Source of the DNA: Bacteroidales bacterium
Lineage (GTDB): Bacteria; Bacteroidota; Bacteroidia; Bacteroidales; F082
DNA length: 63,882 nt
Assembly: GCA_029933225.1 (NCBI GenBank)
Contig: JAOZOO010000001.1
Span: 1-63,882, forward strand
Reading direction: 5' to 3'
Positions within the stretch are counted from its first letter, which is position 1. Each line of letters begins with the position of its first letter. The translations under genes were made by a program, and so were the position numbers. A model generated the notes under the pieces. That model saw nothing but the letters and a program-made list of their open reading frames with translations. It was not told the DNA's origin and made no database searches. Below are positions 1 through 63,882 of the stretch, in pieces.

Positions 1-57
1 AGTTTAATTGTTCAATGGTTCAATTGTTTAATTCCTGCCGGGTGAACCCAAAAAAAC

Positions 58-250
58 ATGGATGACTGGATGATTGGATGTTTCTTTAGTTCATTTTTCC
101 CTATTATCATTTCATCCATTCTTCCATCCATCCATTCTTCCACTATTCCAATCATCCATCTTTCTAATACTTCGCAAGAAACACTCTTCCAGGTCCTGCG
201 GACTCTGGAAGGTGTTTTCCTTCCATCCTTCCACTATTCCATCCTTCCAT
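58..250. repeat. Low-complexity pyrimidine-rich intergenic stretch
   Basis: The stretch is built from short repeats such as CCATCCATTC and TTCCACTATTCC, plus GGATGACTGGATGATTGGATG-like words at its left end. It encloses a hairpin at 179-217. The reading frames across it are simple-sequence artefacts rather than genes. Intergenic filler of this kind is common in environmental Bacteroidota. Confidence 0.5.
179..217. repeat. Dispersed palindromic element, copy 1
   Basis: Left arm AAACACTCTTCCAG and right arm CTGGAAGGTGTTT form a near-perfect hairpin around a 12-base centre. The same arms, with a different centre, recur at 28432-28472. It lies downstream of the radical SAM gene that ends at 250, so it could also act as a transcript end. 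Confidence 0.6.
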
Positions 251-1587
251 CAAATAACATCCGTCCCTTTTTTGATCAGCCAAAGCCGACCTATATTTTC
301 ATAAAATTTCTCCAAAGGTAACTTTGTCTTCATTACGCTGTTGAAAAAATTGTACTTATTGTAATCGTTGTCAATGATCTGATTTTTCACCTGCCGGTAA
401 AATACGGTTCCCGGCATGGGAGTCAGGATGGTGTAGCCGGCGTAAGTCACTTTATATGAGTTTGCATAATCGGCAAGGGCTTTAAAATCATCTTCATTAT
501 AATCATTGGGAACCACATAGTTGCCTCTCAGTAAAATGTTGTTCGCATGGAAGATATCAATGGCCTGGTGGATCATTCCGGCTTCCGAGCGTTTGTTGTA
601 TTTTATTAACTCGTCGTCACGGAACGATTCGAAGCCTGTGATCACCACTTTCAGCCCGGCTTTCGCCATTTTTTCGATCAGCCACGGGTAGTTCACGGCA
701 GTGTCGGCACGGATGTCCATGATGTATTCTTTGCGGATACCTTCTTCGTTGATCCGGTCAAACAACTTATCCATGAATTTGATATTCACCACCGAGTTGG
801 CATCGGCAAAGCGCACGATATCATAATTAATCAGTTTCAATTCCTCGATGACGCTTTCCACCCTGCGCTGGTAATATTTCCCGCCGTGCTCGATCCATAT
901 AGAACAAAAGGTACACTGATAGGGACAACCCAGCGAAGTGAACAGGTAAGTAGTTGGTCCCGGACTTTTCCCAACGACATAAGTCCAACGCCATCGCTCC
1001 AGATGACTGCGGTCGGGCATCAGAAAATGCTTGTCGGCCGCATCGTACACCATCGGCGCGGGGCCTGTATGATGATAACCCTTTTCATTGTTCAGGTAAA
1101 TGCCTTTGATATTTTCCAGCGACTGCTTTTTCTCCAGCGCTCTGATCACCTCCCTGAAAATGAAAGCGGAATGACCGGGTGCCACAACGTCAATGTCGGG
1201 GTCATTCATCTCCTGTGGGCATAGGGTGGTGTGCAGCCCGCCTGCCACAGTCACGATGGACGGATCAAACTTTCTAACCGTTCTGAAAATGGTCAGCGAA
1301 TCATACAGCTCGGAAGTGATGATGGTCACACCCACCACATCAGGTTGGGTCTTTTCCAGGATGCCTTCCACCATTTTATTTAATGGCGGGGCATCGGGGT
1401 CAAGGTCATATTCCCCTTTAGTGTCAAAAACAGTTACATCGTGGTCTTTTACTGCTGCGGCAACAGTCAATAAACCCAGCGGCGGCCCGATCAGCTTTTT
1501 GTGAATAAAATATTTCGCTTCTTCGGGCGCCGACTCGAGAATCATGTTCTCGGGTGAACGCGGCGGGTTTATTAATAATATCTTCAT
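250..1587 (-). CDS. Cobalamin-binding-type radical SAM protein (first copy)
   Basis: This 445-residue protein has an N-terminal Rossmann-like cobalamin-binding-type domain (about 1-160, starting MKILLINPPRSPENM) and a radical SAM core with the cluster motif CPYQCTFC (Cys221, Cys225, Cys228). The family typically performs radical methylations or ring rearrangements on lipids and natural products. No DxHxxG B12 motif is visible, so B12 use is unproven. The start was placed at MKILL rather than 19 codons upstream, because the extra residues do not fit the family and a promoter-like CACTTTTG (minus strand, 1606-1613) lies just upstream. It is transcribed away from the resorcinol locus, so membership in that pathway is inference. 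Specific substrate unknown. Confidence 0.88.
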   Translation of the reverse strand: MKILLINPPRSPENMILESAPEEAKYFIHKKLIGPPLGLLTVAAAVKDHDVTVFDTKGEYDLDPDAPPLNKMVEGILEKTQPDVVGVTIITSELYDSLTIFRTVRKFDPSIVTVAGGLHTTLCPQEMNDPDIDVVAPGHSAFIFREVIRALEKKQSLENIKGIYLNNEKGYHHTGPAPMVYDAADKHFLMPDRSHLERWRWTYVVGKSPGPTTYLFTSLGCPYQCTFCSIWIEHGGKYYQRRVESVIEELKLINYDIVRFADANSVVNIKFMDKLFDRINEEGIRKEYIMDIRADTAVNYPWLIEKMAKAGLKVVITGFESFRDDELIKYNKRSEAGMIHQAIDIFHANNILLRGNYVVPNDYNEDDFKALADYANSYKVTYAGYTILTPMPGTVFYRQVKNQIIDNDYNKYNFFNSVMKTKLPLEKFYENIGRLWLIKKGTDVI

Positions 1588-1709
1588 CGAAAAAAGAATT
1601 GACGGCAAAAGTGCGGAAAAAAATAAAACGGGCCCGTTGTTCAAACTTTTTCTGTCTGAAAGCGTAAAAATTCAATGAACCGGAATCTCCGGAAAATGAA
1701 CAAAAATTT

Positions 1710-1717
1710 TATGTTTG
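1710..1717 (+). promoter_or_regulatory. Candidate -7 box for the FISUMP protein gene
   Basis: TATGTTTG matches the Bacteroidota -7 consensus TAnnTTTG exactly, 64 bases before the start codon at 1781. No convincing -33 TTTG lies 17-19 bases upstream, so this is a weak call. Confidence 0.35.
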
Positions 1718-1780
1718 TATCCCTAAAACAGGAAAAATTTAAAAGCTACGGAACTTTATTATTAACAAACCAAATAAATC

Positions 1781-3562
1781 ATGAAAAAGTTCTTATTGTT
1801 TCTATCCGTTTTAATCGTTTCCCCAATTTTTATTTTTGCACAAAGAGGAAACATTCAGTTGACATTCAGTGCATTTGATTATTACTCGAACCTTCCTTTG
1901 GAAACCGACAGTATTCAGATCAGCAACCCCGTCAGAGATTGTGACACAGTGCTGTACGGGACCAATGAACTTTACCTGGATTGGACTGACGGAATTGAAG
2001 AAGATTATGCAAACGGATTTTTTGTGAAACCCGGCCGCGACAATCCGTTTTACGGAACAACCGGCGTGAAAGTCTTTATGCAAAAAAAAGCCCTTGTTTC
2101 GGTGATGCTCTTTAATGTCAGCGGAAACAGGATTGCCATGCTGAAAAAGGAACTTCCCGCAGGAATGCATTCCCTGTCAATAACCGCCGGCAAGCCGGGC
2201 ATTTATTTTTTCGTTTTCAACAACGGCAATGAATTGCTCACCCTGAAACTCATCAATGCAGGCGCACCGGGAAATCAACCGGGAATATATTATGAAGGCG
2301 GCACACAGCAATCGTTCAGAAAAAATGCATTGAGCACGGGCAATTTTATCTTTCAGCCAGGAGATACGTTGGTTTACACTGCCTATTCATACGGATACGA
2401 GGCCGCAACAATCACAGATGCCCCTTCGGAAGACAAGAGTTACGACTTTGAGTTAATCCCCAATCTGGTTGATCTTTCATCCGACACCACGCACGGCAAT
2501 GTACCCCTGACCGTGCAGTTTTACGGCATCACAAACATGAATATCATAAGCTGGAAATGGGATTTCGGCGACGGCAGCACAAGTGATTTGCAAAACCCGT
2601 CACATACCTACATGGAGCCGAGCACTTATTACACGGTGAAACTGACCACTGTGGATGCGGAAAACAAAACACACATCGTAACGAAAGAAAATTACATCCA
2701 TACTATTGCCGACCCGGCCAGTGTAAATTTCACTGCCGACTACACGCATAGCTTTGCCCCGCAAACCATTCAGTTCACGGGCTACACAAACATCGATGCC
2801 AATTACTGGCAATGGAATTTCGGCGACGGCGGAACGGCCACGGTGCAAAACCCCTCGTACGAATACATTTACCCCGGGGTTTACACGGTGAAACTGACTG
2901 TTTATTCCGACGACGGAACGGTGAGCACAACAAAAGAGGATTACATCCACATCGGTTCCTGCCCGCCGACCATGACCGATGATGACGGCAACAGCTATGA
3001 AACAGTGAGAATCAATAACCAGTGCTGGATGAAAAGCAACATCAACGTAGGTACCAGGATTGACGGTCAGGAATTCGGCAGCGACAACGGGGGCATTGAG
3101 AAATATTGCTACGACAACAGCAATAGCAAATGCGACGAATACGGGGGATTGTACAACTTTGACGAAATGATGAAATACAGCTATGCGGAAGGTGGCCGGG
3201 GTATCTGCCCGGAAGGATGGTACATTCCCACCAACGACGACTGGATGGCACTGATGAATTACGTCGGCGGAGAAACGGTGGCCGGCGGCAAAATGAAAGA
3301 AACCGGTTACACACACTGGAACGAACCCAATACGGGAGCAACCAACGAAAGTGGATTTACCGCCCTCGGTGCCGGCCTGAATCAATTTTTCGGAGTGGAC
3401 TTCGGCTTTTTCAACCTGAAAAAAGAGGCTTACTTCAGGACGTCTTCCGGTGTAGGTTATTTCAAACTGACTTATGGCGACAATAACTTTGAATGGTGGC
3501 CAAACTGGACCAGCAACAAATACCACGGTTTTTCGGTGAGGTGTGTGAAAAGGGTGGATTAG
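1781..3562 (+). CDS. Secreted protein with two PKD domains and a C-terminal FISUMP domain
   Basis: The 593-residue product starts with a signal peptide (1-20, ending IFIFAQ). Residues about 87-160 resemble a T9SS type A sorting domain (NPFYGTTGVKVF ... GIYFFVFNNG), oddly placed near the N-terminus. Two PKD domains follow (about 229-311 and 312-393, each with WxFGDG). The last 200 residues are a Fibrobacter succinogenes major paralogous (FISUMP) domain, recognisable from GICPEGWYIPTNDDW and the ending GFSVRCVKR. Such proteins sit on the cell surface and probably bind glycans or other proteins. It is a single gene between two unrelated units. Its function is not known in detail. Confidence 0.85.
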   Translation: MKKFLLFLSVLIVSPIFIFAQRGNIQLTFSAFDYYSNLPLETDSIQISNPVRDCDTVLYGTNELYLDWTDGIEEDYANGFFVKPGRDNPFYGTTGVKVFMQKKALVSVMLFNVSGNRIAMLKKELPAGMHSLSITAGKPGIYFFVFNNGNELLTLKLINAGAPGNQPGIYYEGGTQQSFRKNALSTGNFIFQPGDTLVYTAYSYGYEAATITDAPSEDKSYDFELIPNLVDLSSDTTHGNVPLTVQFYGITNMNIISWKWDFGDGSTSDLQNPSHTYMEPSTYYTVKLTTVDAENKTHIVTKENYIHTIADPASVNFTADYTHSFAPQTIQFTGYTNIDANYWQWNFGDGGTATVQNPSYEYIYPGVYTVKLTVYSDDGTVSTTKEDYIHIGSCPPTMTDDDGNSYETVRINNQCWMKSNINVGTRIDGQEFGSDNGGIEKYCYDNSNSKCDEYGGLYNFDEMMKYSYAEGGRGICPEGWYIPTNDDWMALMNYVGGETVAGGKMKETGYTHWNEPNTGATNESGFTALGAGLNQFFGVDFGFFNLKKEAYFRTSSGVGYFKLTYGDNNFEWWPNWTSNKYHGFSVRCVKRVD

Positions 3563-3618
3563 ATTATCCCGGGAAAAAATCCTTTTCCGTTTTAGTAAAA
3601 GCAAATTTATTGATGTCG

Positions 3619-3726
3619 TTAATGGCTTTTTGAATATGCTTCAGAAACCTTGCGTAAAGGATATCCCTCTTTTTCTCTTAATTCACGAATCAGTTTCCCG
3701 ATTTCTTTCATTTTTGTATTTTTCAT
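3619..3726 (-). pseudogene. Remnant of an XRE-type helix-turn-helix regulator
   Basis: On the minus strand a 35-residue frame contains MKEIGKLIRELREKEGYPLR, which is the typical N-terminal first helix of a Bacteroidota XRE-family regulator of over 100 residues. The match ends at KVSEAYSKSH followed by a stop, before the recognition helix would be complete, so the protein cannot fold as a DNA-binding domain. A promoter-like box overlapping a palindrome sits immediately upstream (3725-3747). It reads as a decayed regulator that kept its 5' end and control region. Confidence 0.6.
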
Positions 3727-3747
3727 TTTGACAAATTTAGTCAAAAT
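3725..3747 (-). promoter_or_regulatory. Palindromic operator overlapping a -7 box
   Basis: The sequence is ATTTTGAC-N7-GTCAAAAT, a perfect 8-base inverted repeat. Read on the minus strand, its centre is TAAATTTG, an exact TAnnTTTG -7 box, abutting the start of the regulator remnant. A self-repressing XRE protein would be expected to bind here. It also lies 125 bases upstream of the intact gene at 3872, so it may serve another regulator now. Confidence 0.5.
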
Positions 3748-3871
3748 AATTATTTTAATCACTAAAATAACTAATCTGTTTTTTAATTCGTGCCTCATCG
3801 TTCTACTTCTAATAATACCCTCCCCTCCAAACCAAAAAATTGAATATTTTTGGCAACCTTTTTTAAATAAA

Positions 3872-4345
3872 ATGAAAGAAAAAGAACTGTTTGTTGATTT
3901 CAAGCCCCAGCAGCTTGTCCTTTACGTTGAAAAAGAAGACGGCTCTTACGGGCAGGTGGTCTCCGGCTCGTATCTTGCCAAAAATTACCTCGACGACTAT
4001 TTCGACAAGGTGAAAAAATGGGACAAATCGTTGAAAGAGCAGTTAAAAAAAGGAGAGATCAGTCCGGTGTACTATTACCTGATTATGCAGGAATTCGGCG
4101 AAAAAGACCTGGCCTCACGGGTGGGCATCTCATTGCGGAAACTCAGAAAGCATTTCAAAATGGAACATTATATTAAAATGAGGTTGTCGTTGCTAAAACG
4201 ATATGCAGATGCTTTTGACGTTCCCGTGGCCAGTATGGTTCATTTTCTCGTGATTGGCAAAAAAGCGGCTAAACATTTAACGATTGAGAACCTGGATTCA
4301 CAAAATCCTTATTTCACAATCACGAAAATCGAAAGCGGTAAATAG
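3872..4345 (+). CDS. Helix-turn-helix-like protein of the BtrH module (copy A)
   Basis: This 157-residue protein has no signal peptide. Its middle contains a helix-turn-helix-like stretch (FGEKDLASRVGISLRKLRKH) followed by a second helical segment with LKRYADAFDVPV. It is a clear paralogue of the protein at 24635: both share a KGEISP.YY / GELSPIAYY block, a KHFK/KHLK block and a YADxF block. Both directly precede a BtrH-like gene. The start at 3872 (ATGAAAGAAAAAG) was chosen because upstream in-frame residues are low-complexity AT-rich sequence. DNA binding is inferred. Because the gene is always coupled to BtrH here, it could instead be a structural partner of that enzyme. Confidence 0.75.
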   Translation: MKEKELFVDFKPQQLVLYVEKEDGSYGQVVSGSYLAKNYLDDYFDKVKKWDKSLKEQLKKGEISPVYYYLIMQEFGEKDLASRVGISLRKLRKHFKMEHYIKMRLSLLKRYADAFDVPVASMVHFLVIGKKAAKHLTIENLDSQNPYFTITKIESGK

Positions 4346-4380
4346 TCACGGTAACGGTTTAAAAAAAACTGACAAAAAAA

Positions 4381-5385
4381 ATGAAAGAAATAGATTTTAA
4401 ACATAAAATGGCTGCCCATTGCGAAACAGGGACCGTTCAGGCACTGCTGAATCACAACGGGCTGGACATCTCCGAAGCCATGGTTTTCGGTATCGCCAGC
4501 GGGATATTTTTCGGGTATTTTGAATCCCGGAATTTCCCGTTTCCGACATTCATTGTCCGCAACAAACCGGGCTCCATCCGCACCAACATTTCAAAACGGC
4601 TGGGTGTGAAATGGGAAACAAAAAAATTCAGAAATCCAGCCGCGGGAGAAGCTGCACTGGACGAACTGATTATGAAAAAAATACCCACTGCCGCCCAGGT
4701 TGACTTCTATTATATGGAATACATGCCCGAGTGGATCAGGGTGCACATCAATGTCCATTTTGTGAATGTGATCGGGCTGAACGAAAGCCGGTATCTGCTC
4801 AGTGACAGTTATCACCCTGAAAAAGCGTTGCTGGAAAAAGAAACCTTTACCAAAGCCCGTTTTGTCGGCGGACACATGGCGCCAAAAGGGTTCATCTTTT
4901 ATCCGGTGCATATTCCTGAAAACATTGATTTTGAAAAAGCCATCAGGAAAGGGATCAAAAAAGCAGCCCATGACATGATCAGATTGCCTGTTCCTTTCAT
5001 CGGGGTAAAAGGCATCCGTAAATTTGCGAAAAAAGTTACCGGCTGGCCTGAAAAAGCACGCGACATTGACCATCTGTCGCACGAGATCATGAAGATCAAC
5101 GTATTGCTCGAAGATCAGGGTACCGGCGGTGCCGGATTCCGTTTCCTGTATGCTACCTTTCTGCAGCAGGCCTCGCAGAAACTCAATGACCCGCAACTGG
5201 AAACCATGTCGAAAAGGATGATGGAGATCGGCGACCACTGGCGAAATATTTCGTATTTTGCAGCCAAAATCGGAAAAAACCGCGATCTCGGCAAAGAACG
5301 ATTGAACGAGTTGAGCGCCATGATCTTTGATATGGCCGATCGCGAAGAGGCATTTTTTAGTGATTTGTATAAAATGGTAAAATAA
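4381..5385 (+). CDS. BtrH-like acyltransferase (copy A)
   Basis: The 334-residue protein belongs to the family of the butirosin biosynthesis protein BtrH (BtrH N-terminal domain plus DUF4872-like C-terminal half). BtrH moves an acyl group from an acyl carrier protein to an amine. A Cys-His-Asp arrangement is visible: Cys14 in AAHCETG, His126 in VHINVHFVNVIG, Asp142 in YLLSDSY, as in papain/C39-like folds. Other shared blocks with the second copy (25057) include ISKRLGV, GTGGAGFRF and MEIGDHWR. The stop overlaps the start of the next gene, an acyl carrier protein (TAATG), which fits an ACP-dependent acyl transfer. The acyl donor and acceptor are unknown. Confidence 0.85.
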   Translation: MKEIDFKHKMAAHCETGTVQALLNHNGLDISEAMVFGIASGIFFGYFESRNFPFPTFIVRNKPGSIRTNISKRLGVKWETKKFRNPAAGEAALDELIMKKIPTAAQVDFYYMEYMPEWIRVHINVHFVNVIGLNESRYLLSDSYHPEKALLEKETFTKARFVGGHMAPKGFIFYPVHIPENIDFEKAIRKGIKKAAHDMIRLPVPFIGVKGIRKFAKKVTGWPEKARDIDHLSHEIMKINVLLEDQGTGGAGFRFLYATFLQQASQKLNDPQLETMSKRMMEIGDHWRNISYFAAKIGKNRDLGKERLNELSAMIFDMADREEAFFSDLYKMVK

Positions 5386-5681
5386 TGAAGGAAGAGAGCA
5401 GTGCTGTAATTACCAATATTGATAAGCTGAAGACTGAAATCAAAGAACTGATCATCAATACCCTCAAAATAAAAAAGGTGAAACCCGAAGATGTGGACGA
5501 CAGCGCCCCCCTGCTGGCCCCCGGTAACCCTCTGGGGCTCGACTCGGTGGACGCCATTGACATCATCGTAACAGTTCAGAAACATTTCAATGTGCGGATT
5601 GACGACCAGAATATGGCCCGCAATGTGCTCGAATCCATTGACACCCTCGCCGAATTCATTGCCAGGCAAAAGAATCAGTAA
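5385..5681 (+). CDS. Acyl carrier protein
   Basis: This 98-residue acidic protein carries the phosphopantetheine site GLDSVDAIDI (Ser54) and the usual four-helix length, with a short N-terminal extension. Its start overlaps the BtrH stop by one base, so the two are translationally coupled. It is probably the dedicated carrier for an acyl group handled by the neighbouring BtrH-like enzyme and sulfotransferase, rather than the housekeeping AcpP. That assignment rests on context. Confidence 0.93.
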   Translation: MKEESSAVITNIDKLKTEIKELIINTLKIKKVKPEDVDDSAPLLAPGNPLGLDSVDAIDIIVTVQKHFNVRIDDQNMARNVLESIDTLAEFIARQKNQ

Positions 5682-5705
5682 AGCGCTAATCTATTTTTAA
5701 GCCGT

Positions 5706-6785
5706 ATGAAACATTCATACCTTCTGGCCGGAACCACCTCGGGAATTTTTTTTAAGCTGCTTTCGCAAAATGGTTTCTCACCGGCTTATCTCGGACGTAT
5801 CGCTTTTCTGACTCAAAACGGGATTTGGGCTTCGGCGTTCAAAAAACGGGAAAAAAAGAAATTCGGGAAAATCATCCGTGATTACCAAATGCCTGCCGAC
5901 CCGGTTTTTATCATCGGCCACTGGCGCACGGGAACCACTTTCCTGCACCAGTTGATGGCACTCGATGAAAACCTGGTCACCCCCAATGTTTTGCAGGTCT
6001 CCGTGCCGGACAGTTTTCTGGTTTCCGATAAATACTATGCACCGGTGATGTCGAAAATGATGAGCCCCACCCGGCCGATGGACAATGTGAAGCTGGGCGT
6101 TTTCGAACCGCAGGAAGATGAATATGCCCTGCTGAAACTGACGCTGGATTCGCCGCTTATCAAACTTCTTTTCCCCGATAGCGACGATTATTTTCTGAAA
6201 CATTTCGAGGATTTCAATCCGCGGGAAGACCACACGGAAAACTGGAAAAATCAACTGCATATCTTTTGTAAAAAGTTGAGTTTCACCAAAAAGAAGAGGG
6301 TTCTGCTGAAAAATCCGTTTCATTCCATGCGTATTCCCCTGTTGCGTGAAATGTATCCGGGGGCCAGATTCATTCACATTCACCGCCATCCTTACAATGT
6401 CATTCCTTCCACGATCAACATGTGGAATATTGTGGGGCGGCAGAACCGGCTGAAAAACAGGAACCCTGTCCTGACGGTGGAAGACGTGGCGGTGGTAATG
6501 AACAGGATGCTCACAGGAATAAGAAAAGTCAGTGAAAAGCTGAACAGGCAGGATTATATCGAAGTCAGGTTTGAAGAGTTTGAAACGGACCCTGTGACAG
6601 GATTGAAAAAAATATACAACCATCTTGGGTTGGAATACACGGATAAGCTGGACGAAAAAGTGAAAACCTTTTTGCAGGAAGTAAAAGGATACCGGAAAAA
6701 TAAATTCAACCTGACTGAAACGGAAAAGGAAATTATCCGTGACAAACTGAAAGAACAATTTGTTCATTACGGTTATGAGCTGTAG
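5706..6785 (+). CDS. PAPS-dependent sulfotransferase family protein
   Basis: The 359-residue protein has the 5'-phosphosulfate loop GHWRTGTTFLH (71-81) and the 3'-phosphate-binding segment with HRHPYNVIPS (about 226-235), the two signatures of PAPS-dependent sulfotransferases (Sulfotransfer_3 type). It lies 24 bases after the acyl carrier protein in the same transcript. By context it could sulfate a hydroxyl of the resorcinol lipid, its sugar, or an ACP-bound intermediate. Some family members have lost sulfotransferase activity, but both cofactor motifs are intact here. Confidence 0.85.
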   Translation: MKHSYLLAGTTSGIFFKLLSQNGFSPAYLGRIAFLTQNGIWASAFKKREKKKFGKIIRDYQMPADPVFIIGHWRTGTTFLHQLMALDENLVTPNVLQVSVPDSFLVSDKYYAPVMSKMMSPTRPMDNVKLGVFEPQEDEYALLKLTLDSPLIKLLFPDSDDYFLKHFEDFNPREDHTENWKNQLHIFCKKLSFTKKKRVLLKNPFHSMRIPLLREMYPGARFIHIHRHPYNVIPSTINMWNIVGRQNRLKNRNPVLTVEDVAVVMNRMLTGIRKVSEKLNRQDYIEVRFEEFETDPVTGLKKIYNHLGLEYTDKLDEKVKTFLQEVKGYRKNKFNLTETEKEIIRDKLKEQFVHYGYEL

Positions 6786-7046
6786 AAAAGATATCTCCGT
6801 GCCTCTTTGTGCCTGCTTTGTGGCTCTTTGTGAAACAGTTATTACACGGAATTTCACAGAGAATATACAAAGTCCCACAGAGAGAAACTTAACAAGAATG
6901 TAATACTTAATGATTAAATAATGTTATTCAGTACTTAAATAAAACGATTTCAATTAGTTATGAACCATTCGAAATTTTGGTCATATTTGTTTCAAACGCT
7001 TTATTTTAAAAAGTGGCATCTTTGAACCCCAAAAGGAAGGAAAAAC

Positions 7047-8312
7047 GTGAAAGTAAAATTAATATACCCCAAATGGCCTAAACTGGAACGGCAAACCGAA
7101 TTTAATCTGCCGCCGCATGGTCCCATCGTTTTTGCCGCGGCACTACCGGATTACGTGGAGGTGGACTTTGTGGACGAAAACATGGAGGATTTTAATTACG
7201 ACGACCCGGTGGACCTGGTGTTTATTTCCATGATGCTGACAACACAGGTGAAACGGGGCTGGGAAATTGCAGACAATTACCGGGCGCGGGGCTTGAAGGT
7301 TATTTTCGGAGGTATCTCCACCATGCTCCATGCCGAGGAAACCATGCAGCATGCCGACAGCGTGTTCATGGGTGAAGCCGAAGGCCACATGGAAGAAGTG
7401 CTGGAGGATTTCAGAAAAGGCGAACTGAAGAAACTGTACAACTTTATGAACCGGCAACCGGATACTGCGCTTATCGGGCCGGCACGCCGCGACCTGCTCA
7501 AACGGGATTTTTATTACCACAAAGGCGTGCAGATGGTTGATCTTTTCCATGCCTCGCGGGGATGCCGTTTCAACTGTTACCCGTGTGCCGTGGCCTTTCT
7601 CGGTGGTCGCCGTTTCAGACCCAGGCCTTTCGACCGGGTGGCAGAAGAGTTGGCCACCATTGACAACAACCGCCTGTTTGTGGTGGATAACACCCTGGCA
7701 CAGGACAAGGAATGGACAAAAGAACTGTTCCGTACCATGATCCCGTTCAAAAAGAAATGGTGCAGTCACACCATCAGCGCCGATCCCGAAGTGCTCGACC
7801 TGGCAGCACAGGCGGGGGCATGGTATGTTTATCAGGCGGTATTCGACACCTCCGACTACATCAGGGAAAGGATCAAGATGTACCACGATTACGGTATCAG
7901 CGTGGAAGGCACCGTCCTGCTCGGCATGGATCACCAGACCGAGGACGACATTAAAGAACTGCTGGATTTCATCCGCGAAATTGACCTCGACCTGGCTGAA
8001 TTTACCATCCTGGTGCCCTTCCCCGAAACCAAAGCTTATGACGACCTGCTGAAAGAAGGGCGCATCTTTGACTTCGACTGGAACCATTACACCGCCGACA
8101 AAGTAGTCTTTCAGCCGAAACACCTGACGCCGGAGAAATTACAGGAACTGTACTATTATGCCTGGGACAGCTTTTACGCCGACGAAAGCCAGGAACAGAA
8201 GATGTTCAGGCTGATGATGAAAGTGGTGGAACGCGAAATGGAAGACGGCACCTACCGCCCGCCACGAAAAGATTTGATGGAGAAAAGTTTCGGGCATATT
8301 GTGGACAGGTAG
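7047..8312 (+). CDS. Cobalamin-binding-type radical SAM protein (second copy)
   Basis: This 421-residue protein has an N-terminal cobalamin-binding-like domain (about 1-125, opening KLIYPKWPKLERQ) and a radical SAM core with SRGCRFNCYPC (Cys173, Cys177, Cys180). It starts with GTG at 7047, supported by AAGGAAGG seven bases upstream and by the family-typical opening. It differs from the protein at 250-1587 in both halves, so the two are distant relatives, not a recent duplication. Roles known for the family include C-methylation and lipid-chain chemistry. Here it could methylate or otherwise tailor the alkyl chains of the resorcinol product. The 260-base spacer upstream contains only a degenerate CTCTGTG-type repeat (about 6790-6890). 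Confidence 0.87.
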   Translation: MKVKLIYPKWPKLERQTEFNLPPHGPIVFAAALPDYVEVDFVDENMEDFNYDDPVDLVFISMMLTTQVKRGWEIADNYRARGLKVIFGGISTMLHAEETMQHADSVFMGEAEGHMEEVLEDFRKGELKKLYNFMNRQPDTALIGPARRDLLKRDFYYHKGVQMVDLFHASRGCRFNCYPCAVAFLGGRRFRPRPFDRVAEELATIDNNRLFVVDNTLAQDKEWTKELFRTMIPFKKKWCSHTISADPEVLDLAAQAGAWYVYQAVFDTSDYIRERIKMYHDYGISVEGTVLLGMDHQTEDDIKELLDFIREIDLDLAEFTILVPFPETKAYDDLLKEGRIFDFDWNHYTADKVVFQPKHLTPEKLQELYYYAWDSFYADESQEQKMFRLMMKVVEREMEDGTYRPPRKDLMEKSFGHIVDR

Positions 8313-8500
8313 TTGGTTCCTGATTATATTTGGTGGTTATAAGTTTGACCATCACAAAATGAATATTGTAAGATTTGGTGATAGCTTAAATGTATTATTA
8401 AAGGTTAAATAGAAATTTCTGATGATGTATGATTAGCCGGGATACGAATAAACCTTAATAGCATGGGACGTCAAAAAATAACATCAACCTTATTATCTTA

Positions 8501-8530
8501 TTTTGAACTGGTTTTAGATTAATAAATTCG
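8501..8530 (+). promoter_or_regulatory. Candidate promoter for the gene at 8544
   Basis: TTTTG (8501-8505) and TAAATTCG (8523-8530) are separated by 17 bases, close to the Bacteroidota -33/-7 pattern with one mismatch in the -7 box. The start codon follows 13 bases later. Confidence 0.35.
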
Positions 8531-8543
8531 TTTACAAAAAACG

Positions 8544-8918
8544 ATGAAAGAGCAAAGCAAATACAGGGACCGGATTTACCATTTCAAAGGGAAATGGGAT
8601 GTGCCGAGTATTTGCGGCCTGAAAGTGGTTGAAAAACCCGACAAGACCATCGTCATTGCCACCAACCTTTACGACGAAAACCCCGGCACCTCCATCTCAC
8701 GCTGGTCGGCACAACTGGCCACCTCCATCTGTAACGACCTGAACATCGACCCCGCAAAGCTTCTCTTCATCGAGCATAACCCCGACGTCCACTCCCGCCT
8801 GGATTTCTACCGGGAGACCTTCGACATTGTCACCTTCCAACGCGAAGGCGACCGTTTCACCCAACCGAAATGGAAACGGATTACGAAGGAGGAGGTGGAT
8901 GGGTTGATTGGGGAATAA
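8544..8918 (+). CDS. Conserved hypothetical protein
   Basis: This 124-residue soluble protein has no signal peptide and no motif I can assign. It has the pattern seen in small Bacteroidota proteins that open with DRIYHFKGKWDVP and contain LYDENPGTSIS and IEHNPD blocks, so I take it as a real, conserved family. It stands alone between the radical SAM gene and the TonB-dependent receptor, with its own promoter candidate. No function can be given. Confidence 0.7.
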   Translation: MKEQSKYRDRIYHFKGKWDVPSICGLKVVEKPDKTIVIATNLYDENPGTSISRWSAQLATSICNDLNIDPAKLLFIEHNPDVHSRLDFYRETFDIVTFQREGDRFTQPKWKRITKEEVDGLIGE

Positions 8919-9060
8919 AGGTACTGGGGTATAGAGGTATAGGGGGAATAAGGGAAATATTGGAATTGGTGGAATTGCCTGGCGTGATTAGGCGGGCCTG
9001 CCCGTATCGGACGGTTCATTTGAGTGGGGATGGTAGATTGTTATTATTACCCTACTTTTC

Positions 9061-9122
9061 CGGATTTGGATTTTGTTCTTTGTGATTTGGATTTTGTTTG
9101 ATCTTTGGCGTTTGGAATTTCT
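9061..9122. repeat. Degenerate TTTGGATTT/TTTGATCTTTGG repeat
   Basis: The stretch is made of short variants of GGATTTGGATTTTGTT and GATCTTTGGCGTTTGG. The reverse-complement style of the same filler (CAAATATCAAAC, CACAAATTCC) occurs at 16741-16801. The surrounding 8919-9170 interval shows no gene. Confidence 0.4.
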
Positions 9123-9170
9123 TTTTCGTGTTATCGATTAATTCCGATATTCGTTTTTCAAAACAAGAGC

Positions 9171-11549
9171 GTGTTTCTGTTACGGAAAAAAATATGGTTT
9201 CTGATAGCAATTTTATTAATTGCCGGTCTTCAATTGCCTGCCCAGCAACCGTTAACCCAAACCATCCGGGGAAAAGTGATTGACCGGGATTCGCGGGCGG
9301 GACTGCCCGGAGCCAATGTGGTTCTTGTGGGTTCAAAGCCCCCGCTTGGCACAGCCACGGACAATGACGGCAATTTTATCCTGAAAAACGTACCCGTGGG
9401 CAGGCAAAGTCTCAAAGTCAGTTATACCGGCTACCAGACCGTTATCCTTCCAGGGATTATTGTCCGCACAGGAAAACAACCGGTGCTGACCATCGAACTG
9501 AAAGAAGATGTGAAATCGGTGGGCGAAGTGGAAATTGTTGGCTATCAGCGCAAAGATAAGCCCATCAATCCCATGGCGCTGGTGAGTGCCCGTTCTTTCA
9601 CCGTCAACGAAACTAACAAATACGCAGGCAGCTACGGCGACCCGGCACGGATGGTGGCCAACTATGCCGGCGTGGTTTCTACACGCGACAACCGCAACGA
9701 CATTATCATCCGCGGTAACTCACCCATGGGACTGCAATACCTTTTGAACGGCGTGGAAATCACCAATCCTAACCATTTCAGCGCCCTCGGCACAACGGGT
9801 GGGCCCGTAACCATCCTGAACGTCAACCTGCTGGCCAATTCCGATTTTCTCACGGGAGCTGTCCCGGCAAGCTATGGCAATGCGCTGGCAGGCGTCTTCG
9901 ATCTGAAAATGCGGACGGGCAATCCCGACGTGCGGGAGTACTGGGGCGAGTTGAGCTTCAACGGACTGGAATTCGGACTGGAAGGGCCGTTTTCTAAAAA
10001 ATCATCAGCCACTTATATCGCTGCCTACCGCTATTCATTAACGGGACTGCTTGAGAACATGGGGGTGCGGTTAAAAGAAAGCGCCAATTTTCAGGACCTT
10101 TCTTTCAATCTGGCTTTCCCTACGAAAAAAGCAGGAACATTCAAACTTTTCGGTATGGGCGGAATCAGTAAAATAAAAATTCTTGACTCCAACAAACCCG
10201 AGGAAAAATGGACATTTCCCACCCACGGAGAAAACATCATCAACAGTTCCTCATTGGGTGTGTCCGGATTGTCGCATCTCTATTTCTTCAATAAAACCAC
10301 CCGGATACTAACGCACCTCTCCGTGGTGGCTTCACAGGTGGAAACGGAGGTGGACACCTTCAGCATCCAGAACCAGACACCTTTCATTTTTGCCGGGGAG
10401 AAATCGGGAGAAGTCAAATACAACCTTTCATCCAAAGTGATGAAAAAGTTCAGCGCTGCCGATAATTTTGATTTCGGAATATCAGCCGATCTGTACGATG
10501 TGAACTACAACGACAGCGCCTACAAGCACCGTGAAAACAGTTACAGGCATTATACCGGGAGCCGTGCCAATTATTATCTGTTGCAGGCCTTTACCCAGTG
10601 GAAACATAATTACAGCAACCGGTTCAGCTCTGTCATCGGTCTGCGCTACCTATATCTGACGCTGAACGGAACATGGTCGCTTGACCCGCGGCTGGCCGTT
10701 TCGTGGAACATCACCCCCACACAGTCGCTGAACTTCGGGGCCGGTCTGCAAAGCCAGATGCAGCCCCGTATGATGTATTTTGTACAAACGCCCCTTGAAA
10801 ATAGCGGATATTACCTGACCAACAAGAACATGGGGCTTTCCAAAAGCGGGCAGGTTATGCTGGGATATAACGCGCTGTTCCTCGAATATTTCAGAATCAA
10901 AGTGGATGCCTATTACCAGTATCTGTTTGATATTCCGGTTTCCGAAAGCATTCCACAATATTCCATCATCAATCAGGGCACCGAGTATTACGTGGAACGG
11001 CAGGATTCGTTGGTCAACAAAGGTACGGGGACAAATTACGGACTGGAATTCACGTTAGAGAAATTTTTCAGCCGCAATTATTTCTTTCTGTTCACCGCGT
11101 CGCTTTACCAGTCAAAATACAAAGGATATGACGGCATCATGCGGAACACGGCTTTCAACGGAAATTTCGTGCTCAACGGTGTAGGGGGCTACGAATTGCC
11201 GTTGGGAAAAACAAAACAGCGGTCGCTCATCTTCGGATTGCGGGTGACCTGGGCCGGTGGAAGGCCGTATGTGCCTTACGACCAGGAGGAAACCGTAAAG
11301 CAGGGGGAAGTGGTCTATGACCGGAAAAATGCCTACCAACCCCGTTTCCCCGATTATCTCCGCTCCAGCTTACGGATCGGCCTGCGCCGGAATGAAAAGA
11401 AATTCAACATGGAATTCTATTTCGATCTTCAGTACCGCGCCAATTACACTTACATTTATTATTACCGCATTGATGTGCTCACCGGCGATATTTACAAAGA
11501 ATACCGGCTGGGATTTTACCCGATGGCGGTGGTGAGGGTACAGTTTTAG
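9171..11549 (+). CDS. TonB-dependent receptor with N-terminal carboxypeptidase-like domain
   Basis: The protein (about 792 residues from a GTG start at 9171) has a signal peptide ending LQLPAQQ, a carboxypeptidase-regulatory-like beta-sandwich (TIRGKVIDRDSRAGLPGANV), a plug domain (DIIIRGNSPMGLQYLLNGVE) and a C-terminal beta barrel ending in an aromatic residue (AVVRVQF). It imports an unknown ligand across the outer membrane using TonB energy. It lacks a SusD partner, so it is not a standard glycan system. The GTG start is chosen because it gives a compact signal peptide; a TTG start at 9105 would add 22 unlikely residues. Placement inside the resorcinol region may be incidental. Confidence 0.85.
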   Translation: MFLLRKKIWFLIAILLIAGLQLPAQQPLTQTIRGKVIDRDSRAGLPGANVVLVGSKPPLGTATDNDGNFILKNVPVGRQSLKVSYTGYQTVILPGIIVRTGKQPVLTIELKEDVKSVGEVEIVGYQRKDKPINPMALVSARSFTVNETNKYAGSYGDPARMVANYAGVVSTRDNRNDIIIRGNSPMGLQYLLNGVEITNPNHFSALGTTGGPVTILNVNLLANSDFLTGAVPASYGNALAGVFDLKMRTGNPDVREYWGELSFNGLEFGLEGPFSKKSSATYIAAYRYSLTGLLENMGVRLKESANFQDLSFNLAFPTKKAGTFKLFGMGGISKIKILDSNKPEEKWTFPTHGENIINSSSLGVSGLSHLYFFNKTTRILTHLSVVASQVETEVDTFSIQNQTPFIFAGEKSGEVKYNLSSKVMKKFSAADNFDFGISADLYDVNYNDSAYKHRENSYRHYTGSRANYYLLQAFTQWKHNYSNRFSSVIGLRYLYLTLNGTWSLDPRLAVSWNITPTQSLNFGAGLQSQMQPRMMYFVQTPLENSGYYLTNKNMGLSKSGQVMLGYNALFLEYFRIKVDAYYQYLFDIPVSESIPQYSIINQGTEYYVERQDSLVNKGTGTNYGLEFTLEKFFSRNYFFLFTASLYQSKYKGYDGIMRNTAFNGNFVLNGVGGYELPLGKTKQRSLIFGLRVTWAGGRPYVPYDQEETVKQGEVVYDRKNAYQPRFPDYLRSSLRIGLRRNEKKFNMEFYFDLQYRANYTYIYYYRIDVLTGDIYKEYRLGFYPMAVVRVQF

Positions 11550-11554
11550 CAGAA

Positions 11555-11653
11555 TGTAATTTACAAAATGTTGAATAATTACATCAGAAAGTATCAGGGT
11601 TTAATATTTAATCATTATCTTCGCAAAATGTAGTTTACAATTTGTAATTTACA
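11555..11653. promoter_or_regulatory. Three TGTAATTTACA palindromes upstream of the ATPase
   Basis: TGTAATTTACA occurs at 11555-11565 and 11643-11653, and a one-base variant TGTAGTTTACA at 11629-11639. Two copies are followed by AAATGTT, extending the repeat to 18 bases. The last two are 14 bases apart, and the third ends 14 bases before the start codon, so a bound protein would block the gene. Similar arrays in front of archaeal-type AAA ATPase genes suggest autoregulation, which is inference. Confidence 0.55.
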
Positions 11654-11666
11654 AAATGTTAAAAAG

Positions 11667-12794
11667 TTGAAAAAACCTGTAAACCCTTTTATTACGGCCG
11701 GTTATTACGGAGTCAGATATTTTTGTGACAGGGAGACGGAAACAAAATCTTTGCTCCAAAACATGACAAACGGACTGTCAACCACACTCATTGCGATCAG
11801 AAGAATTGGCAAAACCGGCCTGATCAGACATGTCCTTGCCAAATTACCCGCGGGCTATACTTCCATTTATGTTGACATTCTTCCCACCGAGAATATGAAT
11901 GAGTTTTTAAATTTTCTGGCATCGGCCGTTATCAACTCCATTCCTCAAAAAACCGGCCCGGGAAAGATAATTATGGATTTTATTAAGTCTTTAAGGCCGG
12001 TAATTACTTACGACCCGTTGACGGGTATCCCTCAAGTCACGATTGATGTCCGGAAAGGAGAAGCCCCCAAACACATCGACAGTATTTTCAAACATTTGGA
12101 GAAATACCCAAAAAGAATAGTCATTGCCATTGATGAGTTTCAGCAAATTCTGGAATATCCTGAAAAAAACACGGATGCCTGGCTACGCTCTTCCATACAA
12201 AATTTAAAGAACGTTACTTTTATTTTTTCAGGAAGCAGGCAACATTTGATGGATGATCTTTTTTCGGATCCTTCGCGGCCGTTTTACCGGAGCACAAGTT
12301 TGCTGAATATCGGAAAAATCAAATCCGAAATTTATGCTTCATTCATTATCAGGCACTTTAAAAACAACGATAAAAAAATCAGCAGGGAAATCGTTGAAGA
12401 AATGCTGGAATGGACTGATATACACACCTATTATGTTCAGCTTTTATGCAACAAGGTGTTTGCAGTAAGCGGTAATCATATCACTTCTGAAACCTGGAAG
12501 GAAGAAGCACATAAATTGTTGGAAGAACAGGAGTTATTGTTCCTTAAATACCGTGATTTATTGACAACCCATCAGTGGCAGTTGCTGAAAGCCATAGCCC
12601 GCGGAGGACAGGTCTATTCCCCTTCTTCCAAAGATTTTGTTACGGAAAATGCTCTCGGCAGCCCGTCCACGGTTTTACGTTCCCTGGATGCATTGTTGAA
12701 AAAACAGATGATCTATTCCGATTATGATTCGGATAAAAAATTGTTTTACAAAGTTTATGACCTTTTACTACGCAGATGGCTTGAAAATCAGTAA
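11667..12794 (+). CDS. Archaeal-type AAA ATPase
   Basis: This 375-residue protein belongs to the family of stand-alone ATPases whose members start NPFxxAGYYxxxYFCDRExE. It has a P-loop variant IRRIGKT (about 44-50), a Walker B IVIAIDEF near residue 148, an arginine-containing SGSRQHLM segment and a C-terminal winged-helix-like region (about 300-375). It starts with TTG at 11667, directly after an array of palindromes. These genes are widespread, mobile and of unknown role; several relatives are thought to sense stress or act in selfish maintenance. It has no evident link to the lipid locus. Confidence 0.82.
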   Translation: MKKPVNPFITAGYYGVRYFCDRETETKSLLQNMTNGLSTTLIAIRRIGKTGLIRHVLAKLPAGYTSIYVDILPTENMNEFLNFLASAVINSIPQKTGPGKIIMDFIKSLRPVITYDPLTGIPQVTIDVRKGEAPKHIDSIFKHLEKYPKRIVIAIDEFQQILEYPEKNTDAWLRSSIQNLKNVTFIFSGSRQHLMDDLFSDPSRPFYRSTSLLNIGKIKSEIYASFIIRHFKNNDKKISREIVEEMLEWTDIHTYYVQLLCNKVFAVSGNHITSETWKEEAHKLLEEQELLFLKYRDLLTTHQWQLLKAIARGGQVYSPSSKDFVTENALGSPSTVLRSLDALLKKQMIYSDYDSDKKLFYKVYDLLLRRWLENQ

Positions 12795-12836
12795 ATATTG
12801 TCAACCTAAAGTTGTCTTTAAAGCTTTGCGTGAAAA

Positions 12837-15800
12837 TCACACTTTCCTCAACACATAAACCACATTGGAAGTCAGGCGCGTATCATCTGTTATTTCCAGT
12901 TTCAGGTTATGTCGGGCGGCTATTTCTTCAATCATGGAACGGGAAACAAACTCCAGCTTGTGTTCGGCTTTGTTGAAGCCGGAACCGGTGGAGAAAATTT
13001 CCGTCAGGCGGGTACCGAGATGCCTTTTTTTCATCTCTTTGTCCGAATCGCGGATGATGATCATCCCGCCGGAGTTGGTTTTGGCAATACACCGCTCCAG
13101 CACGGAAACCTGTTCATCGTGAGGCAGGTAATGCAGCACATCATATAAAATGAACACATCCGAGGGCTCGGGGTCAAGTCTCGTGATATCGGCCAAGGCA
13201 AAAGCGATCTGCCCGGTTTTGATGGCGCAGTTTGTGGCCACGGCAATTTTCTCTTCGTCGTAATCATACGCCCGGATAATACGCTCTTCCGACACCAGCC
13301 CCAGCATGAAATCCAGATAGCCGTATCCACAACCCAGGTCGGTAATGGTGCACTGCCGCGGGATGATCTCATTGAAATATTTGTACCTGTTTTCCAGTTT
13401 CAGTTTGATGCGGGTGTACCATTCCAAAACCGGACCTTTGTAGGTAAAGTTCTTTACGATGTAATCGGCCCAGTAATCGGGCGTTTCGTTTTCACGCCGT
13501 ACGGCGGCATATTCTTCTCTGAACCAGGCGTTGATGCCTTTGGTCTGTTCCCGGATGGTCTCCCCGAACTCTTTCTTTGACAGGTCAATCCGCGGCAGAA
13601 ATTTTGTCACGATGGTTCCCCGTTTCAGGAAAAATTCACTCTTTTTCAACAGTTGATTCTGACCGTGGATGATGATGGGCAGGATGTCAATTTGTAATTT
13701 TTCTGCCAGGTAAAAAGCCCCTTTGTGAAACCGTCTGATGGTGCCGTCGTCGTTGCGGTGGCCTTCGGGGAAGATCATGAAAGAATAACCGTCGGCGATC
13801 AGTTTTTTCAGGTCTTCGGCAATTTGGTCGTAGCCGATATCCGACGGCAGGAAGTCAGCATATTGCAGCGCCTTGCCGTAAAACGGATGAGTGTAATTCC
13901 GGCGGTTGGTCAGTATCAGCACCTTCGGGCTCAACAGCATCATCAGCATCAGGTCGATGTGCGACTGGTGGTTGGCGATGATGATGGCCGGCCGGCTGAA
14001 GTCCTCGCCTTCGGGATTGATGATTTTTTTGGGTGACAGGAAATTGATGTATATCAAAAACCATGTCAGCTTGCTGAAAAGCCAGTGGAACAGGTATTTT
14101 TTCTTTTTCGGGCAACAGGGTATCAGGCGCAGGATAAATGAAATGAGCGACATCATCAGCGCCCCGCTTACGAAAACAAACAGCGAAATCAGCGAGAAAA
14201 TGAAATCCAGCAGGGTCACCGGACGGTTACGCTTGCCTTTTTTGTAGGTGACCATCCATTTGAAAACCGCCGGCAGCATCGTGAAAGTGATGAAAATGAC
14301 CGACAGGATACCGATGACCGACATGGTGGCAATGGAACGCAAAGCCGGGTGCTTCGCAAAAACAAGCACGCCGATACCCAGCAGGGTGGTGATAGCCGAG
14401 ATAATGACGGACACTTTATATGAGGAAATGTCTTTGATGCCGTATTTGAATTCCTGCAGCAGCCCCCGCATGATGAAGATACTGTAATCAATCCCCAGCC
14501 CGAAAACAAAGGTGAGAATGATGACATTGAAAATGTTAAACGAGATGCCGAAAATTCCCATGATGCCCACCGTCCAAAGCCAGCTGAAGAATACCGGTAT
14601 CATGGTGACGAGGGTTAGTTCGATGCGGCCGTAAGCCAGCAAAAGGACGATGAATACAAAAGAAAGCGAAATCAGTACCAGCTTGTTCAGGTTGTCTTTC
14701 AAAATGGTCACAAACTCACTGGTGATGATACGTTTGTCAATCAGCCAGAAACCTTTCTCGTGTTCCAGCGCCCGGTAAGCCCTCTCCAGCGATTGCGGGT
14801 CGCTGTTTACTTTGACGACATTGATGACTGCCGCCAGCGTGTCGGTAACGATGGTGAAATTATCGAGGTACAGCTTATCCACGACAGGCAATTTTCCGGG
14901 GGCAACCGGCTCAAACTTTTTATCCAGCAAGTTGAAAAACCGGACAAAGGCCTTTTCATTGAACCCGAATTCCTTCCCCGTTTCGAGCAACAGCCGTTCC
15001 GTTTTTTCTTTCCTTGTCTCCCAGAAACTGTTCCAACGTTCAATGGCCTCCCGGCGTTTTTCTTTTGAATGGAAAATCTGCGAAACCACGGTGGCATCAT
15101 CAATGATTCCTGCCCGTTTCAAGCTGTCAATGAGCCGGGCTGTTCCGGTTTCGTTTTTCCGCAGGGCGTCATCGAGGTCTTTCCCGGGGGTGACAAGGTA
15201 TATGGTCTTTTTGGAAACGCTGGTCAGTTTGTTCAGATTTTTTTCGGCCCGGATGAGCCGTTCACTCATGTAGTTGTTTTTCATCATGTCGGCGTCGAAA
15301 GTGACGCGGCCCTTGAAAAAGATGAAAATCGCGGTCAGCAGCAGCACACCCCACAACAGGTATTTGTTTCCCGAAAAATCATAAGCGGCAATGCGGTCAA
15401 TCCAGCCGGGGGTGGAACGGGCAACGGTTTTTTGTTTTTTATCCAAAAGGAAGGGAAGCACAAGCAGCGAAAACAAAGCCGCCGACAGCACGGCAATGGC
15501 AGCAAATATCCCCAGGTCGTTCAGCGCTTTGGAGTTGATGAAATGCAGACTTAAAAAAGCACCGGCGGTGGTGACGCTGCTCAACAAAACCGGGGTTGTG
15601 AGGTCTTTGTAAATCTGTGGGATGCTGCGGTGTTTGCGGTAATGCGCCAGGATGTGCAGTGCATAATCCAGCGAAATGCCCAGCAGCACCGAACCGATGC
15701 CGAGGGAGATAGCCGACACCCTGTCCTCAAGCAGGTACAATGCTGCGAGAGAAACCAGCCCGCCGAACAACACCGGCAGAAAGACCAGCACAAAGGTTCG

Positions 15801-16682
15801 TTTGCTCCTGAAAAACAGGCTGATGAACAGTACCAGCAGGATGGCTGCCATCGAAACGGTGATGATGATGTCTTTCTTGATGCGTTCGGCATTGCCCAGC
15901 GCCACCACAGGGCTTCCGAAATATTCCACATGAATGCCGGAAAACTCACCGGAGGTCAGCCGGCTGATCAGTTGATCAATCCCGTCGAAAAGCACCTTGT
16001 TGGCAGCCGTGTTGTTCGTTGAAGCGGGGGTGATGAGCACCAGCAGGTTTTTTTCGTCTTTGGTAACGAATTGCCCGTCGAAGATCTTCAGGTTGTTACT
16101 CAACTGAAAGGTTTTGAATTTGTTCAGCGCCAGCGGGGTGAGGTGAAGCGGGTCTTCGGCAATCATCCGCTTGGTACCCAGTCCCATGGGCGAAATCAGC
16201 GTTTTGTAATTGCCCTCAAGGATGTGCCGGATACTGTCTTTGTTCAGCAGGCCGTCTATCTTACGGTAATCGGTTTCATCGAGAAACAACGGCAGGTGTT
16301 CGTAAACTGCCTGATACATATCCATAAGCTGCTCGTCGGTAGGCGGCCGGTCAATGGCTTTGATGTATTGCGGGATGTATTTCTTTTCCAGCGTATCGGT
16401 AAAACGGCGGGCAAAACGGGCAAGCTGTGCGGGGTCGGCCGGCTTTGTGCTGTCTTTCAACGAAATGTTAAAAACCACCTTGTCTAACAGTTTGGCATTG
16501 GAATACACGAAGTTGAGGTTGGTGATCTTTTGGTTTTGAGGCAGCACTTTGGTGATGTCTTCGCTTAACCGGAGACGGGAAGCATAGTAGCCGGCAACCC
16601 CGACGACTAGCAACAACACGACCACACCGGCAAGCTTGTTGCGGTCAATCAGACGGTACAGAAGAAGGAAAAATCTGCTCAT
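12837..16682 (-). CDS. Trifunctional MMPL transporter / lysophospholipid-type acyltransferase / SAM methyltransferase
   Basis: The 1281-residue protein joins three units. Residues 1 to about 850 are an RND/MMPL exporter with two sets of transmembrane helices and large periplasmic loops. About 890-1060 is an acyltransferase with NHQSHID (His905, Asp910) and FPEGHR (971-976). About 1090-1281 is a class I methyltransferase with the SAM loop TDLGCGYGYLD. This exact order is characteristic of flexirubin-type gene clusters, where it is expected to acylate, methylate and move the lipid across the inner membrane. It shares a minus-strand orientation with the upstream GT2/DUF2062 gene, separated by about 230 bases. 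Confidence 0.92.
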   Translation of the reverse strand: MSRFFLLLYRLIDRNKLAGVVVLLLVVGVAGYYASRLRLSEDITKVLPQNQKITNLNFVYSNAKLLDKVVFNISLKDSTKPADPAQLARFARRFTDTLEKKYIPQYIKAIDRPPTDEQLMDMYQAVYEHLPLFLDETDYRKIDGLLNKDSIRHILEGNYKTLISPMGLGTKRMIAEDPLHLTPLALNKFKTFQLSNNLKIFDGQFVTKDEKNLLVLITPASTNNTAANKVLFDGIDQLISRLTSGEFSGIHVEYFGSPVVALGNAERIKKDIIITVSMAAILLVLFISLFFRSKRTFVLVFLPVLFGGLVSLAALYLLEDRVSAISLGIGSVLLGISLDYALHILAHYRKHRSIPQIYKDLTTPVLLSSVTTAGAFLSLHFINSKALNDLGIFAAIAVLSAALFSLLVLPFLLDKKQKTVARSTPGWIDRIAAYDFSGNKYLLWGVLLLTAIFIFFKGRVTFDADMMKNNYMSERLIRAEKNLNKLTSVSKKTIYLVTPGKDLDDALRKNETGTARLIDSLKRAGIIDDATVVSQIFHSKEKRREAIERWNSFWETRKEKTERLLLETGKEFGFNEKAFVRFFNLLDKKFEPVAPGKLPVVDKLYLDNFTIVTDTLAAVINVVKVNSDPQSLERAYRALEHEKGFWLIDKRIITSEFVTILKDNLNKLVLISLSFVFIVLLLAYGRIELTLVTMIPVFFSWLWTVGIMGIFGISFNIFNVIILTFVFGLGIDYSIFIMRGLLQEFKYGIKDISSYKVSVIISAITTLLGIGVLVFAKHPALRSIATMSVIGILSVIFITFTMLPAVFKWMVTYKKGKRNRPVTLLDFIFSLISLFVFVSGALMMSLISFILRLIPCCPKKKKYLFHWLFSKLTWFLIYINFLSPKKIINPEGEDFSRPAIIIANHQSHIDLMLMMLLSPKVLILTNRRNYTHPFYGKALQYADFLPSDIGYDQIAEDLKKLIADGYSFMIFPEGHRNDDGTIRRFHKGAFYLAEKLQIDILPIIIHGQNQLLKKSEFFLKRGTIVTKFLPRIDLSKKEFGETIREQTKGINAWFREEYAAVRRENETPDYWADYIVKNFTYKGPVLEWYTRIKLKLENRYKYFNEIIPRQCTITDLGCGYGYLDFMLGLVSEERIIRAYDYDEEKIAVATNCAIKTGQIAFALADITRLDPEPSDVFILYDVLHYLPHDEQVSVLERCIAKTNSGGMIIIRDSDKEMKKRHLGTRLTEIFSTGSGFNKAEHKLEFVSRSMIEEIAARHNLKLEITDDTRLTSNVVYVLRKV

Positions 16683-16740
16683 GGTTTTGTTGCCGGTTAA
16701 ATCTCAATTTAAGGGGTTCTCAATCTTGTCCCCGGGAAAA

Positions 16741-16801
16741 TCACAAATATCAAACTGCAAATATCAAACAAATCACAAATTCCAGATCAAAAACCCGAAA
16801 A
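16741..16801. repeat. Degenerate CAAATATCAAAC repeat
   Basis: The words CACAAATATCAAAC, GCAAATATCAAAC and CACAAATTCC follow each other here, in the spacer between the exporter fusion and the glycosyltransferase gene. It is the opposite-strand style of the filler at 9061-9122. No gene is seen in 16683-16911. Confidence 0.4.
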
Positions 16802-16911
16802 CTGTTTGTTATTTTAGATTTTTGATTTCCCGGATAAAATTCAAAAATGATTACCACCAATCCCCTTCCGGGAAGAGAACAGCGGAATTTATTTGCTGAT
16901 TTTCATGCTGG

Positions 16912-18153
16912 TTACAAATTCTTCATTTTTTTCTTTTTCCCCCGCCACCATGAAATTTTCATTATCAGGTATGAAACCGTTCCGGTCGCCAGACCCATGA
17001 CGGCAGCAAATACAATGGCTCCGATGATGTACTGAAAGATGCTGTATCCCAGTTCGTCCAGGGTAGCATAAAAATTTCCGGCCATTACCTGTGTTTTCAG
17101 GTTTTGCAATGTTTCCATGCTCAGCTCCTCGTACCGGTTCAGCACCAGGCCGCCGGTTTTGTAACTGAAATACACGATGAACGGGATCATCGGCGGGATA
17201 CTGATGTTGGAAGCTGCCAGAACGATAATCTTGTTGAGCCGTATAAAATGGGCCATGAATGCCGCCACCAGCATCTGAAACCCCCATATGGGTACAATCC
17301 CCATGAACACCCCGAAACCCAGCGCGGAAGACACTTTCAGCGGATTTTCGTTGTGGGCGCGTATCTGCTCTTTGACAATGGTGGTGAATTTGTTCCGGGT
17401 GAGATACAACACGGCATTGCGGGGGATGATGTACAAAAAGGTGACCAGCACCAGGATGGTGTTCAGCACACTGATGCGGCCAAAATCGGGCAGTGGCCTG
17501 AAATGGGTCACGCGCTCCTCTTCCGGGGGATAATAAACCTTCACGGGAACGGGCACAATCTTTATCCCGCTCCATGCCGAACGCACAAGCACCTCTACCT
17601 CAAACTCGTATTTGGTTGAGAAAAACCGGGTTTTATCGTATCGCCTGACGGGATACAAACGGTAACCCGATTGTGTGTCGGGGAGTTTCTGCCCCGTTTC
17701 CACCCAAAACCAGAAATTGGAAAACTTGTTGGCAAAGGTGTTCTTGGCGGGCATCCCTTCGATCTCAATGTTTCGTGAGCCAATAATCAGAGCATCCGGC
17801 TCTTCATTTAGTTTGTCTGCAAACACTTGCAGATCAGCGGCATCATGCTGCCCGTCGGCGTCAATGGTGACGGCCCGGTCAAACCCTTTTTCCATCGCCC
17901 GCCGGAACCCCTGCCGGATGGCATAGCCCTTGCCCCGGTTCTTTTCGTAGCTGATAATGTCAACATCCCGGATGTTTTTGAGTAACTCTTTTGTGTTGTC
18001 CGTTGAGCCGTCGTCCACCACAATGACATCGGAGCAGTAACGCTGCACATCGCGGATGACCTGCAAAACGGTTTTATTGTTGTTGTAGGTGGGAATGATC
18101 ACGCAGACACCATATCCTTCAAATATATTTTTATGTTGGTTGGCTTTGCCCAT
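16912..18153 (-). CDS. Family 2 glycosyltransferase fused to DUF2062 membrane domain
   Basis: This 413-residue protein has a GT-A glycosyltransferase domain (CVIIPTYNNNKTV, VVDDGSTDN, TIDADGQHD) followed by a hydrophobic DUF2062 domain with three to four membrane spans and a basic tail. Both parts recur together in flexirubin-type clusters. It probably transfers a sugar to, or helps place, the lipid at the inner membrane. The start at MGKANQHKN (18153) is preferred over one eight codons upstream because a perfect -7 box TATTTTTG (18175-18182) would place the transcript start near 18168. Confidence 0.88.
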   Translation of the reverse strand: MGKANQHKNIFEGYGVCVIIPTYNNNKTVLQVIRDVQRYCSDVIVVDDGSTDNTKELLKNIRDVDIISYEKNRGKGYAIRQGFRRAMEKGFDRAVTIDADGQHDAADLQVFADKLNEEPDALIIGSRNIEIEGMPAKNTFANKFSNFWFWVETGQKLPDTQSGYRLYPVRRYDKTRFFSTKYEFEVEVLVRSAWSGIKIVPVPVKVYYPPEEERVTHFRPLPDFGRISVLNTILVLVTFLYIIPRNAVLYLTRNKFTTIVKEQIRAHNENPLKVSSALGFGVFMGIVPIWGFQMLVAAFMAHFIRLNKIIVLAASNISIPPMIPFIVYFSYKTGGLVLNRYEELSMETLQNLKTQVMAGNFYATLDELGYSIFQYIIGAIVFAAVMGLATGTVSYLIMKISWWRGKKKKMKNL

Positions 18154-18174
18154 ACGGATTGTGCAGGTAAATTG

Positions 18175-18182
18175 CAAAAATA
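18175..18182 (-). promoter_or_regulatory. -7 box for the GT2/DUF2062 operon
   Basis: On the minus strand the sequence is TATTTTTG, an exact TAnnTTTG match, 22 bases before the start codon at 18153. It faces the darA promoter region across a 92-base palindromic element. Confidence 0.45.
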
Positions 18183-18216
18183 CCTTTTTGTGGCAATGGT
18201 CGGATGTTTGGTTTTC

Positions 18217-18308
18217 TTTTCACGCGGTGATGCAACGCTCACAACAAGAAAGCACGCAGCGGCGCGGCAAACGCAGCGAAAAAATAACGTTGCTCCGCTG
18301 CGTGAAAA
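18217..18308. repeat. Imperfect 92-base inverted repeat between divergent operons
   Basis: The left arm TTTTCACGC...GCAACG (18217-18237) pairs with the right arm CGTTGC...GCGTGAAAA (18288-18308), 17 of 21 positions. The centre is rich in CGCAGCG words. A related CACGCAGAGACGC-type stretch lies at 41678-41790. It looks like a small non-coding mobile or REP-like element sitting between the GT2 and darA promoters. Confidence 0.5.
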
Positions 18309-18326
18309 ACATTTTCCCAATATTTC

Positions 18327-18334
18327 TAATTTTG
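18327..18334 (+). promoter_or_regulatory. -7 box for darA-darB
   Basis: TAATTTTG is an exact match to TAnnTTTG, 25 bases before the chosen darA start at 18359. No clear -33 element is seen upstream, where the palindromic element ends. Confidence 0.45.
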
Positions 18335-18358
18335 CCCACTGAAATTGTAACCACCAAC

Positions 18359-19276
18359 ATGAAGAAAGTTCTGGTCATTACCTATTCGCAATCGGGGCAG
18401 TTAGATGAAATCGTGGAGAATGTCATTAGCCCGCTGCAAGGCAAAGCGGAAATCGTGTATGAAAAACTGAAACCCGTACCGCCGTTCCCATTTCCGTGGA
18501 AAGACATTTCTTTCTGGGATGCCATGCCCGAATCGGTGGAGATGATACCCGCAACCCTCGAGCCGTTCAAGTTTGACCCCGGCGAAAAATATGACCTCAT
18601 CATCCTCGGTTATCCAATCTGGTTTCTCTCGCCGCCCATCCCGCTGACTACGTTCCTGAAATCAGAAACGGCAAGGAAGGTGTTGAATGATAAACCGGTT
18701 GTCACCGTCATCGGCGCCCGCAATATGTGGGTCAGCGCACAGGAAGACATCAAAAAGATGATTGCCGAAGCAGGCGGAAAACTGAAAGGTAACATCGTCC
18801 TGCACGACCGTCACAACAACCTCTCCAGCGTGGTCACCATCATTTACTGGATGATGACCGGCAAAAAAGAACGTTACCTCAGTGTCTTCCCCAAACCGGG
18901 CATCTCGGATGAAGACATTGCCGGAGCGGTGAGATTTGGAAACCCCATTCTGGCGGCTTTAAATAACAATAACTGGGATAGCCTGCAGGAAGAACTCCTG
19001 AAACTAAAAGCCGTTGAAGCTTATCCTTCAGTGATTTCCATGGAACGGAAAGCCAAGCGGATTTTCAGGGTCTGGTCGCGTTTCATCCGTAAAAAAGGAG
19101 GCCCAGGAGAAAAAGCAAGAGAAACCCGCCTGAAAATGTTCAAGTGGTATCTGCTATTTGTTATTTTTGCCGTTTCGCCAATTGCAACATTGGTATTTTA
19201 TTTAACCTATCCGTTTTTCTTCCTGAAGATCAAACGGAAAATGAAATACTTTAAAAGCGTAACCTTAAACCAATAG
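18359..19276 (+). CDS. darA: Dialkylresorcinol condensing enzyme DarA
   Basis: The 305-residue protein matches DarA, which with DarB closes the aromatic ring of dialkylresorcinols. Recognisable features are the flavodoxin-like opening VLVITYSQSGQ, the family block FPFPWKDISFWDAMPES and a hydrophobic C-terminal segment (WYLLFVIFAVSPIATLVFYL) that anchors it to the membrane. The start at 18359 was chosen because upstream in-frame residues come from the palindromic element and the promoter box lies at 18327. darB follows after 20 bases, so the pair is an operon. Confidence 0.93.
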   Translation: MKKVLVITYSQSGQLDEIVENVISPLQGKAEIVYEKLKPVPPFPFPWKDISFWDAMPESVEMIPATLEPFKFDPGEKYDLIILGYPIWFLSPPIPLTTFLKSETARKVLNDKPVVTVIGARNMWVSAQEDIKKMIAEAGGKLKGNIVLHDRHNNLSSVVTIIYWMMTGKKERYLSVFPKPGISDEDIAGAVRFGNPILAALNNNNWDSLQEELLKLKAVEAYPSVISMERKAKRIFRVWSRFIRKKGGPGEKARETRLKMFKWYLLFVIFAVSPIATLVFYLTYPFFFLKIKRKMKYFKSVTLNQ

Positions 19277-19296
19277 CAGGATAATTTACGACCAAC

Positions 19297-20433
19297 ATGA
19301 CAAATGTTTACATAAACAAAATATCCAAATTTCTCCCCAACCAACCTGTTTCCAATGATGAGATGGAAGATTATCTCGGGCTGATCAACGGAAACACATC
19401 CATCAATAAGAATCTGATTTTGCGAAGCAATGGCATAAAAACAAGATATTATGCCATGGACAAGAACGGAAATCCGACACACAACAATGCACAACTCACC
19501 GCCCTTGCCGTCAACAAACTTTTTGATGAAACTTTTTCTTTGGAAGATGTTGAATTGCTGACTGCCGGCACTTCCTCACCCGATCATATCCAACCCTCAC
19601 ATGCCCTGATGGTTTTGGGAGAACTTGGCGGACATCCCCTGGAAGTGATGTCTGCACACGGTACCTGCAATGCCGGGATGCTTTCGCTGAAATATGCCTG
19701 GACGAATATCCTGTCGGGCCTTTCGGCCAATGCAGTGGCTGCTGCTTCGGAAACATTCAGCTCATGGATGCATGCCCGGAACTTTGAAAAGGAAATTGAC
19801 AAACGAAAAGAAATTGAGCAGAATCCCTATATCGCATTTGAGAAAGACTTTCTGCGATGGATGCTTTCCGACGGTGCTTCGGCCATGCTTTTGCAGGACA
19901 AACCGGGAAACGGCCCGGTTTCACTGAAGATTGACTGGATATCTATCCGTTCATTTGCCAATGAACTGGAAACCTGTATGTATGCCGGTTGCGTTAAAGA
20001 TGAAAGCGGAAAAACAAAAGGTTGGCGCGAAATGACGGAAGACGAACGGCTGGAACAATCTGTTTTCTCTTTGAAACAGGATGCACGGCTTCTTCAGGGC
20101 AACATCGTTCAGAAAGGCGCTTTACTGATCAAACAGATTTTAAAAGAAAAACAGCTTGATGTCAATGAGGTGGATTATTTTCTGCCCCATATTTCTTCCA
20201 TGTTTTTCAAAAAGCAGGTTTACAACAGCCTCCGGGATGAAGGTATGGAAATTCCTTACGATAAATGGTTCCTTAACCTGCCTTATGTGGGCAATGTGGG
20301 TGCGGCTTCGGCGTTTTTGATGATCGAAGAGCTTTTCAATAGCGGCAGGTTGAAAAAAGGTAACCGCCTCCTGTTCATGGTTCCCGAAAGCGCCCGGTTT
20401 TCCTATACATTTATGCTGTTGACGGTGGTGTGA
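19297..20433 (+). CDS. darB: DarB, ketosynthase III-type enzyme
   Basis: This 378-residue thiolase-fold protein has the catalytic triad of KAS III enzymes: Cys124 in AHGTCNAGM, His298 in FLPHISS and Asn333 in VGNVGAAS. Its place directly after DarA identifies it as DarB, which condenses a beta-ketoacyl thioester with a second acyl thioester to give the precursor of the resorcinol ring. The acyl groups may be ordinary fatty acids, because no aryl-polyene synthase genes are present nearby. A convergent gene starts about 60 bases after the stop, with no obvious terminator between. Confidence 0.93.
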   Translation: MTNVYINKISKFLPNQPVSNDEMEDYLGLINGNTSINKNLILRSNGIKTRYYAMDKNGNPTHNNAQLTALAVNKLFDETFSLEDVELLTAGTSSPDHIQPSHALMVLGELGGHPLEVMSAHGTCNAGMLSLKYAWTNILSGLSANAVAAASETFSSWMHARNFEKEIDKRKEIEQNPYIAFEKDFLRWMLSDGASAMLLQDKPGNGPVSLKIDWISIRSFANELETCMYAGCVKDESGKTKGWREMTEDERLEQSVFSLKQDARLLQGNIVQKGALLIKQILKEKQLDVNEVDYFLPHISSMFFKKQVYNSLRDEGMEIPYDKWFLNLPYVGNVGAASAFLMIEELFNSGRLKKGNRLLFMVPESARFSYTFMLLTVV

Positions 20434-20490
20434 CAGTTATAAGGCTGAGGTTTCACTCTTAATCAGAAATACATAAACAACCGGAATAGT

Positions 20491-21261
20491 TTATTTCCTG
20501 TTCCGTTGGTGATATTCATCCATTTGTTCACGCATCCATTGCCGGGCACGGTCGGTCATCTCCTGTACTGAGTCCATATTAACGCTTTTTCCTTCTGCTT
20601 TAGCAACAGGAGGATAAATGGGTTTTCCGATGACCGTCTTAATGGTCAGGATATTATCAGAAATTTTTCTGCCAAAAAAAGTTCTGGGTTTAAAAAGGTG
20701 AACGATCGGAACGACCGGACAATTTGCATGATGAGCAAGGTAAAAAGCCCCTCTTTGAAAATGATCAATCCCCTGGTAATTGTGCCATAGTTCTTCTTCA
20801 GGAAAAAAATGAACAATTTTCCCCTGATTAATGGCAGTAACAACCGGTTTGAGTATCTGTTTCAGGCCAAACACCCCATCCGGGATAGGAAAGCCTCTGA
20901 GAATACGAAACATCTTCCGGTAATAAGGTGCTTCAAAATTACGCTGTACCGAAGCATACCATGGCTTACGGGGTATTACGGCCATGCCGGTCAACACCGT
21001 ATCAAAAATATGACAGTGGTTGGCAACAGTAATAAACCCATTTTTCCTAAGCTGCTTGAGGTTTTTGCGGCCGTATATCTTATGCCTGTTAATGATTTTA
21101 AAATATCCAACCCCCAGCACCAGGCCAAAAGCAAAATAAGCAATGCCGGAGAAAAAACGATAGTAAAAGTCAGTCCTTATAAAAGTATAATCGTGAGGAA
21201 TGGTTATGGGATAAACCGATTCCATAGGAACTTTTTGTTCGCGAACTTTATTGGATTTCAT
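20491..21261 (-). CDS. Lysophospholipid-type acyltransferase
   Basis: The 256-residue protein has the acyltransferase motifs NHCHIFD (HX4D catalytic pair) and FFPEEELW (an FPEG-like glycerophosphate-binding block, here with glutamates), followed by GAFYLAHHANCPVVPI. One membrane segment lies near residue 35-50. It is 8 bases downstream of the GT4 glycosyltransferase and in the same operon. The pair may acylate and glycosylate a lipid, either a membrane glycolipid or the resorcinol product. Confidence 0.85.
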   Translation of the reverse strand: MKSNKVREQKVPMESVYPITIPHDYTFIRTDFYYRFFSGIAYFAFGLVLGVGYFKIINRHKIYGRKNLKQLRKNGFITVANHCHIFDTVLTGMAVIPRKPWYASVQRNFEAPYYRKMFRILRGFPIPDGVFGLKQILKPVVTAINQGKIVHFFPEEELWHNYQGIDHFQRGAFYLAHHANCPVVPIVHLFKPRTFFGRKISDNILTIKTVIGKPIYPPVAKAEGKSVNMDSVQEMTDRARQWMREQMDEYHQRNRK

Positions 21262-21269
21262 AAGCTGTT

Positions 21270-22448
21270 TTATGATTTAACGCCTACTTTTTCCGGTTCT
21301 AATACGATTATCTCCGGATTGCCGGGGTTGACAATTTCCTCAATAAAAGCCACATATTCATTTACTGCCCTGTCGAAACGGTACCAGTCGGCTTCGGCAA
21401 GTACCCTTTGTTTCATTTCGGCACTTCTCAATTCTTCTTTGTGTTCATACCAGTAGTCAATTTTTCTGGCAAAGTCATCCGCGTCGTCTTCCTTAAATAA
21501 AAACTTTTCATCGAGTGCAAACTGTGAGGCTGCCGAATATTTCGAATCGCTGATCAAACAAGGCAAACCACAGCCCAAGGCTTCCGAAGAGGATAAACTT
21601 TCCAACTCAACAATAGAAGCGTGAACATATAAATCGGCGGTATTCAAATATCTAAGCTTATCCTCACTGCTTATGTATTCAATCATCGGTTCAACAGGAA
21701 GCTCTTTCCCTTTCGCTTTCAACTCTTCTGTTCTCTCTCCTCTTCCGGCAAGAATGAGTTGAATCTTATCTTTATATTTTGAACGTTTGACACCTTCGAT
21801 AAGTAAGGATTGCCTTTTTTCATCAGCATGCCGTCCGACATTAATCAAAACCAGATTATCACCAAACCATTCAGGCCTTTTATAAGGTTTGTGAACATAT
21901 TCTTTCGGTATGCCGTTTGAGATTACCTTGTGATTCGCTTTCACTCCTTCCGATATCAACAGTTCCGCGGCAAACCTGGAAGGGCTAATGATAGTGTTCA
22001 CACGATTAAAAAGAAAATATTTAAATGAAAACCACAGGAAGCGTTCCAGAATTTTACTCGTTTTGCCAAGTGCTGCCATAACGTTCTGTGGCTGGACATG
22101 GAAAGCGCCCACAACCGGTTTTCCCAGACGTTTTGCGGCCTTCACAGCCCCCTTTGCCATCAGAAAAGGAAACTGTATCTGTACAATATCAGCATCCTTC
22201 ATGGCTTCTTTATAGACTTTATAGTCGTTACGGCCAAATAGAAACTTCATATTTTTCAGCGATTCTTCCGCTCCGGGCAGAACAAAACCCGGAATTTGAA
22301 AATAATCCGGGTCTGAAGGATCTTCATGAATGGCGCTGATAATTGTTACTTTATGTCCCCGTTTTCTGAGCTCCTGAACCAGTCTTTTGGTTGCAATAGT
22401 GCCCCCGTTGGCATCATTGTATGAATCTATGGCTATGACGATGTGCAT
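21270..22448 (-). CDS. Family 4 glycosyltransferase
   Basis: This 392-residue GT-B protein opens with MHIVIAIDSYNDANGG, has a nucleotide-sugar site NVGRHADEKRQ and the C-terminal EX7E pair in VELESLSSSEALGCGLP. It resembles bacterial diacylglycerol or phosphatidylinositol glycosyltransferases. It shares an operon with the acyltransferase downstream. No exact -7 box was found in its 197-base upstream spacer, which holds a GGAAATTTCC palindrome at about 22489-22498. Confidence 0.87.
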   Translation of the reverse strand: MHIVIAIDSYNDANGGTIATKRLVQELRKRGHKVTIISAIHEDPSDPDYFQIPGFVLPGAEESLKNMKFLFGRNDYKVYKEAMKDADIVQIQFPFLMAKGAVKAAKRLGKPVVGAFHVQPQNVMAALGKTSKILERFLWFSFKYFLFNRVNTIISPSRFAAELLISEGVKANHKVISNGIPKEYVHKPYKRPEWFGDNLVLINVGRHADEKRQSLLIEGVKRSKYKDKIQLILAGRGERTEELKAKGKELPVEPMIEYISSEDKLRYLNTADLYVHASIVELESLSSSEALGCGLPCLISDSKYSAASQFALDEKFLFKEDDADDFARKIDYWYEHKEELRSAEMKQRVLAEADWYRFDRAVNEYVAFIEEIVNPGNPEIIVLEPEKVGVKS

Positions 22449-22645
22449 AATTAGTTTGTTTAATTGTTGGTTTTTAATAAAATGGAAATGGAAATTTCCA
22501 AAAGAAAAAAAGCGCTAAATTAGAAAAATATGATATGAGAGTATGCAGTAAAAGATTATTTGATCACTCAACTTAAACTTTTATCTGTTCAGGCTTGATC
22601 TGATGGGTTGGCTTATAAACCTTGATGAACCTGGTGCAGAACGAC

Positions 22646-24112
22646 TTAAAGATTTTTTATGGCTTTGGTTGCCTTGTCTTCTATGTATTCATAAAAATTG
22701 CTCCTGTAAAGTTTAATCGATTTTTCGTAATACTTTTTTGCAAGATTTATTTCCCCTGCTTCTTTATAAATATTTCCCAGTCTTAAAGCTGCTTCCGATG
22801 CAAAATAGTAATCCTCATCTTCGCCCAGATCAATTACTTCTTTAAAACCGGCAATCGCTTCTTTATTATTTGCCCCTAAAGCATCGAAGCGCGCTTTCAG
22901 GAAACGATATTCAATCTCATAAACCAGTAAATCGCCGGGGTTTTCCTTGTATGTTTTCAGGGCGGTTTCAAATTGATCAAAGTATCCGCCATCAAGAGAT
23001 AAACGGGCTTTAACAAGGTTTACGTCAGGTATGTAGTTCAAACTTGCATCATAAAGTGCCTCACGGTCACGTTCGTTCATGTCCATTCCTTCCTCACGCA
23101 CAATTTCACAATATTCAAGGTATTTCGTTTGATTATTATTTATCAGATAATAAAGCGCCAGGTTAAAGTTTATTTCTTTCAGATATTCTTTCTTTTTAAG
23201 ATGGCTTAAGTATTCCGACAAATAATATCTTGCATCGCGATCCAGTTTTCGCAACAGTATTTTCCCCATTAAGTAACTGTAAATAATATCAGCAGAGGTA
23301 TGATTAGTCATGTCTATTTGTTGTAAAGTCTTGAGGGCCTCTTCATTTCTGCCGGTTCTGTAAGCAATATTTGCTTTAAAATATTTATGAACAAACGTTT
23401 GAGAAATATTGCTGTCGAGTGATCTTGTAAACTCATAAACGATCTCGGGTGTTTTGTTGATTTTTGCTGCCAGAATGACGAAAAGTGCCGACTCGGCATT
23501 GATTCCTTTTATATTTTTTTGCGACTGATAATTCTCGATGAGCAGATTAAAACCATAATCAATATCTGAAGACACACCAAAAAAAGAAATAACCCATTTT
23601 ACAAACGGCGGAAGTGTAGCCATTGCCACATTAAAAAATCCATCCAGCTTCAGGCTGGGTTTGAAATCGGGGTATTTATCCAGATTGCGGTAAACTTTTC
23701 TGTAGGCCGAGTACATTTTTCTCACACCGCTGTATTCTGCACCGTTCATAATATTAAAAAATCCCAATTGGATCTCCATTTCAGAATAGCAGGCAAGATA
23801 GTATGGAGAATCTTCATCCTTATCATCCATTATTTCCCTTTTCTTTTTAAAGTTTTCAATAAACGCCTCATACTCCTCATCCCCCGAATTAATTATCATC
23901 TTATACGCATCACAGGTTTGATCAAGGTAGTAAGCATAATAGTTTTCCGGATTTGTCCTGATCTCTTCGTCCAATATCATTTTAGCTTCTGCAATTTTCA
24001 GGTCCATCAAAAGCATCCAGGCATCTTTGCAGTTTTCATTTACATCATAAACGGAGAAAGCCTTTTGGCTTAAGCTAAAGATAATAATTAAAACCAAAAT
24101 AATTTTTTTCAT
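22646..24112 (-). CDS. Secreted TPR-repeat protein
   Basis: The 488-residue product has a signal peptide (ending SQKAFS) and helical tetratricopeptide-like repeats throughout, the clearest at the C-terminus (ALRLGNIYKEAGEINLAKKYYEKSIKLY). The middle (GVSSDIDYGFNLLIENYQS, AESALFVILAAKINK) recalls the Iml2/DUF3808 repeat family. It is probably periplasmic and binds protein or lipid partners. A perfect -7 box sits 24 bases upstream of the start. Its link to the lipid locus is only positional. Confidence 0.78.
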   Translation of the reverse strand: MKKIILVLIIIFSLSQKAFSVYDVNENCKDAWMLLMDLKIAEAKMILDEEIRTNPENYYAYYLDQTCDAYKMIINSGDEEYEAFIENFKKKREIMDDKDEDSPYYLACYSEMEIQLGFFNIMNGAEYSGVRKMYSAYRKVYRNLDKYPDFKPSLKLDGFFNVAMATLPPFVKWVISFFGVSSDIDYGFNLLIENYQSQKNIKGINAESALFVILAAKINKTPEIVYEFTRSLDSNISQTFVHKYFKANIAYRTGRNEEALKTLQQIDMTNHTSADIIYSYLMGKILLRKLDRDARYYLSEYLSHLKKKEYLKEINFNLALYYLINNNQTKYLEYCEIVREEGMDMNERDREALYDASLNYIPDVNLVKARLSLDGGYFDQFETALKTYKENPGDLLVYEIEYRFLKARFDALGANNKEAIAGFKEVIDLGEDEDYYFASEAALRLGNIYKEAGEINLAKKYYEKSIKLYRSNFYEYIEDKATKAIKNL

Positions 24113-24135
24113 TTTATCACCGGATAAATTTCGCG

Positions 24136-24143
24136 CAAATATA
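24136..24143 (-). promoter_or_regulatory. -7 box for the TPR protein gene
   Basis: Minus-strand TATATTTG is an exact TAnnTTTG match, 24 bases before the start codon at 24112. It lies 25 bases from a divergent -7 box, so the two promoters share a narrow regulatory interval. Confidence 0.5.
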
Positions 24144-24168
24144 GAAATTCGTTTTAGGCTTAAAGTTG

Positions 24169-24176
24169 TATTTTTG
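24169..24176 (+). promoter_or_regulatory. -7 box for the hotdog-BtrH-ABC operon
   Basis: TATTTTTG matches TAnnTTTG exactly and lies 30 bases before the start codon at 24207. It is the only promoter candidate for the five-gene operon that follows. Confidence 0.5.
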
Positions 24177-24206
24177 GCAGCAATTTTTCATCAATGAATA
24201 AAACAG

Positions 24207-24623
24207 ATGCTGGCTGGTAAATCAGAGATACGGGATATGATCCCTCAGGCACCACCCATGGTGATGGTTGACGGGCTGGTGGCAAGCGATTCGGAATCCA
24301 CCGTTTCACGACTGGCATTGGACAAGGATAATATTTTCTGTCAGGACGGTTATTTCCGGGAGCCCGGTTTAATTGAAAACGTAGCGCAAACGGCCGCCTT
24401 GCGGGCAGGGTACAAAGCCCGGGAGAGCGGGACGGATGTGAAAAAAGGATTTATCGGTGCGGTAAAGAATTTTACTGTTTATCAATTGCCGCCTGATGAT
24501 GCCGTACTGCAAACTAAGGTTACCATCGTCAGCAAGCTGATGAACGCCATGATAATCAAAGGACAGGTATTTTCAGACGACACCCTGATTGCAGAGGGGG
24601 AAATGAGTATTTTTGAGCAATAA
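24207..24623 (+). CDS. Hotdog-fold acyl thioester protein, FabZ-like
   Basis: This 138-residue protein has the hotdog pattern of FabZ-type dehydratases: IPQAPPMVMVDG near the N-terminus and EPGLIENVAQTAALRAG on the long helix (Glu57). The catalytic His of FabZ (in PHRPPF) is Gln14 here, so it may not be a normal 3-hydroxyacyl-ACP dehydratase. Relatives with this Gln are found in flexirubin-type clusters, always before the HTH-like/BtrH pair. It may shape, bind or hydrolyse an acyl thioester. First gene of an operon with 11 bases to the next. Confidence 0.83.
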   Translation: MLAGKSEIRDMIPQAPPMVMVDGLVASDSESTVSRLALDKDNIFCQDGYFREPGLIENVAQTAALRAGYKARESGTDVKKGFIGAVKNFTVYQLPPDDAVLQTKVTIVSKLMNAMIIKGQVFSDDTLIAEGEMSIFEQ

Positions 24624-24634
24624 ATTCCCTGAAG

Positions 24635-25060
24635 ATGAAAGCTAAAGAAGTACCACAGGATGATGCCAATATGATGCGGGGGAAATGGAAGGATCCCATT
24701 TACACCGTAGATGAAAACGGGAAATACACCACTTCTTACAGCCTGGGTTGGGAAGTAAAAAATGCCGTGATGCAGCAGGCCTGGGACAACATCCGCGAAA
24801 AACTGGAAGAAATCCGAAAAAAAGTGCTTGCAGGCGAATTGAGTCCCATAGCTTACTATATGGAAAAAAATATTATGGACGTGAGTCTGCTGGCGAAATA
24901 TATGGAGCTTTGGAAGTGGACGGTTAAAAAACATCTGAAACCCAAACATTTCAATAGGCTATCGCAGGAAACGCTCGAAAAATATGCTGACATATTCAAC
25001 ATCACGACGGACGAACTGAAAGACCTCGAAAAAATCAAAAACGAAAAGTTGCCTGAATGA
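24635..25060 (+). CDS. Helix-turn-helix-like protein of the BtrH module (copy B)
   Basis: The 141-residue protein is the paralogue of the one at 3872: it shares GELSPIAYYM, LLAKYM, KKHLKPKHF and LEKYADIFNIT in the same order. An acidic-basic helical segment precedes the HTH-like core. Its stop overlaps the start of the BtrH-like gene (ATGA at 25057), so the two are translated together. Tight coupling to the enzyme argues for a partner-protein role as much as for transcription control. Confidence 0.75.
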   Translation: MKAKEVPQDDANMMRGKWKDPIYTVDENGKYTTSYSLGWEVKNAVMQQAWDNIREKLEEIRKKVLAGELSPIAYYMEKNIMDVSLLAKYMELWKWTVKKHLKPKHFNRLSQETLEKYADIFNITTDELKDLEKIKNEKLPE

Positions 25061-26067
25061 ATGTAAAGATAGATTTTGAGCACCGCCAGTTTGCCCACTG
25101 TGAGAACGGAGTGGTTTCCAACTTGCTTCGTTATTATGGCATTGAGTTGAGCGAACCGATGATTTTTGGTATTGGGTCGGGGCTTTTCTTTTCACACATG
25201 CCTTTTTTGAAGGTGGATGGCATTCCGGTAACTTCGTTCAGACCATTACCCGGCGTCATTTTCAGCCGCATTTCCAAACGGCTGGGGGTGGATTTTGAAA
25301 AAAGGCGCTACCGCAACAGTCCCTCAAAAGCCATGTCCGACCTGGATAAAAACCTGGAAAAAGGTATTCCCACGGGCATGCTGGTCGGGGTGTATCATCT
25401 TTCTTATTTCCCCGAGCCCTACCGTTTTCATTTCAATGCCCACAACATTGTGGTTTATGGTAAAGAGGGTGATAGCTATCTGATCAGTGATCCCATCATG
25501 GAAAATCATTCGGAACTAACATCCAAAGAACTGAAACGGGTACGTTATGCCAAAGGCACCTTCGCCCCCAAGGGCCACATGTACTGGGTGAAGAAAATAC
25601 CGGAAAAGATCGACATTCCCGGTGCTGTTGTCAAAGGAATAAAGCACACCTGCAAAGACATGCTGACCATTCCGGTTCCGCTTTTCGGTGCTAAGGGTAT
25701 TCGATATATGGCTGGAAAAGTGAGGCATTATCCTGACAAGCTCACGCCGAAAAAAGCAGCGCTGTTCACGGGTCAGATAGTGAGGGCACAGGAAGAAATC
25801 GGAACGGGCGGCGCCGGATTCCGGTTCATGTATGCGGCATTCCTTCAGGAAGCGGCCGGAGTTTTGAAAAAGGACGAACTCAACAAACGGTCGTCAGAAA
25901 TGACCACCATCGGCGATATGTGGCGCGAATTTGCCATCGTCACCGGAAGGATAGTAAAAAACAGGAACAAAGTTGATGAAAGTTATGACCATGCGGCCAA
26001 CCTGTTGCTGAAGATTTATGAAGAAGAAAGGGATTTTTACAAACGGCTCCGCGATACGATTGACTGA
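25057..26067 (+). CDS. BtrH-like acyltransferase (copy B)
   Basis: This 336-residue paralogue of the protein at 4381 keeps the possible Cys-His-Asp triad: Cys15 in FAHCENG, His129 in FHFNAHNIVVYG and Asp145 in YLISDPI. Other common blocks are FGIGSGLFF, ISKRLGVDFE, FGAKGIRYMAGKV and GTGGAGFRFMY. It overlaps its neighbours on both sides (four bases with the HTH-like gene, one base with the ABC ATPase gene), so acyl transfer and export are probably co-produced. No acyl carrier protein is adjacent in this copy. Confidence 0.85.
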   Translation: MNVKIDFEHRQFAHCENGVVSNLLRYYGIELSEPMIFGIGSGLFFSHMPFLKVDGIPVTSFRPLPGVIFSRISKRLGVDFEKRRYRNSPSKAMSDLDKNLEKGIPTGMLVGVYHLSYFPEPYRFHFNAHNIVVYGKEGDSYLISDPIMENHSELTSKELKRVRYAKGTFAPKGHMYWVKKIPEKIDIPGAVVKGIKHTCKDMLTIPVPLFGAKGIRYMAGKVRHYPDKLTPKKAALFTGQIVRAQEEIGTGGAGFRFMYAAFLQEAAGVLKKDELNKRSSEMTTIGDMWREFAIVTGRIVKNRNKVDESYDHAANLLLKIYEEERDFYKRLRDTID

Positions 26068-26822
26068 TGGAAGAAAATGTGATTATTGAAATAAACGGGC
26101 TGACCAAGTGGTACAAAAATGCCGCAAAACCGGCTGTTGACCATTTGAACCTGGCTATTCGGAAAGGTGAAATCTTTGGATTGTTAGGCCCTAACGGTGC
26201 TGGAAAGACCACAACTATTTCGATACTCAGTACCCAAATTTCCGATTCGGAAGGTAAAGTGACCGTCAACGGTCTGGACCTGAAAAAAGATGCTGATCAA
26301 ATAAAAAAAATCATCGGTATTGTTCCGCAGGATATTGCGCTTTATCCGACCCTGACGGCGAAAGAAAACCTGGATTTTTTCGGTCACATGTATGGATTGC
26401 ATGGTAAAGCATTGGATGATAAAATCAGGCAGTGCATGCAGGATTTCGGGTTAGAGGACCGGATGGATAAAAAAATCAAAACATTCTCGGGTGGTATGAA
26501 ACGCAGGGTTAACCTGATTGCGGGAATATTGCACAATCCCCGGATCCTTATCCTTGACGAGCCAACGGTAGGTATTGATGTGCAATCAAAGATCGTGATC
26601 CTCGAGTACCTGAAAAACATGAACAAAAACAACGGTATTACGATCATTTATACTTCGCACCTCATGGAAGAAGCCGAGCAGTTTTGTTCTCAAATTGCCA
26701 TCATTGATGAAGGCAGATTAATCGAAAAAGGCAATCCGGCAAAACTGATTGAAAAATATGAAAGTTGTAATAACCTGGAAGATATATTTTTGTTGCTGAC
26801 GGGGAAGAGGTTGAGAGACTAA
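26067..26822 (+). CDS. ABC transporter ATP-binding protein
   Basis: The 251-residue ATPase has Walker A GPNGAGKTTT (41-50), Q-loop Gln88, signature FSGGMKRR (140-147) and Walker B ILILDEPTVGID. The sequence is of the ABC-2/NatA-like export class. It begins at the last base of the BtrH stop and is followed, 98 bases later, by its permease. Together they would move the lipid or its precursor out of the inner leaflet. Confidence 0.93.
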   Translation: MEENVIIEINGLTKWYKNAAKPAVDHLNLAIRKGEIFGLLGPNGAGKTTTISILSTQISDSEGKVTVNGLDLKKDADQIKKIIGIVPQDIALYPTLTAKENLDFFGHMYGLHGKALDDKIRQCMQDFGLEDRMDKKIKTFSGGMKRRVNLIAGILHNPRILILDEPTVGIDVQSKIVILEYLKNMNKNNGITIIYTSHLMEEAEQFCSQIAIIDEGRLIEKGNPAKLIEKYESCNNLEDIFLLLTGKRLRD

Positions 26823-26824
26823 AT

Positions 26825-26844
26825 CCCAGCCCTGAAGTGCTGGG
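26825..26844. repeat. Short hairpin CCCAGC...GCTGGG
   Basis: CCCAGC and GCTGGG flank the eight bases CCTGAAGT. It lies in the spacer between the ABC ATPase and permease genes. It lacks a T-run and is more like a REP element or mRNA-processing hairpin than a terminator. Confidence 0.45.
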
Positions 26845-26884
26845 AAACTGAAAGCGAACATTAGGTAATGAAACAAATCAGTTA

Positions 26885-26904
26885 CCCCGTCCTTCAGGGC
26901 GGGG
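26885..26904. repeat. Short hairpin CCCCGTCC-TTCA-GGGCGGGG
   Basis: An eight-base stem with one G-T pair and a TTCA loop. It lies 16 bases before the permease start codon, so it could mask the ribosome site of that gene. Confidence 0.45.
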
Positions 26905-26920
26905 GATAAAAAAGAAAACA

Positions 26921-28219
26921 ATGTGGCTTAAATACATAGCATCAACAAAAAAAGAAGCACTGCTGCTGTTGCGTGACAAGGCAGGTCTGGCGATGCTTTT
27001 TATCATGCCCATGGCGCTGGTATTCATCATGTCGTTGTTACAGGACTCCACCCTGAAAAAGCTTGAAGAGCAAAATACACCGGTCATTGTCATTAATCAG
27101 GATACCGGCTCTTTCGGCAAAAGTATTGTTGAAGGGCTGGAAACAGCCGGGTTTTTTATTGTCTCCCAACAAATCAACGGCAAAACACCATCGGAAGAAG
27201 ATTTGCGACAATTAGTCAACGAAGGAAAATACCGCGTAGGCATCATCATCAGGCCGGGAGCAACCGAAGCCCTCCGCCAAAAGATAAAATACCGGATAAA
27301 ACAACAGTTTCCGGAAGAGGAAAGAAAACTCCTGGATTTGGGGGCAATTTCCGACACTACATTGCCTCATGTGGATGTTTACTTTGACCCTGTTACGAAA
27401 AGCAATTTCAAACATGCGGTAATCAGTGCATTGCGACAATTTTCAGCGGGCGTGGTTGCTGAAATGGTTTTTGACACTTACGCCGATCTGCTGAATGAAC
27501 TGGTGGACATTCAATTGAAACAAGCCGGTGGTTTCGATGAAATGATCGACTTCACACAGCAATACGCTACTCCTGAAAAGAAAAATCTGATCATTCCCAA
27601 TTCCACACAGCATAATGTCCCTGCCTGGACCATCTTTGCCATGTTTTTCATTGTTATTCCACTGGCCGGTAACATTATCCACGAAAGAGAAAGCGGTCTT
27701 TCCATGCGTTTAAAAACCATTCCGGGATCCAACCTCGCAGTCATCATGGGAAAAACCACGGTTTATTTCATTGTCGGTATTCTTCAGGCCGGTTTCATGT
27801 TGTTGATTGGGATGTATATTCTGCCATTGTTCGGCATGCCGATGCTCAGGATCGGATCGGGTCTCTTTGCTTTTATGATCATTACAGTTTCAGTGTCATT
27901 GGCGGCTTCGGGATATGGTATCCTCATCGGCACGATTGCTACAACACAGGAGCAGTCGTCCATTTTCGGATCTATTTCGGTTGTTATCCTGGCGGCTATC
28001 GGCGGTATCTGGGTGCCCACCTTTATGATGTCGGGACTGATGATTACCGTCAGCAGGTTGTCACCGCTCAACTGGGGATTGAACGGCTACTACGACATCT
28101 TTCTCCGGAGTGCCGGCATTTCGGATATCCTGCATTATGTTTTACTGTTACTTTCCTTTTTTCTCGGATGTATTTTCCTTTCTTACTTATACAACAGATA
28201 CAAAAAAATGAAAAGTTGA
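26921..28219 (+). CDS. ABC-2 type transporter permease
   Basis: The 432-residue protein has one N-terminal membrane helix (AGLAMLFIMPMALVFIMSLL), a large extracytoplasmic region (about 50-225) and five to six C-terminal helices, the layout of ABC2_membrane_3 permeases. It pairs with the ATPase at 26067. The partner genes point to export of the resorcinol-type lipid. The intervening 98 bases hold two hairpins rather than a gene. Confidence 0.9.
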   Translation: MWLKYIASTKKEALLLLRDKAGLAMLFIMPMALVFIMSLLQDSTLKKLEEQNTPVIVINQDTGSFGKSIVEGLETAGFFIVSQQINGKTPSEEDLRQLVNEGKYRVGIIIRPGATEALRQKIKYRIKQQFPEEERKLLDLGAISDTTLPHVDVYFDPVTKSNFKHAVISALRQFSAGVVAEMVFDTYADLLNELVDIQLKQAGGFDEMIDFTQQYATPEKKNLIIPNSTQHNVPAWTIFAMFFIVIPLAGNIIHERESGLSMRLKTIPGSNLAVIMGKTTVYFIVGILQAGFMLLIGMYILPLFGMPMLRIGSGLFAFMIITVSVSLAASGYGILIGTIATTQEQSSIFGSISVVILAAIGGIWVPTFMMSGLMITVSRLSPLNWGLNGYYDIFLRSAGISDILHYVLLLLSFFLGCIFLSYLYNRYKKMKS

Positions 28220-28289
28220 TTAGAAGAATCAAGACATAAGAATCAAGACATAAGACAGGTCACAGAAACCAATAAGTAACACAACGATC

Positions 28290-28349
28290 CCCCCTTGGGG
28301 GACCTGCCCGACTGCGTCAGTCAGGCGGGGATGCCGCAGGCAAAGGGGG
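28290..28349. repeat. REP-like palindrome with CCCCCTT/AAGGGGG arms
   Basis: Outer arms CCCCCTT (28290-28296) and AAGGGGG (28343-28349) enclose a GC-rich centre with CCCCCTTGGGGG and CTGCGTCAGTCAGG. Elements of this shape recur between genes in many Bacteroidota genomes. It lies after the ABC permease gene and may end its transcript. The rest of 28220-28763 holds two further repeats (AAGAATCAAGACATAAG and the element at 28432) but no gene. Confidence 0.55.
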
Positions 28350-28431
28350 TTAAGATCATGAGACTTGAGACTGTAAGATTAAAGTTGTTTTTTTGTAAAT
28401 CGATAATCCACATCTTCCGGACCTGAAATCT

Positions 28432-28472
28432 GAAACACACTTCCAGGAGCTTCGCACTCTGGAAGGTGTTTC
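28432..28472. repeat. Dispersed palindromic element, copy 2
   Basis: GAAACACACTTCCAG and CTGGAAGGTGTTTC pair around GAGCTTCGCACT. It has the same arms as the element at 179-217, about 28 kb away, with a changed centre. Confidence 0.6.
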
Positions 28473-28712
28473 AATCCACACCCCAGCACAAGGGTTTCAC
28501 CATTTGTTGGCGGGGACTCCCGCACTCTGCCGATACCTCGGCATCGTTCGGAGCTAAACGATATTCTTTCTTCTTTGTTTCAGTTAGTTGTCCCCCGCCA
28601 TCCCCCCGAGCCCGTAACCTGCAACCCGCACCCCGTCTAAGTAATTCCCTTAATTTCATACGCAAAACAACCAATTTGACAATGATTTGGGAAATCCGGC
28701 AATAGAATACTC

Positions 28713-28720
28713 TAAATTTG
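28713..28720 (+). promoter_or_regulatory. -7 box for glutamate dehydrogenase gene
   Basis: TAAATTTG is an exact TAnnTTTG match, 43 bases before the start codon at 28764. A TTTG lies 23 bases upstream, further than the usual 17-19, so the -33 assignment is uncertain. Confidence 0.45.
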
Positions 28721-28763
28721 AAGCGAACAATTGATTATTTAATCATTTAAAATTTTACAAAAA

Positions 28764-30113
28764 ATGACTAATTCTTATGAACAAAAAGTGAATGACTTCA
28801 TGGCGAAAGTCATTGCCAAAAATCCGTCTGAGGTCGAATTCCATCAGGCAGTGCATGAAGTAGTAGAATCCCTTATTCCTTTTATCGAAGAAAACCCACA
28901 GTACAAAGAAGCCAAGGTTCTGGAAAGAATGGTAGAGCCGGAAAGAGTGATCATGTTCCGTGTTCCGTGGTTGGATGATAAAGGAGAGGTTCAGATAAAC
29001 CGCGGTTTTCGTATCGAAATGAACAGCGCTATTGGCCCATACAAAGGTGGTCTGCGTTTTCACCCCACAGTGAATCTGGGTATCCTGAAATTTCTTGCTT
29101 TTGAGCAGGTATTCAAAAATTCACTGACAACCCTCCCGATGGGTGGTGGTAAAGGTGGTTCCGATTTCGATCCCAAAGGAAAATCAGACAACGAAGTAAT
29201 GCGTTTCTGCCAGAGCTTCATGACAGAGCTTTTCCGCCACATTGGGCCGAACACTGACGTTCCTGCCGGTGATATTGGCGTTGGCGGTCGTGAGATCGGG
29301 TTCCTTTACGGACAATACAAACGGCTGCGTAATGAGTTCACCGGTGTGCTTACCGGTAAAGGACTTGAATGGGGTGGTTCGCTGATTCGTCCTGAAGCTA
29401 CCGGTTACGGTGCTACTTATTTTGCAGAAGAGATGTTGAACACCCGTGGAGACAGCTTAAAAGGGAAAGTTGTTACTATCTCCGGATCAGGTAACGTTGC
29501 CCAGTATGCAACAGAAAAAGTTACCCAGATGGGTGGCAAAGTGGTTACTCTTTCCGATTCATCGGGATACATTTACGATCCTGACGGAATTGATGCAGAA
29601 AAGTTGGCCTACGTTATGGAACTGAAAAACGTAAAACGCGGCAGGATTAAAGAATATGCCGAAAAATACGGCGTTGAATATCACGAAGGTAAACGCCCGT
29701 GGGGAATCAAATGTGATGTTGCCATGCCTTGCGCTACCCAGAATGAGGTTAACGAGGACGAAGCAAAAACATTGATCGCTAACGGTTGCTTTGTTGTTTC
29801 CGAAGGCGCCAACATGCCTTCATCACCTGAAGCCATCGAGGTTTATCAGGATGCCAAGATCCTTTACGGTCTCGGTAAAGCTGCCAATGCCGGTGGTGTT
29901 GCCGTTTCAGGCCTCGAAATGAGCCAGAATTCACTGCGTTTAAGCTGGACACGCGAAGAAGTGGATGCCAAACTGCATCAGATCATGAAAGACATCCATT
30001 CAACCTGCGTTAAATACGGACAAGAAGGCGATTATATTGATTACGTCAAAGGCGCAAACATCGGCGGTTTTGTAAAAGTTGCCGATTCAATGCTCGCTCA
30101 AGGACTCGTTTAG
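28764..30113 (+). CDS. gdhA: NADP-type glutamate dehydrogenase
   Basis: This 449-residue enzyme makes glutamate from 2-oxoglutarate and ammonia in the cytoplasm. The substrate-binding block GPYKGGLRFHP, the catalytic region LPMGGGKGGSDFDPKGKSD and the nucleotide-binding GSGNVAQY are intact and in family positions. Length and sequence fit the hexameric NADP-specific small class. The gene stands alone with its own promoter and a strong terminator. Confidence 0.97.
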   Translation: MTNSYEQKVNDFMAKVIAKNPSEVEFHQAVHEVVESLIPFIEENPQYKEAKVLERMVEPERVIMFRVPWLDDKGEVQINRGFRIEMNSAIGPYKGGLRFHPTVNLGILKFLAFEQVFKNSLTTLPMGGGKGGSDFDPKGKSDNEVMRFCQSFMTELFRHIGPNTDVPAGDIGVGGREIGFLYGQYKRLRNEFTGVLTGKGLEWGGSLIRPEATGYGATYFAEEMLNTRGDSLKGKVVTISGSGNVAQYATEKVTQMGGKVVTLSDSSGYIYDPDGIDAEKLAYVMELKNVKRGRIKEYAEKYGVEYHEGKRPWGIKCDVAMPCATQNEVNEDEAKTLIANGCFVVSEGANMPSSPEAIEVYQDAKILYGLGKAANAGGVAVSGLEMSQNSLRLSWTREEVDAKLHQIMKDIHSTCVKYGQEGDYIDYVKGANIGGFVKVADSMLAQGLV

Positions 30114-30133
30114 TTTTTTCATCATACATCATG

Positions 30134-30164
30134 AAAAGCCGGTTCATTTGAGCCGGCTTTTTTT
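30134..30164 (+). terminator. Intrinsic terminator of gdhA
   Basis: AAAAGCCGGTTC and GAGCCGGCTTTT form a 12-pair stem (one G-T pair) with a loop of ATTT, followed by a T-run. It begins 20 bases after the gdhA stop. Confidence 0.9.
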
Positions 30165-30167
30165 AGT

Positions 30168-30440
30168 ACAATCATTACATGTTATAACCGGGATTACTCA
30201 AAAATTGCGCCGGGTATTGTCTTATTTGCAGAGAGTATTAAACAGACTATTGAACGACACTATAAGTACTATGATTTTACTGTTGGACTGGATCTTTATA
30301 AAATAGCTTTCGGGCCTGAACAATATGAAACGAAAAACATTTCAATTATAAAAAAGAACGCCAAAACTTTTATTGCTTTAGGAGTGGTAAAAAGAACAAA
30401 AAGAATATTGAAAAAAGTAGCGAAGCATAGACGGAATTGA
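30168..30440 (+). pseudogene. C-terminal remnant of a GNAT-family acetyltransferase
   Basis: An open frame without any start codon begins directly after the gdhA terminator and ends TGA at 30438. Its 90 residues contain YNRDYSKIAPGIVLF, HYKYYDFTVGLDLYKIAFG and a basic tail KRTKRILKKVAKHRRN. This matches the last third of FemAB/CelD-like GNAT proteins, where a YDFxxGxExYKxxFG block is typical. The first two thirds are missing, so it is a truncated gene. It shows that the region downstream of gdhA was rearranged. Confidence 0.55.
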
Positions 30441-30459
30441 AAAAGCCGGATTTACAGTT

Positions 30460-31530
30460 TTATCTCTTCGCCCCGCTATTCTCATAATATGATAGCGGCT
30501 TAAGAACCTTGTCGAAAACAAAATACTGCATCAGTACAAAATCTTCCCCGCCATTGATTAAAGCAAAAAACCTGTCATGGTCAACAGGTACCAGGGCGAT
30601 TTGTAAATCGGGAATATTGTATTCGGTTTTCTTTTTTTCAAACATACGTACGTAAGTGGTGTCTTTGTTCCGGTCAACAAGCGTTATTTCATAAAGCGGA
30701 GGCGAATGGATGATGGAGTCCATTTTCACCGGATTCATGATCTTGTTCATCCGTGTTTCGTAACGTAAATCCCTGAATGAGGTCAGGAAATTCAGCAGTT
30801 TTAAAGTATCGTAGCGTGTAATCTCACGGTTGTCAATAAGCCGGGTGAGCTTATAATTTCCCAGTGCGTCCACCACATCTACACGAAAACTGTTCATGGA
30901 GTCCCGATGGAAAACCACTTCCACACTCTTGATGTCAGCCAGTTTTTTGTTAAACACCGTATGGCTTTTCCAGTCATCCGGTTCGGGAGAAAAACGGGGA
31001 TATAAAAACCCGCGGAAGGAAGGAATAAAAACAATATACGGTGTTTCCGCTCCTTCAATCAGCATATACGTTCCCAGGTTATTGGCTGTAGCCCCCCCCA
31101 CATAAAATACTTTGGTAAGCTTTTCGTGTTTGAACAGCTTGATCTTGTTGAAAAGATCAATGCGGTAAACTTCCTGATAGACCTCAACCTTTTTTGCCGT
31201 GGCAGCCATTCGCTCCACTACATTGTTATACTCGGCGAGCGATACCGGGGCCTTGACCCTCATCTTTTTCATTGTCCCCAGCAACATATCAATCAGTTTC
31301 TGGTTTGCTTTGTATTTCCCGTTCAGTATCCATCCTTTTTTGGTACGCTGAAGAGTAACTTCATTTAACTGTTTGTCAGCAATGAAAATTTTCGTTACTG
31401 AAGCCGTGTCCCTGACGGAGAAATCAGATTCCTGTTTTTTCAAAGTCGAGTAATGATTGCCGGTTACAACTGCTATGGCAATCACTATCAGCACAACAAC
31501 CACAATCCAGACTGTCCTGTTTTTTTTCAT
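30460..31530 (-). CDS. DUF4340 domain protein of the gldFG operon
   Basis: The 356-residue protein has one N-terminal membrane helix (VWIVVVVLIVIAIAVVTG) and a periplasmic DUF4340 domain with the typical repeated VTKIFI...GWILNG and IKSVEVVFHRD blocks. Proteins of this family often follow GldG-like subunits of ABC exporters. It lies 20 bases after gldG on the same strand, so it is probably an accessory subunit of that transporter. Confidence 0.85.
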   Translation of the reverse strand: MKKNRTVWIVVVVLIVIAIAVVTGNHYSTLKKQESDFSVRDTASVTKIFIADKQLNEVTLQRTKKGWILNGKYKANQKLIDMLLGTMKKMRVKAPVSLAEYNNVVERMAATAKKVEVYQEVYRIDLFNKIKLFKHEKLTKVFYVGGATANNLGTYMLIEGAETPYIVFIPSFRGFLYPRFSPEPDDWKSHTVFNKKLADIKSVEVVFHRDSMNSFRVDVVDALGNYKLTRLIDNREITRYDTLKLLNFLTSFRDLRYETRMNKIMNPVKMDSIIHSPPLYEITLVDRNKDTTYVRMFEKKKTEYNIPDLQIALVPVDHDRFFALINGGEDFVLMQYFVFDKVLKPLSYYENSGAKR

Positions 31531-31550
31531 TTCGGTTTTCTCTTTTTCTG

Positions 31551-33293
31551 CTAACGTGTATATTTTCGTTTTTTCATTCTGATCAGGATAAAGCCTGCAA
31601 TAATAACCAACAAAACGGGAGTGAACAAATTAAAAATCTGCCACTGCACCGAATATTTGTTCAGTTTGGCTTTGTCAAGCAGCCGGAGTTTCAGTTCTCT
31701 TGAACGCAGCGACATGATTCCCGGGCCATCGGTAAGGTAATTCACAGCATTCAGGATGAAATCTTTATTACCGAATGTCTGGCGTGTGAACTGGTCATAT
31801 CCCAGCGGCAGCGGCTGTCCGCCCGGTATCTGGAACTGGTTTCGGATGATATCGCCGTCCGAAACAACGATCATGCTTGTGGGAACGCTTTCCTCCTTAA
31901 ACCCGATGGCTTTGTCGCCGGCAATTTCAGGGGGTATCCGATTGCTGAAATCCGATTCGAACCGGCCTTCCAGCAATACGGCGATCATTTGCTGTGGTCC
32001 CCGGTATAAACGCTCGTCCGGTTGTTGTCTGATCATGGCCAGGGTGATAACCGCCGGTACGTTGATGGTTCTTGAATAGGGTGATGTTTTTAACAGCGGA
32101 GTTTTCTTTACCCCAGCCGCACGTACAGTGTCTATGCTGCTGACGAACTGGGTTTTGATGGCATTCAGATTCCGTACAATGGGATGCTGCGACAACGGGG
32201 TTACCACCGGGAAATAAAACCACGGGAAAAACTCGATCTGTGGCTGATTGCCTACCTGGCCTGTCCGCACGGGAATGGGCAGGGCATTCAGGTCGAGCAC
32301 AAGGTTTTCGTTTAACCGCACACCGTATTTGAACAGCATATCCGTCAGGTTGATTTCGTTGGCAATGGCCACGGTGGACTCTTTCGACTGGATGCTGTCC
32401 ATACTTGTCAGTACAGGATCAATCAGCCACAATACTTTGCCGCCATGCATGATGTACTGGTCGATGATGAACTTGTCTTTTTCCGAAAAAGCCGAATCGG
32501 GTTTGGCAATGATAATTGCCGCATATCTGGGCGTAATTTTGTATTCCTCGTTCACCGAATCCATAAGTGTTCTGGTGACCAGCGCGTTGATCTTCTCATC
32601 TATTCGTATCCTGTCCACCCGGTAATCGGTTTTCAGTGCGTTGGTGATGTCATAAGTTTCCCGTTCGTTCAGTTCGCCCTGCCCTTCGATAAAAGCCACG
32701 GCAGGTTTCTTTTTCCGCGATAACACTTTGATGGCGTTCACGAATTTGAATTCAAGATTCTCAATGGAATTGTTCAGCACCGCTTCCGGGGGTACATTCA
32801 GTTGTGCATCTAACAGTTCCACAGGCATTTCCTTGTTACGGTATGATACGATGGCTCCAGGAAAGATCACCTGTTGCTCCATACCGTTTTTGGTCTTTAC
32901 CTGAAGGTTTGTCGGGTTCAACCCTTCCTGGATCAGCAGTTGGTATGTGTCGTTCCGCTCCTTCGGGTCTTCGCTGGCCGACGGGTTGATGAAATCGTAC
33001 TGAATATTTTTATTGTAAGCCCTGAACTCATCTAACAGCTCTTTGGTTTCACGCCGCAGACGTTTAAACCCGGCAGGGAATTCACCTTCGAGATATACTT
33101 TGAAATAGACAATGTCATCGAGGTTTTTCAGTATTTCTTTGGTGGCGGGCGAAAGGGTATATCGTTTTTCAGAAGTCAGGTCGAAACGTGTAAAAACATA
33201 GGAACCGATCAGGTTGACGGCTGCAAGGATCACCACCACCAATATCAATTGGATGATGTACCTGCGTTTTATGTTTTTACTGCTTTTTTTCAT
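31551..33293 (-). CDS. gldG: GldG, ABC transporter auxiliary component
   Basis: The 580-residue protein has an N-terminal membrane helix (YIIQLILVVVILAAVNLIGSY), a long periplasmic region of the ABC_transp_aux type (YTLSPATKEILKNLDDIVYFKVYLEG and WLIDPVLTSMDS) and a C-terminal helix. It matches GldG of the gliding/ABC system GldAFG in Bacteroidota. It follows gldF after 9 bases. The substrate of this transporter is not known. Confidence 0.92.
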   Translation of the reverse strand: MKKSSKNIKRRYIIQLILVVVILAAVNLIGSYVFTRFDLTSEKRYTLSPATKEILKNLDDIVYFKVYLEGEFPAGFKRLRRETKELLDEFRAYNKNIQYDFINPSASEDPKERNDTYQLLIQEGLNPTNLQVKTKNGMEQQVIFPGAIVSYRNKEMPVELLDAQLNVPPEAVLNNSIENLEFKFVNAIKVLSRKKKPAVAFIEGQGELNERETYDITNALKTDYRVDRIRIDEKINALVTRTLMDSVNEEYKITPRYAAIIIAKPDSAFSEKDKFIIDQYIMHGGKVLWLIDPVLTSMDSIQSKESTVAIANEINLTDMLFKYGVRLNENLVLDLNALPIPVRTGQVGNQPQIEFFPWFYFPVVTPLSQHPIVRNLNAIKTQFVSSIDTVRAAGVKKTPLLKTSPYSRTINVPAVITLAMIRQQPDERLYRGPQQMIAVLLEGRFESDFSNRIPPEIAGDKAIGFKEESVPTSMIVVSDGDIIRNQFQIPGGQPLPLGYDQFTRQTFGNKDFILNAVNYLTDGPGIMSLRSRELKLRLLDKAKLNKYSVQWQIFNLFTPVLLVIIAGFILIRMKKRKYTR

Positions 33294-33302
33294 TTTATAT
33301 GT

Positions 33303-34046
33303 TTATTGCCATTTGCGGCGGGCGATCACAAAATTTGTCAGATACAAAAAGAAAACGATGATACTTAAGAAGTAGATCACATCCCGTGTGTCCACCACAC
33401 CACGGCTGATGGAGCTGTAATGTGCGCTGATGCCCAGTGACTTGATGAACAGGTCGAAATCGCCGAACCATGATAAATTGTAGATAAACTCAAATCCCAG
33501 ATACGCCACAATGGTGATAAGTACCGCCACAATAAACGACACCACCTGATTTTCGGCAACCGATGAAGCAAACAATCCGATGGAGACAAAAGTAGCAGCG
33601 AGAAACAGCAAGCCGATGAACGATCCCCAGAATGCCCCCGAATCGATGTTCCCCGGTGGCCAGCCCAGTTGCCACACCGAAAAATAATAAACCAGTGTGG
33701 GAATGATTGAAAACACAACCAGCACAAATGCAGCAAGATATTTTGCCAGGATGATCTGCATGTCGGTTAGCGGGCGGGTGTAAAGCAATTCGATGGTTCC
33801 TGTCCGTTGTTCTTCGGAAAATGAACGCATGGTGATGGCCGGTATCAGAAACATGAAAACAAACGGCGCCAGGATAAACAGCCCGTCAACGTTGGCATAT
33901 CCGTAATCCAGGATATTGAATTCCGTAGGTAGTACCCACAGAAACAGTCCCATTACCAGCAGAAAAACCACAATGATGAGATACCCGAGAAAGGAACTTA
34001 AAAAGGTGCGTATTTCTTTTAAAAACAACGAATACATTCTTGTCAC
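33303..34046 (-). CDS. gldF: GldF, ABC transporter permease
   Basis: This 247-residue permease has six membrane helices and the family blocks LFLKEIRTFLSSFLGYL, FSEEQRTGTIELLYTRPLTD and GWPPGNIDSGAFWGS. It is the membrane half of the GldAFG transporter. The ATPase gldA is not in the window, which is common since it is often encoded elsewhere. The operon starts from a -7 box at 34065-34072. Confidence 0.92.
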   Translation of the reverse strand: MTRMYSLFLKEIRTFLSSFLGYLIIVVFLLVMGLFLWVLPTEFNILDYGYANVDGLFILAPFVFMFLIPAITMRSFSEEQRTGTIELLYTRPLTDMQIILAKYLAAFVLVVFSIIPTLVYYFSVWQLGWPPGNIDSGAFWGSFIGLLFLAATFVSIGLFASSVAENQVVSFIVAVLITIVAYLGFEFIYNLSWFGDFDLFIKSLGISAHYSSISRGVVDTRDVIYFLSIIVFFLYLTNFVIARRKWQ

Positions 34047-34064
34047 AATCGTTTAAAGCGAACG

Positions 34065-34072
34065 CAAAAGTA
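34065..34072 (-). promoter_or_regulatory. -7 box for gldF-gldG-DUF4340
   Basis: Minus-strand TACTTTTG is an exact TAnnTTTG match, 19 bases before the gldF start at 34046. The short leader is typical for the phylum. Confidence 0.5.
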
Positions 34073-34223
34073 AGATTTTTTGTATGCTGTAACATTGTAC
34101 TGCCCGTCGCTTTTAACAAATATTTAAACAATCCGGTACCTATTGATAAATGATTTAAAACACAAGGCAACTGTTACGGGCTTGTTTTGTCATTTGTCAT
34201 ATCTTTATTCCGTCTATATTTTT

Positions 34224-35960
34224 ATGGAAATGAACAGAGACCTGCATAAAATCATATTGCTTGTTTTTACCTGTCTGTTCATGTATTGGTCGGATGCCCA
34301 AAGTCTGGAAAAAACCGACAGTCTGCAGTTGCTTCTGACAACGGCCCAAAACCCGGAAGAAAAAGTAGATATTTTGCTTGAACTTTCCGATGAATTCATC
34401 AATAATGATCCTGAAAAAGCACTTGGTTTTGCCACACAGGCTTATCATCTATCTGAAGAATCGGATTTAACAAAAGGATTGGCAAATTCCATGATCAGTC
34501 TGGCAAAGATCAACTGGACGATCACTGACTTCAAAACGGCAATGGAATATGCGGAAAGGGCAAATGAACTGGCTGAAAAAATGGACTTGCTCAAAGAGCA
34601 GGCACTTGCATTGCGTATTACCGGGCTGATCTATATTGAATTGAGTAATTTTGAGAAAAGCTCGAGATATTTTTTCCGGAGCTTGAAAATATTTGAACAA
34701 ATTGATGACAAACAGGGTATTTCAAAATTGTTAAGTGATATCGGGTCGGTTAATTTTTATCAGGACAATAATGAAAAAGCCCTTGAGTATTATTTCCGTT
34801 CGCTGAACATAGCCCGTGAGATCAAAGACAAACAAGGTATTGCACGCGGGCTGAATAATATTGCCGCTGTTTACGAAGCCATAAACGATTATGAAAAAGC
34901 GGGAAAATATTTTCTTGAAGCCAGCATTATAAATCGTGAACTCGGCAACCGGCTGTGGGAAGGCATCAATTACATGAATCTGGGAACAATCAACCAGAAT
35001 CTTGAAAATTATGACAGTGCTTACCAGTATTTTACAAAAGCCCTTGATATCTTTATGGAGCTACAAAGCAGGATTCTCGAAGCCCGTTGCAGGCTGAACC
35101 TTGCCAACTATTTTATGGAAACCGGCCGGTTTGAGAAAAGCATGGAATATGCAAAAGATGCTTTGGAAGAAGGAAGGAAATATGATCTGAAACAGGTTAT
35201 TCACGATGCGGCTGATATCATTCAGAAAATCTATTTGCAAAACGGGAATAAGAAAAAAGCGTATGATTACCTCGTGCTTCAATATCAGATGAAAGACAGC
35301 CTGGTCATGATGGAAAACAAAGCCGAATTGACAAAACTGGAGCTGCAGTATGAATTTGAGAAAAAAGAACAGGCCAAGCAGATCGAACAACAAAAGAAAG
35401 ATCTTTTCATCCTTATTGTTATCATTAGCCTGCTGGTCGCACTGATCATTATTATCCTGATCCTTGCCCGGTTGCGTGTTAAATCGAAAAATGCCCTTCT
35501 TCGCCAGCAACGGCTGGAACAGGAACTTGAATTCAAAAAGAAAGAACTGACAGCCAATGTGATGTCGTTGATGAAAAAGAATGAAATCCTGACAGCCATC
35601 TCCGAAAAGCTGATGACCATCAGAAACCAGGCGGCAAAGGAGGAAACCCGGGCGGCCATTAACCAGATATCCAAGGAGTTGCAAAAGATCATTGACAAAG
35701 AGATCTTTGAAGAATTTGAACTCCGCTTTAAAGAAGTACATACGGATTTTTATGAGCGGCTTCTGGAACGTTTTCCTGATCTCACCCCCAGTGAGCAACG
35801 GTTGTGCGCGTTCCTGCGATTGAACATGACGACCAAAGAAATTGCCGAACTTACCGGCCAGCGTGCCAGCTCACTTGAAACCGCACGTTACCGTCTCCGC
35901 AAAAAACTCGGCATCACAAACTCGCAGGCCAACCTCGTGACATTTCTTTCACGGATTTAA
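34224..35960 (+). CDS. TPR signalling protein with C-terminal LuxR-type HTH
   Basis: From the start at 34224 the product has 578 residues: a signal-anchor (IILLVFTCLFMYWSDAQ), six or more TPR repeats (about 30-360), a membrane helix (ILIVIISLLVALIIIILIL), a coiled coil and a LuxR-type helix-turn-helix (TPSEQRLCAFLRLNMTTKEI). This design places a periplasmic sensor of TPRs in the same chain as a cytoplasmic DNA-binding end, and is typical of Bacteroidota membrane-bound regulators. A second start two codons downstream (34230) is possible. Targets are unknown; the neighbouring gldF operon is divergent. Confidence 0.85.
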   Translation: MEMNRDLHKIILLVFTCLFMYWSDAQSLEKTDSLQLLLTTAQNPEEKVDILLELSDEFINNDPEKALGFATQAYHLSEESDLTKGLANSMISLAKINWTITDFKTAMEYAERANELAEKMDLLKEQALALRITGLIYIELSNFEKSSRYFFRSLKIFEQIDDKQGISKLLSDIGSVNFYQDNNEKALEYYFRSLNIAREIKDKQGIARGLNNIAAVYEAINDYEKAGKYFLEASIINRELGNRLWEGINYMNLGTINQNLENYDSAYQYFTKALDIFMELQSRILEARCRLNLANYFMETGRFEKSMEYAKDALEEGRKYDLKQVIHDAADIIQKIYLQNGNKKKAYDYLVLQYQMKDSLVMMENKAELTKLELQYEFEKKEQAKQIEQQKKDLFILIVIISLLVALIIIILILARLRVKSKNALLRQQRLEQELEFKKKELTANVMSLMKKNEILTAISEKLMTIRNQAAKEETRAAINQISKELQKIIDKEIFEEFELRFKEVHTDFYERLLERFPDLTPSEQRLCAFLRLNMTTKEIAELTGQRASSLETARYRLRKKLGITNSQANLVTFLSRI

Positions 35961-36077
35961 GGCGCGGGATATCCCTTTCAGGTTTCTATAGTTCCCTGCG
36001 ATGGCGTCCTGACAGGTGATGGTGAGGGACGAGAAATACGGGATGTGGATTTTTCTTTCTCATCACATCAATATTTC

Positions 36078-36422
36078 GTTCCTCTGGAACTCTTTCCCAT
36101 TTTATGCTTTATTCCAGGGTCTTACGACGCCTGGCAAGAATATATCCTGCCTACAGCAGTTTTATTTGCCTCATCTCCTGTACAGGCGACTTTAGTCGCA
36201 TGAAAATAAACGGCCTCAAATTTTTTTTGTTGGCGACTAAAGTCGCTGGTACGGTTGATTGTCATTCTTTATTTTAATCACCTCGAATCATCCCATCGGG
36301 ATGTCATATTATAGCCGGGGACGTTAGTCCCTGGATTTGTAACGAAGAGCAATTCAGTTCCATGGGAACGACATGTATTCTTTTAGCACCCCTCGCCCCT
36401 TGCTTCAAGCGTCCCCTTGAAG
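36078..36422. repeat. Cluster of seven or more short palindromes
   Basis: The elements are GTTCC-TCT-GGAAC (36078-36090), CCTGTACAGG (36177-36186), GCGACTTTAGTCGC (36186-36199), its reverse complement GCGACTAAAGTCGC (36233-36246), CATCCC-ATC-GGGATG (36289-36303), CCGGGGAC-GTTA-GTCCCTGG (36315-36334), GTTCCATGGGAAC (36357-36369) and CTTCAAG-N6-CTTGAAG (36403-36422). No gene is present between 35961 and 36617. The layout resembles decayed REP or transposon-end sequences used by single-strand transposases. Confidence 0.6.
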
Positions 36423-36499
36423 ATTTTCATGGTGTTATTTCTCTCCCAATAATCTGTAATTCTGCAAACAACCCCACACTACGCATCCCGCATCCTCTC

Positions 36500-36551
36500 T
36501 TGTACAGGTTTTGTACAGGTCATTTCTTCCCGTTTTCAGTATTTGTACAGG
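36500..36551 (+). repeat. Three TTGTACAGG repeats before a small gene
   Basis: TTGTACAGG occurs at 36500-36508, 36511-36519 and 36543-36551, 11 and 32 bases apart, about one and three helical turns. Each carries a TGTACA palindromic core. The nearest gene start is 36618, so the set could be binding sites for a regulator of the following two genes. The same TGTACAGG core occurs once at 36179. Confidence 0.4.
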
Positions 36552-36617
36552 ATGAAAATTTGCAAATCGCAAGCAGCTATATGAACTTTGAATAAAATTT
36601 AAAAACGGCTTTTAAGA

Positions 36618-36788
36618 ATGAAAGGGGATAACGAAAAACAGGAAAAACAAAAAGAGAAAGAAGCCCTTGTTGACCTTGAAAATCTCAACCAGAAAAGAAT
36701 ACTGCAAAACAAAGTTTTAAAACGAATGGTTGAGCAACTGGCAACATCTGAAAAAAAGGTTTCCGGTACAAAAAAGAAAAAGAAATGA
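36618..36788 (+). CDS. Small charged protein coupled to the T9SS cargo gene
   Basis: The frame encodes 56 residues (MKGDNEKQEKQKEKEALVDL to GTKKKKK), predicted as one long charged helix with leucine-spaced heptads (LVDLENLNQKRILQNKVLK). Its stop overlaps the next start (ATGA at 36785), which favours a real, translated gene. It has no signal peptide and no family I recognise. A coiled-coil partner role or translational coupling leader is possible. Confidence 0.55.
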   Translation: MKGDNEKQEKQKEKEALVDLENLNQKRILQNKVLKRMVEQLATSEKKVSGTKKKKK

Positions 36789-39217
36789 GATTAGTTTTTA
36801 TCTATTTATTGATTATTCTTGCCTTTCGAGCGAACAGCCAGGTCTGGCTGACCGAAGATTTTAACACACCGGAATTTCCACCCCCGGGATGGACAATTGA
36901 TAACCATGCAGAAAACTGGAGCTACTCGCCTTCCAATCATGCAGGCGGGGGAAGTGGTGAGGCGGTCATGAGAACCTTCCCGAAATTTGCCGGAACATCA
37001 AGGTTCATTTCGCCCGTCAGCAATGTTTCCGGTTCTGTCAATATGACGCTTTATTTCAAATATACATTGAGTATTTATGCCAAGGACTTCGTCATCGGTG
37101 TTGCCGTTAAATATGCTGGCAACGACTGGACAAGCATCTGGGAACGGGACGCCGGAACCGCGATAAAAAAAGAATTGGATCTCCCGATTGACATACCGGA
37201 GAACACCACCGATCTTCAGTTTTGCTTTTATTTTACCGGACCTGTCGAACAGTTGAAATACTGGGCTGTTGACGAGATTATGTTATACGATAAAAAGGAA
37301 CATGACGTGGCTGCCATCACCGTTATGAGCGACATTTATTACCAGCCCGGCGATCAGTTCGTTCCCGAAGGGAAGTTTTACAACAATGGCACAAATACTG
37401 AAACATTTAATGTGAACTGTAACGTTTACGATACTGTTAATAATATTTTGTTTACCATTACAAAAACCATTGACACGCTTGAACCCGGCGCATACAAAAC
37501 TGTGGCATTTGACACCATTACACTCCCTGAAACACCCGATAATGCTTACCGGATTACCGTTTCCACAGCGCTTGAAGACGACATGGTTCCCGGAAACGAC
37601 ACGGCTGACAAATACGTTTATACCTATGTATCCTATCCGCATGATTACATTCTGTTTGAGATGGGAACGGCAACCTGGTGTTCCGTTTGTCCTTATGCCA
37701 CCCATGCCGCCGAAGACATGCTCACAAACGGGTTGAACCTCGCTGTGATTGAGTATCATTCGAATGATGACTATGCCACCGAAGCCACCGAAATCCGTAC
37801 ACAGGATTATTATTCCATGCTGGGTTTCCCCACGGTTTATTTTGACGGCGTGCTCAAACAGCTTGGCGCCGGGCCGGGGATTTATTCGAAATACTTGTAT
37901 TTATATGATCAACGAAGCGAAGCAAGAACAGGAGTTTCTCTTTCCTTATTACATGTCGCCTCAAAAGAGGGGTTCATTGTCAGGGTAACCATATCCAAAC
38001 AGGCCCCGGCGTTCAATCCGCATACTGCGCTTCATTTGGTGATTACCGAATCGCATATTCCTGAAAACTGGCAAACCGAAACCGAACTGAATTTTGTGTG
38101 CCGGATGATGTTACCCGATGTGAACGGCACCCTTATCAACCTTGGCGATCAAAATGAATTTAACCTGGACTATACGATCAGTCCGGACAGTTCCTGGAAC
38201 TTTGACAATCTTGAAGTGGTGGCATTTTTACAGGATATCGAAACTTATGAAATACTAAATGTTACAAAACAGAAACTATCCGAACTGACGACTGTTGGTG
38301 AAATTGCGCGCTTTTCAAAAACAGACCAGAACGGCAATCAGCAATGGACAAAAACTTACGGAGATGCCAATATGGATGCGGCTTATTCCGTTGAAAAAAC
38401 ATCCGATGGCGGTTACGTCATTGCAGGTTCAACCCACAACAGTATGGATGTTTATGTCATTAAAACCGACGTAAACGGTGATTCACTTTGGACCCGTTCT
38501 TTCGGTGGCCCTGCCACTGACGAGGCTTATTCAGTACAACAAACCAATAACGGCGGCTATATTATTACCGGAAAGACACAAAGTTATGGCGCCGGCGATT
38601 ACGATGTATGGCTCATCAAGCTGGATGAAAACGGTGATTCTGTTTGGTCAAAAACTTATGGCGGAGAGTCGAGGGACATTGGTTGGTCGGTTATTCAGAC
38701 TAATGACGGCGGCTATTACATCACCGGCTATACCGAAAGCTACGCCCATGCCGAAGAAGATTCGGATATGTGGCTGATCAGAACCGATGAAAACGGCGAT
38801 ACACTGTGGACCAAATCTTTCGGCGGATATTCCGATGACGGCGGACAGTGGGGTATCCAGACCGACGACAATGATTTTGTTTCCTGCGGCTATGAATATA
38901 TTTCGGGACAACAATTGAATTTTTACCTCGTCAGGCTGACTTACGACGGCGTGGGAATCAGCGAAATCACCCCCGGCAGTTCAACCGTAAATGTGTATCC
39001 TAATCCTGTTAAAGACAGGGCTACCATAGTTTTTGATAATCCTGACGGCAATATTTATAATCTGTCAGTTATTGATATTACCGGGAAAACGGTGATATCA
39101 AAGAAAAATATCACCGGTAAAACGGTTAAGATCGAAAAAGGCAACCTGCCCGGCGGGTTATATTTCATACAGTTAAAAGGTGAGAAAACTTTTGTTGGTA
39201 AAGTGGTTTTTGATTGA
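36785..39217 (+). CDS. T9SS-secreted multidomain protein with Omp28-like and propeller regions
   Basis: The 810-residue product has a signal peptide (ending FRANSQ), a jelly-roll-type domain (about 22-180), an Omp28/thioredoxin-like domain with the CxxC motif ATWCSVCPYATHAA (about 280-500), a beta-propeller with four repeats of the form DGGYVIAGxT...GDSLWTRSFGG (about 520-725) and a T9SS type A sorting domain (VNVYPNPVKDRATI to the C-terminus). It is exported across the outer membrane by T9SS. A CxxC thioredoxin-like fold on a secreted protein suggests redox or folding work on the surface. Confidence 0.85.
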   Translation: MRLVFIYLLIILAFRANSQVWLTEDFNTPEFPPPGWTIDNHAENWSYSPSNHAGGGSGEAVMRTFPKFAGTSRFISPVSNVSGSVNMTLYFKYTLSIYAKDFVIGVAVKYAGNDWTSIWERDAGTAIKKELDLPIDIPENTTDLQFCFYFTGPVEQLKYWAVDEIMLYDKKEHDVAAITVMSDIYYQPGDQFVPEGKFYNNGTNTETFNVNCNVYDTVNNILFTITKTIDTLEPGAYKTVAFDTITLPETPDNAYRITVSTALEDDMVPGNDTADKYVYTYVSYPHDYILFEMGTATWCSVCPYATHAAEDMLTNGLNLAVIEYHSNDDYATEATEIRTQDYYSMLGFPTVYFDGVLKQLGAGPGIYSKYLYLYDQRSEARTGVSLSLLHVASKEGFIVRVTISKQAPAFNPHTALHLVITESHIPENWQTETELNFVCRMMLPDVNGTLINLGDQNEFNLDYTISPDSSWNFDNLEVVAFLQDIETYEILNVTKQKLSELTTVGEIARFSKTDQNGNQQWTKTYGDANMDAAYSVEKTSDGGYVIAGSTHNSMDVYVIKTDVNGDSLWTRSFGGPATDEAYSVQQTNNGGYIITGKTQSYGAGDYDVWLIKLDENGDSVWSKTYGGESRDIGWSVIQTNDGGYYITGYTESYAHAEEDSDMWLIRTDENGDTLWTKSFGGYSDDGGQWGIQTDDNDFVSCGYEYISGQQLNFYLVRLTYDGVGISEITPGSSTVNVYPNPVKDRATIVFDNPDGNIYNLSVIDITGKTVISKKNITGKTVKIEKGNLPGGLYFIQLKGEKTFVGKVVFD

Positions 39218-39236
39218 TTGGTAACTTCATGCCACT

Positions 39237-39274
39237 ACGCAGCTCTGAAAAATATTCGGGGCTGCGTTTTTTTT
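39237..39274 (+). terminator. Intrinsic terminator after the T9SS cargo gene
   Basis: ACGCAGC and GCTGCGT pair across a 17-base loop, followed by eight T. It begins 20 bases after the stop at 39217. Confidence 0.8.
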
Positions 39275-39332
39275 CTTGGGCAGGAAAGTTTGATGAATTG
39301 TTAACCAGATTGTGAAATAGATTTTATCTCTT

Positions 39333-40292
39333 TTACCTTTTCACAGTCTTGCTCATCGACAACACACGGTGGTTTTTGTCGGATATTTTAAAAAAGTAAA
39401 GTCCCGGCACAAAAGGGGAGAGGTCAACCTCATTGGCGTATGTTTTGCTGACGATCATTTCCCCTTGTTCATTGTAAACTTCAGCGGATACGGGCTTGCC
39501 TTCCGGAGAGGTTATCCTGAAAACCGAAGTTCCCGGGTTGGGATAGATACGTATCGTGTTTTCAATCTCTTTCCGGCCGCGGAAAAAACCGGTGGTTCCG
39601 TCGTATAGTTCGTGGATCTCTCCTGCCGTTAAACTCTTTTTATAGATTCTGATCTCGTCGGTTTTGCCGTTGAAAAATTCACCCCATCCCTCATCGCAGT
39701 GAACCGAATTGCCGTTTGATGAAGAAATCTTCCCGATGTGGGCAATCCACTTTTTACCGGTCAGGATGACACAATATCCGCCAGTCCAGTAATTTTCCGG
39801 AAAGTCCATCGCCGCAAATACGGCATCACCGTCAGCGCTGGCGTTGACCTCCCGCCAGTCGGCTGTACTGTAAACATTGCCCGTGATGAAATCGGGATAA
39901 CGGGCGGGGTATGCTCGTTTTCCGTTCACAAAAAGCTGTGTGACCGAATCGGGAAAATATGCTTTGTAAATATTGTTTTGCCAAAGTTCCCAACCGGTAA
40001 CCGTATCGCTTCCCACAATCACCACACGGTCGGTTTGATAAGGTGTAAAAACCACAGGATTTCCGGGAGCGCCGTTGCCGGCAGGGGTTACCGTTTCCCG
40101 GTAGATGCCCGCCATGATGTAACAGACATCACCGGCAACCATAAGGTCCGCCGCTTTCTGAATGGTTCGGAAGGGGAACTCTTGAGTGCCGGGATTGTCA
40201 TCGGAACCGGATAGTGAAACATAATACTGTGCTTTCAAAAAGACTGAAAAAAGAAGGAAAATTGCAGAAAGAAAAAACGAAACGGCTTTCAT
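39333..40292 (-). CDS. T9SS cargo, beta-helix/LamG chimera
   Basis: The 319-residue protein has a signal peptide, a parallel beta-helix start (YYVSLSGSDDNPGTQEFPFR to about 200, with PFRTIQKAADLM), an abrupt change at about 200-206 to the tail of a LamG/concanavalin-like domain (GKTDEIRIYKKSLTAGEIHE) and a T9SS sorting domain (IRIYPNPGTSVFRI). A complete beta-helix enzyme and LamG domain would need several hundred more residues. The reading frame remains open, which suggests an in-frame internal deletion of a larger polysaccharide-acting protein. Function is probably lost. Confidence 0.65.
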   Translation of the reverse strand: MKAVSFFLSAIFLLFSVFLKAQYYVSLSGSDDNPGTQEFPFRTIQKAADLMVAGDVCYIMAGIYRETVTPAGNGAPGNPVVFTPYQTDRVVIVGSDTVTGWELWQNNIYKAYFPDSVTQLFVNGKRAYPARYPDFITGNVYSTADWREVNASADGDAVFAAMDFPENYWTGGYCVILTGKKWIAHIGKISSSNGNSVHCDEGWGEFFNGKTDEIRIYKKSLTAGEIHELYDGTTGFFRGRKEIENTIRIYPNPGTSVFRITSPEGKPVSAEVYNEQGEMIVSKTYANEVDLSPFVPGLYFFKISDKNHRVLSMSKTVKR

Positions 40293-40549
40293 AATTGGAA
40301 GTTGCTTTTGAAATGTTCGAAAAATCCTTTGTCATTATATTTTTAAGTTTTGCAGAGGAACATGAAAATCATTGAATTATTCTTCCGTTCCATTATCTTT
40401 CACAAAATATTTTATATAAAATTATGAACGATAAAAAAATCTCCCAGCACATCAAAATAAAATTTAGCCTATTTTTCCCTTTTTGAAAAACCACACCGGT
40501 TTTTACGTAATTTGTTGTCCTGAAAAAAACAACCCTAAAGTATCGTAAC

Positions 40550-40855
40550 ATGCTTGAAAACAGATATCCTCTGGGATTTTTACCCACTCCGTTGCATCTT
40601 TTGAAAAACATGTCTCGTATTTTCCCGGATTACAACAAAGCCGACTACGGGGTGCTGACGGAGAATGAAAGAACGGCCATCCGTTTCCTTGCCGAAAAAG
40701 AGGGCATTCTGCTGGATCCGGTTTACACGGGAAGGGCTTTTTACGGTTTGCTGGATATGCTGAAAAATAAAAAAATCAAACCGGGTTCCAATGTTCTTTT
40801 CTGGCACACGGGCGGTTTACCGGCGTTATTCAGTTATGCGGGAGGGCTGAAATGA
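40550..40855 (+). pseudogene. Remnant of D-cysteine desulfhydrase / ACC deaminase family gene
   Basis: The 101-residue frame joins the family N-terminus (YPLGFLPTPLHLLKNMSR) directly to its C-terminus (LAEKEGILLDPVYTGRAF and FWHTGGLPALFSYAGG). The full enzyme has about 330 residues, so the middle two thirds, including the PLP-binding lysine, are missing. The frame is intact across the junction. It is a non-functional product of an internal deletion, next to another apparent deletion at 39333-40292. Confidence 0.75.
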
Positions 40856-40954
40856 TGAAATCAATAAAATTTATCCTGAAAGGGGGAACATTTTTTTTAA
40901 ATAGTTGTCTTTAACCATAACAGAATAATTCTTATCAACAAGCTGCAAATCAAA

Positions 40955-41662
40955 ATGAAAAAGTCCATACTGACCATACTTTTTGTATTCTTTTTATTTT
41001 CCCTGGCAATATCACAGGATGCATCAGAGGAAAAGAAAAAAAGGATTTATGTTGACGGGGTTTACACAACGCTGATAGAAACACCCGGCTATTATAAAGA
41101 AACTTCTTTCAATGACACATACTGGGATCTTGATTCAGACTGGAAATGGGGAATTATTTACACCTCCGACGGTAAACAGATCAGGAACCTGGCCTTGAGG
41201 TACAACCTGACGCGTGATCGTTTTGAAGCACATAAGGATTATGATGAAAACATTTATATCGTGAACCCCGGTTCCATAACAAAAATCAGGCGGATGGACG
41301 AGTATTTTGTTTATTCGGCTTATGATGACGGAACAGGACATCTCGCCAAAGGATATTTCCAGTTGATCGTCGAGGGGAAAACAAAACTTTTATTTAAAAA
41401 ACGCGAGGAACACAAATTTGGCAAAAAGGGCGCCTTCGGGTATGATGCTTATAAAACGTTCATTTCGGAGTACTATATTAAAAAGGAAGGCGAGAGAATT
41501 GCACATAAAGTAAAAAAGAACAAAAAACACATCCTGGAGGCACTGTCTGACGAAAAGAATGAGATTGAAGCTTATGCAATGAAAAACAAATTACATTTTT
41601 CACGCGAAAAAGACCTGGCAGAGATTTTGGCTTATTATGATTTGTTGAAAGAAAGGCAGTAA
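40955..41662 (+). CDS. Secreted conserved hypothetical protein
   Basis: The 235-residue product has a signal peptide (ILFVFFLFSLAISQ) and no membrane helix after it. Body blocks include VDGVYTTLIETPGYYKET and YAYDDGTGHLAKGYFQLI-like sequence, with a basic C-terminal third (HKVKKNKKHILEALSDEK) that resembles small Bacteroidota outer-membrane-associated proteins. I do not recognise a function. No terminator is visible after it. Confidence 0.7.
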   Translation: MKKSILTILFVFFLFSLAISQDASEEKKKRIYVDGVYTTLIETPGYYKETSFNDTYWDLDSDWKWGIIYTSDGKQIRNLALRYNLTRDRFEAHKDYDENIYIVNPGSITKIRRMDEYFVYSAYDDGTGHLAKGYFQLIVEGKTKLLFKKREEHKFGKKGAFGYDAYKTFISEYYIKKEGERIAHKVKKNKKHILEALSDEKNEIEAYAMKNKLHFSREKDLAEILAYYDLLKERQ

Positions 41663-41677
41663 TTTGTTGCAATCGGT

Positions 41678-41790
41678 TTTTTTCACGCAAAAGGTTTTCA
41701 CGCAGAGACGCAAAGTCGCAATGTTTTTTTCACGCCACGACGCAGCGACGCGACGTTTTTTGTTCGTTGCGAGCGCCGCGCCGCCGCGTG
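41678..41790. repeat. CACGCAGAGACGC-type repeat
   Basis: The stretch has four variants of TTTTCACGC followed by GC-rich words such as CAGAGACGCAAAGTCGC and CGCAGCGACGCGACG. It shares this wording with the inverted-repeat element at 18217-18308. The 41663-42308 interval has no gene, only this repeat, an inverted repeat at 41843-41892 and a terminator-like hairpin at 42013. Confidence 0.45.
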
Positions 41791-41842
41791 CAATAAAATC
41801 AGCTTTTCCGGTTACGAACCCACATGAAACGCCGAGCCCCCC

Positions 41843-41892
41843 TGGCTTAACTCTTCCCGCAAGGCCGGCAAGCGCCGGAAGGACTTAAGCCA
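41843..41892. repeat. Inverted repeat TGGCTTAA...TTAAGCCA
   Basis: TGGCTTAACTCTTCC and GGAAGGACTTAAGCCA pair with one extra base, around a GC-rich centre GCAAGGCCGGCAAGCGCC. No T-run follows. It looks like a small non-coding palindromic element. Confidence 0.45.
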
Positions 41893-42012
41893 TTTTAATA
41901 CCGCACGCACATCCATATTTTTGCAATATACCCTCATCCATACTGTGCCTTCCCCCCGATACAATAAAATAAAAAGCAAATAACACAATAGAATTCAATC
42001 CCCACCAAAGCT

Positions 42013-42062
42013 AAAAAAACCAGGCAGCGGATTAACAAAAGCCCCCGTCAGCTGGTTTTTTT
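42013..42062. terminator. Terminator-like hairpin without an adjacent gene end
   Basis: AAAAAAACCAG (42013-42023) and CTGGTTTTTTT (42052-42062) form a stem flanked by A-run and T-run, as in bidirectional terminators. The nearest upstream gene ends 350 bases away, so it may end a small RNA or a lost gene. Confidence 0.45.
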
Positions 42063-42308
42063 CTGTTGCCCGGGCAAAACCGGTGCTCAATTGGGTTAAG
42101 AATTCTGTTTTGATTTACAATATCATCCCGTTATTTTTTGAATATTTGGCAAATCGGTTTATATTTACCCGGAAATTAATTAGACCGGATGGTCAGACAG
42201 ACTGATGATGAATGAGTTATAGGACAAATAAGATTTGTAATAAATGTTCGGAATAAGCTGAAGACACAACAAAAAAACAATGCAGGTAAACCCAAAAACC
42301 AATACATT

Positions 42309-42821
42309 ATGAAAAGAATTAACTTTTTACTTATCATGCTGGTAACAACATTTATCGGAACAACAACTTTCACAAGTTGTGAAAAAGAAAACTGTGAAGT
42401 CTGTGTGGATATACCCACAGACATTGCAGATTATGAGCACCTTATAATTGTCCGTTTTAAAATACCGAAAGATAAATCCGATGTATCTGTTACCATAGAA
42501 GGTACGCTTTACGGTGTTGATTTTATAGGTGCCGATGGCGCTCCTGTTGAGATTGATTATAATATGCAGGCTTTTACGATAGAAGATAAAGATGTTACGG
42601 GACATTATAAAACCATGGCTACCGGAGAGCCGGTACCCGGAGCCGAAATTATCATTGAGCAAGAACCTGATGATCCCCCGGTTGCTGAGTCAACTACAAA
42701 TAGTGATGGAAAAATTGAAATACATCTCATGAAATTGAAACCCGGCACTTATCAGATAAGGGTTGCTCCTGCTATTACTACTAAAGGCGGATTTGCCATT
42801 GGAGGATTTAACGCTACATAG
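42309..42821 (+). CDS. Lipoprotein with a Cna-B-like repeat
   Basis: The 170-residue product has a lipoprotein signal (FIGTTTFTSC, Cys at about 24). The C-terminal half (GEPVPGAEIIIEQEPDD, NSDGKIEIHLMKLKPGTYQI) has the pattern of a carboxypeptidase-like/Cna-B beta sandwich. It would sit in the outer membrane facing the periplasm or outside. No partner or function is evident. A bidirectional terminator follows. Confidence 0.75.
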   Translation: MKRINFLLIMLVTTFIGTTTFTSCEKENCEVCVDIPTDIADYEHLIIVRFKIPKDKSDVSVTIEGTLYGVDFIGADGAPVEIDYNMQAFTIEDKDVTGHYKTMATGEPVPGAEIIIEQEPDDPPVAESTTNSDGKIEIHLMKLKPGTYQIRVAPAITTKGGFAIGGFNAT

Positions 42822-42836
42822 CCCCAACGTTATCAA

Positions 42837-42860
42837 AAAAGGCGGAAACTACCGCCTTTT
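42837..42860. terminator. Bidirectional terminator between convergent genes
   Basis: AAAAGGCGG and CCGCCTTTT form a nine-pair stem around AAACTA, with A and T runs on each side. It serves the lipoprotein gene on the plus strand and the LiaF-like gene on the minus strand. Confidence 0.85.
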
Positions 42861-42894
42861 AAAAATAAACAGGGAAAATATATTGAACAGGTTG

Positions 42895-43806
42895 CTAATA
42901 CCTTGTAATGGTATAACTCGAAACAGCGGCATCCACGACCACATAGATTTTGTTTTTACTTTCTTCAAAATTTTCAGTCCGGTAATGTCCACGCTCAATT
43001 CTTTCAAAGCCATGGATTGTTTTTCCAGACAAAACACTGCTGATTCGCAGATCACAGCCCGATTCTTCCGGGATTTGCAAACTTATCGAAGAAGCGCCCG
43101 CATCAATATTGACATGGGTATTGGGATATAAATCCCCGAATTTGATTATGAAACTGGCCGCTCCTGCATCCACATTCAGGTCTTTGATTTTGAATGGCGA
43201 CAAGTCAAATTTTACCGCCGAAGCACCCACGTCAAGATTGATATCCCAGACCGGCTGGGGATTGAGCCTGATCTTCACCCGGTTCTGATTCTGATTGTGT
43301 AGTATAACATTACGTTCCGCTGCAGGCTGAATTGAAATCTTTGTTTCATCTTCACTCGTTTTCAACACATATTTGTATCGTACAAGCGATCCCATTTTTT
43401 CAAACTCGAGCAACTGACTGGTCGTATCACGGATTGTGAACGATCCGGCAGCAGCATCCAGATCAAGATAAGTTGATTCCACCGTATCACTGTAAGGAAT
43501 AGTAAATGACTGTTCCACGTTTTTTTCATTTGATTCATCCCACCAGCGGGTCTCATCATGATAACGGTTAACATCCACTGTTTTGTTGAGCATGAAGGTA
43601 AGTGTGGCTGCAAGCACAACAAGTGTCAGTATCATCCTGATCCAGCTTTTCACCGGAAGAATGGAGATACCCCACAAGACCAGGATCACGGGCCACAGCC
43701 GCCACAATGAACGCCAGTCGAAGAATACCAGACCCAGGTTTTGTAAAATGAACACTACCCCGAGGAAAATGAGGATCACACCCCAGAAGATATTTGAGAA
43801 TTTCAT
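42895..43806 (-). CDS. LiaF-like membrane protein with toast-rack domain
   Basis: The 303-residue protein has three to four N-terminal helices (IFWGVILIFLGVVFILQNLG, LWPVILVLWGISIL, MILTLVVLAATLTFML) and a beta-helical C-terminal region with stacked repeats (DLDAAAGSFTI, DVGASAVKFDL, DAGAASFII, DAGASSISL), the toast-rack/DUF4097-type fold. LiaF-like proteins work with PspC-like partners in envelope-stress sensing. Its start overlaps the PspC gene stop by four bases (ATGA), which supports a joint role. Confidence 0.85.
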   Translation of the reverse strand: MKFSNIFWGVILIFLGVVFILQNLGLVFFDWRSLWRLWPVILVLWGISILPVKSWIRMILTLVVLAATLTFMLNKTVDVNRYHDETRWWDESNEKNVEQSFTIPYSDTVESTYLDLDAAAGSFTIRDTTSQLLEFEKMGSLVRYKYVLKTSEDETKISIQPAAERNVILHNQNQNRVKIRLNPQPVWDINLDVGASAVKFDLSPFKIKDLNVDAGAASFIIKFGDLYPNTHVNIDAGASSISLQIPEESGCDLRISSVLSGKTIHGFERIERGHYRTENFEESKNKIYVVVDAAVSSYTITRY

Positions 43807-44237
43807 GACTTTATATTTTTTGAAGGTTTAATTAATTCGGGAACTAACAAGAATACACCTGCCATAACAAGCAACAACGGCCACAAATTAAACAGCAGGT
43901 CATAATAAGGCGTAATGCGGTCGATCAGCAGCAAAGCGCCGAAAAAGATTAACAGAATACCCACGATAAGGCTTGTATTCTTTTTTCGTGAAGGGTCAAC
44001 CGGTTGCCCGGTAACCACATCCTCGGTTTTTATTCCGGCATAATTTTGTGTCTGGGCCGGTATGGCAATCCACATAATAATATAGATCAGCACACCGCCG
44101 CCGCCAAATATTGCCAGCAGCACAAACAGTATCCTGATGATCACGGCATCCATGTTAAAATAATCGGCCAGTCCGCCGGCTACCCCTCCGATGACTTTAT
44201 CGGTACTTGAACGGTATAACTTGTTTGAATTAGACAT
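43803..44237 (-). CDS. PspC-domain membrane protein
   Basis: From the chosen start at 44237 (MSNSNKLYRSS) this protein has 144 residues: a PspC domain (DKVIGGVAGGLADYFNMDAV, then GGGGVLIYIIMWIAIPA) and two further helices at the C-terminus similar to the LiaF-like protein's first helices. PspC proteins sense damage to the inner membrane. The 24 residues upstream of the chosen start are Cys-rich and unlike the family. It is the first gene of the pair. Confidence 0.87.
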   Translation of the reverse strand: MSNSNKLYRSSTDKVIGGVAGGLADYFNMDAVIIRILFVLLAIFGGGGVLIYIIMWIAIPAQTQNYAGIKTEDVVTGQPVDPSRKKNTSLIVGILLIFFGALLLIDRITPYYDLLFNLWPLLLVMAGVFLLVPELIKPSKNIKS

Positions 44238-44289
44238 TTGATTATGATTTTTGTGTTCAACTTGTTTTTGTTCTAAACATTTTGTGGGA

Positions 44290-44297
44290 CAAATATA
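44290..44297 (-). promoter_or_regulatory. -7 box for the PspC/LiaF-like pair
   Basis: Minus-strand TATATTTG matches TAnnTTTG exactly, 53 bases before the start at 44237. The 44238-44558 interval otherwise holds only the divergent icd promoter. Confidence 0.45.
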
Positions 44298-44459
44298 TAA
44301 GAACATCAAGGTCGTGTAAATAACTATTCGGCGAATGGGGGTTTTTCGTCGGTGAAAGAAGAATCATAATTTAGGTTATATTCCAGATAAGGGCTTATCT
44401 AATTGTATTTATATGCTTTGTGTAAACATTATATCCAAAACAAAGGTCAACTGCATGCA

Positions 44460-44488
44460 TTGAAAATATGCCGTTTTTTGTACCTTTA
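44460..44488 (+). promoter_or_regulatory. Candidate promoter for icd
   Basis: TTG (44460-44462) and TACCTTTA (44481-44488) are 18 bases apart. The -7 box deviates from TAnnTTTG in the last base only. The start codon follows 70 bases later. Confidence 0.45.
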
Positions 44489-44558
44489 CCGTCCTTAAAA
44501 AATTAAATTAAATCTTAACAGAAAAGTAATAAATCATTAAACAATTAAAACGTTAACT

Positions 44559-45785
44559 ATGAAAAAAATTCATGTAGCCAATCCGGTCGTTGAGCTTGAC
44601 GGAGACGAGATGACCCGTGTTATATGGGACATGATCAAAAAGAAATTGATCCTGCCTTACCTTGATATTGATCTGAAATATTATGACCTGAGTATTCAGA
44701 AACGGGATGAAACCAACGACCAGATTACTGTGGATGCTGCCAATGCCATTAAAAAATATCACGTTGGTGTGAAATGCGCAACCATTACTCCCGATGAGCA
44801 CAGAGTGGAAGAATTTGGCCTGAAAAAGATGTGGAAATCCCCCAACGGAACCATAAGGAATATTCTCGACGGAACCGTCTTCCGTGAACCCATTATCATC
44901 AAAAACGTTCCCCGTCTTGTTCCCGGCTGGAAAAAACCCATCATCATCGGACGTCACGCTTTTGGCGATCAATATCGCGCAACCGATTTTGTAACCAAAG
45001 GCAAAGGTAAGCTGACCATTAAATTTACTCCCGAAGACGGCGGAGAAGTTCAGGAATACACAGTACATGATTTTGACGGCGACGGTGTAGCCATGGCGAT
45101 GTACAATACCGAAAAATCCATCAGAGGTTTTGCCCATGCCTGCTTCAACATGGCGCTCGAAAAAGAAATGGTTCTTTTCCTTTCGACAAAAAACACCATT
45201 CTAAAAAAATATGACGGCCGCTTCAAAGACATTTTCCAGGAAATTTACGATAATGAATTCAAAGATAAGTTTGAGGAAAAAGGAATCTACTATGAGCACC
45301 GCCTGATCGACGACATGGTGGCCCAGGCATTGAAAAAAGAAGGCGGTTTTATGTGGGCCTGCAAAAACTATGACGGCGATGTTCAGTCGGATACGCTGGC
45401 ACAGGGTTTCGGCTCGCTGGGACTGATGACCTCGGTGCTGATGACCCCCGACGGAAAAACATTAGAGGCAGAGGCGGCTCACGGTACGGTTACACGGCAT
45501 TACCGCATGCATCAGCAGGGTAAACCCACATCCACCAATCCCATCGCTTCCATTTTTGCTTGGACGCGTGGTCTGGCCCATCGCGGGCATCTTGACGAGA
45601 ACGAGGATCTGGTGAAATTTGCTCATGCTGTCGAACAGGTTTGTATTGAAACCGTTGAAGAGGGAAAAATGACCAAAGACCTGGCATTGCTCATTCACGG
45701 CGACAACATGAAACCTGATGATTATCTGACTACAGAAGATTTTCTGGATGCGCTGGATAAAAATCTGCAAAAAAAGTTGAGTTAA
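44559..45785 (+). CDS. icd: NADP-dependent isocitrate dehydrogenase
   Basis: The 408-residue enzyme converts isocitrate to 2-oxoglutarate. It is the homodimeric class otherwise common in eukaryotes: opening [18 protein letters not shown], substrate block [20 protein letters not shown], metal-binding [15 protein letters not shown] and the NADP-binding [12 protein letters not shown]. Length is normal. Citrate synthase follows 36 bases later in the same operon, giving a two-enzyme route from oxaloacetate to 2-oxoglutarate apart from aconitase, which is not in the window. 2-oxoglutarate feeds the glutamate dehydrogenase at 28764. Confidence 0.97.
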
Positions 45786-45821
45786 CCTCAATAACATAAT
45801 AAACATTAAAATTTTAAAATT

Positions 45822-47132
45822 ATGCCCACATTAAAAGAAGTATTGTATGACAAGATACAACAGCACAGGCCGAGGACTACCCGGTTAATGAAGGAATTCG
45901 GCGACACCGTAATTGCCGATGTTTCCGTTCAGCAGGTTCTTGGCGGAATGAGAGGGATCAAAAGTCTGGTGACAGACATTTCTTACCTCGACCCATACGA
46001 AGGTATCCGTTACCGCGGTCACACCTTACCAGAAGTTTTTGAAATGCTTCCCAAACCCGAAGGCGCTGAAATGCCTTATGTTGAAGGGTTGTGGTACCTT
46101 TTGCTGACTGGCGAAGTTCCCACGGAAAGTGAAGTACAGGATGTAATGATTGATTTTACCAATCGCCGGACCATTCCACGTTACGTTTGGGATGTCATTG
46201 ATTCCTTTCCCAGTGAAAGTCATCCCATGGCCATTCTTTCGGCTGCCGTAATGACTCTGGAAAGAGAATCAAGATTCAACATTGAATACCGTATGGGCGC
46301 CAGTAAAATGGATTACTGGGACAGCACTTATGAAGATGCCACTAACCTGATTGCCAAAATGCCATTGATCGGCGCATATATTTACAGGAAACTCTATGAA
46401 CCAAACAAAACCCATAGATATCATGATCCGCATCTGGATTTCGGTGGCAACTTTGCCTATATGATGGGTAAAGATATCCCCTATGATGATGTTTCCAGGA
46501 TGTATTTTATTATCCATGCTGACCACGAAAGCGGTAATGTAAGCGCACATACCGGCCATCTCGTAGCCAGTGCACTCTCAGATGTTTACTATGCTACTTC
46601 GGCAATGATCAACGGACTGGCAGGTCCTTTGCACGGTCTGGCCAACCAGGAAGTTTTGCGCTGGATCCAGGGTGTAAAGGAAAAAATGGGCAATAAATTA
46701 CCCTCCGTAGAGGAAATGAAAAAGTTTGTCTGGGATACGCTCAACAGCGGACAAGTCATTCCGGGCTACGGCCATGCCGTTTTGAGGAAAACCGACCCGA
46801 GGTATATGGTTCAGCGTGAATTTGCATTAAAACACATGCCCGATGACGAATTGTTTCAATATGTCAGCATGTTGTATGATGTGGTTCCGCCGATTTTGAA
46901 AGAACATGGCAAAGCCAAAAACCCATGGCCAAACGTGGATGCGCAATCCGGTGTAATCCAGTGGCATTATGGCGTTACACAATACGACTTCTACACCGTA
47001 TTGTTTGCTATTGGCCGGGCAATCGGCGTACTGTCCAACATTATATGGGACCGCGCACTGGGATATCCCATCGAAAGACCCAAATCAGTTACTACTGATA
47101 TGCTTGAAGAATTAGTTGGGATCAAAAAATAA
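45822..47132 (+). CDS. gltA: Citrate synthase
   Basis: This 436-residue protein resembles the mitochondrial-type citrate synthases: blocks MRGIKSLVTDISYLDPYEGI and YRGHTLPEV near the N-terminus, then the active-site residues in NGLAGPLHGLANQ and GYGHAVLRKTDPR, plus LYDVVPPIL. It condenses acetyl-CoA with oxaloacetate. It is the second gene after icd, and ends at an intrinsic terminator. Confidence 0.96.
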   Translation: MPTLKEVLYDKIQQHRPRTTRLMKEFGDTVIADVSVQQVLGGMRGIKSLVTDISYLDPYEGIRYRGHTLPEVFEMLPKPEGAEMPYVEGLWYLLLTGEVPTESEVQDVMIDFTNRRTIPRYVWDVIDSFPSESHPMAILSAAVMTLERESRFNIEYRMGASKMDYWDSTYEDATNLIAKMPLIGAYIYRKLYEPNKTHRYHDPHLDFGGNFAYMMGKDIPYDDVSRMYFIIHADHESGNVSAHTGHLVASALSDVYYATSAMINGLAGPLHGLANQEVLRWIQGVKEKMGNKLPSVEEMKKFVWDTLNSGQVIPGYGHAVLRKTDPRYMVQREFALKHMPDDELFQYVSMLYDVVPPILKEHGKAKNPWPNVDAQSGVIQWHYGVTQYDFYTVLFAIGRAIGVLSNIIWDRALGYPIERPKSVTTDMLEELVGIKK

Positions 47133-47161
47133 TCAGCTATTTAACAACCAATTTCATAAAG

Positions 47162-47187
47162 GCCCTGTTTTATGCAGGGCTTTTTTT
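47162..47187 (+). terminator. Intrinsic terminator of icd-gltA
   Basis: GCCCTG and CAGGGC pair across the seven bases TTTTATG, with an A-run before and seven T after. It begins 29 bases downstream of the citrate synthase stop. Confidence 0.85.
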
Positions 47188-47241
47188 ATTTTCGCAGCCT
47201 GATTTGCATAAACAGGCAGACATCAACTGAATTAACAAGAA

Positions 47242-47652
47242 ATGATAACACAAAAAGAAATAACCCTCCCCCCCATGCGCAGGGGATTTCATCTCATTGA
47301 CCGGGTCATTGAAGAGACTTTCGACCAGCTTCCCGAAACAGGCCTCATGAATATCTATGTCAAGCATACTTCGGCAGCGCTCATGATCAACGAAAATGCC
47401 GACCCTGACGTGCAAATCGACCTGAACACATTGCTTGAAAGGATTGCCCCGGAGAATGACCCGGCATACATTCACACCATGGAAGGGCCTGACGACATGC
47501 CTGCTCATTTCAAATCGGCAGTCCTTGGCCCGGAGCTCACCATCCCCATAACCGGTCACCGGCTGAACATGGGTACCTGGCAGGGTATCTATTTCTGCGA
47601 ATTCCGGAGCAACGGAGGACACCGGAAACTGGTCATCACCGTTTTCCAATAA
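47242..47652 (+). CDS. yjbQ: YjbQ family protein (UPF0047)
   Basis: The 136-residue protein has the family signatures YVKHTSAALMINENADP, GPDDMPAHFKS and MGTWQGIYFCEFR. It is of the secondary thiamine-phosphate synthase class; the physiological role is unclear, although related proteins weakly form thiamine phosphate. The start at 47242 gives the usual length. A convincing -7 box for the next gene begins just after its stop. Confidence 0.93.
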   Translation: MITQKEITLPPMRRGFHLIDRVIEETFDQLPETGLMNIYVKHTSAALMINENADPDVQIDLNTLLERIAPENDPAYIHTMEGPDDMPAHFKSAVLGPELTIPITGHRLNMGTWQGIYFCEFRSNGGHRKLVITVFQ

Positions 47653-47656
47653 TTGA

Positions 47657-47664
47657 TACCTTTG
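47657..47664 (+). promoter_or_regulatory. -7 box for the small membrane protein gene
   Basis: TACCTTTG is an exact TAnnTTTG match, 13 bases before the start codon at 47678, giving a very short leader. Confidence 0.45.
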
Positions 47665-47677
47665 TAAAAAAACATTT

Positions 47678-47887
47678 ATGTGGGTCACTCTCTTCGCAGC
47701 AGTTATTCTTCTCGCCATTGCTTTTACAGCGCTGGGAATCCGTATCCTGTTCAAAAAAAACGGGTTCTTCCCGCAGACAAAGATCGGCCACAATAAAAAG
47801 ATGAGGGAAAAAGGAATTGAATGTGCATTTTCGCAGGATTACAAAGCTTATCACAGGCTTGGAAAATGGAAGAAAAAGCCGGTTTAA
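47678..47887 (+). CDS. Small conserved membrane protein
   Basis: The 69-residue protein has one N-terminal helix (VTLFAAVILLAIAFTALGI) followed by a cytoplasmic tail with the conserved-looking block FKKNGFFPQTKIGHNKKMREKGI. Similar short proteins with a KxG.FP...IG.NK.MRK.GI pattern occur across Bacteroidota, so it is likely real. Function unknown. Confidence 0.75.
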   Translation: MWVTLFAAVILLAIAFTALGIRILFKKNGFFPQTKIGHNKKMREKGIECAFSQDYKAYHRLGKWKKKPV

Positions 47888-48350
47888 GCTATTGTCATTA
47901 ATCACCGGGTTAAAGCTCTGATCAAAAAATTCTTCTTTACTAAAAATTTTGCCCTGCACTATTAAACCAACCGGAACGCCGGAAAAAAGTAAGCTTTGCA
48001 GAAGAACATGAAGAGTTTATTAAATTCAACGATAAGAACCTGAAGAAAATAAGGTAATAAGGTCAGTTTTAACTTATAATATATTGCTGCTAAGGTAATT
48101 GTTTTCTTGTTTGCGTTTAATGCCGGAAAAAAGGTTTTTTTAAACCGGCCCCAGCCAAACTTTATTATTCCGGAGGTATCTTTTTTGGCGTTCTTCAAAA
48201 AAACCTTATCGAAAAGATAACACATTAGTAGCTTCCGGTACAAAACAAACCCCAACCTTATTACCTTATTTGCACAAAATGAAGTTGTTTAAAGTTTCCG
48301 ATGAGTAATTTTGTCTAAAGATTGTAAATCGAAAAATAAATTTCCCCTCT

Positions 48351-48412
48351 GCTTCAAGCGTCCCGCTTGAAGGACTGTAATTTTAACTCCCGTCTCAAGC
48401 GTCCCGCCTGAA
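48351..48412. repeat. Two TCAAGCGTCCC palindromes
   Basis: CTTCAAGC-GTCCC-GCTTGAAG (48352-48372) is a perfect eight-base stem. A diverged copy CTCAAGC-GTCCC-GCCTGA lies at 48394-48411, and a third related copy at 36403-36422. The rest of 47888-48423 contains no gene, only a short coding-like tail at about 47970-48056. Confidence 0.55.
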
Positions 48413-48423
48413 AAGCCCAACAT

Positions 48424-49029
48424 TCAAATCTGCTTGCTATCCCCCTGAAATGCCGCCATTTCTTCAAGAACATATTCCTGCAAACCGGGATAAAACACAT
48501 TGAAATCCGAATAAAGATCATCATAGTTTTCTTTTAGTTCTTCCACCGCTGTTTTCATGCCCGATCTGAATCCTGTACGGCGGTCCATTCCGTAAAAGAC
48601 CCTGGCAAGTCCGTCGAAAGCGGCATAACCTACCAGCCAGTTCTGGGTGATTAAAAAAGGAAGTAACCTTTTTGTTTTTTGGGGTAAAAGATCATATCTG
48701 TCCAATAAGATACTGTAAACATGTCCTGCAAAAAGCGGCAAAGGTTCGCGGTGAAACCCGTTCCAGTTTTTGGCAAGGAAGTGATCGTAATAAATATCAA
48801 TTACGATGCCCGAATATTTCCCGTAAGCGTCTCTGATCCTTGCCACACTTTTCCGGAACACTTCATGACGATCGGTAAAAACATCAATCTTCCGATGAAG
48901 CCGTATGCCCTGACGGATATCGCCTTCAAAATTCATCACCTCATTGCCTTTCACGGCATCGGCAACAAAATTGCCGAAAAGGATATCCTCGTTTTCACCT
49001 GAAAGATGGGCATGGGCCAGAAAATTCAT
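48424..49029 (-). CDS. acpH: Acyl carrier protein phosphodiesterase
   Basis: The 201-residue protein matches AcpH (DUF479), which removes phosphopantetheine from holo-ACP. Typical blocks are MNFLAHAHLSGENEDILFGN, GIRLHRKIDVFTDRHEVFR and the metal-binding IYYDHFLAKNW. The start at 49029 aligns with family starts, while the extra 17 residues upstream do not. It could act on the carrier protein encoded at 5385, although it is far from it. Confidence 0.9.
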   Translation of the reverse strand: MNFLAHAHLSGENEDILFGNFVADAVKGNEVMNFEGDIRQGIRLHRKIDVFTDRHEVFRKSVARIRDAYGKYSGIVIDIYYDHFLAKNWNGFHREPLPLFAGHVYSILLDRYDLLPQKTKRLLPFLITQNWLVGYAAFDGLARVFYGMDRRTGFRSGMKTAVEELKENYDDLYSDFNVFYPGLQEYVLEEMAAFQGDSKQI

Positions 49030-49113
49030 CCGCGTTGCTTTGCCGGCAAAAGTAAGTAATCTCATCCAATTTAAATTCATTATAGATAGAGGGCGAAAAT
49101 ATGTTGCAGGAAC

Positions 49114-49130
49114 TAAATTTGATAATTTTG
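49114..49130 (+). promoter_or_regulatory. Two overlapping -7 boxes for iorA
   Basis: TAAATTTG (49114-49121) and TAATTTTG (49123-49130) both match TAnnTTTG exactly, 50 and 41 bases upstream of the start at 49172. A TTG at 49104-49106 is 16 bases before the second one. Confidence 0.45.
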
Positions 49131-49171
49131 CAATCGTTTGAAATCATCATAAAAACACTGAAACTATAAAT

Positions 49172-50803
49172 ATGGAAAAACTATTGTTACTCGGTGATGA
49201 AGCCATTGCCCAGGGCGCTCTGGATGCCGGAATATCAGGTGTTTATGCTTATCCGGGCACACCTTCAACCGAGATTACCGAATACATCCAGAGTTCAAAG
49301 CAATCAAAAGAAAATACGGTCAGGTCGCTGTGGTCAGCCAATGAAAAGACAGCCATGGAAACGGCAATAGGCATGTCCTATGCAGGCAAACGGGCCATGG
49401 TGTGTATGAAACATGTCGGATTGAACGTGGCTGCCGACCCGTTCATCAATGCATCCATTACGGGCGCCAACGGGGGGCTTGTCGTCGTTTCGGCAGATGA
49501 CCCTTCGATGCACAGCTCCCAGAACGAACAGGATTCGAGATTTTACGGCAAGTTCGCCCAGATTCCTGTCATGGAGCCCTCCAACCAGCAGGAAGCTTAC
49601 GACATGACCCGTTATGCTTTTGAGCTTTCCGAAAAAATGGGAGTCCCTGTTTTAATGAGGGTAACCACACGTCTGGCCCATTCCAGGTCGATTGTTTCAC
49701 GAACGGATAAACCTTTGCAGCAAAACAGCTTACGCCTGCCTTCATCTCCGAAGCAATACATCCTGCTCCCCGTAAACGCACGAAAACAATACAACGGTTT
49801 GCTTCAGAAACAGGATATTTTCGAACAGGATGCCGCTGATTCGGGATACAATGTATTCATTGACGGGGACGACAAAAGCCTGGGGATCATTGCCTGCGGA
49901 CTGGCCTATAATTATCTGATCGAGAACTTCCCTGATTTCAAAATACCTTATCCCGTTTTGAAGATTTCACAGTATCCCATTCCTGCAGACATGGTAAAAA
50001 AACTTGTTGACGAGGTGGAAGAGGTACTGGTGATGGAAGAAGGCTATCCGCTGGTTGAAGAGCTGTTGCGCGGCCTGCTCAACGAGGGTAAAAAGATCAG
50101 GGGCAGGATGGATGGCAGTCTGCCGCGTGCCGGTGAGCTGAACCCAAAACTTGTGGCCAAATCGCTTGGAATGGAAGTGCACAACGGATTTGATTTGCCC
50201 GGTGTACTTGTGGGAAGGCCCCCCCTGCTCTGTGACGGTTGTCCGCACACCGATTCCTTTCTTGCGCTTAATGAAGTGATGAAAAAATATTCACGGGGGC
50301 GTGTCTTTTCAGATATCGGATGCTACACTTTAAGTGCCCTGCCTCCGCTGGAATCTATTGACACTTGTGTTGACATGGGTGCTTCCATCACCATGGCCAT
50401 CGGCGCCGCCGATGCGGGACTGGTACCTTCGATAGCCGTTATCGGTGACTCCACATTTACCCATTCGGGTATGACCGGACTGCTTGACGCGGTGAATAAT
50501 CACTCTCCGATCACTGTTTTCATCCTCGACAACTCAACCACAGCCATGACCGGCGGCCAGCATTCTTCTGCATTAAACAGGTTAGATGACATCGTAAAAG
50601 GAGTGGGTGTCGATCCTGAACATATTCACGTGATCAAACCGTTGAGAAGACTGCATGAGGAAAACATGAAGATCATCAAAAAAGAAGTGGAATATGAAGG
50701 TGTTTCGGTCGTCATTGCCCGTCGTGAATGTGTGCAGACACTTGCAAGAAGGATGAAACTGAAAGCGCTGGAAAAAAAGAAAGCAAAGCAAACCGCTTCC
50801 TGA
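49172..50803 (+). CDS. iorA: Indolepyruvate:ferredoxin oxidoreductase alpha chain
   Basis: This 543-residue thiamine-diphosphate enzyme oxidises arylpyruvates from aromatic amino acids to aryl-CoA, passing electrons to ferredoxin. The pyruvate-oxidoreductase-like N-terminal half (GVYAYPGTPSTEITEYI) and the TPP-binding C-terminal half (GDSTFTHSGMTGLLDAV and LDNSTTAMTGGQH) are intact. The usual C-terminal domain with two [4Fe-4S] clusters (eight Cys) is absent; the tail (ARRECVQTLARRMK) has only one Cys. The beta chain follows 41 bases later. Electron transfer must use another route or a separate ferredoxin. Confidence 0.92.
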   Translation: MEKLLLLGDEAIAQGALDAGISGVYAYPGTPSTEITEYIQSSKQSKENTVRSLWSANEKTAMETAIGMSYAGKRAMVCMKHVGLNVAADPFINASITGANGGLVVVSADDPSMHSSQNEQDSRFYGKFAQIPVMEPSNQQEAYDMTRYAFELSEKMGVPVLMRVTTRLAHSRSIVSRTDKPLQQNSLRLPSSPKQYILLPVNARKQYNGLLQKQDIFEQDAADSGYNVFIDGDDKSLGIIACGLAYNYLIENFPDFKIPYPVLKISQYPIPADMVKKLVDEVEEVLVMEEGYPLVEELLRGLLNEGKKIRGRMDGSLPRAGELNPKLVAKSLGMEVHNGFDLPGVLVGRPPLLCDGCPHTDSFLALNEVMKKYSRGRVFSDIGCYTLSALPPLESIDTCVDMGASITMAIGAADAGLVPSIAVIGDSTFTHSGMTGLLDAVNNHSPITVFILDNSTTAMTGGQHSSALNRLDDIVKGVGVDPEHIHVIKPLRRLHEENMKIIKKEVEYEGVSVVIARRECVQTLARRMKLKALEKKKAKQTAS

Positions 50804-50844
50804 TCGAATCTTTGCAAACCACATGAACAATAAATGAAAAAAAC

Positions 50845-51429
50845 ATGAAAAAAGATATAATTATTTCAGGTGTCGGCGGTCAGGGTATCCTGACCATTGC
50901 TGCCACCATTGGCACTGCCGCCTTAATTGAAGGACTTCACCTGAAACAATCCGAAGTACATGGTATGGCGCAGCGTGGCGGTGATGTACAGGCTCATTTG
51001 AGAATTTCATCCGGCCCCATTGCTTCCGACCTGATCCCCGAAGGCGAAGCAGACCTCATTATTTCTGTTGAACCGCTTGAATCACTGCGCTATTTCAATA
51101 TGCTGAATACCGATACAGGATGGCTGATCACAAGCATGAACCCTTACAATAATATCAGCAACTATCCGCAGCTCGAGGAAATCCTGAATGCGATCTGGAA
51201 GCTTCCGAGGTACGTGACCATTGATGCCGAAAAAGTAGCCAAAGACCAGGGATCGATCAAAGCGGCCAACATTGTCGTGCTCGGGGCGGCTTCACCTTTC
51301 CTGGGACTAAAATACACTTCCCTTGAAAAGGCGCTGGAGAAAATGTTCTCGAGAAAGGGGCAGGATATGGTCACATTAAACCTGAAAGCATTAAAGGCCG
51401 GAAAGAACTATACTGAAAAACATACCTGA
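50845..51429 (+). CDS. iorB: Indolepyruvate:ferredoxin oxidoreductase beta chain
   Basis: The 194-residue protein is the gamma-type domain partner, with GVGGQGILTIAATIGTAAL, SEVHGMAQRGGDVQAHLRI and the ending MVTLNLKALKAG. It lies directly after iorA and forms the heterodimer. Length is normal for the family. Confidence 0.95.
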   Translation: MKKDIIISGVGGQGILTIAATIGTAALIEGLHLKQSEVHGMAQRGGDVQAHLRISSGPIASDLIPEGEADLIISVEPLESLRYFNMLNTDTGWLITSMNPYNNISNYPQLEEILNAIWKLPRYVTIDAEKVAKDQGSIKAANIVVLGAASPFLGLKYTSLEKALEKMFSRKGQDMVTLNLKALKAGKNYTEKHT

Positions 51430-51449
51430 TCGGTTTAACCGGAAAATCT

Positions 51450-51457
51450 TACTTTTG
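51450..51457 (+). promoter_or_regulatory. -7 box for the M23 lipoprotein gene
   Basis: TACTTTTG matches TAnnTTTG exactly, 29 bases before the start at 51486. The -33 region is not convincing. Confidence 0.4.
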
Positions 51458-51485
51458 CTCCCGTTCGTTTTTTGACAGGAAATCT

Positions 51486-52709
51486 ATGTTTAAAAATTCC
51501 CTTTATCTCTTTATTGCTGTTTTATTGCTTGTGCTTTCGTGCAGCCGGGTTGAAAGGGAAACCTCATCCGACGAAACAGGAGTCATTGCTCCGCCCGAAC
51601 CGACGATCCTGTACGGTATTGCCGTTGACAGCCTGAACGTACTACAGGACAAGGTAAAAAAGAATGAGTTCCTGGCGGATATTCTTTTAAGATACGATGT
51701 CAGTTACGCCACCATTGATTACATAGCCCGCAAAACAAAAGACACATTCGATGTACGAAGGATCAGGAGGGGAAATACATATACCGTTATCCGAACCAAT
51801 GACTCCATACCGAAAACACTTTATTTTGTTTATGAAATCTCTCCGACGGATTATATTTTATACGACTTTACAGATTCAGTATCTGCCTTATTAGGGCACA
51901 AAGAAATTGTCAAAAAGGTTGCGAAAATATCGGGCAGCATTCATTCATCCCTTTGGAATTCCCTTGTTGAGAAAGGAGCGGACCCGAATCTCGCCAACGA
52001 TCTTTCGGAAATATACGCCTGGACGATCGACTTTTTCGGTCTTCGGAAAGGAGATGCTTACAAAGCCATTTACGAAGAACATTATGTGGACGGGCAGTAT
52101 ATCGGAATGGGAAAAGTTCAGGCGGCTTCTTTTGAACATGCCGGTAAAAAAATATATGCTTTTTACTTTGTTCAACATGATAAAGGCGACTATTTCGACG
52201 AAAAGGGAAACAGTCTTGAACGCACATTTCTAAAAGCGCCGCTGCGTTTTACACGGATAAGCTCGCGGTTTTCAAACAGCCGTCTTCATCCTGTCCTGAA
52301 GATCAGACGTCCTCACCACGGTGTGGATTACGCTGCCCCCATGGGTACGCCTGTACATTCGGTTGGCGATGGTACGGTGATCGCCAAAGGGTATCAGAAA
52401 CGGGGTGGCGGCAATTACCTCAAGATCAAACACAACGGAACCTATACCACATCCTATATGCACCTGAACGGTTTTGCCAAAGGCATGAAAGTGGGCAAAA
52501 AGGTACACCAGGGTGATGTAATCGGTTATGTAGGCAAAACCGGGCTGGCCACCGGCCCGCACCTTGATTTCAGGTTTTACCGCAACGGCAAAGCCATTGA
52601 TCCGCTGAAAGTGGAATCGCCACCCGCCAAACCTGTTGATCCAGCCTACCGCCCAACCTTTGACTCTGTTGTAGCTCATTATATTCCATTGCTGGATTCC
52701 ATTCCGTAA
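51486..52709 (+). CDS. M23 peptidase lipoprotein
   Basis: The 407-residue product has a lipobox (LLLVLSCS) and an LytM/M23 domain with HHGVDYAAPMGTPV and HLDFRF (zinc ligands) at the C-terminus. A LysM/opioid-growth-factor-like middle part precedes it (residues about 60-260). It is probably an envelope-anchored endopeptidase that cuts peptidoglycan cross-links in growth or division. Single gene with a terminator after it. Confidence 0.92.
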   Translation: MFKNSLYLFIAVLLLVLSCSRVERETSSDETGVIAPPEPTILYGIAVDSLNVLQDKVKKNEFLADILLRYDVSYATIDYIARKTKDTFDVRRIRRGNTYTVIRTNDSIPKTLYFVYEISPTDYILYDFTDSVSALLGHKEIVKKVAKISGSIHSSLWNSLVEKGADPNLANDLSEIYAWTIDFFGLRKGDAYKAIYEEHYVDGQYIGMGKVQAASFEHAGKKIYAFYFVQHDKGDYFDEKGNSLERTFLKAPLRFTRISSRFSNSRLHPVLKIRRPHHGVDYAAPMGTPVHSVGDGTVIAKGYQKRGGGNYLKIKHNGTYTTSYMHLNGFAKGMKVGKKVHQGDVIGYVGKTGLATGPHLDFRFYRNGKAIDPLKVESPPAKPVDPAYRPTFDSVVAHYIPLLDSIP

Positions 52710-52851
52710 TACCGGTATAAGTATCAATTACACCGACCGGTTTGTCAGGGATTTTCTATGAAACTGGAATTTTCATTTTAAAAGAATGTTTTTGAACCTC
52801 TTCCCTGATATCACAAAAGTCAATTCTTCCTGTTTTATTGATATAATAAAA

Positions 52852-52881
52852 AAAAGCCGCCTCAAAATTGAAGCGGCTTTT
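52852..52881. terminator. Terminator after the SusCD operon and the M23 gene
   Basis: AAAAGCCGC and GCGGCTTTT pair across a 12-base loop with A and T runs on both sides. It lies between the convergent M23 gene (142 bases upstream) and the SusD gene that ends at 52904 on the minus strand, 22 bases away. Confidence 0.85.
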
Positions 52882-52903
52882 AGATTATCGAATACAGATT
52901 TTC

Positions 52904-54406
52904 TTAGTGAACACCTGTTCTGGTATCCCAGAAGAGTTGTTTTCCCCAGAAGTCATCCACAACAGTTTCCAGTACCGGTGCGACATTGGCACTGTTCAGA
53001 TTTTGCTCTGATACAGGATAAGGATAATGGAAAGGTCCTCTGTTGTGTTTACCGGGATCGTAAACCGTACCGGAAGCCGGAGGCATCGGCGGGAAGTCTG
53101 TTCTCCGCTGCTCAGCCCAGATTTCCTGACCTTGTTTGAACAAAGCAAGCCATTTTTGTTTGTAGATCTTGGCTCGTTTTTCATCCGTCGAACCCGTAAA
53201 GGCCACACGCGGTTCAGCCATGTAAGTGTCAAACTGATCTGTCATACCTGTCTCCTCGAAAGAAGCGTAAACACCATTGGTATATGCTGTTTCAGCATCT
53301 TCGGGTGTTGACCATCCGTTCAGTGCAGCTTCGGCAATGATGAATTCCACTTCGGCATAACGCATGAACCAGGTGAAACCTGCCGGATCATCACGATACA
53401 TGGTACCGATCCTTGAAATGGTATCCGCACTGAATGCATTGTCGGGGGCTCCTTCAGGAGCGCCAATGTAAATCGTCGAAGCAGGATGCTGTGCAGTGTC
53501 AACAGGCAATGCATAAACAGGCAACCTTGGGTCGTTCAATGCGATCAAACTGTCAATCAATGTTTTGGCCATAGCATGGTCATCACGGCTTTCATGGTTT
53601 TCAGCCCAGGGCTCTTTGTAAGGAGCCGTACCTTCCCATTGCAAAACAGCTTCATCATCGCGGCTGGTGAAAATGGGATATTTACCCGGATCACCAAGAA
53701 CTGTCTGAATTTCCTGCTGGGCTTTGCCGGCATTGACATTGGAAATCCTGATGGCAAGACGCAGACGCAGTGAGTTACACCATTTCTGCCACTTGTCCTT
53801 ATCACCGCCATAGATAAAGTCACCGTCACCGATTTCGGTTTGTGCAGGCGGGAGTCCGGTAATGTTAAACTTACTGTTTGCGTCTTCCAGCCTGTTGAAC
53901 AGGTCATTATAAATATCCACTGCCTTATCGTAAACCGGAGTCCAGTTATCGGCACTTTCTCCTGAAATAGCTTCCGAATATGGGATATCTCCCCACTGGT
54001 CAACGGCCATCTGCCATAAGAACACTGAATAAGTATTTGCAACAGCTTCCATATAAGGATTGTCAGCTTCAACGGCTTTATCGCGTATTTTGCTCAAATC
54101 CATCTGGACTCTGTAATAATCTCTCCAGGCGTTGTCCACTACATTGGAACGAAACTGATAACGTGCTTCATCAATGTAGAAGATCTTGGTAATATGACCT
54201 GCATAACTGAGGAAGTTATTCATACCCTGCCAGTCATCGTAAAACTGATCACCCGTATAAATAATGCTATTCCCCAGCAGGTTGGTCATCGGAACATCAA
54301 CGGGGTTATTGGGATCGATGTTTTCCTCTTCCCAATACTTGGTACAAGACGTGGCGAAAAGCCCGATCAACAGCACCACCAATGTATAACTCAATATCTT
54401 TTTCAT
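52904..54406 (-). CDS. SusD/RagB-family lipoprotein (pair 1)
   Basis: This 500-residue lipoprotein (GLFATSCTKY lipobox) is of the SusD-like_2 type: the TPR-like core contains DNAWRDYYRVQMDLSKIRDKAV-type segments, WGDIPYSEA, and a C-terminal RRTDFPPMPP region. It caps the SusC partner at 54440 and binds the substrate on the cell surface. It starts 33 bases after the susC stop. The substrate is not predictable from sequence alone, and no glycoside hydrolase is nearby. Confidence 0.92.
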   Translation of the reverse strand: MKKILSYTLVVLLIGLFATSCTKYWEEENIDPNNPVDVPMTNLLGNSIIYTGDQFYDDWQGMNNFLSYAGHITKIFYIDEARYQFRSNVVDNAWRDYYRVQMDLSKIRDKAVEADNPYMEAVANTYSVFLWQMAVDQWGDIPYSEAISGESADNWTPVYDKAVDIYNDLFNRLEDANSKFNITGLPPAQTEIGDGDFIYGGDKDKWQKWCNSLRLRLAIRISNVNAGKAQQEIQTVLGDPGKYPIFTSRDDEAVLQWEGTAPYKEPWAENHESRDDHAMAKTLIDSLIALNDPRLPVYALPVDTAQHPASTIYIGAPEGAPDNAFSADTISRIGTMYRDDPAGFTWFMRYAEVEFIIAEAALNGWSTPEDAETAYTNGVYASFEETGMTDQFDTYMAEPRVAFTGSTDEKRAKIYKQKWLALFKQGQEIWAEQRRTDFPPMPPASGTVYDPGKHNRGPFHYPYPVSEQNLNSANVAPVLETVVDDFWGKQLFWDTRTGVH

Positions 54407-54439
54407 ATTTCTATTTTTTTATAATTTCAACATTTACGA

Positions 54440-57400
54440 TTAAAATGAAATCGAGAATTTGAGACCAATGGTACGTGATGGCGGCAATTGATATTGTTCA
54501 ATTCCCATACCGGAGTTAGCGGTACCAAATCCTGTTTCGGGATCAATTTTTACATCATTCGACTTGCTGACAGCAAGCAATGCAACGTTGTGAGCATACA
54601 ATGAAATATCAAAGCCTTTAACCACTTTCTGGTTGCTTAATGCCTTGACTGGCAATGAATAGCTCAGTGCAATTTCACGAAGTTTCAGGAAGGAGCCGTC
54701 AATAATGCTCCATTCATGTTTGCCGTAAGCATTATGGAAGAAACGCTCAGCCGACATGATATCGGTGTTGTCGGGATCATTCAGATCGGAGTTCAGCGGG
54801 GTACCGTCTTCATGAACAAATTGTTCATCGGTCATCACATTAACACCTGCAACAACTCCTGTTGCCCGAATTTCATCATCCGCTGTTTGTTCAAGAATAC
54901 CTGAATACAAACCAAACATCTTGGTTACACTGAAAATATCTCCGCCTTTTCTGCCATCAAGCAGGATATTGAAATTGATCTGTCCCCATGATGAAGTATT
55001 TCCAAAGGTAAAACGGTTGTTGATACCATAATTAAAGTCCGGAACAACAGATCCGAGTTCCTGAAGGTCAGGTGTTGTCATGGGCCTGCCGGTACCATCT
55101 ACGACAATACGTCCCTGGTCGTCGCGCAACCATGCATAACCTTTGATCACACCGAAAGTTTCTCCCGGGCGGGCTTCAATTGATAAACCTTTCCATGAAC
55201 TTCCAATCTGGTAAGCTTCAAGGTCTCCGTAAAGTTCATTAACCGTATTTGTGTTTTTAGCCCAGTTCACATCAATGCTCCATGTGAAGTTTTTGCCTTT
55301 GATAATGTCAATATAAGCGCTGATCTCCATCCCTTTGTTTTCGACCTCACCGGCGTTGATCCATCTTGAGTCGAAACCCGTTGAAGTAGCCACATCAATT
55401 GCCAGAATCTGATCGAAAGTTTTTTCATCATAATAGGTGAAGTCAAGACCAACCCGTCCGCTCCAGAATTTGACGTTAAAACCAACTTCCCATGCTTTTT
55501 TAGTTTCCGGTTTCAGCCCATTATTATTCATCTGCCTCAGATAATGATAAAGTGTAACTCCTTCGAAAGCCGTACGTGACTGATAAAAGTTGTAAAGCGA
55601 ATATGGAGCGGCGTCACCACCCACAATTGCGTAACTGGCGCGAAGTTTGAGATACGTCAGTCCTTTGGGGTTTACGTCAATCAGGTTTGTAAGAATAAAG
55701 GCCGCATTGAACGAGGGATAAGGATAGCTCCAGTTATCGGGCGGAAGTGTTGAACTCCAGTCGTTACGGAATGTTCCTCCTATGAAAATAAAATCCCTGA
55801 ATGAATAATCAGCCTGAAGATAAATACTGTTGGTTGTCAATTTGGAACGGTACATATCCGTTATGGGGGTACCTTTGGCATTACCTACATCAAAGAAGTT
55901 GGGTACGGTAAGCTCATTGGCTCCCAGTTCATTGTAATCATAAGTATTATTACGGTAGTTACCTCCTAACATAGCTGTAATCCTGTGGATACCATCTTTA
56001 CCAAAACTTTTGTCAAAATTCAAATACAGGTCAATGTTGTTTTCCTGGAAGTTTCTTTTCTGCTGCCAGAAATTACCGCCTTGGCTTTTGGATTCATTTG
56101 ACATGTTATAGATTACATGTTTACGGGTTTCAGCCCAGAAGTCGGTACCCATCCTTAAATTCAGATTCAACCAGTTTGTGAAGTCATATTTTAAATTAAC
56201 ATTACCCATTATCCTGTCCCTGCGACGCGAAGTTGTATTACGATAAACCGTCCAGTAAGGATTATTGTGGTAATAATAAGACCATGTATAAGGTTTTCCG
56301 AACGGGTCAAGCTCACTCCAGTGGTCTTTCAATGATTGCATGTTCACCTGGCGTCCGAACCATGAACCCATTGACTGCATTACGTTATTGGGGTCGTAAC
56401 CGTTACCGGGGAGGTTGCTGCTGTAGTTACTGACGTAAGTAACATTGGCAGAAGCCTGGAACCTGTCGGTCATTTTGTAATTTCCGGTAAAGTTTACTGA
56501 ATTTTTATACATATCCGTGTTCGGGATAATACCCTGGACATCATTATAAATGTAAGATATCCTTCCGTTGGCTTTGTCAGTTCCGCCGAAAACCGAGATG
56601 TTGTGTGTCTGGCTAACTCCGGTAACAAAGAAGTCTTTTACGTTGTCGGGTTGCGAAACCCACGGTGTAGGTTCATAAACCGGAAGACCGTCTGCATCCA
56701 GAGTATAAGGGCTGTCGAACTGGGGAAGTTTCAGGCCGGCATCCAAACGCGGGCCCCAGCTTTCGTCCCAGCCGTCGTTAACACCACCCCAATTACCATC
56801 GTAATAAGAAAATGAGTTTTCCTGGCAATACTGCTGATACGAATAATCTTCTTCTGTCAGTCCGTTATCAGCAAGAAACTGACGGTAATCATATTCGCTA
56901 CCGGCGGTAGCCTGTCCGTACTTATTCTGGTAATTGGGCAGGATAAACAAATTGCTCCATCCTACATTATAGCTGTAAGTAATCCCCAGGCCTTTGTTTT
57001 TCTGGCCTTTTTTGGTCGTGATCAGGATAACCCCGTTCAAAGCGCGGCTACCGTACAAAGCAGCAGCGGAAGCACCTTTCAGCACAGTCATCGACTCAAT
57101 ATTCTCCGGATCAAGGTCCATAATGGCATTACCGAAGTCGGTACCACCCCATTGGCTTACACTTGTGGAATAGTTACTTACGGGAACACCATCCACAACA
57201 AATAAAGGCTGGTTGTCGCTTCTCAATGAGCTGTTACCACGAATGGTAATACGTGTTGAAGCGCCCACAGCTCCACTGGCATTGGTAACCTGTACCCCGG
57301 CAACTCTACCGGTAAGTGCATTGATTACATTATCAGTTTTCGCCTGATCCAGTTGATCACCGCTGACATCCTGAACTGCATAACCCAGTGATTTCTTTTC

Positions 57401-57745
57401 ACGGGATATACCGAGGGCTGTGACAACCACTTCGTCCATCTGCATCACGTCGGGTTCCATTGTCACATTGATCGTTGTCTGATCGGTTAGTGCAATTTCG
57501 ACCGTTTTCATCCCCACGTAGGTAAACTGCAATGTTTTATAATGCGGTTTTACCTCCAATGAGTAATTGCCGTCGAGGTCAGTGGTAGTTCCCACCGTTG
57601 TACCTTTTACGATAACTGTAACACCGGGAATACCCTGTCCGTCTTCAGCACTAACAACCTTACCGCTGATCGTTCTTGTTTGTGCAGTTGCAACTTGCAA
57701 ACCGGCCAAAAACAGGAACACCAGCAAAACTGTAAATTTCCTCAT
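54440..57745 (-). CDS. SusC/RagA-family TonB-linked outer-membrane transporter (pair 1)
   Basis: The 1101-residue barrel has a signal peptide (LVFLFLAGLQVATAQ), a carboxypeptidase-like domain (TISGKVVSAEDGQGIPGV), a plug with the phylum block ASAAALYGSRALNGVI and a long TonB-dependent barrel ending RTIGLKFSISF. It imports a ligand captured by the paired SusD. Its first 120 residues are nearly identical in kind to the second SusC at 59422, so the pair arose by tandem duplication followed by divergence of the barrel. Confidence 0.95.
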   Translation of the reverse strand: MRKFTVLLVFLFLAGLQVATAQTRTISGKVVSAEDGQGIPGVTVIVKGTTVGTTTDLDGNYSLEVKPHYKTLQFTYVGMKTVEIALTDQTTINVTMEPDVMQMDEVVVTALGISREKKSLGYAVQDVSGDQLDQAKTDNVINALTGRVAGVQVTNASGAVGASTRITIRGNSSLRSDNQPLFVVDGVPVSNYSTSVSQWGGTDFGNAIMDLDPENIESMTVLKGASAAALYGSRALNGVILITTKKGQKNKGLGITYSYNVGWSNLFILPNYQNKYGQATAGSEYDYRQFLADNGLTEEDYSYQQYCQENSFSYYDGNWGGVNDGWDESWGPRLDAGLKLPQFDSPYTLDADGLPVYEPTPWVSQPDNVKDFFVTGVSQTHNISVFGGTDKANGRISYIYNDVQGIIPNTDMYKNSVNFTGNYKMTDRFQASANVTYVSNYSSNLPGNGYDPNNVMQSMGSWFGRQVNMQSLKDHWSELDPFGKPYTWSYYYHNNPYWTVYRNTTSRRRDRIMGNVNLKYDFTNWLNLNLRMGTDFWAETRKHVIYNMSNESKSQGGNFWQQKRNFQENNIDLYLNFDKSFGKDGIHRITAMLGGNYRNNTYDYNELGANELTVPNFFDVGNAKGTPITDMYRSKLTTNSIYLQADYSFRDFIFIGGTFRNDWSSTLPPDNWSYPYPSFNAAFILTNLIDVNPKGLTYLKLRASYAIVGGDAAPYSLYNFYQSRTAFEGVTLYHYLRQMNNNGLKPETKKAWEVGFNVKFWSGRVGLDFTYYDEKTFDQILAIDVATSTGFDSRWINAGEVENKGMEISAYIDIIKGKNFTWSIDVNWAKNTNTVNELYGDLEAYQIGSSWKGLSIEARPGETFGVIKGYAWLRDDQGRIVVDGTGRPMTTPDLQELGSVVPDFNYGINNRFTFGNTSSWGQINFNILLDGRKGGDIFSVTKMFGLYSGILEQTADDEIRATGVVAGVNVMTDEQFVHEDGTPLNSDLNDPDNTDIMSAERFFHNAYGKHEWSIIDGSFLKLREIALSYSLPVKALSNQKVVKGFDISLYAHNVALLAVSKSNDVKIDPETGFGTANSGMGIEQYQLPPSRTIGLKFSISF

Positions 57746-57810
57746 AATGTTAAATTTTGGTTATTAATATGATTTATTACTACTAAGATCCATCGGGAAT
57801 CTTAAAAACA

Positions 57811-57837
57811 GGCGCAATTTATAGAATTATCTTCAAA
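57811..57837 (-). promoter_or_regulatory. Promoter-like element of susC pair 1
   Basis: On the minus strand TTG is followed after 16 bases by TTGCG, with TATAAATTGCGCC at the -7 end. The same spacing and wording (TTG-N16-TTGCG) occur before the second susC at 62735-62761. The start codon lies about 65 bases downstream. Confidence 0.4.
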
Positions 57838-57883
57838 ATTAACAATTTTTATGAAAGAAATATTTACACTTTTTTAACAAAAA

Positions 57884-57915
57884 AAAACCGCCTCGTATTA
57901 AAACGAGGCGGTTTT
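57884..57915 (-). terminator. Terminator after SusCD pair 2
   Basis: AAAACCGCCTCG and CGAGGCGGTTTT pair across an eight-base loop (TATTAAAA), with flanking A/T runs. It is 22 bases downstream of the SusD stop at 57937, and separates the two tandem operons. Confidence 0.9.
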
Positions 57916-57936
57916 GTCATTTAAAAAGATAAATCC

Positions 57937-59409
57937 TTATTTGGAATCCCACCAAACTCTCTTCCAAAGCGGTTCGTTGCCAAGGTCGGGGGTGTTGGTG
58001 TTATAAGACAGCGCATCGGTAGGATACGGGAATCTTCTCGGTATTTCCTGTTTCGATGCTACCGGATTGGGCGTCAGTTTTGGATAGCCTGTCCTTCTCC
58101 AGTCAACAAAAGATTCACTTCTGTATGTCAGGCTGATCCATTTTTCATTCATAATTGCTTCCATAAGCACGTTATCAGGAAGAATGTTAATAACGGAATC
58201 GTAAGCCTGATACCAGTCATCATTATATACACCATATTGATCGAGTGATGCTTTTATAGCTGCTTTAAAAGCATCTTTAGCCGGTGTACTATGACCCTGT
58301 GCTGCATGAGCTTCAGCTTTGATGAATTCCAGTTCAGCATAAGTAATAAACTGTGTAGGTGAATTATTGGAGGCTATTCCCGGTCCCGGATAAGATGCTC
58401 CGCTGAGAGGTTCTCCGGGAGGAGCGCCATAATAATCGCCTGCCGGAATGGTATCATTACCAATGAAAAGTGTATCCGGTATCGGAGCGGCAAATACAGG
58501 CAGTCTCGGATCTTTATGTGCTTTCAGGGTCTCAATTAATGTGTAGCACATACGAATATCGGCACGGTCCTGCATGAACAGATACAATGGGTTGGCATTG
58601 TTGTCGCTCGACGAGCTGTAATAATAATACATGTTTCCTTCATTGCTGTCAAAAGCTTTACCGGCATATTCCAGTGCTTTTGAATAAGCATCATTGCCAT
58701 TCACTTTTGACAGGTGCAATGCATAACGGGCTTTCAGTGCCCAGGCAGCTTTTACCCATGCCGTAACATCATTTCCATAAATGATATCTCCATCCAACGG
58801 GATGATATTGTTCTCATCCGGTTGACTACACAGGCTGATTCCCTCGTCCAGCAAGCTCTGAATAGCAGAATAAATAGACTGTTGTGAATCAAAAACAGGT
58901 GTCAGGTTTTCTTTGCCCTGCAGTGCTTCTGACCAGGGAATATCATTCCATACATCTGTTGAATATCCCAGTAACACTGCCTGAAGGATTTTTGCCACAC
59001 CTTCAAAATGGGGCGACTTGGTTTCCTCGGCCTGTGCTTTCAGAATGATCTGCTTGGCATCCATCAAAGCGCCTGCATAAACAGAGTTCCACATATTATT
59101 TACATCGCCCGAGCGAAGGATGTAAGCACCTTCAGCCTGGCTTTGACGTGATACACCGCTGGTTTGCTGAATCCACATGGAAACTGTCCGCGTATAATCG
59201 TTCGCACCGACTACATCGAATGCAGTACGTGCCTCAACGGATGGCAGTAACAGGTTCATCGGCACATCCACCGGCCGGTTGGGGCTGATATTCACATCGG
59301 GATCGATCCAACTGCTGCATGAGCTCAATATACCCACCAACAAGATGAACAATCCAGTTTTCATTAAAATTTTATTTTTCATGATCTTCATTTTTTTCGT
59401 TTTAACCAT
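57937..59409 (-). CDS. SusD/RagB-family lipoprotein (pair 2)
   Basis: The product (490 residues from 59409; starts at 59391 or 59382 also fit) has a lipobox (VGILSSCSSW) and SusD-like core sequences (WNDIPWSEALQGKENLTPV, YALHLSKVNG). It forms the surface lid of the SusC at 59422, 12 bases upstream on the same transcript. It is a paralogue of the SusD at 52904: both contain DPN.PVDVPM-like and WxDIPxSEA segments at equal places. Confidence 0.92.
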   Translation of the reverse strand: MVKTKKMKIMKNKILMKTGLFILLVGILSSCSSWIDPDVNISPNRPVDVPMNLLLPSVEARTAFDVVGANDYTRTVSMWIQQTSGVSRQSQAEGAYILRSGDVNNMWNSVYAGALMDAKQIILKAQAEETKSPHFEGVAKILQAVLLGYSTDVWNDIPWSEALQGKENLTPVFDSQQSIYSAIQSLLDEGISLCSQPDENNIIPLDGDIIYGNDVTAWVKAAWALKARYALHLSKVNGNDAYSKALEYAGKAFDSNEGNMYYYYSSSSDNNANPLYLFMQDRADIRMCYTLIETLKAHKDPRLPVFAAPIPDTLFIGNDTIPAGDYYGAPPGEPLSGASYPGPGIASNNSPTQFITYAELEFIKAEAHAAQGHSTPAKDAFKAAIKASLDQYGVYNDDWYQAYDSVINILPDNVLMEAIMNEKWISLTYRSESFVDWRRTGYPKLTPNPVASKQEIPRRFPYPTDALSYNTNTPDLGNEPLWKRVWWDSK

Positions 59410-59421
59410 TATTCATTTTGT

Positions 59422-62400
59422 TTAAAATGCGAACCTTAAACCCAGCAAATAAGTCTTGGTTCCGGGCATATCAAAATAATCCATACCCTGGGCATTACCG
59501 GCACCCAGCAAACTGGTGTTGGGGTCAATACCGGTATAAGGTGTGCTCAGGAATAAATTCCTTCCGGTGAAATAAATTTCCAGGTTGTCAACAAATGAAT
59601 CTTTCAACAATTTGTTAAATGAGTAAGAAACCGTAAGTTCTTTCATTCTTATCCAACCGGCATCCTGAATGTAATCCACTGTGGGGCCGGTAAATCCACT
59701 ACCTTCAAGGTTTGTAGCCCAGTTTTGTGCCCAGTCGGGATCACCCTGTCCGGCTACGTTGATGTCGTTGGGAGAACCGTCTGAAGCTTTCACGCCAGGA
59801 TAAATATAAACATCATCATCACGATATTCCGTGTTGGCTGATGCACCAAAGTAGTTCAAAGCACCCAGTGTACCGTTCCACATCTTGTTTCCATCGCGGA
59901 AATCCCAGAGTGTGTAAATATTCACACCGAAGAATGAGAATGCTGAAGAAATGCCCATGGTCCATTTCGGTGTTGCCCTGCCTAAGGGAACAAGTTCATA
60001 GTTTCCTGTCGGCCAGCCGTAACCCGGGCTGTTGGGATCATCATCAATGATCACATTGCCATTGTCATCCCTGAACCAGTCGTAACCGTAAATTGTCGGG
60101 TAAGACTGATCGACAACCGCACGAATCTGCGGATCGGTGAAACCGCCTAGGAAAATAGCATCTACATTTTCAGCAAGCTCTGTTACCGTATTTTCGAATT
60201 TCGAGAAATTCACGGTCACATCCCATGTAAAGTTTTTGGCTTTAATGATGGTTGCATACAGAGTAGCATCAAAACCGATGGATGTCATACTGGCTGCATT
60301 GATATACATGCTGCTATATCCTGTGGAAGGATCAATATCAACAGGCAGCAACAAATCCGTACTGTTATTATTAAAATAGGTAAAATCAATACCCAACCTG
60401 TTGCTGACGAATTTAAGGTTTGTTCCTATCTCGAATGTTGTTGTCTGCTCAGGCTTCAGTTCATCATTGCCTACCTGGTTGCTTAAAGTATAAGCATTGT
60501 ATGATGCGCCATTTGTATTGATCGGGAAGTTAACACCAAAAGGACTAACCCATCCGTCGCTGACACCGGTTTGTCCGTAATAAGTTAAAGTATTATACGG
60601 TCCTGCATCACGTGCCGTGATGGCATAGGAAGCAAAGATTTTCCAGTAAGGTAATGCTTTGGAATCCTGTAATCCCGGCAACTCGGTGATTACCCAGCTT
60701 GCATTGAACGAAGGATAGAAGAATGAATTATTCTCTTCAGGCAAAGTGGTTGACCAGTCGTTACGACCCGTCACATTCACGTAAAGCATTTTCTTCCATC
60801 CGAAACCGATGTCAAAATAAACACTCATCAATCTTTTCAGGCTTTGAATATTACCGGTTAACACATTACCTGAGTTACTCAGATTATAAAAATTAGGAAT
60901 TGATAATCCGTTACCTTGTCCGTAAACATACTGCCATGATGTTTCATTCATATTAAAACCGACAGTCAGATAAGTGTTCCAGTTTTCTCCAAAATCGTGG
61001 TTCATATAAGCAATAACATCCTGGTTGATGTCACGGTTCACCGTATTACGTTCGAATACCATTCCAGGAGGCGATGTACGTGAGTTAATTGCAATCCAGC
61101 TATTTACCTGCTCGCTGTACCAGTCAACACCCGGACGATACATGAAGTGTAACCACTTGGTTGGATACCAGTCAAACTGGATGTTACCGATCAGGCGATT
61201 GACTTCGTCAACCCAGGTATTCTGATTGGAAGTCCAGTAAGGGTTGTCATAACCGCCACCGTGACGGTAATTCCTCTGGGTTCCGTCAGGGAAAATATAA
61301 CCGGCAGCATTGTTGAAGGAAGGCGGAGTTCTTAACAATCCCAGCATAACACCGGATGTGTTTGAACCCTGCTGGATCCTGTTGGCTTTATTAATAATGT
61401 ATAAACCATTACCGGAAATTTTCCATTTCTTCCCCAAACGGGCTGAACCGGAAAGTTTAAAAGTGTTTCTCCTGAAGTTGTTGTTCGGAACAACACCTTT
61501 ATCCTGAACATCGGAAACGGAAGCATAAAAATTGGCTTTATCCGTACCGCCGCTCAGACTCAGCGAGTTGTTGAAGTTAACACCTGTCTGGAAGAAATCA
61601 AACTGATCATAAGGGGATACCTCATAAGCCTGTCCGTTGTCCAGGGCAGCCTGATATCGTGGATCATCTTTGTAAACGAGGTCTCCGTCCACATCAAATC
61701 CTTTGTAAGGGCTGTTTTCCCATGCATCATCTTTCACCCATCCGGTTTCGGTCAAATTGGGTCCCCACGAAGCAAAGAATCCTGAATACCACTGGTGTCC
61801 CCATCCCTGACCGAATTTTTTATTCAGGGCCGGAACCTGGCTGATTTTGCTCCACTGTATTGATGAGGAGAAATTCAGGTTTACCATTTTGCCTTTACCG
61901 GCTTTACCTTGTTTGGTCGTAATCTCAATTACACCGTTGGCACCACGGATACCGTAAATCGCTGAGGCAGCACCGCCTTTCAGCACTTTTACACTTTCGA
62001 TATCCTCGGGCGGGATATCCAGTGCACGGTTACTACGGGCAACACCTGCCACATCACCGCTCTGGAATCCGTCAATATCACGGGTTGTCGAGTTGTCGAT
62101 CGGCACACCGTCAACAACAAACAGAGGCTGGTTTTCTCCGATAATCGAAGTAGCACCCCTGATGGTAATACGTTGAGCAGAGTTGGCAGCACCACTGGAC
62201 CCGGTGATCTGCACACCGGCAACACGACCGGCCAAAGCACCGATTACATCCTGTGAGCCTGATTTCTCAAGTTCTTTGGAGCTGACATCCTGCACGGTAT
62301 AGCCCAATGCTTTTTGTGATTTTGGAGTACCGATAGCCGTTACCACGACTTCGTCCATCTGCAGGACATCCGGCTCCATAGCCACATTAATTGAACTCTG

Positions 62401-62664
62401 ATTACCAATGGCGATTTCCACTGTTTTCATACCAACATACTGAAAGATAAGCGTCTTGTATGACGGCTCCACCTCCAGGGAGTAATTACCGTCTAAATCG
62501 GTAACCGTCCCCACGGCTGTACCTTTCACCATAACAGTTACTCCAGGAATACCCGTACCATCTTCGGCATTGGTAACCTTACCACTAATTGTTCTTGTTT
62601 GTGCGTTTGCCAGTTGCAAACCCGCCATAAACAAGAACACCATCAAAATTGTAATTTTTCTCAT
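59422..62664 (-). CDS. SusC/RagA-family TonB-linked outer-membrane transporter (pair 2)
   Basis: This 1080-residue transporter has the same N-terminal architecture as the first pair (signal peptide MVFLFMAGLQLANAQ, TISGKVTNAEDGTGIPGV, plug with GGAASAIYGIRGANGVIEI) but a distinct barrel, ending TYLLGLRFAF. It probably carries a different ligand. The duplication gives the cell two related uptake systems under similar promoters. Confidence 0.95.
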   Translation of the reverse strand: MRKITILMVFLFMAGLQLANAQTRTISGKVTNAEDGTGIPGVTVMVKGTAVGTVTDLDGNYSLEVEPSYKTLIFQYVGMKTVEIAIGNQSSINVAMEPDVLQMDEVVVTAIGTPKSQKALGYTVQDVSSKELEKSGSQDVIGALAGRVAGVQITGSSGAANSAQRITIRGATSIIGENQPLFVVDGVPIDNSTTRDIDGFQSGDVAGVARSNRALDIPPEDIESVKVLKGGAASAIYGIRGANGVIEITTKQGKAGKGKMVNLNFSSSIQWSKISQVPALNKKFGQGWGHQWYSGFFASWGPNLTETGWVKDDAWENSPYKGFDVDGDLVYKDDPRYQAALDNGQAYEVSPYDQFDFFQTGVNFNNSLSLSGGTDKANFYASVSDVQDKGVVPNNNFRRNTFKLSGSARLGKKWKISGNGLYIINKANRIQQGSNTSGVMLGLLRTPPSFNNAAGYIFPDGTQRNYRHGGGYDNPYWTSNQNTWVDEVNRLIGNIQFDWYPTKWLHFMYRPGVDWYSEQVNSWIAINSRTSPPGMVFERNTVNRDINQDVIAYMNHDFGENWNTYLTVGFNMNETSWQYVYGQGNGLSIPNFYNLSNSGNVLTGNIQSLKRLMSVYFDIGFGWKKMLYVNVTGRNDWSTTLPEENNSFFYPSFNASWVITELPGLQDSKALPYWKIFASYAITARDAGPYNTLTYYGQTGVSDGWVSPFGVNFPINTNGASYNAYTLSNQVGNDELKPEQTTTFEIGTNLKFVSNRLGIDFTYFNNNSTDLLLPVDIDPSTGYSSMYINAASMTSIGFDATLYATIIKAKNFTWDVTVNFSKFENTVTELAENVDAIFLGGFTDPQIRAVVDQSYPTIYGYDWFRDDNGNVIIDDDPNSPGYGWPTGNYELVPLGRATPKWTMGISSAFSFFGVNIYTLWDFRDGNKMWNGTLGALNYFGASANTEYRDDDVYIYPGVKASDGSPNDINVAGQGDPDWAQNWATNLEGSGFTGPTVDYIQDAGWIRMKELTVSYSFNKLLKDSFVDNLEIYFTGRNLFLSTPYTGIDPNTSLLGAGNAQGMDYFDMPGTKTYLLGLRFAF

Positions 62665-62734
62665 AATGATAACTTTTGGTTGATGATATTATTTAAAAAT
62701 TTAACTTTAGATTCATCATAGAATCCTGAATTAA

Positions 62735-62761
62735 GCCGCAATTTATTAATAATTATTCAAT
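62735..62761 (-). promoter_or_regulatory. Promoter-like element of susC pair 2
   Basis: Minus-strand TTG-N16-TTGCG, with AATAAATTGCGGC at the -7 end, matches the element before pair 1 in spacing (21 bases between the two conserved words) and in wording. The start codon lies about 70 bases downstream. Confidence 0.4.
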
Positions 62762-62908
62762 ACTGACTAAATATTAACATAAAAAACCATTCAATCTCCG
62801 TCAATTAAGACACGTTCTAAACAATTTCTGATATTTATTATACTGTTTCTTAAAATTTATGAGGTATAAAGGTAAAAGAAACCATGTGTTCTATGTTGTT
62901 TTTCGTTA

Positions 62909-63322
62909 TCAGTTCAATATTTTAAAATTTAACAAAAGTATCACCCACAACCCAAACCCGAGAACTAAACCTGTAAAGCTAAACTCATGTTGAACAAAGT
63001 AATTTACGCCAAGTTGTAAAAGATAACTCAATGTAAAAATATAAAATCCTGATCTTTTTCTGCGTAAAAGCTGTATTGCACTGAGTACAAGTCCCGCATA
63101 TAAAACCATCTGAAGGATAACCAGCAGATAAAAACTCTTTCCCGAGAAATCGTCATAGCCCCAGTTCAGGACAAATGCCCTGTTGGATAACGAATACATA
63201 AAAACGGTAAAAAATAAAAGAAAACCCAGAATACTCTCCACGAGTATTACTAAAGAGGTAAGCCTGTAAAAGAAGGGCAAGCTTATTTGTTTAACATTTC
63301 TGACAACCGGTTCGAAGGTCAT
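62909..63322 (-). CDS. Small membrane protein, four helices
   Basis: The 137-residue product has about four membrane helices (ILGFLLFFTVFMYSL, FYLLVILQMVLYAGLVLSAI and others) and no other recognisable motif. It follows the neighbouring membrane protein after six bases, so the two form an operon. The upstream gene is a related membrane protein of similar size. Confidence 0.75.
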   Translation of the reverse strand: MTFEPVVRNVKQISLPFFYRLTSLVILVESILGFLLFFTVFMYSLSNRAFVLNWGYDDFSGKSFYLLVILQMVLYAGLVLSAIQLLRRKRSGFYIFTLSYLLQLGVNYFVQHEFSFTGLVLGFGLWVILLLNFKILN

Positions 63323-63328
63323 AAGTTG

Positions 63329-63778
63329 CTATTTCATAAACTGCAAATTTCGATAGTATAAAAGTATAAAAATTATTGAAATTAACAAAGGAATAACAGG
63401 GAAAGGTGCCCCCGGTATATAAAATTCATAAATGATCAGCAACAATATCTGCGCGATGGCATAAAAATGAAAGCCCGTTTTGTTCATTTTCCACATCATC
63501 ATGGCGCCGAGAAGCGAAATAAAATAAAGGATACCCTGGAAAAGGAAAAACTCAGGTGCGATGCTCATCACCATATTAAAACTTTCCATCTCCACAGTCC
63601 CTTCCATAAAACCCAACTGGCCGGATTCAAAAACACCTTGTATAATATCATATAAGAAAAACAAAAGCAGGTTGGCAAAAAATGACAATCCGCTTCCGAT
63701 AAACGTCAGAATACAAAGTACCGTTAACAATACAGGTCTTTGTGCATTATTTTCCCGTTGCTGGAAATTGCTTTCCAT
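63329..63778 (-). CDS. Small membrane protein
   Basis: This 149-residue protein has four membrane helices (LLTVLCILTFIGSGLSFFAN, FFLFQGILYFISLLGAMMMW and others) and a short N-terminal polar tail (MESNFQQRENNAQ). It resembles the DUF4064-like/small integral proteins of Bacteroidota, but I cannot assign a function. The start at 63778 is directly downstream of a tandem repeat. Confidence 0.75.
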   Translation of the reverse strand: MESNFQQRENNAQRPVLLTVLCILTFIGSGLSFFANLLLFFLYDIIQGVFESGQLGFMEGTVEMESFNMVMSIAPEFFLFQGILYFISLLGAMMMWKMNKTGFHFYAIAQILLLIIYEFYIPGAPFPVIPLLISIIFILLYYRNLQFMK

Positions 63779-63785
63779 TTTTTTT

Positions 63786-63864
63786 GAGTTTTGAGTTCGG
63801 AGTTTTGAGTTCAGAGTTTTGAGTTCGGAGTTTTGAGTTCAGAGTTTTGAGTTCAGAGTTTTGA
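63786..63864. repeat. Tandem 14-base repeat
   Basis: About five and a half copies of GAGTTTTGAGTTCRG-type units (unit 14 bases, made of two seven-base halves) follow each other in the region upstream of the gene at 63329-63778. Repeats of GAGTTTTGAGTT type are common short filler in this phylum. Copy number may vary between strains. Confidence 0.75.
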
Positions 63865-63882
63865 GAATTTCTGATTTCTATT

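Follow-up and report, generated by a model that had tools for sequence, protein, structure and literature searches.

We found that a sulfotransferase gene of a Bacteroidales bacterium belongs to a conserved cassette, reg2-DarH2-ACP-sulfotransferase, and its distribution suggests that this cassette goes with aryl-polyene (flexirubin-type) genes and not with the adjacent resorcinol genes, with a physical linkage that is partial. The gene lies in a stretch of 63,882 nucleotides, positions 1 to 63,882 of contig JAOZOO010000001.1, which is referred to here as the window. The enzyme is probably a PAPS-dependent O-sulfotransferase that serves, as part of a dedicated cassette, a cluster initiated by a FlxA-type tyrosine ammonia-lyase (TAL) and making an aryl-polyene of the flexirubin type, with the product or its lipid anchor as target.

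By its motifs and its predicted fold, the gene encodes a real and intact sulfotransferase, for which we infer both catalytic activity and substrate. The protein matched the Pfam family Sulfotransfer_3 (PF13469) with an E value of 1.3e-31 (111 bits; cut-off, 27). A previous, sequence-only reading of this DNA had described an intact sulfotransferase with a PAPS loop (GHWRTGTTFLH) and an HRHP motif, encoded 24 bases after an ACP gene, and our analysis bore this out in full: the two motifs occupy residues 71 to 81 and 226 to 229, and the ACP open reading frame ends at 5681, leaving 24 bases to the sulfotransferase start. We aligned 40 sequences, namely, the window protein, those of 28 of 41 ortholog loci, and those of 11 of 39 distant homologs. 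Residues G71, H72, R74, G76, and T78 of the loop were invariant, as were R227, P229, and S235 and, elsewhere in the protein, D87, R123, D126, E137, and K202. All 41 other ortholog genomes gave one match each at E ≤ 1e-50, with no internal stop codon. Because of these 41 intact matches and the invariant residues of the cofactor motifs, we consider the gene to be real, far beyond chance.

The counts given here derive from three samples. The first is a set of 61 related genomes, 8 of which carry a sulfotransferase ortholog with at least 57% identity (G000, G001, G002, G004, G016, G020, G026, and G029, the one in G020 being a fragment at a contig end); the remaining sulfotransferase matches among these relatives, none above 33% identity, were paralogs or homologs. 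The second is a wider scan of contigs, from which we retained 80 of 174 candidate loci. These comprised 41 ortholog loci at 40% identity or more, mostly labeled as Bacteroidales or Bacteroidetes metagenome-assembled genomes, with two labeled Chlorobiota and two only "uncultured bacterium," and 39 distant homologs at 26 to 33% (L098 to L101 and L103 to L137), mostly from planctomycetes and Heimdall archaea. The first seven of the 41 ortholog loci overlap the set of relatives. Flanks were read over at most 10 kb on each side and were often cut by contig ends. The third, the class-wide sample, comprises 395 genomes spread evenly over the class, among which only the window's own genome carries the sulfotransferase ortholog.

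The genes of the cassette and its surroundings are listed in Table 1. Of the 37 ortholog loci for which at least 2.1 kb of upstream sequence was available, 35 showed the order reg2-DarH2-ACP-sulfotransferase, the exceptions being L074, which has a run of N just upstream, and L085; four more loci were cut by contig ends. None of the 39 distant homolog loci had DarH2 or the cassette ACP in the flanks available, some of which were short. A DarH gene stands beside the sulfotransferase in all eight ortholog-bearing relatives, and the window itself harbors two DarH paralogs, DarH1 in the dar block and DarH2 in the cassette. In DarH2, His13-Cys14, His122, His126, and Asp142 were near-invariant (conserved in all or all but one of 37 sequences), and the same was true of Asp53-Ser54 of the cassette ACP (38 sequences). 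The small protein heading the cassette, reg2, was recovered in 35 of the 41 ortholog loci. Its listed open reading frame begins at 3650, but conservation starts only at codon 75, where M75-K76-E77 is near-invariant in 37 sequences.

Table 1. Features of the window around the sulfotransferase cassette
Feature	Position	Strand	Basis and remarks
rSAM9, B12-binding radical SAM protein	250..1644	-	Pfam B12-binding and Radical_SAM; divergent from the cassette
reg2, small conserved protein heading the cassette	3872..4345	+	No Pfam family; helix-turn-helix-like by eye only
DarH2, BtrH-related acyltransferase	4381..5385	+	NF053550, 323.5 bits (cut-off 300); BtrH_N and DUF4872
Cassette ACP	5385..5681	+	PP-binding, 29.7 bits
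Sulfotransferase	5706..6785	+	359 aa, ATG start; Sulfotransfer_3 match
rSAM6, B12-binding radical SAM protein	7047..8312	+	Pfam Radical_SAM over cut-off, B12-binding just below
f15, conserved small protein after rSAM6	8544..8918	+	No Pfam match
TonB-dependent-receptor-like protein	9105..11549	+	Named from reading the sequence alone
MMPL exporter-acyltransferase-methyltransferase fusion, 1281 aa	12837..16682	-	Pfam MMPL, Acyltransferase, and Methyltransf_31
Glycosyltransferase family 2 (GT2)-DUF2062 protein	16912..18177	-	Pfam; pairs with the MMPL fusion
DarA-like protein	18353..19276	+	Weak flavodoxin match only; dar block, outside the cassette
DarB ketosynthase	19297..20433	+	NF053539, 565.5 bits (cut-off 550); neighboring dar block
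DarH1, DarH of the dar block	25057..26067	+	NF053550, 458 bits (cut-off 300)

Several neighbors of the cassette recur as well. Homologs of rSAM6 and of the TonB-receptor-like protein were present in the flanks of 23 and 26 of the 41 ortholog loci, respectively, and the order rSAM6-f15-TonB is repeated across them. An rSAM9 homolog was found in eight of these loci and is directly upstream and divergent in L060 to L064 and L092. The MMPL fusion adjoins the sulfotransferase locus in G001, G004, and G002 and is also found within the clusters of G484 and G466; the homologs in G001 and G004 have the same length as the window protein. Farther along the window, at 52904-62664, we noted two tandem SusC/SusD-like gene pairs by reading the sequences.

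We then counted TAL genes in the same samples, using the curated cut-off, since at E ≤ 1e-100 histidine-ammonia-lyase-like proteins (about 340 to 390 bits) match too, in 211 of the 395 genomes of the class-wide sample. TAL exceeded the cut-off in 31 of the 41 ortholog genomes, and three more had partial matches of 434 to 681 bits, which we counted separately. In the class-wide sample, 62 of 395 genomes scored over the cut-off. Among the relatives, 22 of 61 genomes carried TAL; the sulfotransferase-bearing genomes contributed 7 of these (out of 8) and the others 15 (out of 53). Fisher tests gave a P value of 0.002 within the relatives and one of 3e-15 when 31/41 was compared with 61/394, values that are too small because the genomes share ancestry. 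Seven of the 41 ortholog genomes had no TAL. Neither did G004, a 98% complete genome that carries the cassette without most of the dar block, and this weakens the tie to TAL. Moreover, the seven genomes of the class-wide sample with the next-best sulfotransferases (L051 to L057; 31 to 33% identity), six of which are of one genus, all had TAL over the cut-off and showed none of the cassette genes over the roughly 1.5 kb next to the sulfotransferase. The association may therefore partly reflect lineage.

In terms of distance, TAL lies near the sulfotransferase in G462 (about 2 kb), G466 (about 6 kb), and G020 (8.5 kb). In G471, G474, G484, G485, and G488, a single contig also carries both genes, with 46 to 69 kb between them, and in the single-contig genome G469 they are separated by about 415 kb. 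Taken together, TAL shared a contig with the sulfotransferase in 8 of the 41 ortholog genomes (G462, G466, G469, G471, G474, G484, G485, and G488) as well as in one genome of the relatives set, G020. The remaining 26 of the 34 TAL-positive genomes among the 41 carry it on a different contig, these assemblies being fragmented.

Physical linkage is seen in G484, where a stretch of about 56 kb (C23:176968-233002; L138 to L141) runs from TAL (176968) to an AMP-ligase (233002) and consists mostly of aryl-polyene-type homologs, the cassette being located inside it at 228036-230858. The best blastp matches along this stretch were mostly reference genes of the aryl-polyene-type set, with identities of 26 to 71%. 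Besides TAL, it encodes an SDR, ketosynthases with chain-length-factor-like partners, ACPs, acyltransferases, a DarH1-like protein, ABC proteins, LolA, a thioesterase, two enoyl-CoA hydratases, a KAS III-like protein, a 3-hydroxyacyl-CoA dehydrogenase, and several radical SAM proteins. A GT2 gene, the MMPL fusion, an FAD oxidoreductase, an AAT-type acyltransferase, a TonB-like protein, and an O-methyltransferase complete the set, together with the cassette and the AMP-ligase. The stretch contains two DarH paralogs, and no DarB was found anywhere in the G484 genome. In the genome from which the window comes, contig C159 carries much of the remaining aryl-polyene-type set, including TAL.

These data are consistent with a pathway whose cluster, in the window's genome, would occupy at least two contigs, that of the window and C159. 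DarH2, as a BtrH-like cysteine acyltransferase, would move an acyl group from the cassette ACP onto an acceptor; its chemistry is presumably that of BtrH, and such a transfer fits because His13-Cys14, His122, His126, and Asp142 of DarH2 and the Asp-Ser pair of the ACP are kept. The target of the sulfotransferase could then be a hydroxyl group on the acceptor, on the 4-hydroxyphenyl end, or on the pigment lipid, and sulfation would precede export by MMPL/LolA-type machinery. From these sequences we infer the catalytic activity and its substrate, as well as the succession of steps and the export. More tentatively, we put forward that uncultured Bacteroidota may make sulfated aryl-polyene esters without a dialkylresorcinol: DarH2 would join the ACP-bound chain to a non-resorcinol acceptor and the sulfotransferase would add a sulfate, so that an anionic pigment or lipid of the outer membrane would result.

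Regarding the supply of PAPS, an APS kinase (PF01583, E ≤ 1e-10), which is a common gene, was detected in 38 of the 42 ortholog-bearing genomes. The window's own draft genome (92% complete) yielded none, and the same held for G456, G457, and G467. A weak APS kinase match in the window's own genome was discarded, as the sequence reads as an SRP54/Ffh-like GTPase. In G469, an APS kinase (L074 9330-10000) lies near the sulfotransferase, but we do not claim adjacency, because a run of about 100 N separates the two.

A pigment-related target is not the only conceivable one. Sulfotransfer_3 members act on diverse substrates, and homologs of about 30% identity, mostly from planctomycetes and Heimdall archaea, occur without the cassette. 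The enzyme might thus sulfate an unrelated lipid, a sterol-like compound, or a glycan, with the cassette residing in pigment clusters only through shared export and regulation. One paper, for instance, links PF13469 proteins of Pontiella to glycosaminoglycans by similarity. We consider this unlikely, given the tight cassette formed with an ACP and a DarH-type acyltransferase and the strong association with TAL.

The structure of the protein bears on another explanation. The AlphaFold2 model (mean pLDDT, 92.9) has a sulfotransferase fold, and the closest relatives of the predicted structure are the mycobacterial enzymes STF9 and STF1, which were also its top PDB sequence matches. With the model as query, Foldseek returned an E value of 1.1e-11 for both. 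In VIA-align comparisons, STF9 (2z6v) gave a Z score of 25.3 and an rmsd of 3.7 over 327 aligned residues (model residues 16-357), and STF1 (2zq5) gave a Z score of 23.7 and an rmsd of 3.8 over 307 aligned residues (model residues 12-351). The likeness therefore extends over nearly the whole chain, although sequence identity to the window protein is only 16 to 18%, and neither STF9 nor STF1 is known to adjoin an ACP and a DarH-type acyltransferase. Lower structural matches were tyrosylprotein sulfotransferases, with Z scores up to 16.5, and the sulfotransferase domains of CurM and of an olefin synthase (4gbm and 4gox), with 15.0 and 14.6.

These last two domains, which were the only other PDB sequence matches at E ≤ 1 (olefin synthase, 1.5e-5; CurM, 0.0033), share with the present protein both the fold and an ACP neighbor. 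They are polyketide synthase domains that act in olefin formation and are followed by a thioesterase domain. By analogy, the enzyme encoded directly after the cassette ACP gene could sulfate a β-hydroxyacyl chain on that ACP, the sulfate then leaving to create a double bond, so that none would be present in the final product. We regard such a role as quite improbable. STF9 and STF1 match far better than the CurM-type domains, although function is not settled by a common fold, the upstream partner is a BtrH-type acyltransferase, and the arrangement differs: the CurM-type layout was not observed in the window, where the sulfotransferase is a stand-alone protein of 359 residues and the next gene encodes a radical SAM protein, not a thioesterase.

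The resorcinol genes next to the cassette could be taken as its partners instead, and it was indeed as part of a "resorcinol locus" that the sequence-only reading had presented the gene. In the window, DarB starts 12.5 kb downstream of the sulfotransferase, next to a gene that we take to be darA from its position beside DarB, and ABC-transporter-like genes, as read from the sequence, follow DarH1. The contig of G001 aligns to the window up to base 18641, past the same GT2 gene and into the first 290 or so bases of DarA; because it reaches the DarA start, G001 may share the arrangement of the window, with DarB past its contig end. Across whole genomes, DarB was enriched in the sulfotransferase-bearing relatives (6/8 versus 10/53 of the others), and a functional tie to resorcinol in those relatives could for this reason exist. 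The positions of DarB speak a different language. Among the 61 relatives, a DarB-grade match and the sulfotransferase shared a contig solely in the window's own genome; DarB was on another contig in G002, G016, G020, and G026, as was a DarB fragment in G029, and neither G001 nor G004 had a DarB-grade match. In the wider sample, DarB (E ≤ 1e-30) was present anywhere in only 9 of the 41 other ortholog genomes, in one of them as a fragment, and shared a contig with the sulfotransferase only in the single-contig G469, at a distance of about 1.2 Mb. Neither DarA nor DarB was found in the flanks of any of the 41 ortholog loci, within the 10 kb or less per side that contig ends often shortened further.

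G004 is informative in this respect. Broad collinearity with the window extends from 3827 to 18203, after which the G004 locus continues with a gene matching window 24207-24626 (57% identity over 138 residues), a remnant of 36 residues matching the start of DarH1 (83%), and a homolog (91%) of the glutamate-dehydrogenase-like gene at 28764. The remnant and the gene matching window 24207-24626 lie at about 3925-4479 of L031, between GT2 and the glutamate-dehydrogenase-like gene. Over the 20 kb searched, tblastn gave no match for DarA, DarB, the genes at 21270 and 22646, or the ABC genes. The persistence of the DarH1 remnant suggests that the dar block was lost in G004 and not absent from the start. 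Its sulfotransferase is intact, with 77% identity and no stop codons. This genome thus counts against the resorcinol tie, and it does not count in favor of the TAL tie, since it is without TAL as well.

Taken together with the presence of a separate DarH in the dar block, the poor co-occurrence with DarB and the retention of the cassette in G004 led us to reject resorcinol linkage as the main explanation, and a sulfotransferase acting on a dialkylresorcinol or a flexirubin ester from the adjacent DarA/DarB locus is very unlikely. Of the former description as a resorcinol locus, the proximity to DarB holds, and membership in that pathway is not supported by conservation with dar genes in related genomes, the check that this reading had proposed. 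The suggestion of a sulfated flexirubin relative fares better, but only for one half of the pathway: the aryl-polyene half, with TAL in 31 of 41 ortholog genomes, is the probable partner.

A conserved acyltransferase-ACP-sulfotransferase cassette would point to sulfated pigments or sulfated anchors, which have not yet been described, and a "DarH" annotation alone does not imply a resorcinol product. Our literature search, which covered main texts and few subscription journals, found no sulfotransferase placed in an aryl-polyene or dialkylresorcinol cluster, and "sulfated" in PMC10734526 refers to polysaccharides. According to the main texts of the respective papers, the starter of flexirubins and aryl-polyenes is TAL-derived 4-coumarate (PMC3992019) or, in Escherichia coli, 4-hydroxybenzoate (PMC8253772). 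The E. coli ape cluster resembles the clusters described here in its ketosynthases, ACPs, acyl-ACP synthetase, LolA-like protein, RND transporter, and acyltransferases. It differs in starting from 4-hydroxybenzoate and not from TAL, and the string "sulf" is absent from the main text of PMC8253772. The same string is absent from the main text on the arcuflavin arc/dar clusters of Azoarcus (PMC3949708), which are similar in combining aryl-polyene and dar genes and in having a BtrH-like gene near darA/darB. The flexirubin clusters of Chitinophaga pinensis and Flavobacterium johnsoniae (flxA to flxY plus darA/darB; PMC3992019) share TAL, several ketosynthases, LolA, a polysaccharide deacetylase, an acyltransferase, a glycosyltransferase, an exporter, and an acyl-CoA ligase with the present clusters. 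Neither "sulfo" nor "BtrH" occurs in the main text of that paper, to which our comparison was confined. Compared with these flexirubin clusters as described there, the present ones usually have no DarB and add a second DarH, B12 radical SAM proteins, and the sulfotransferase.
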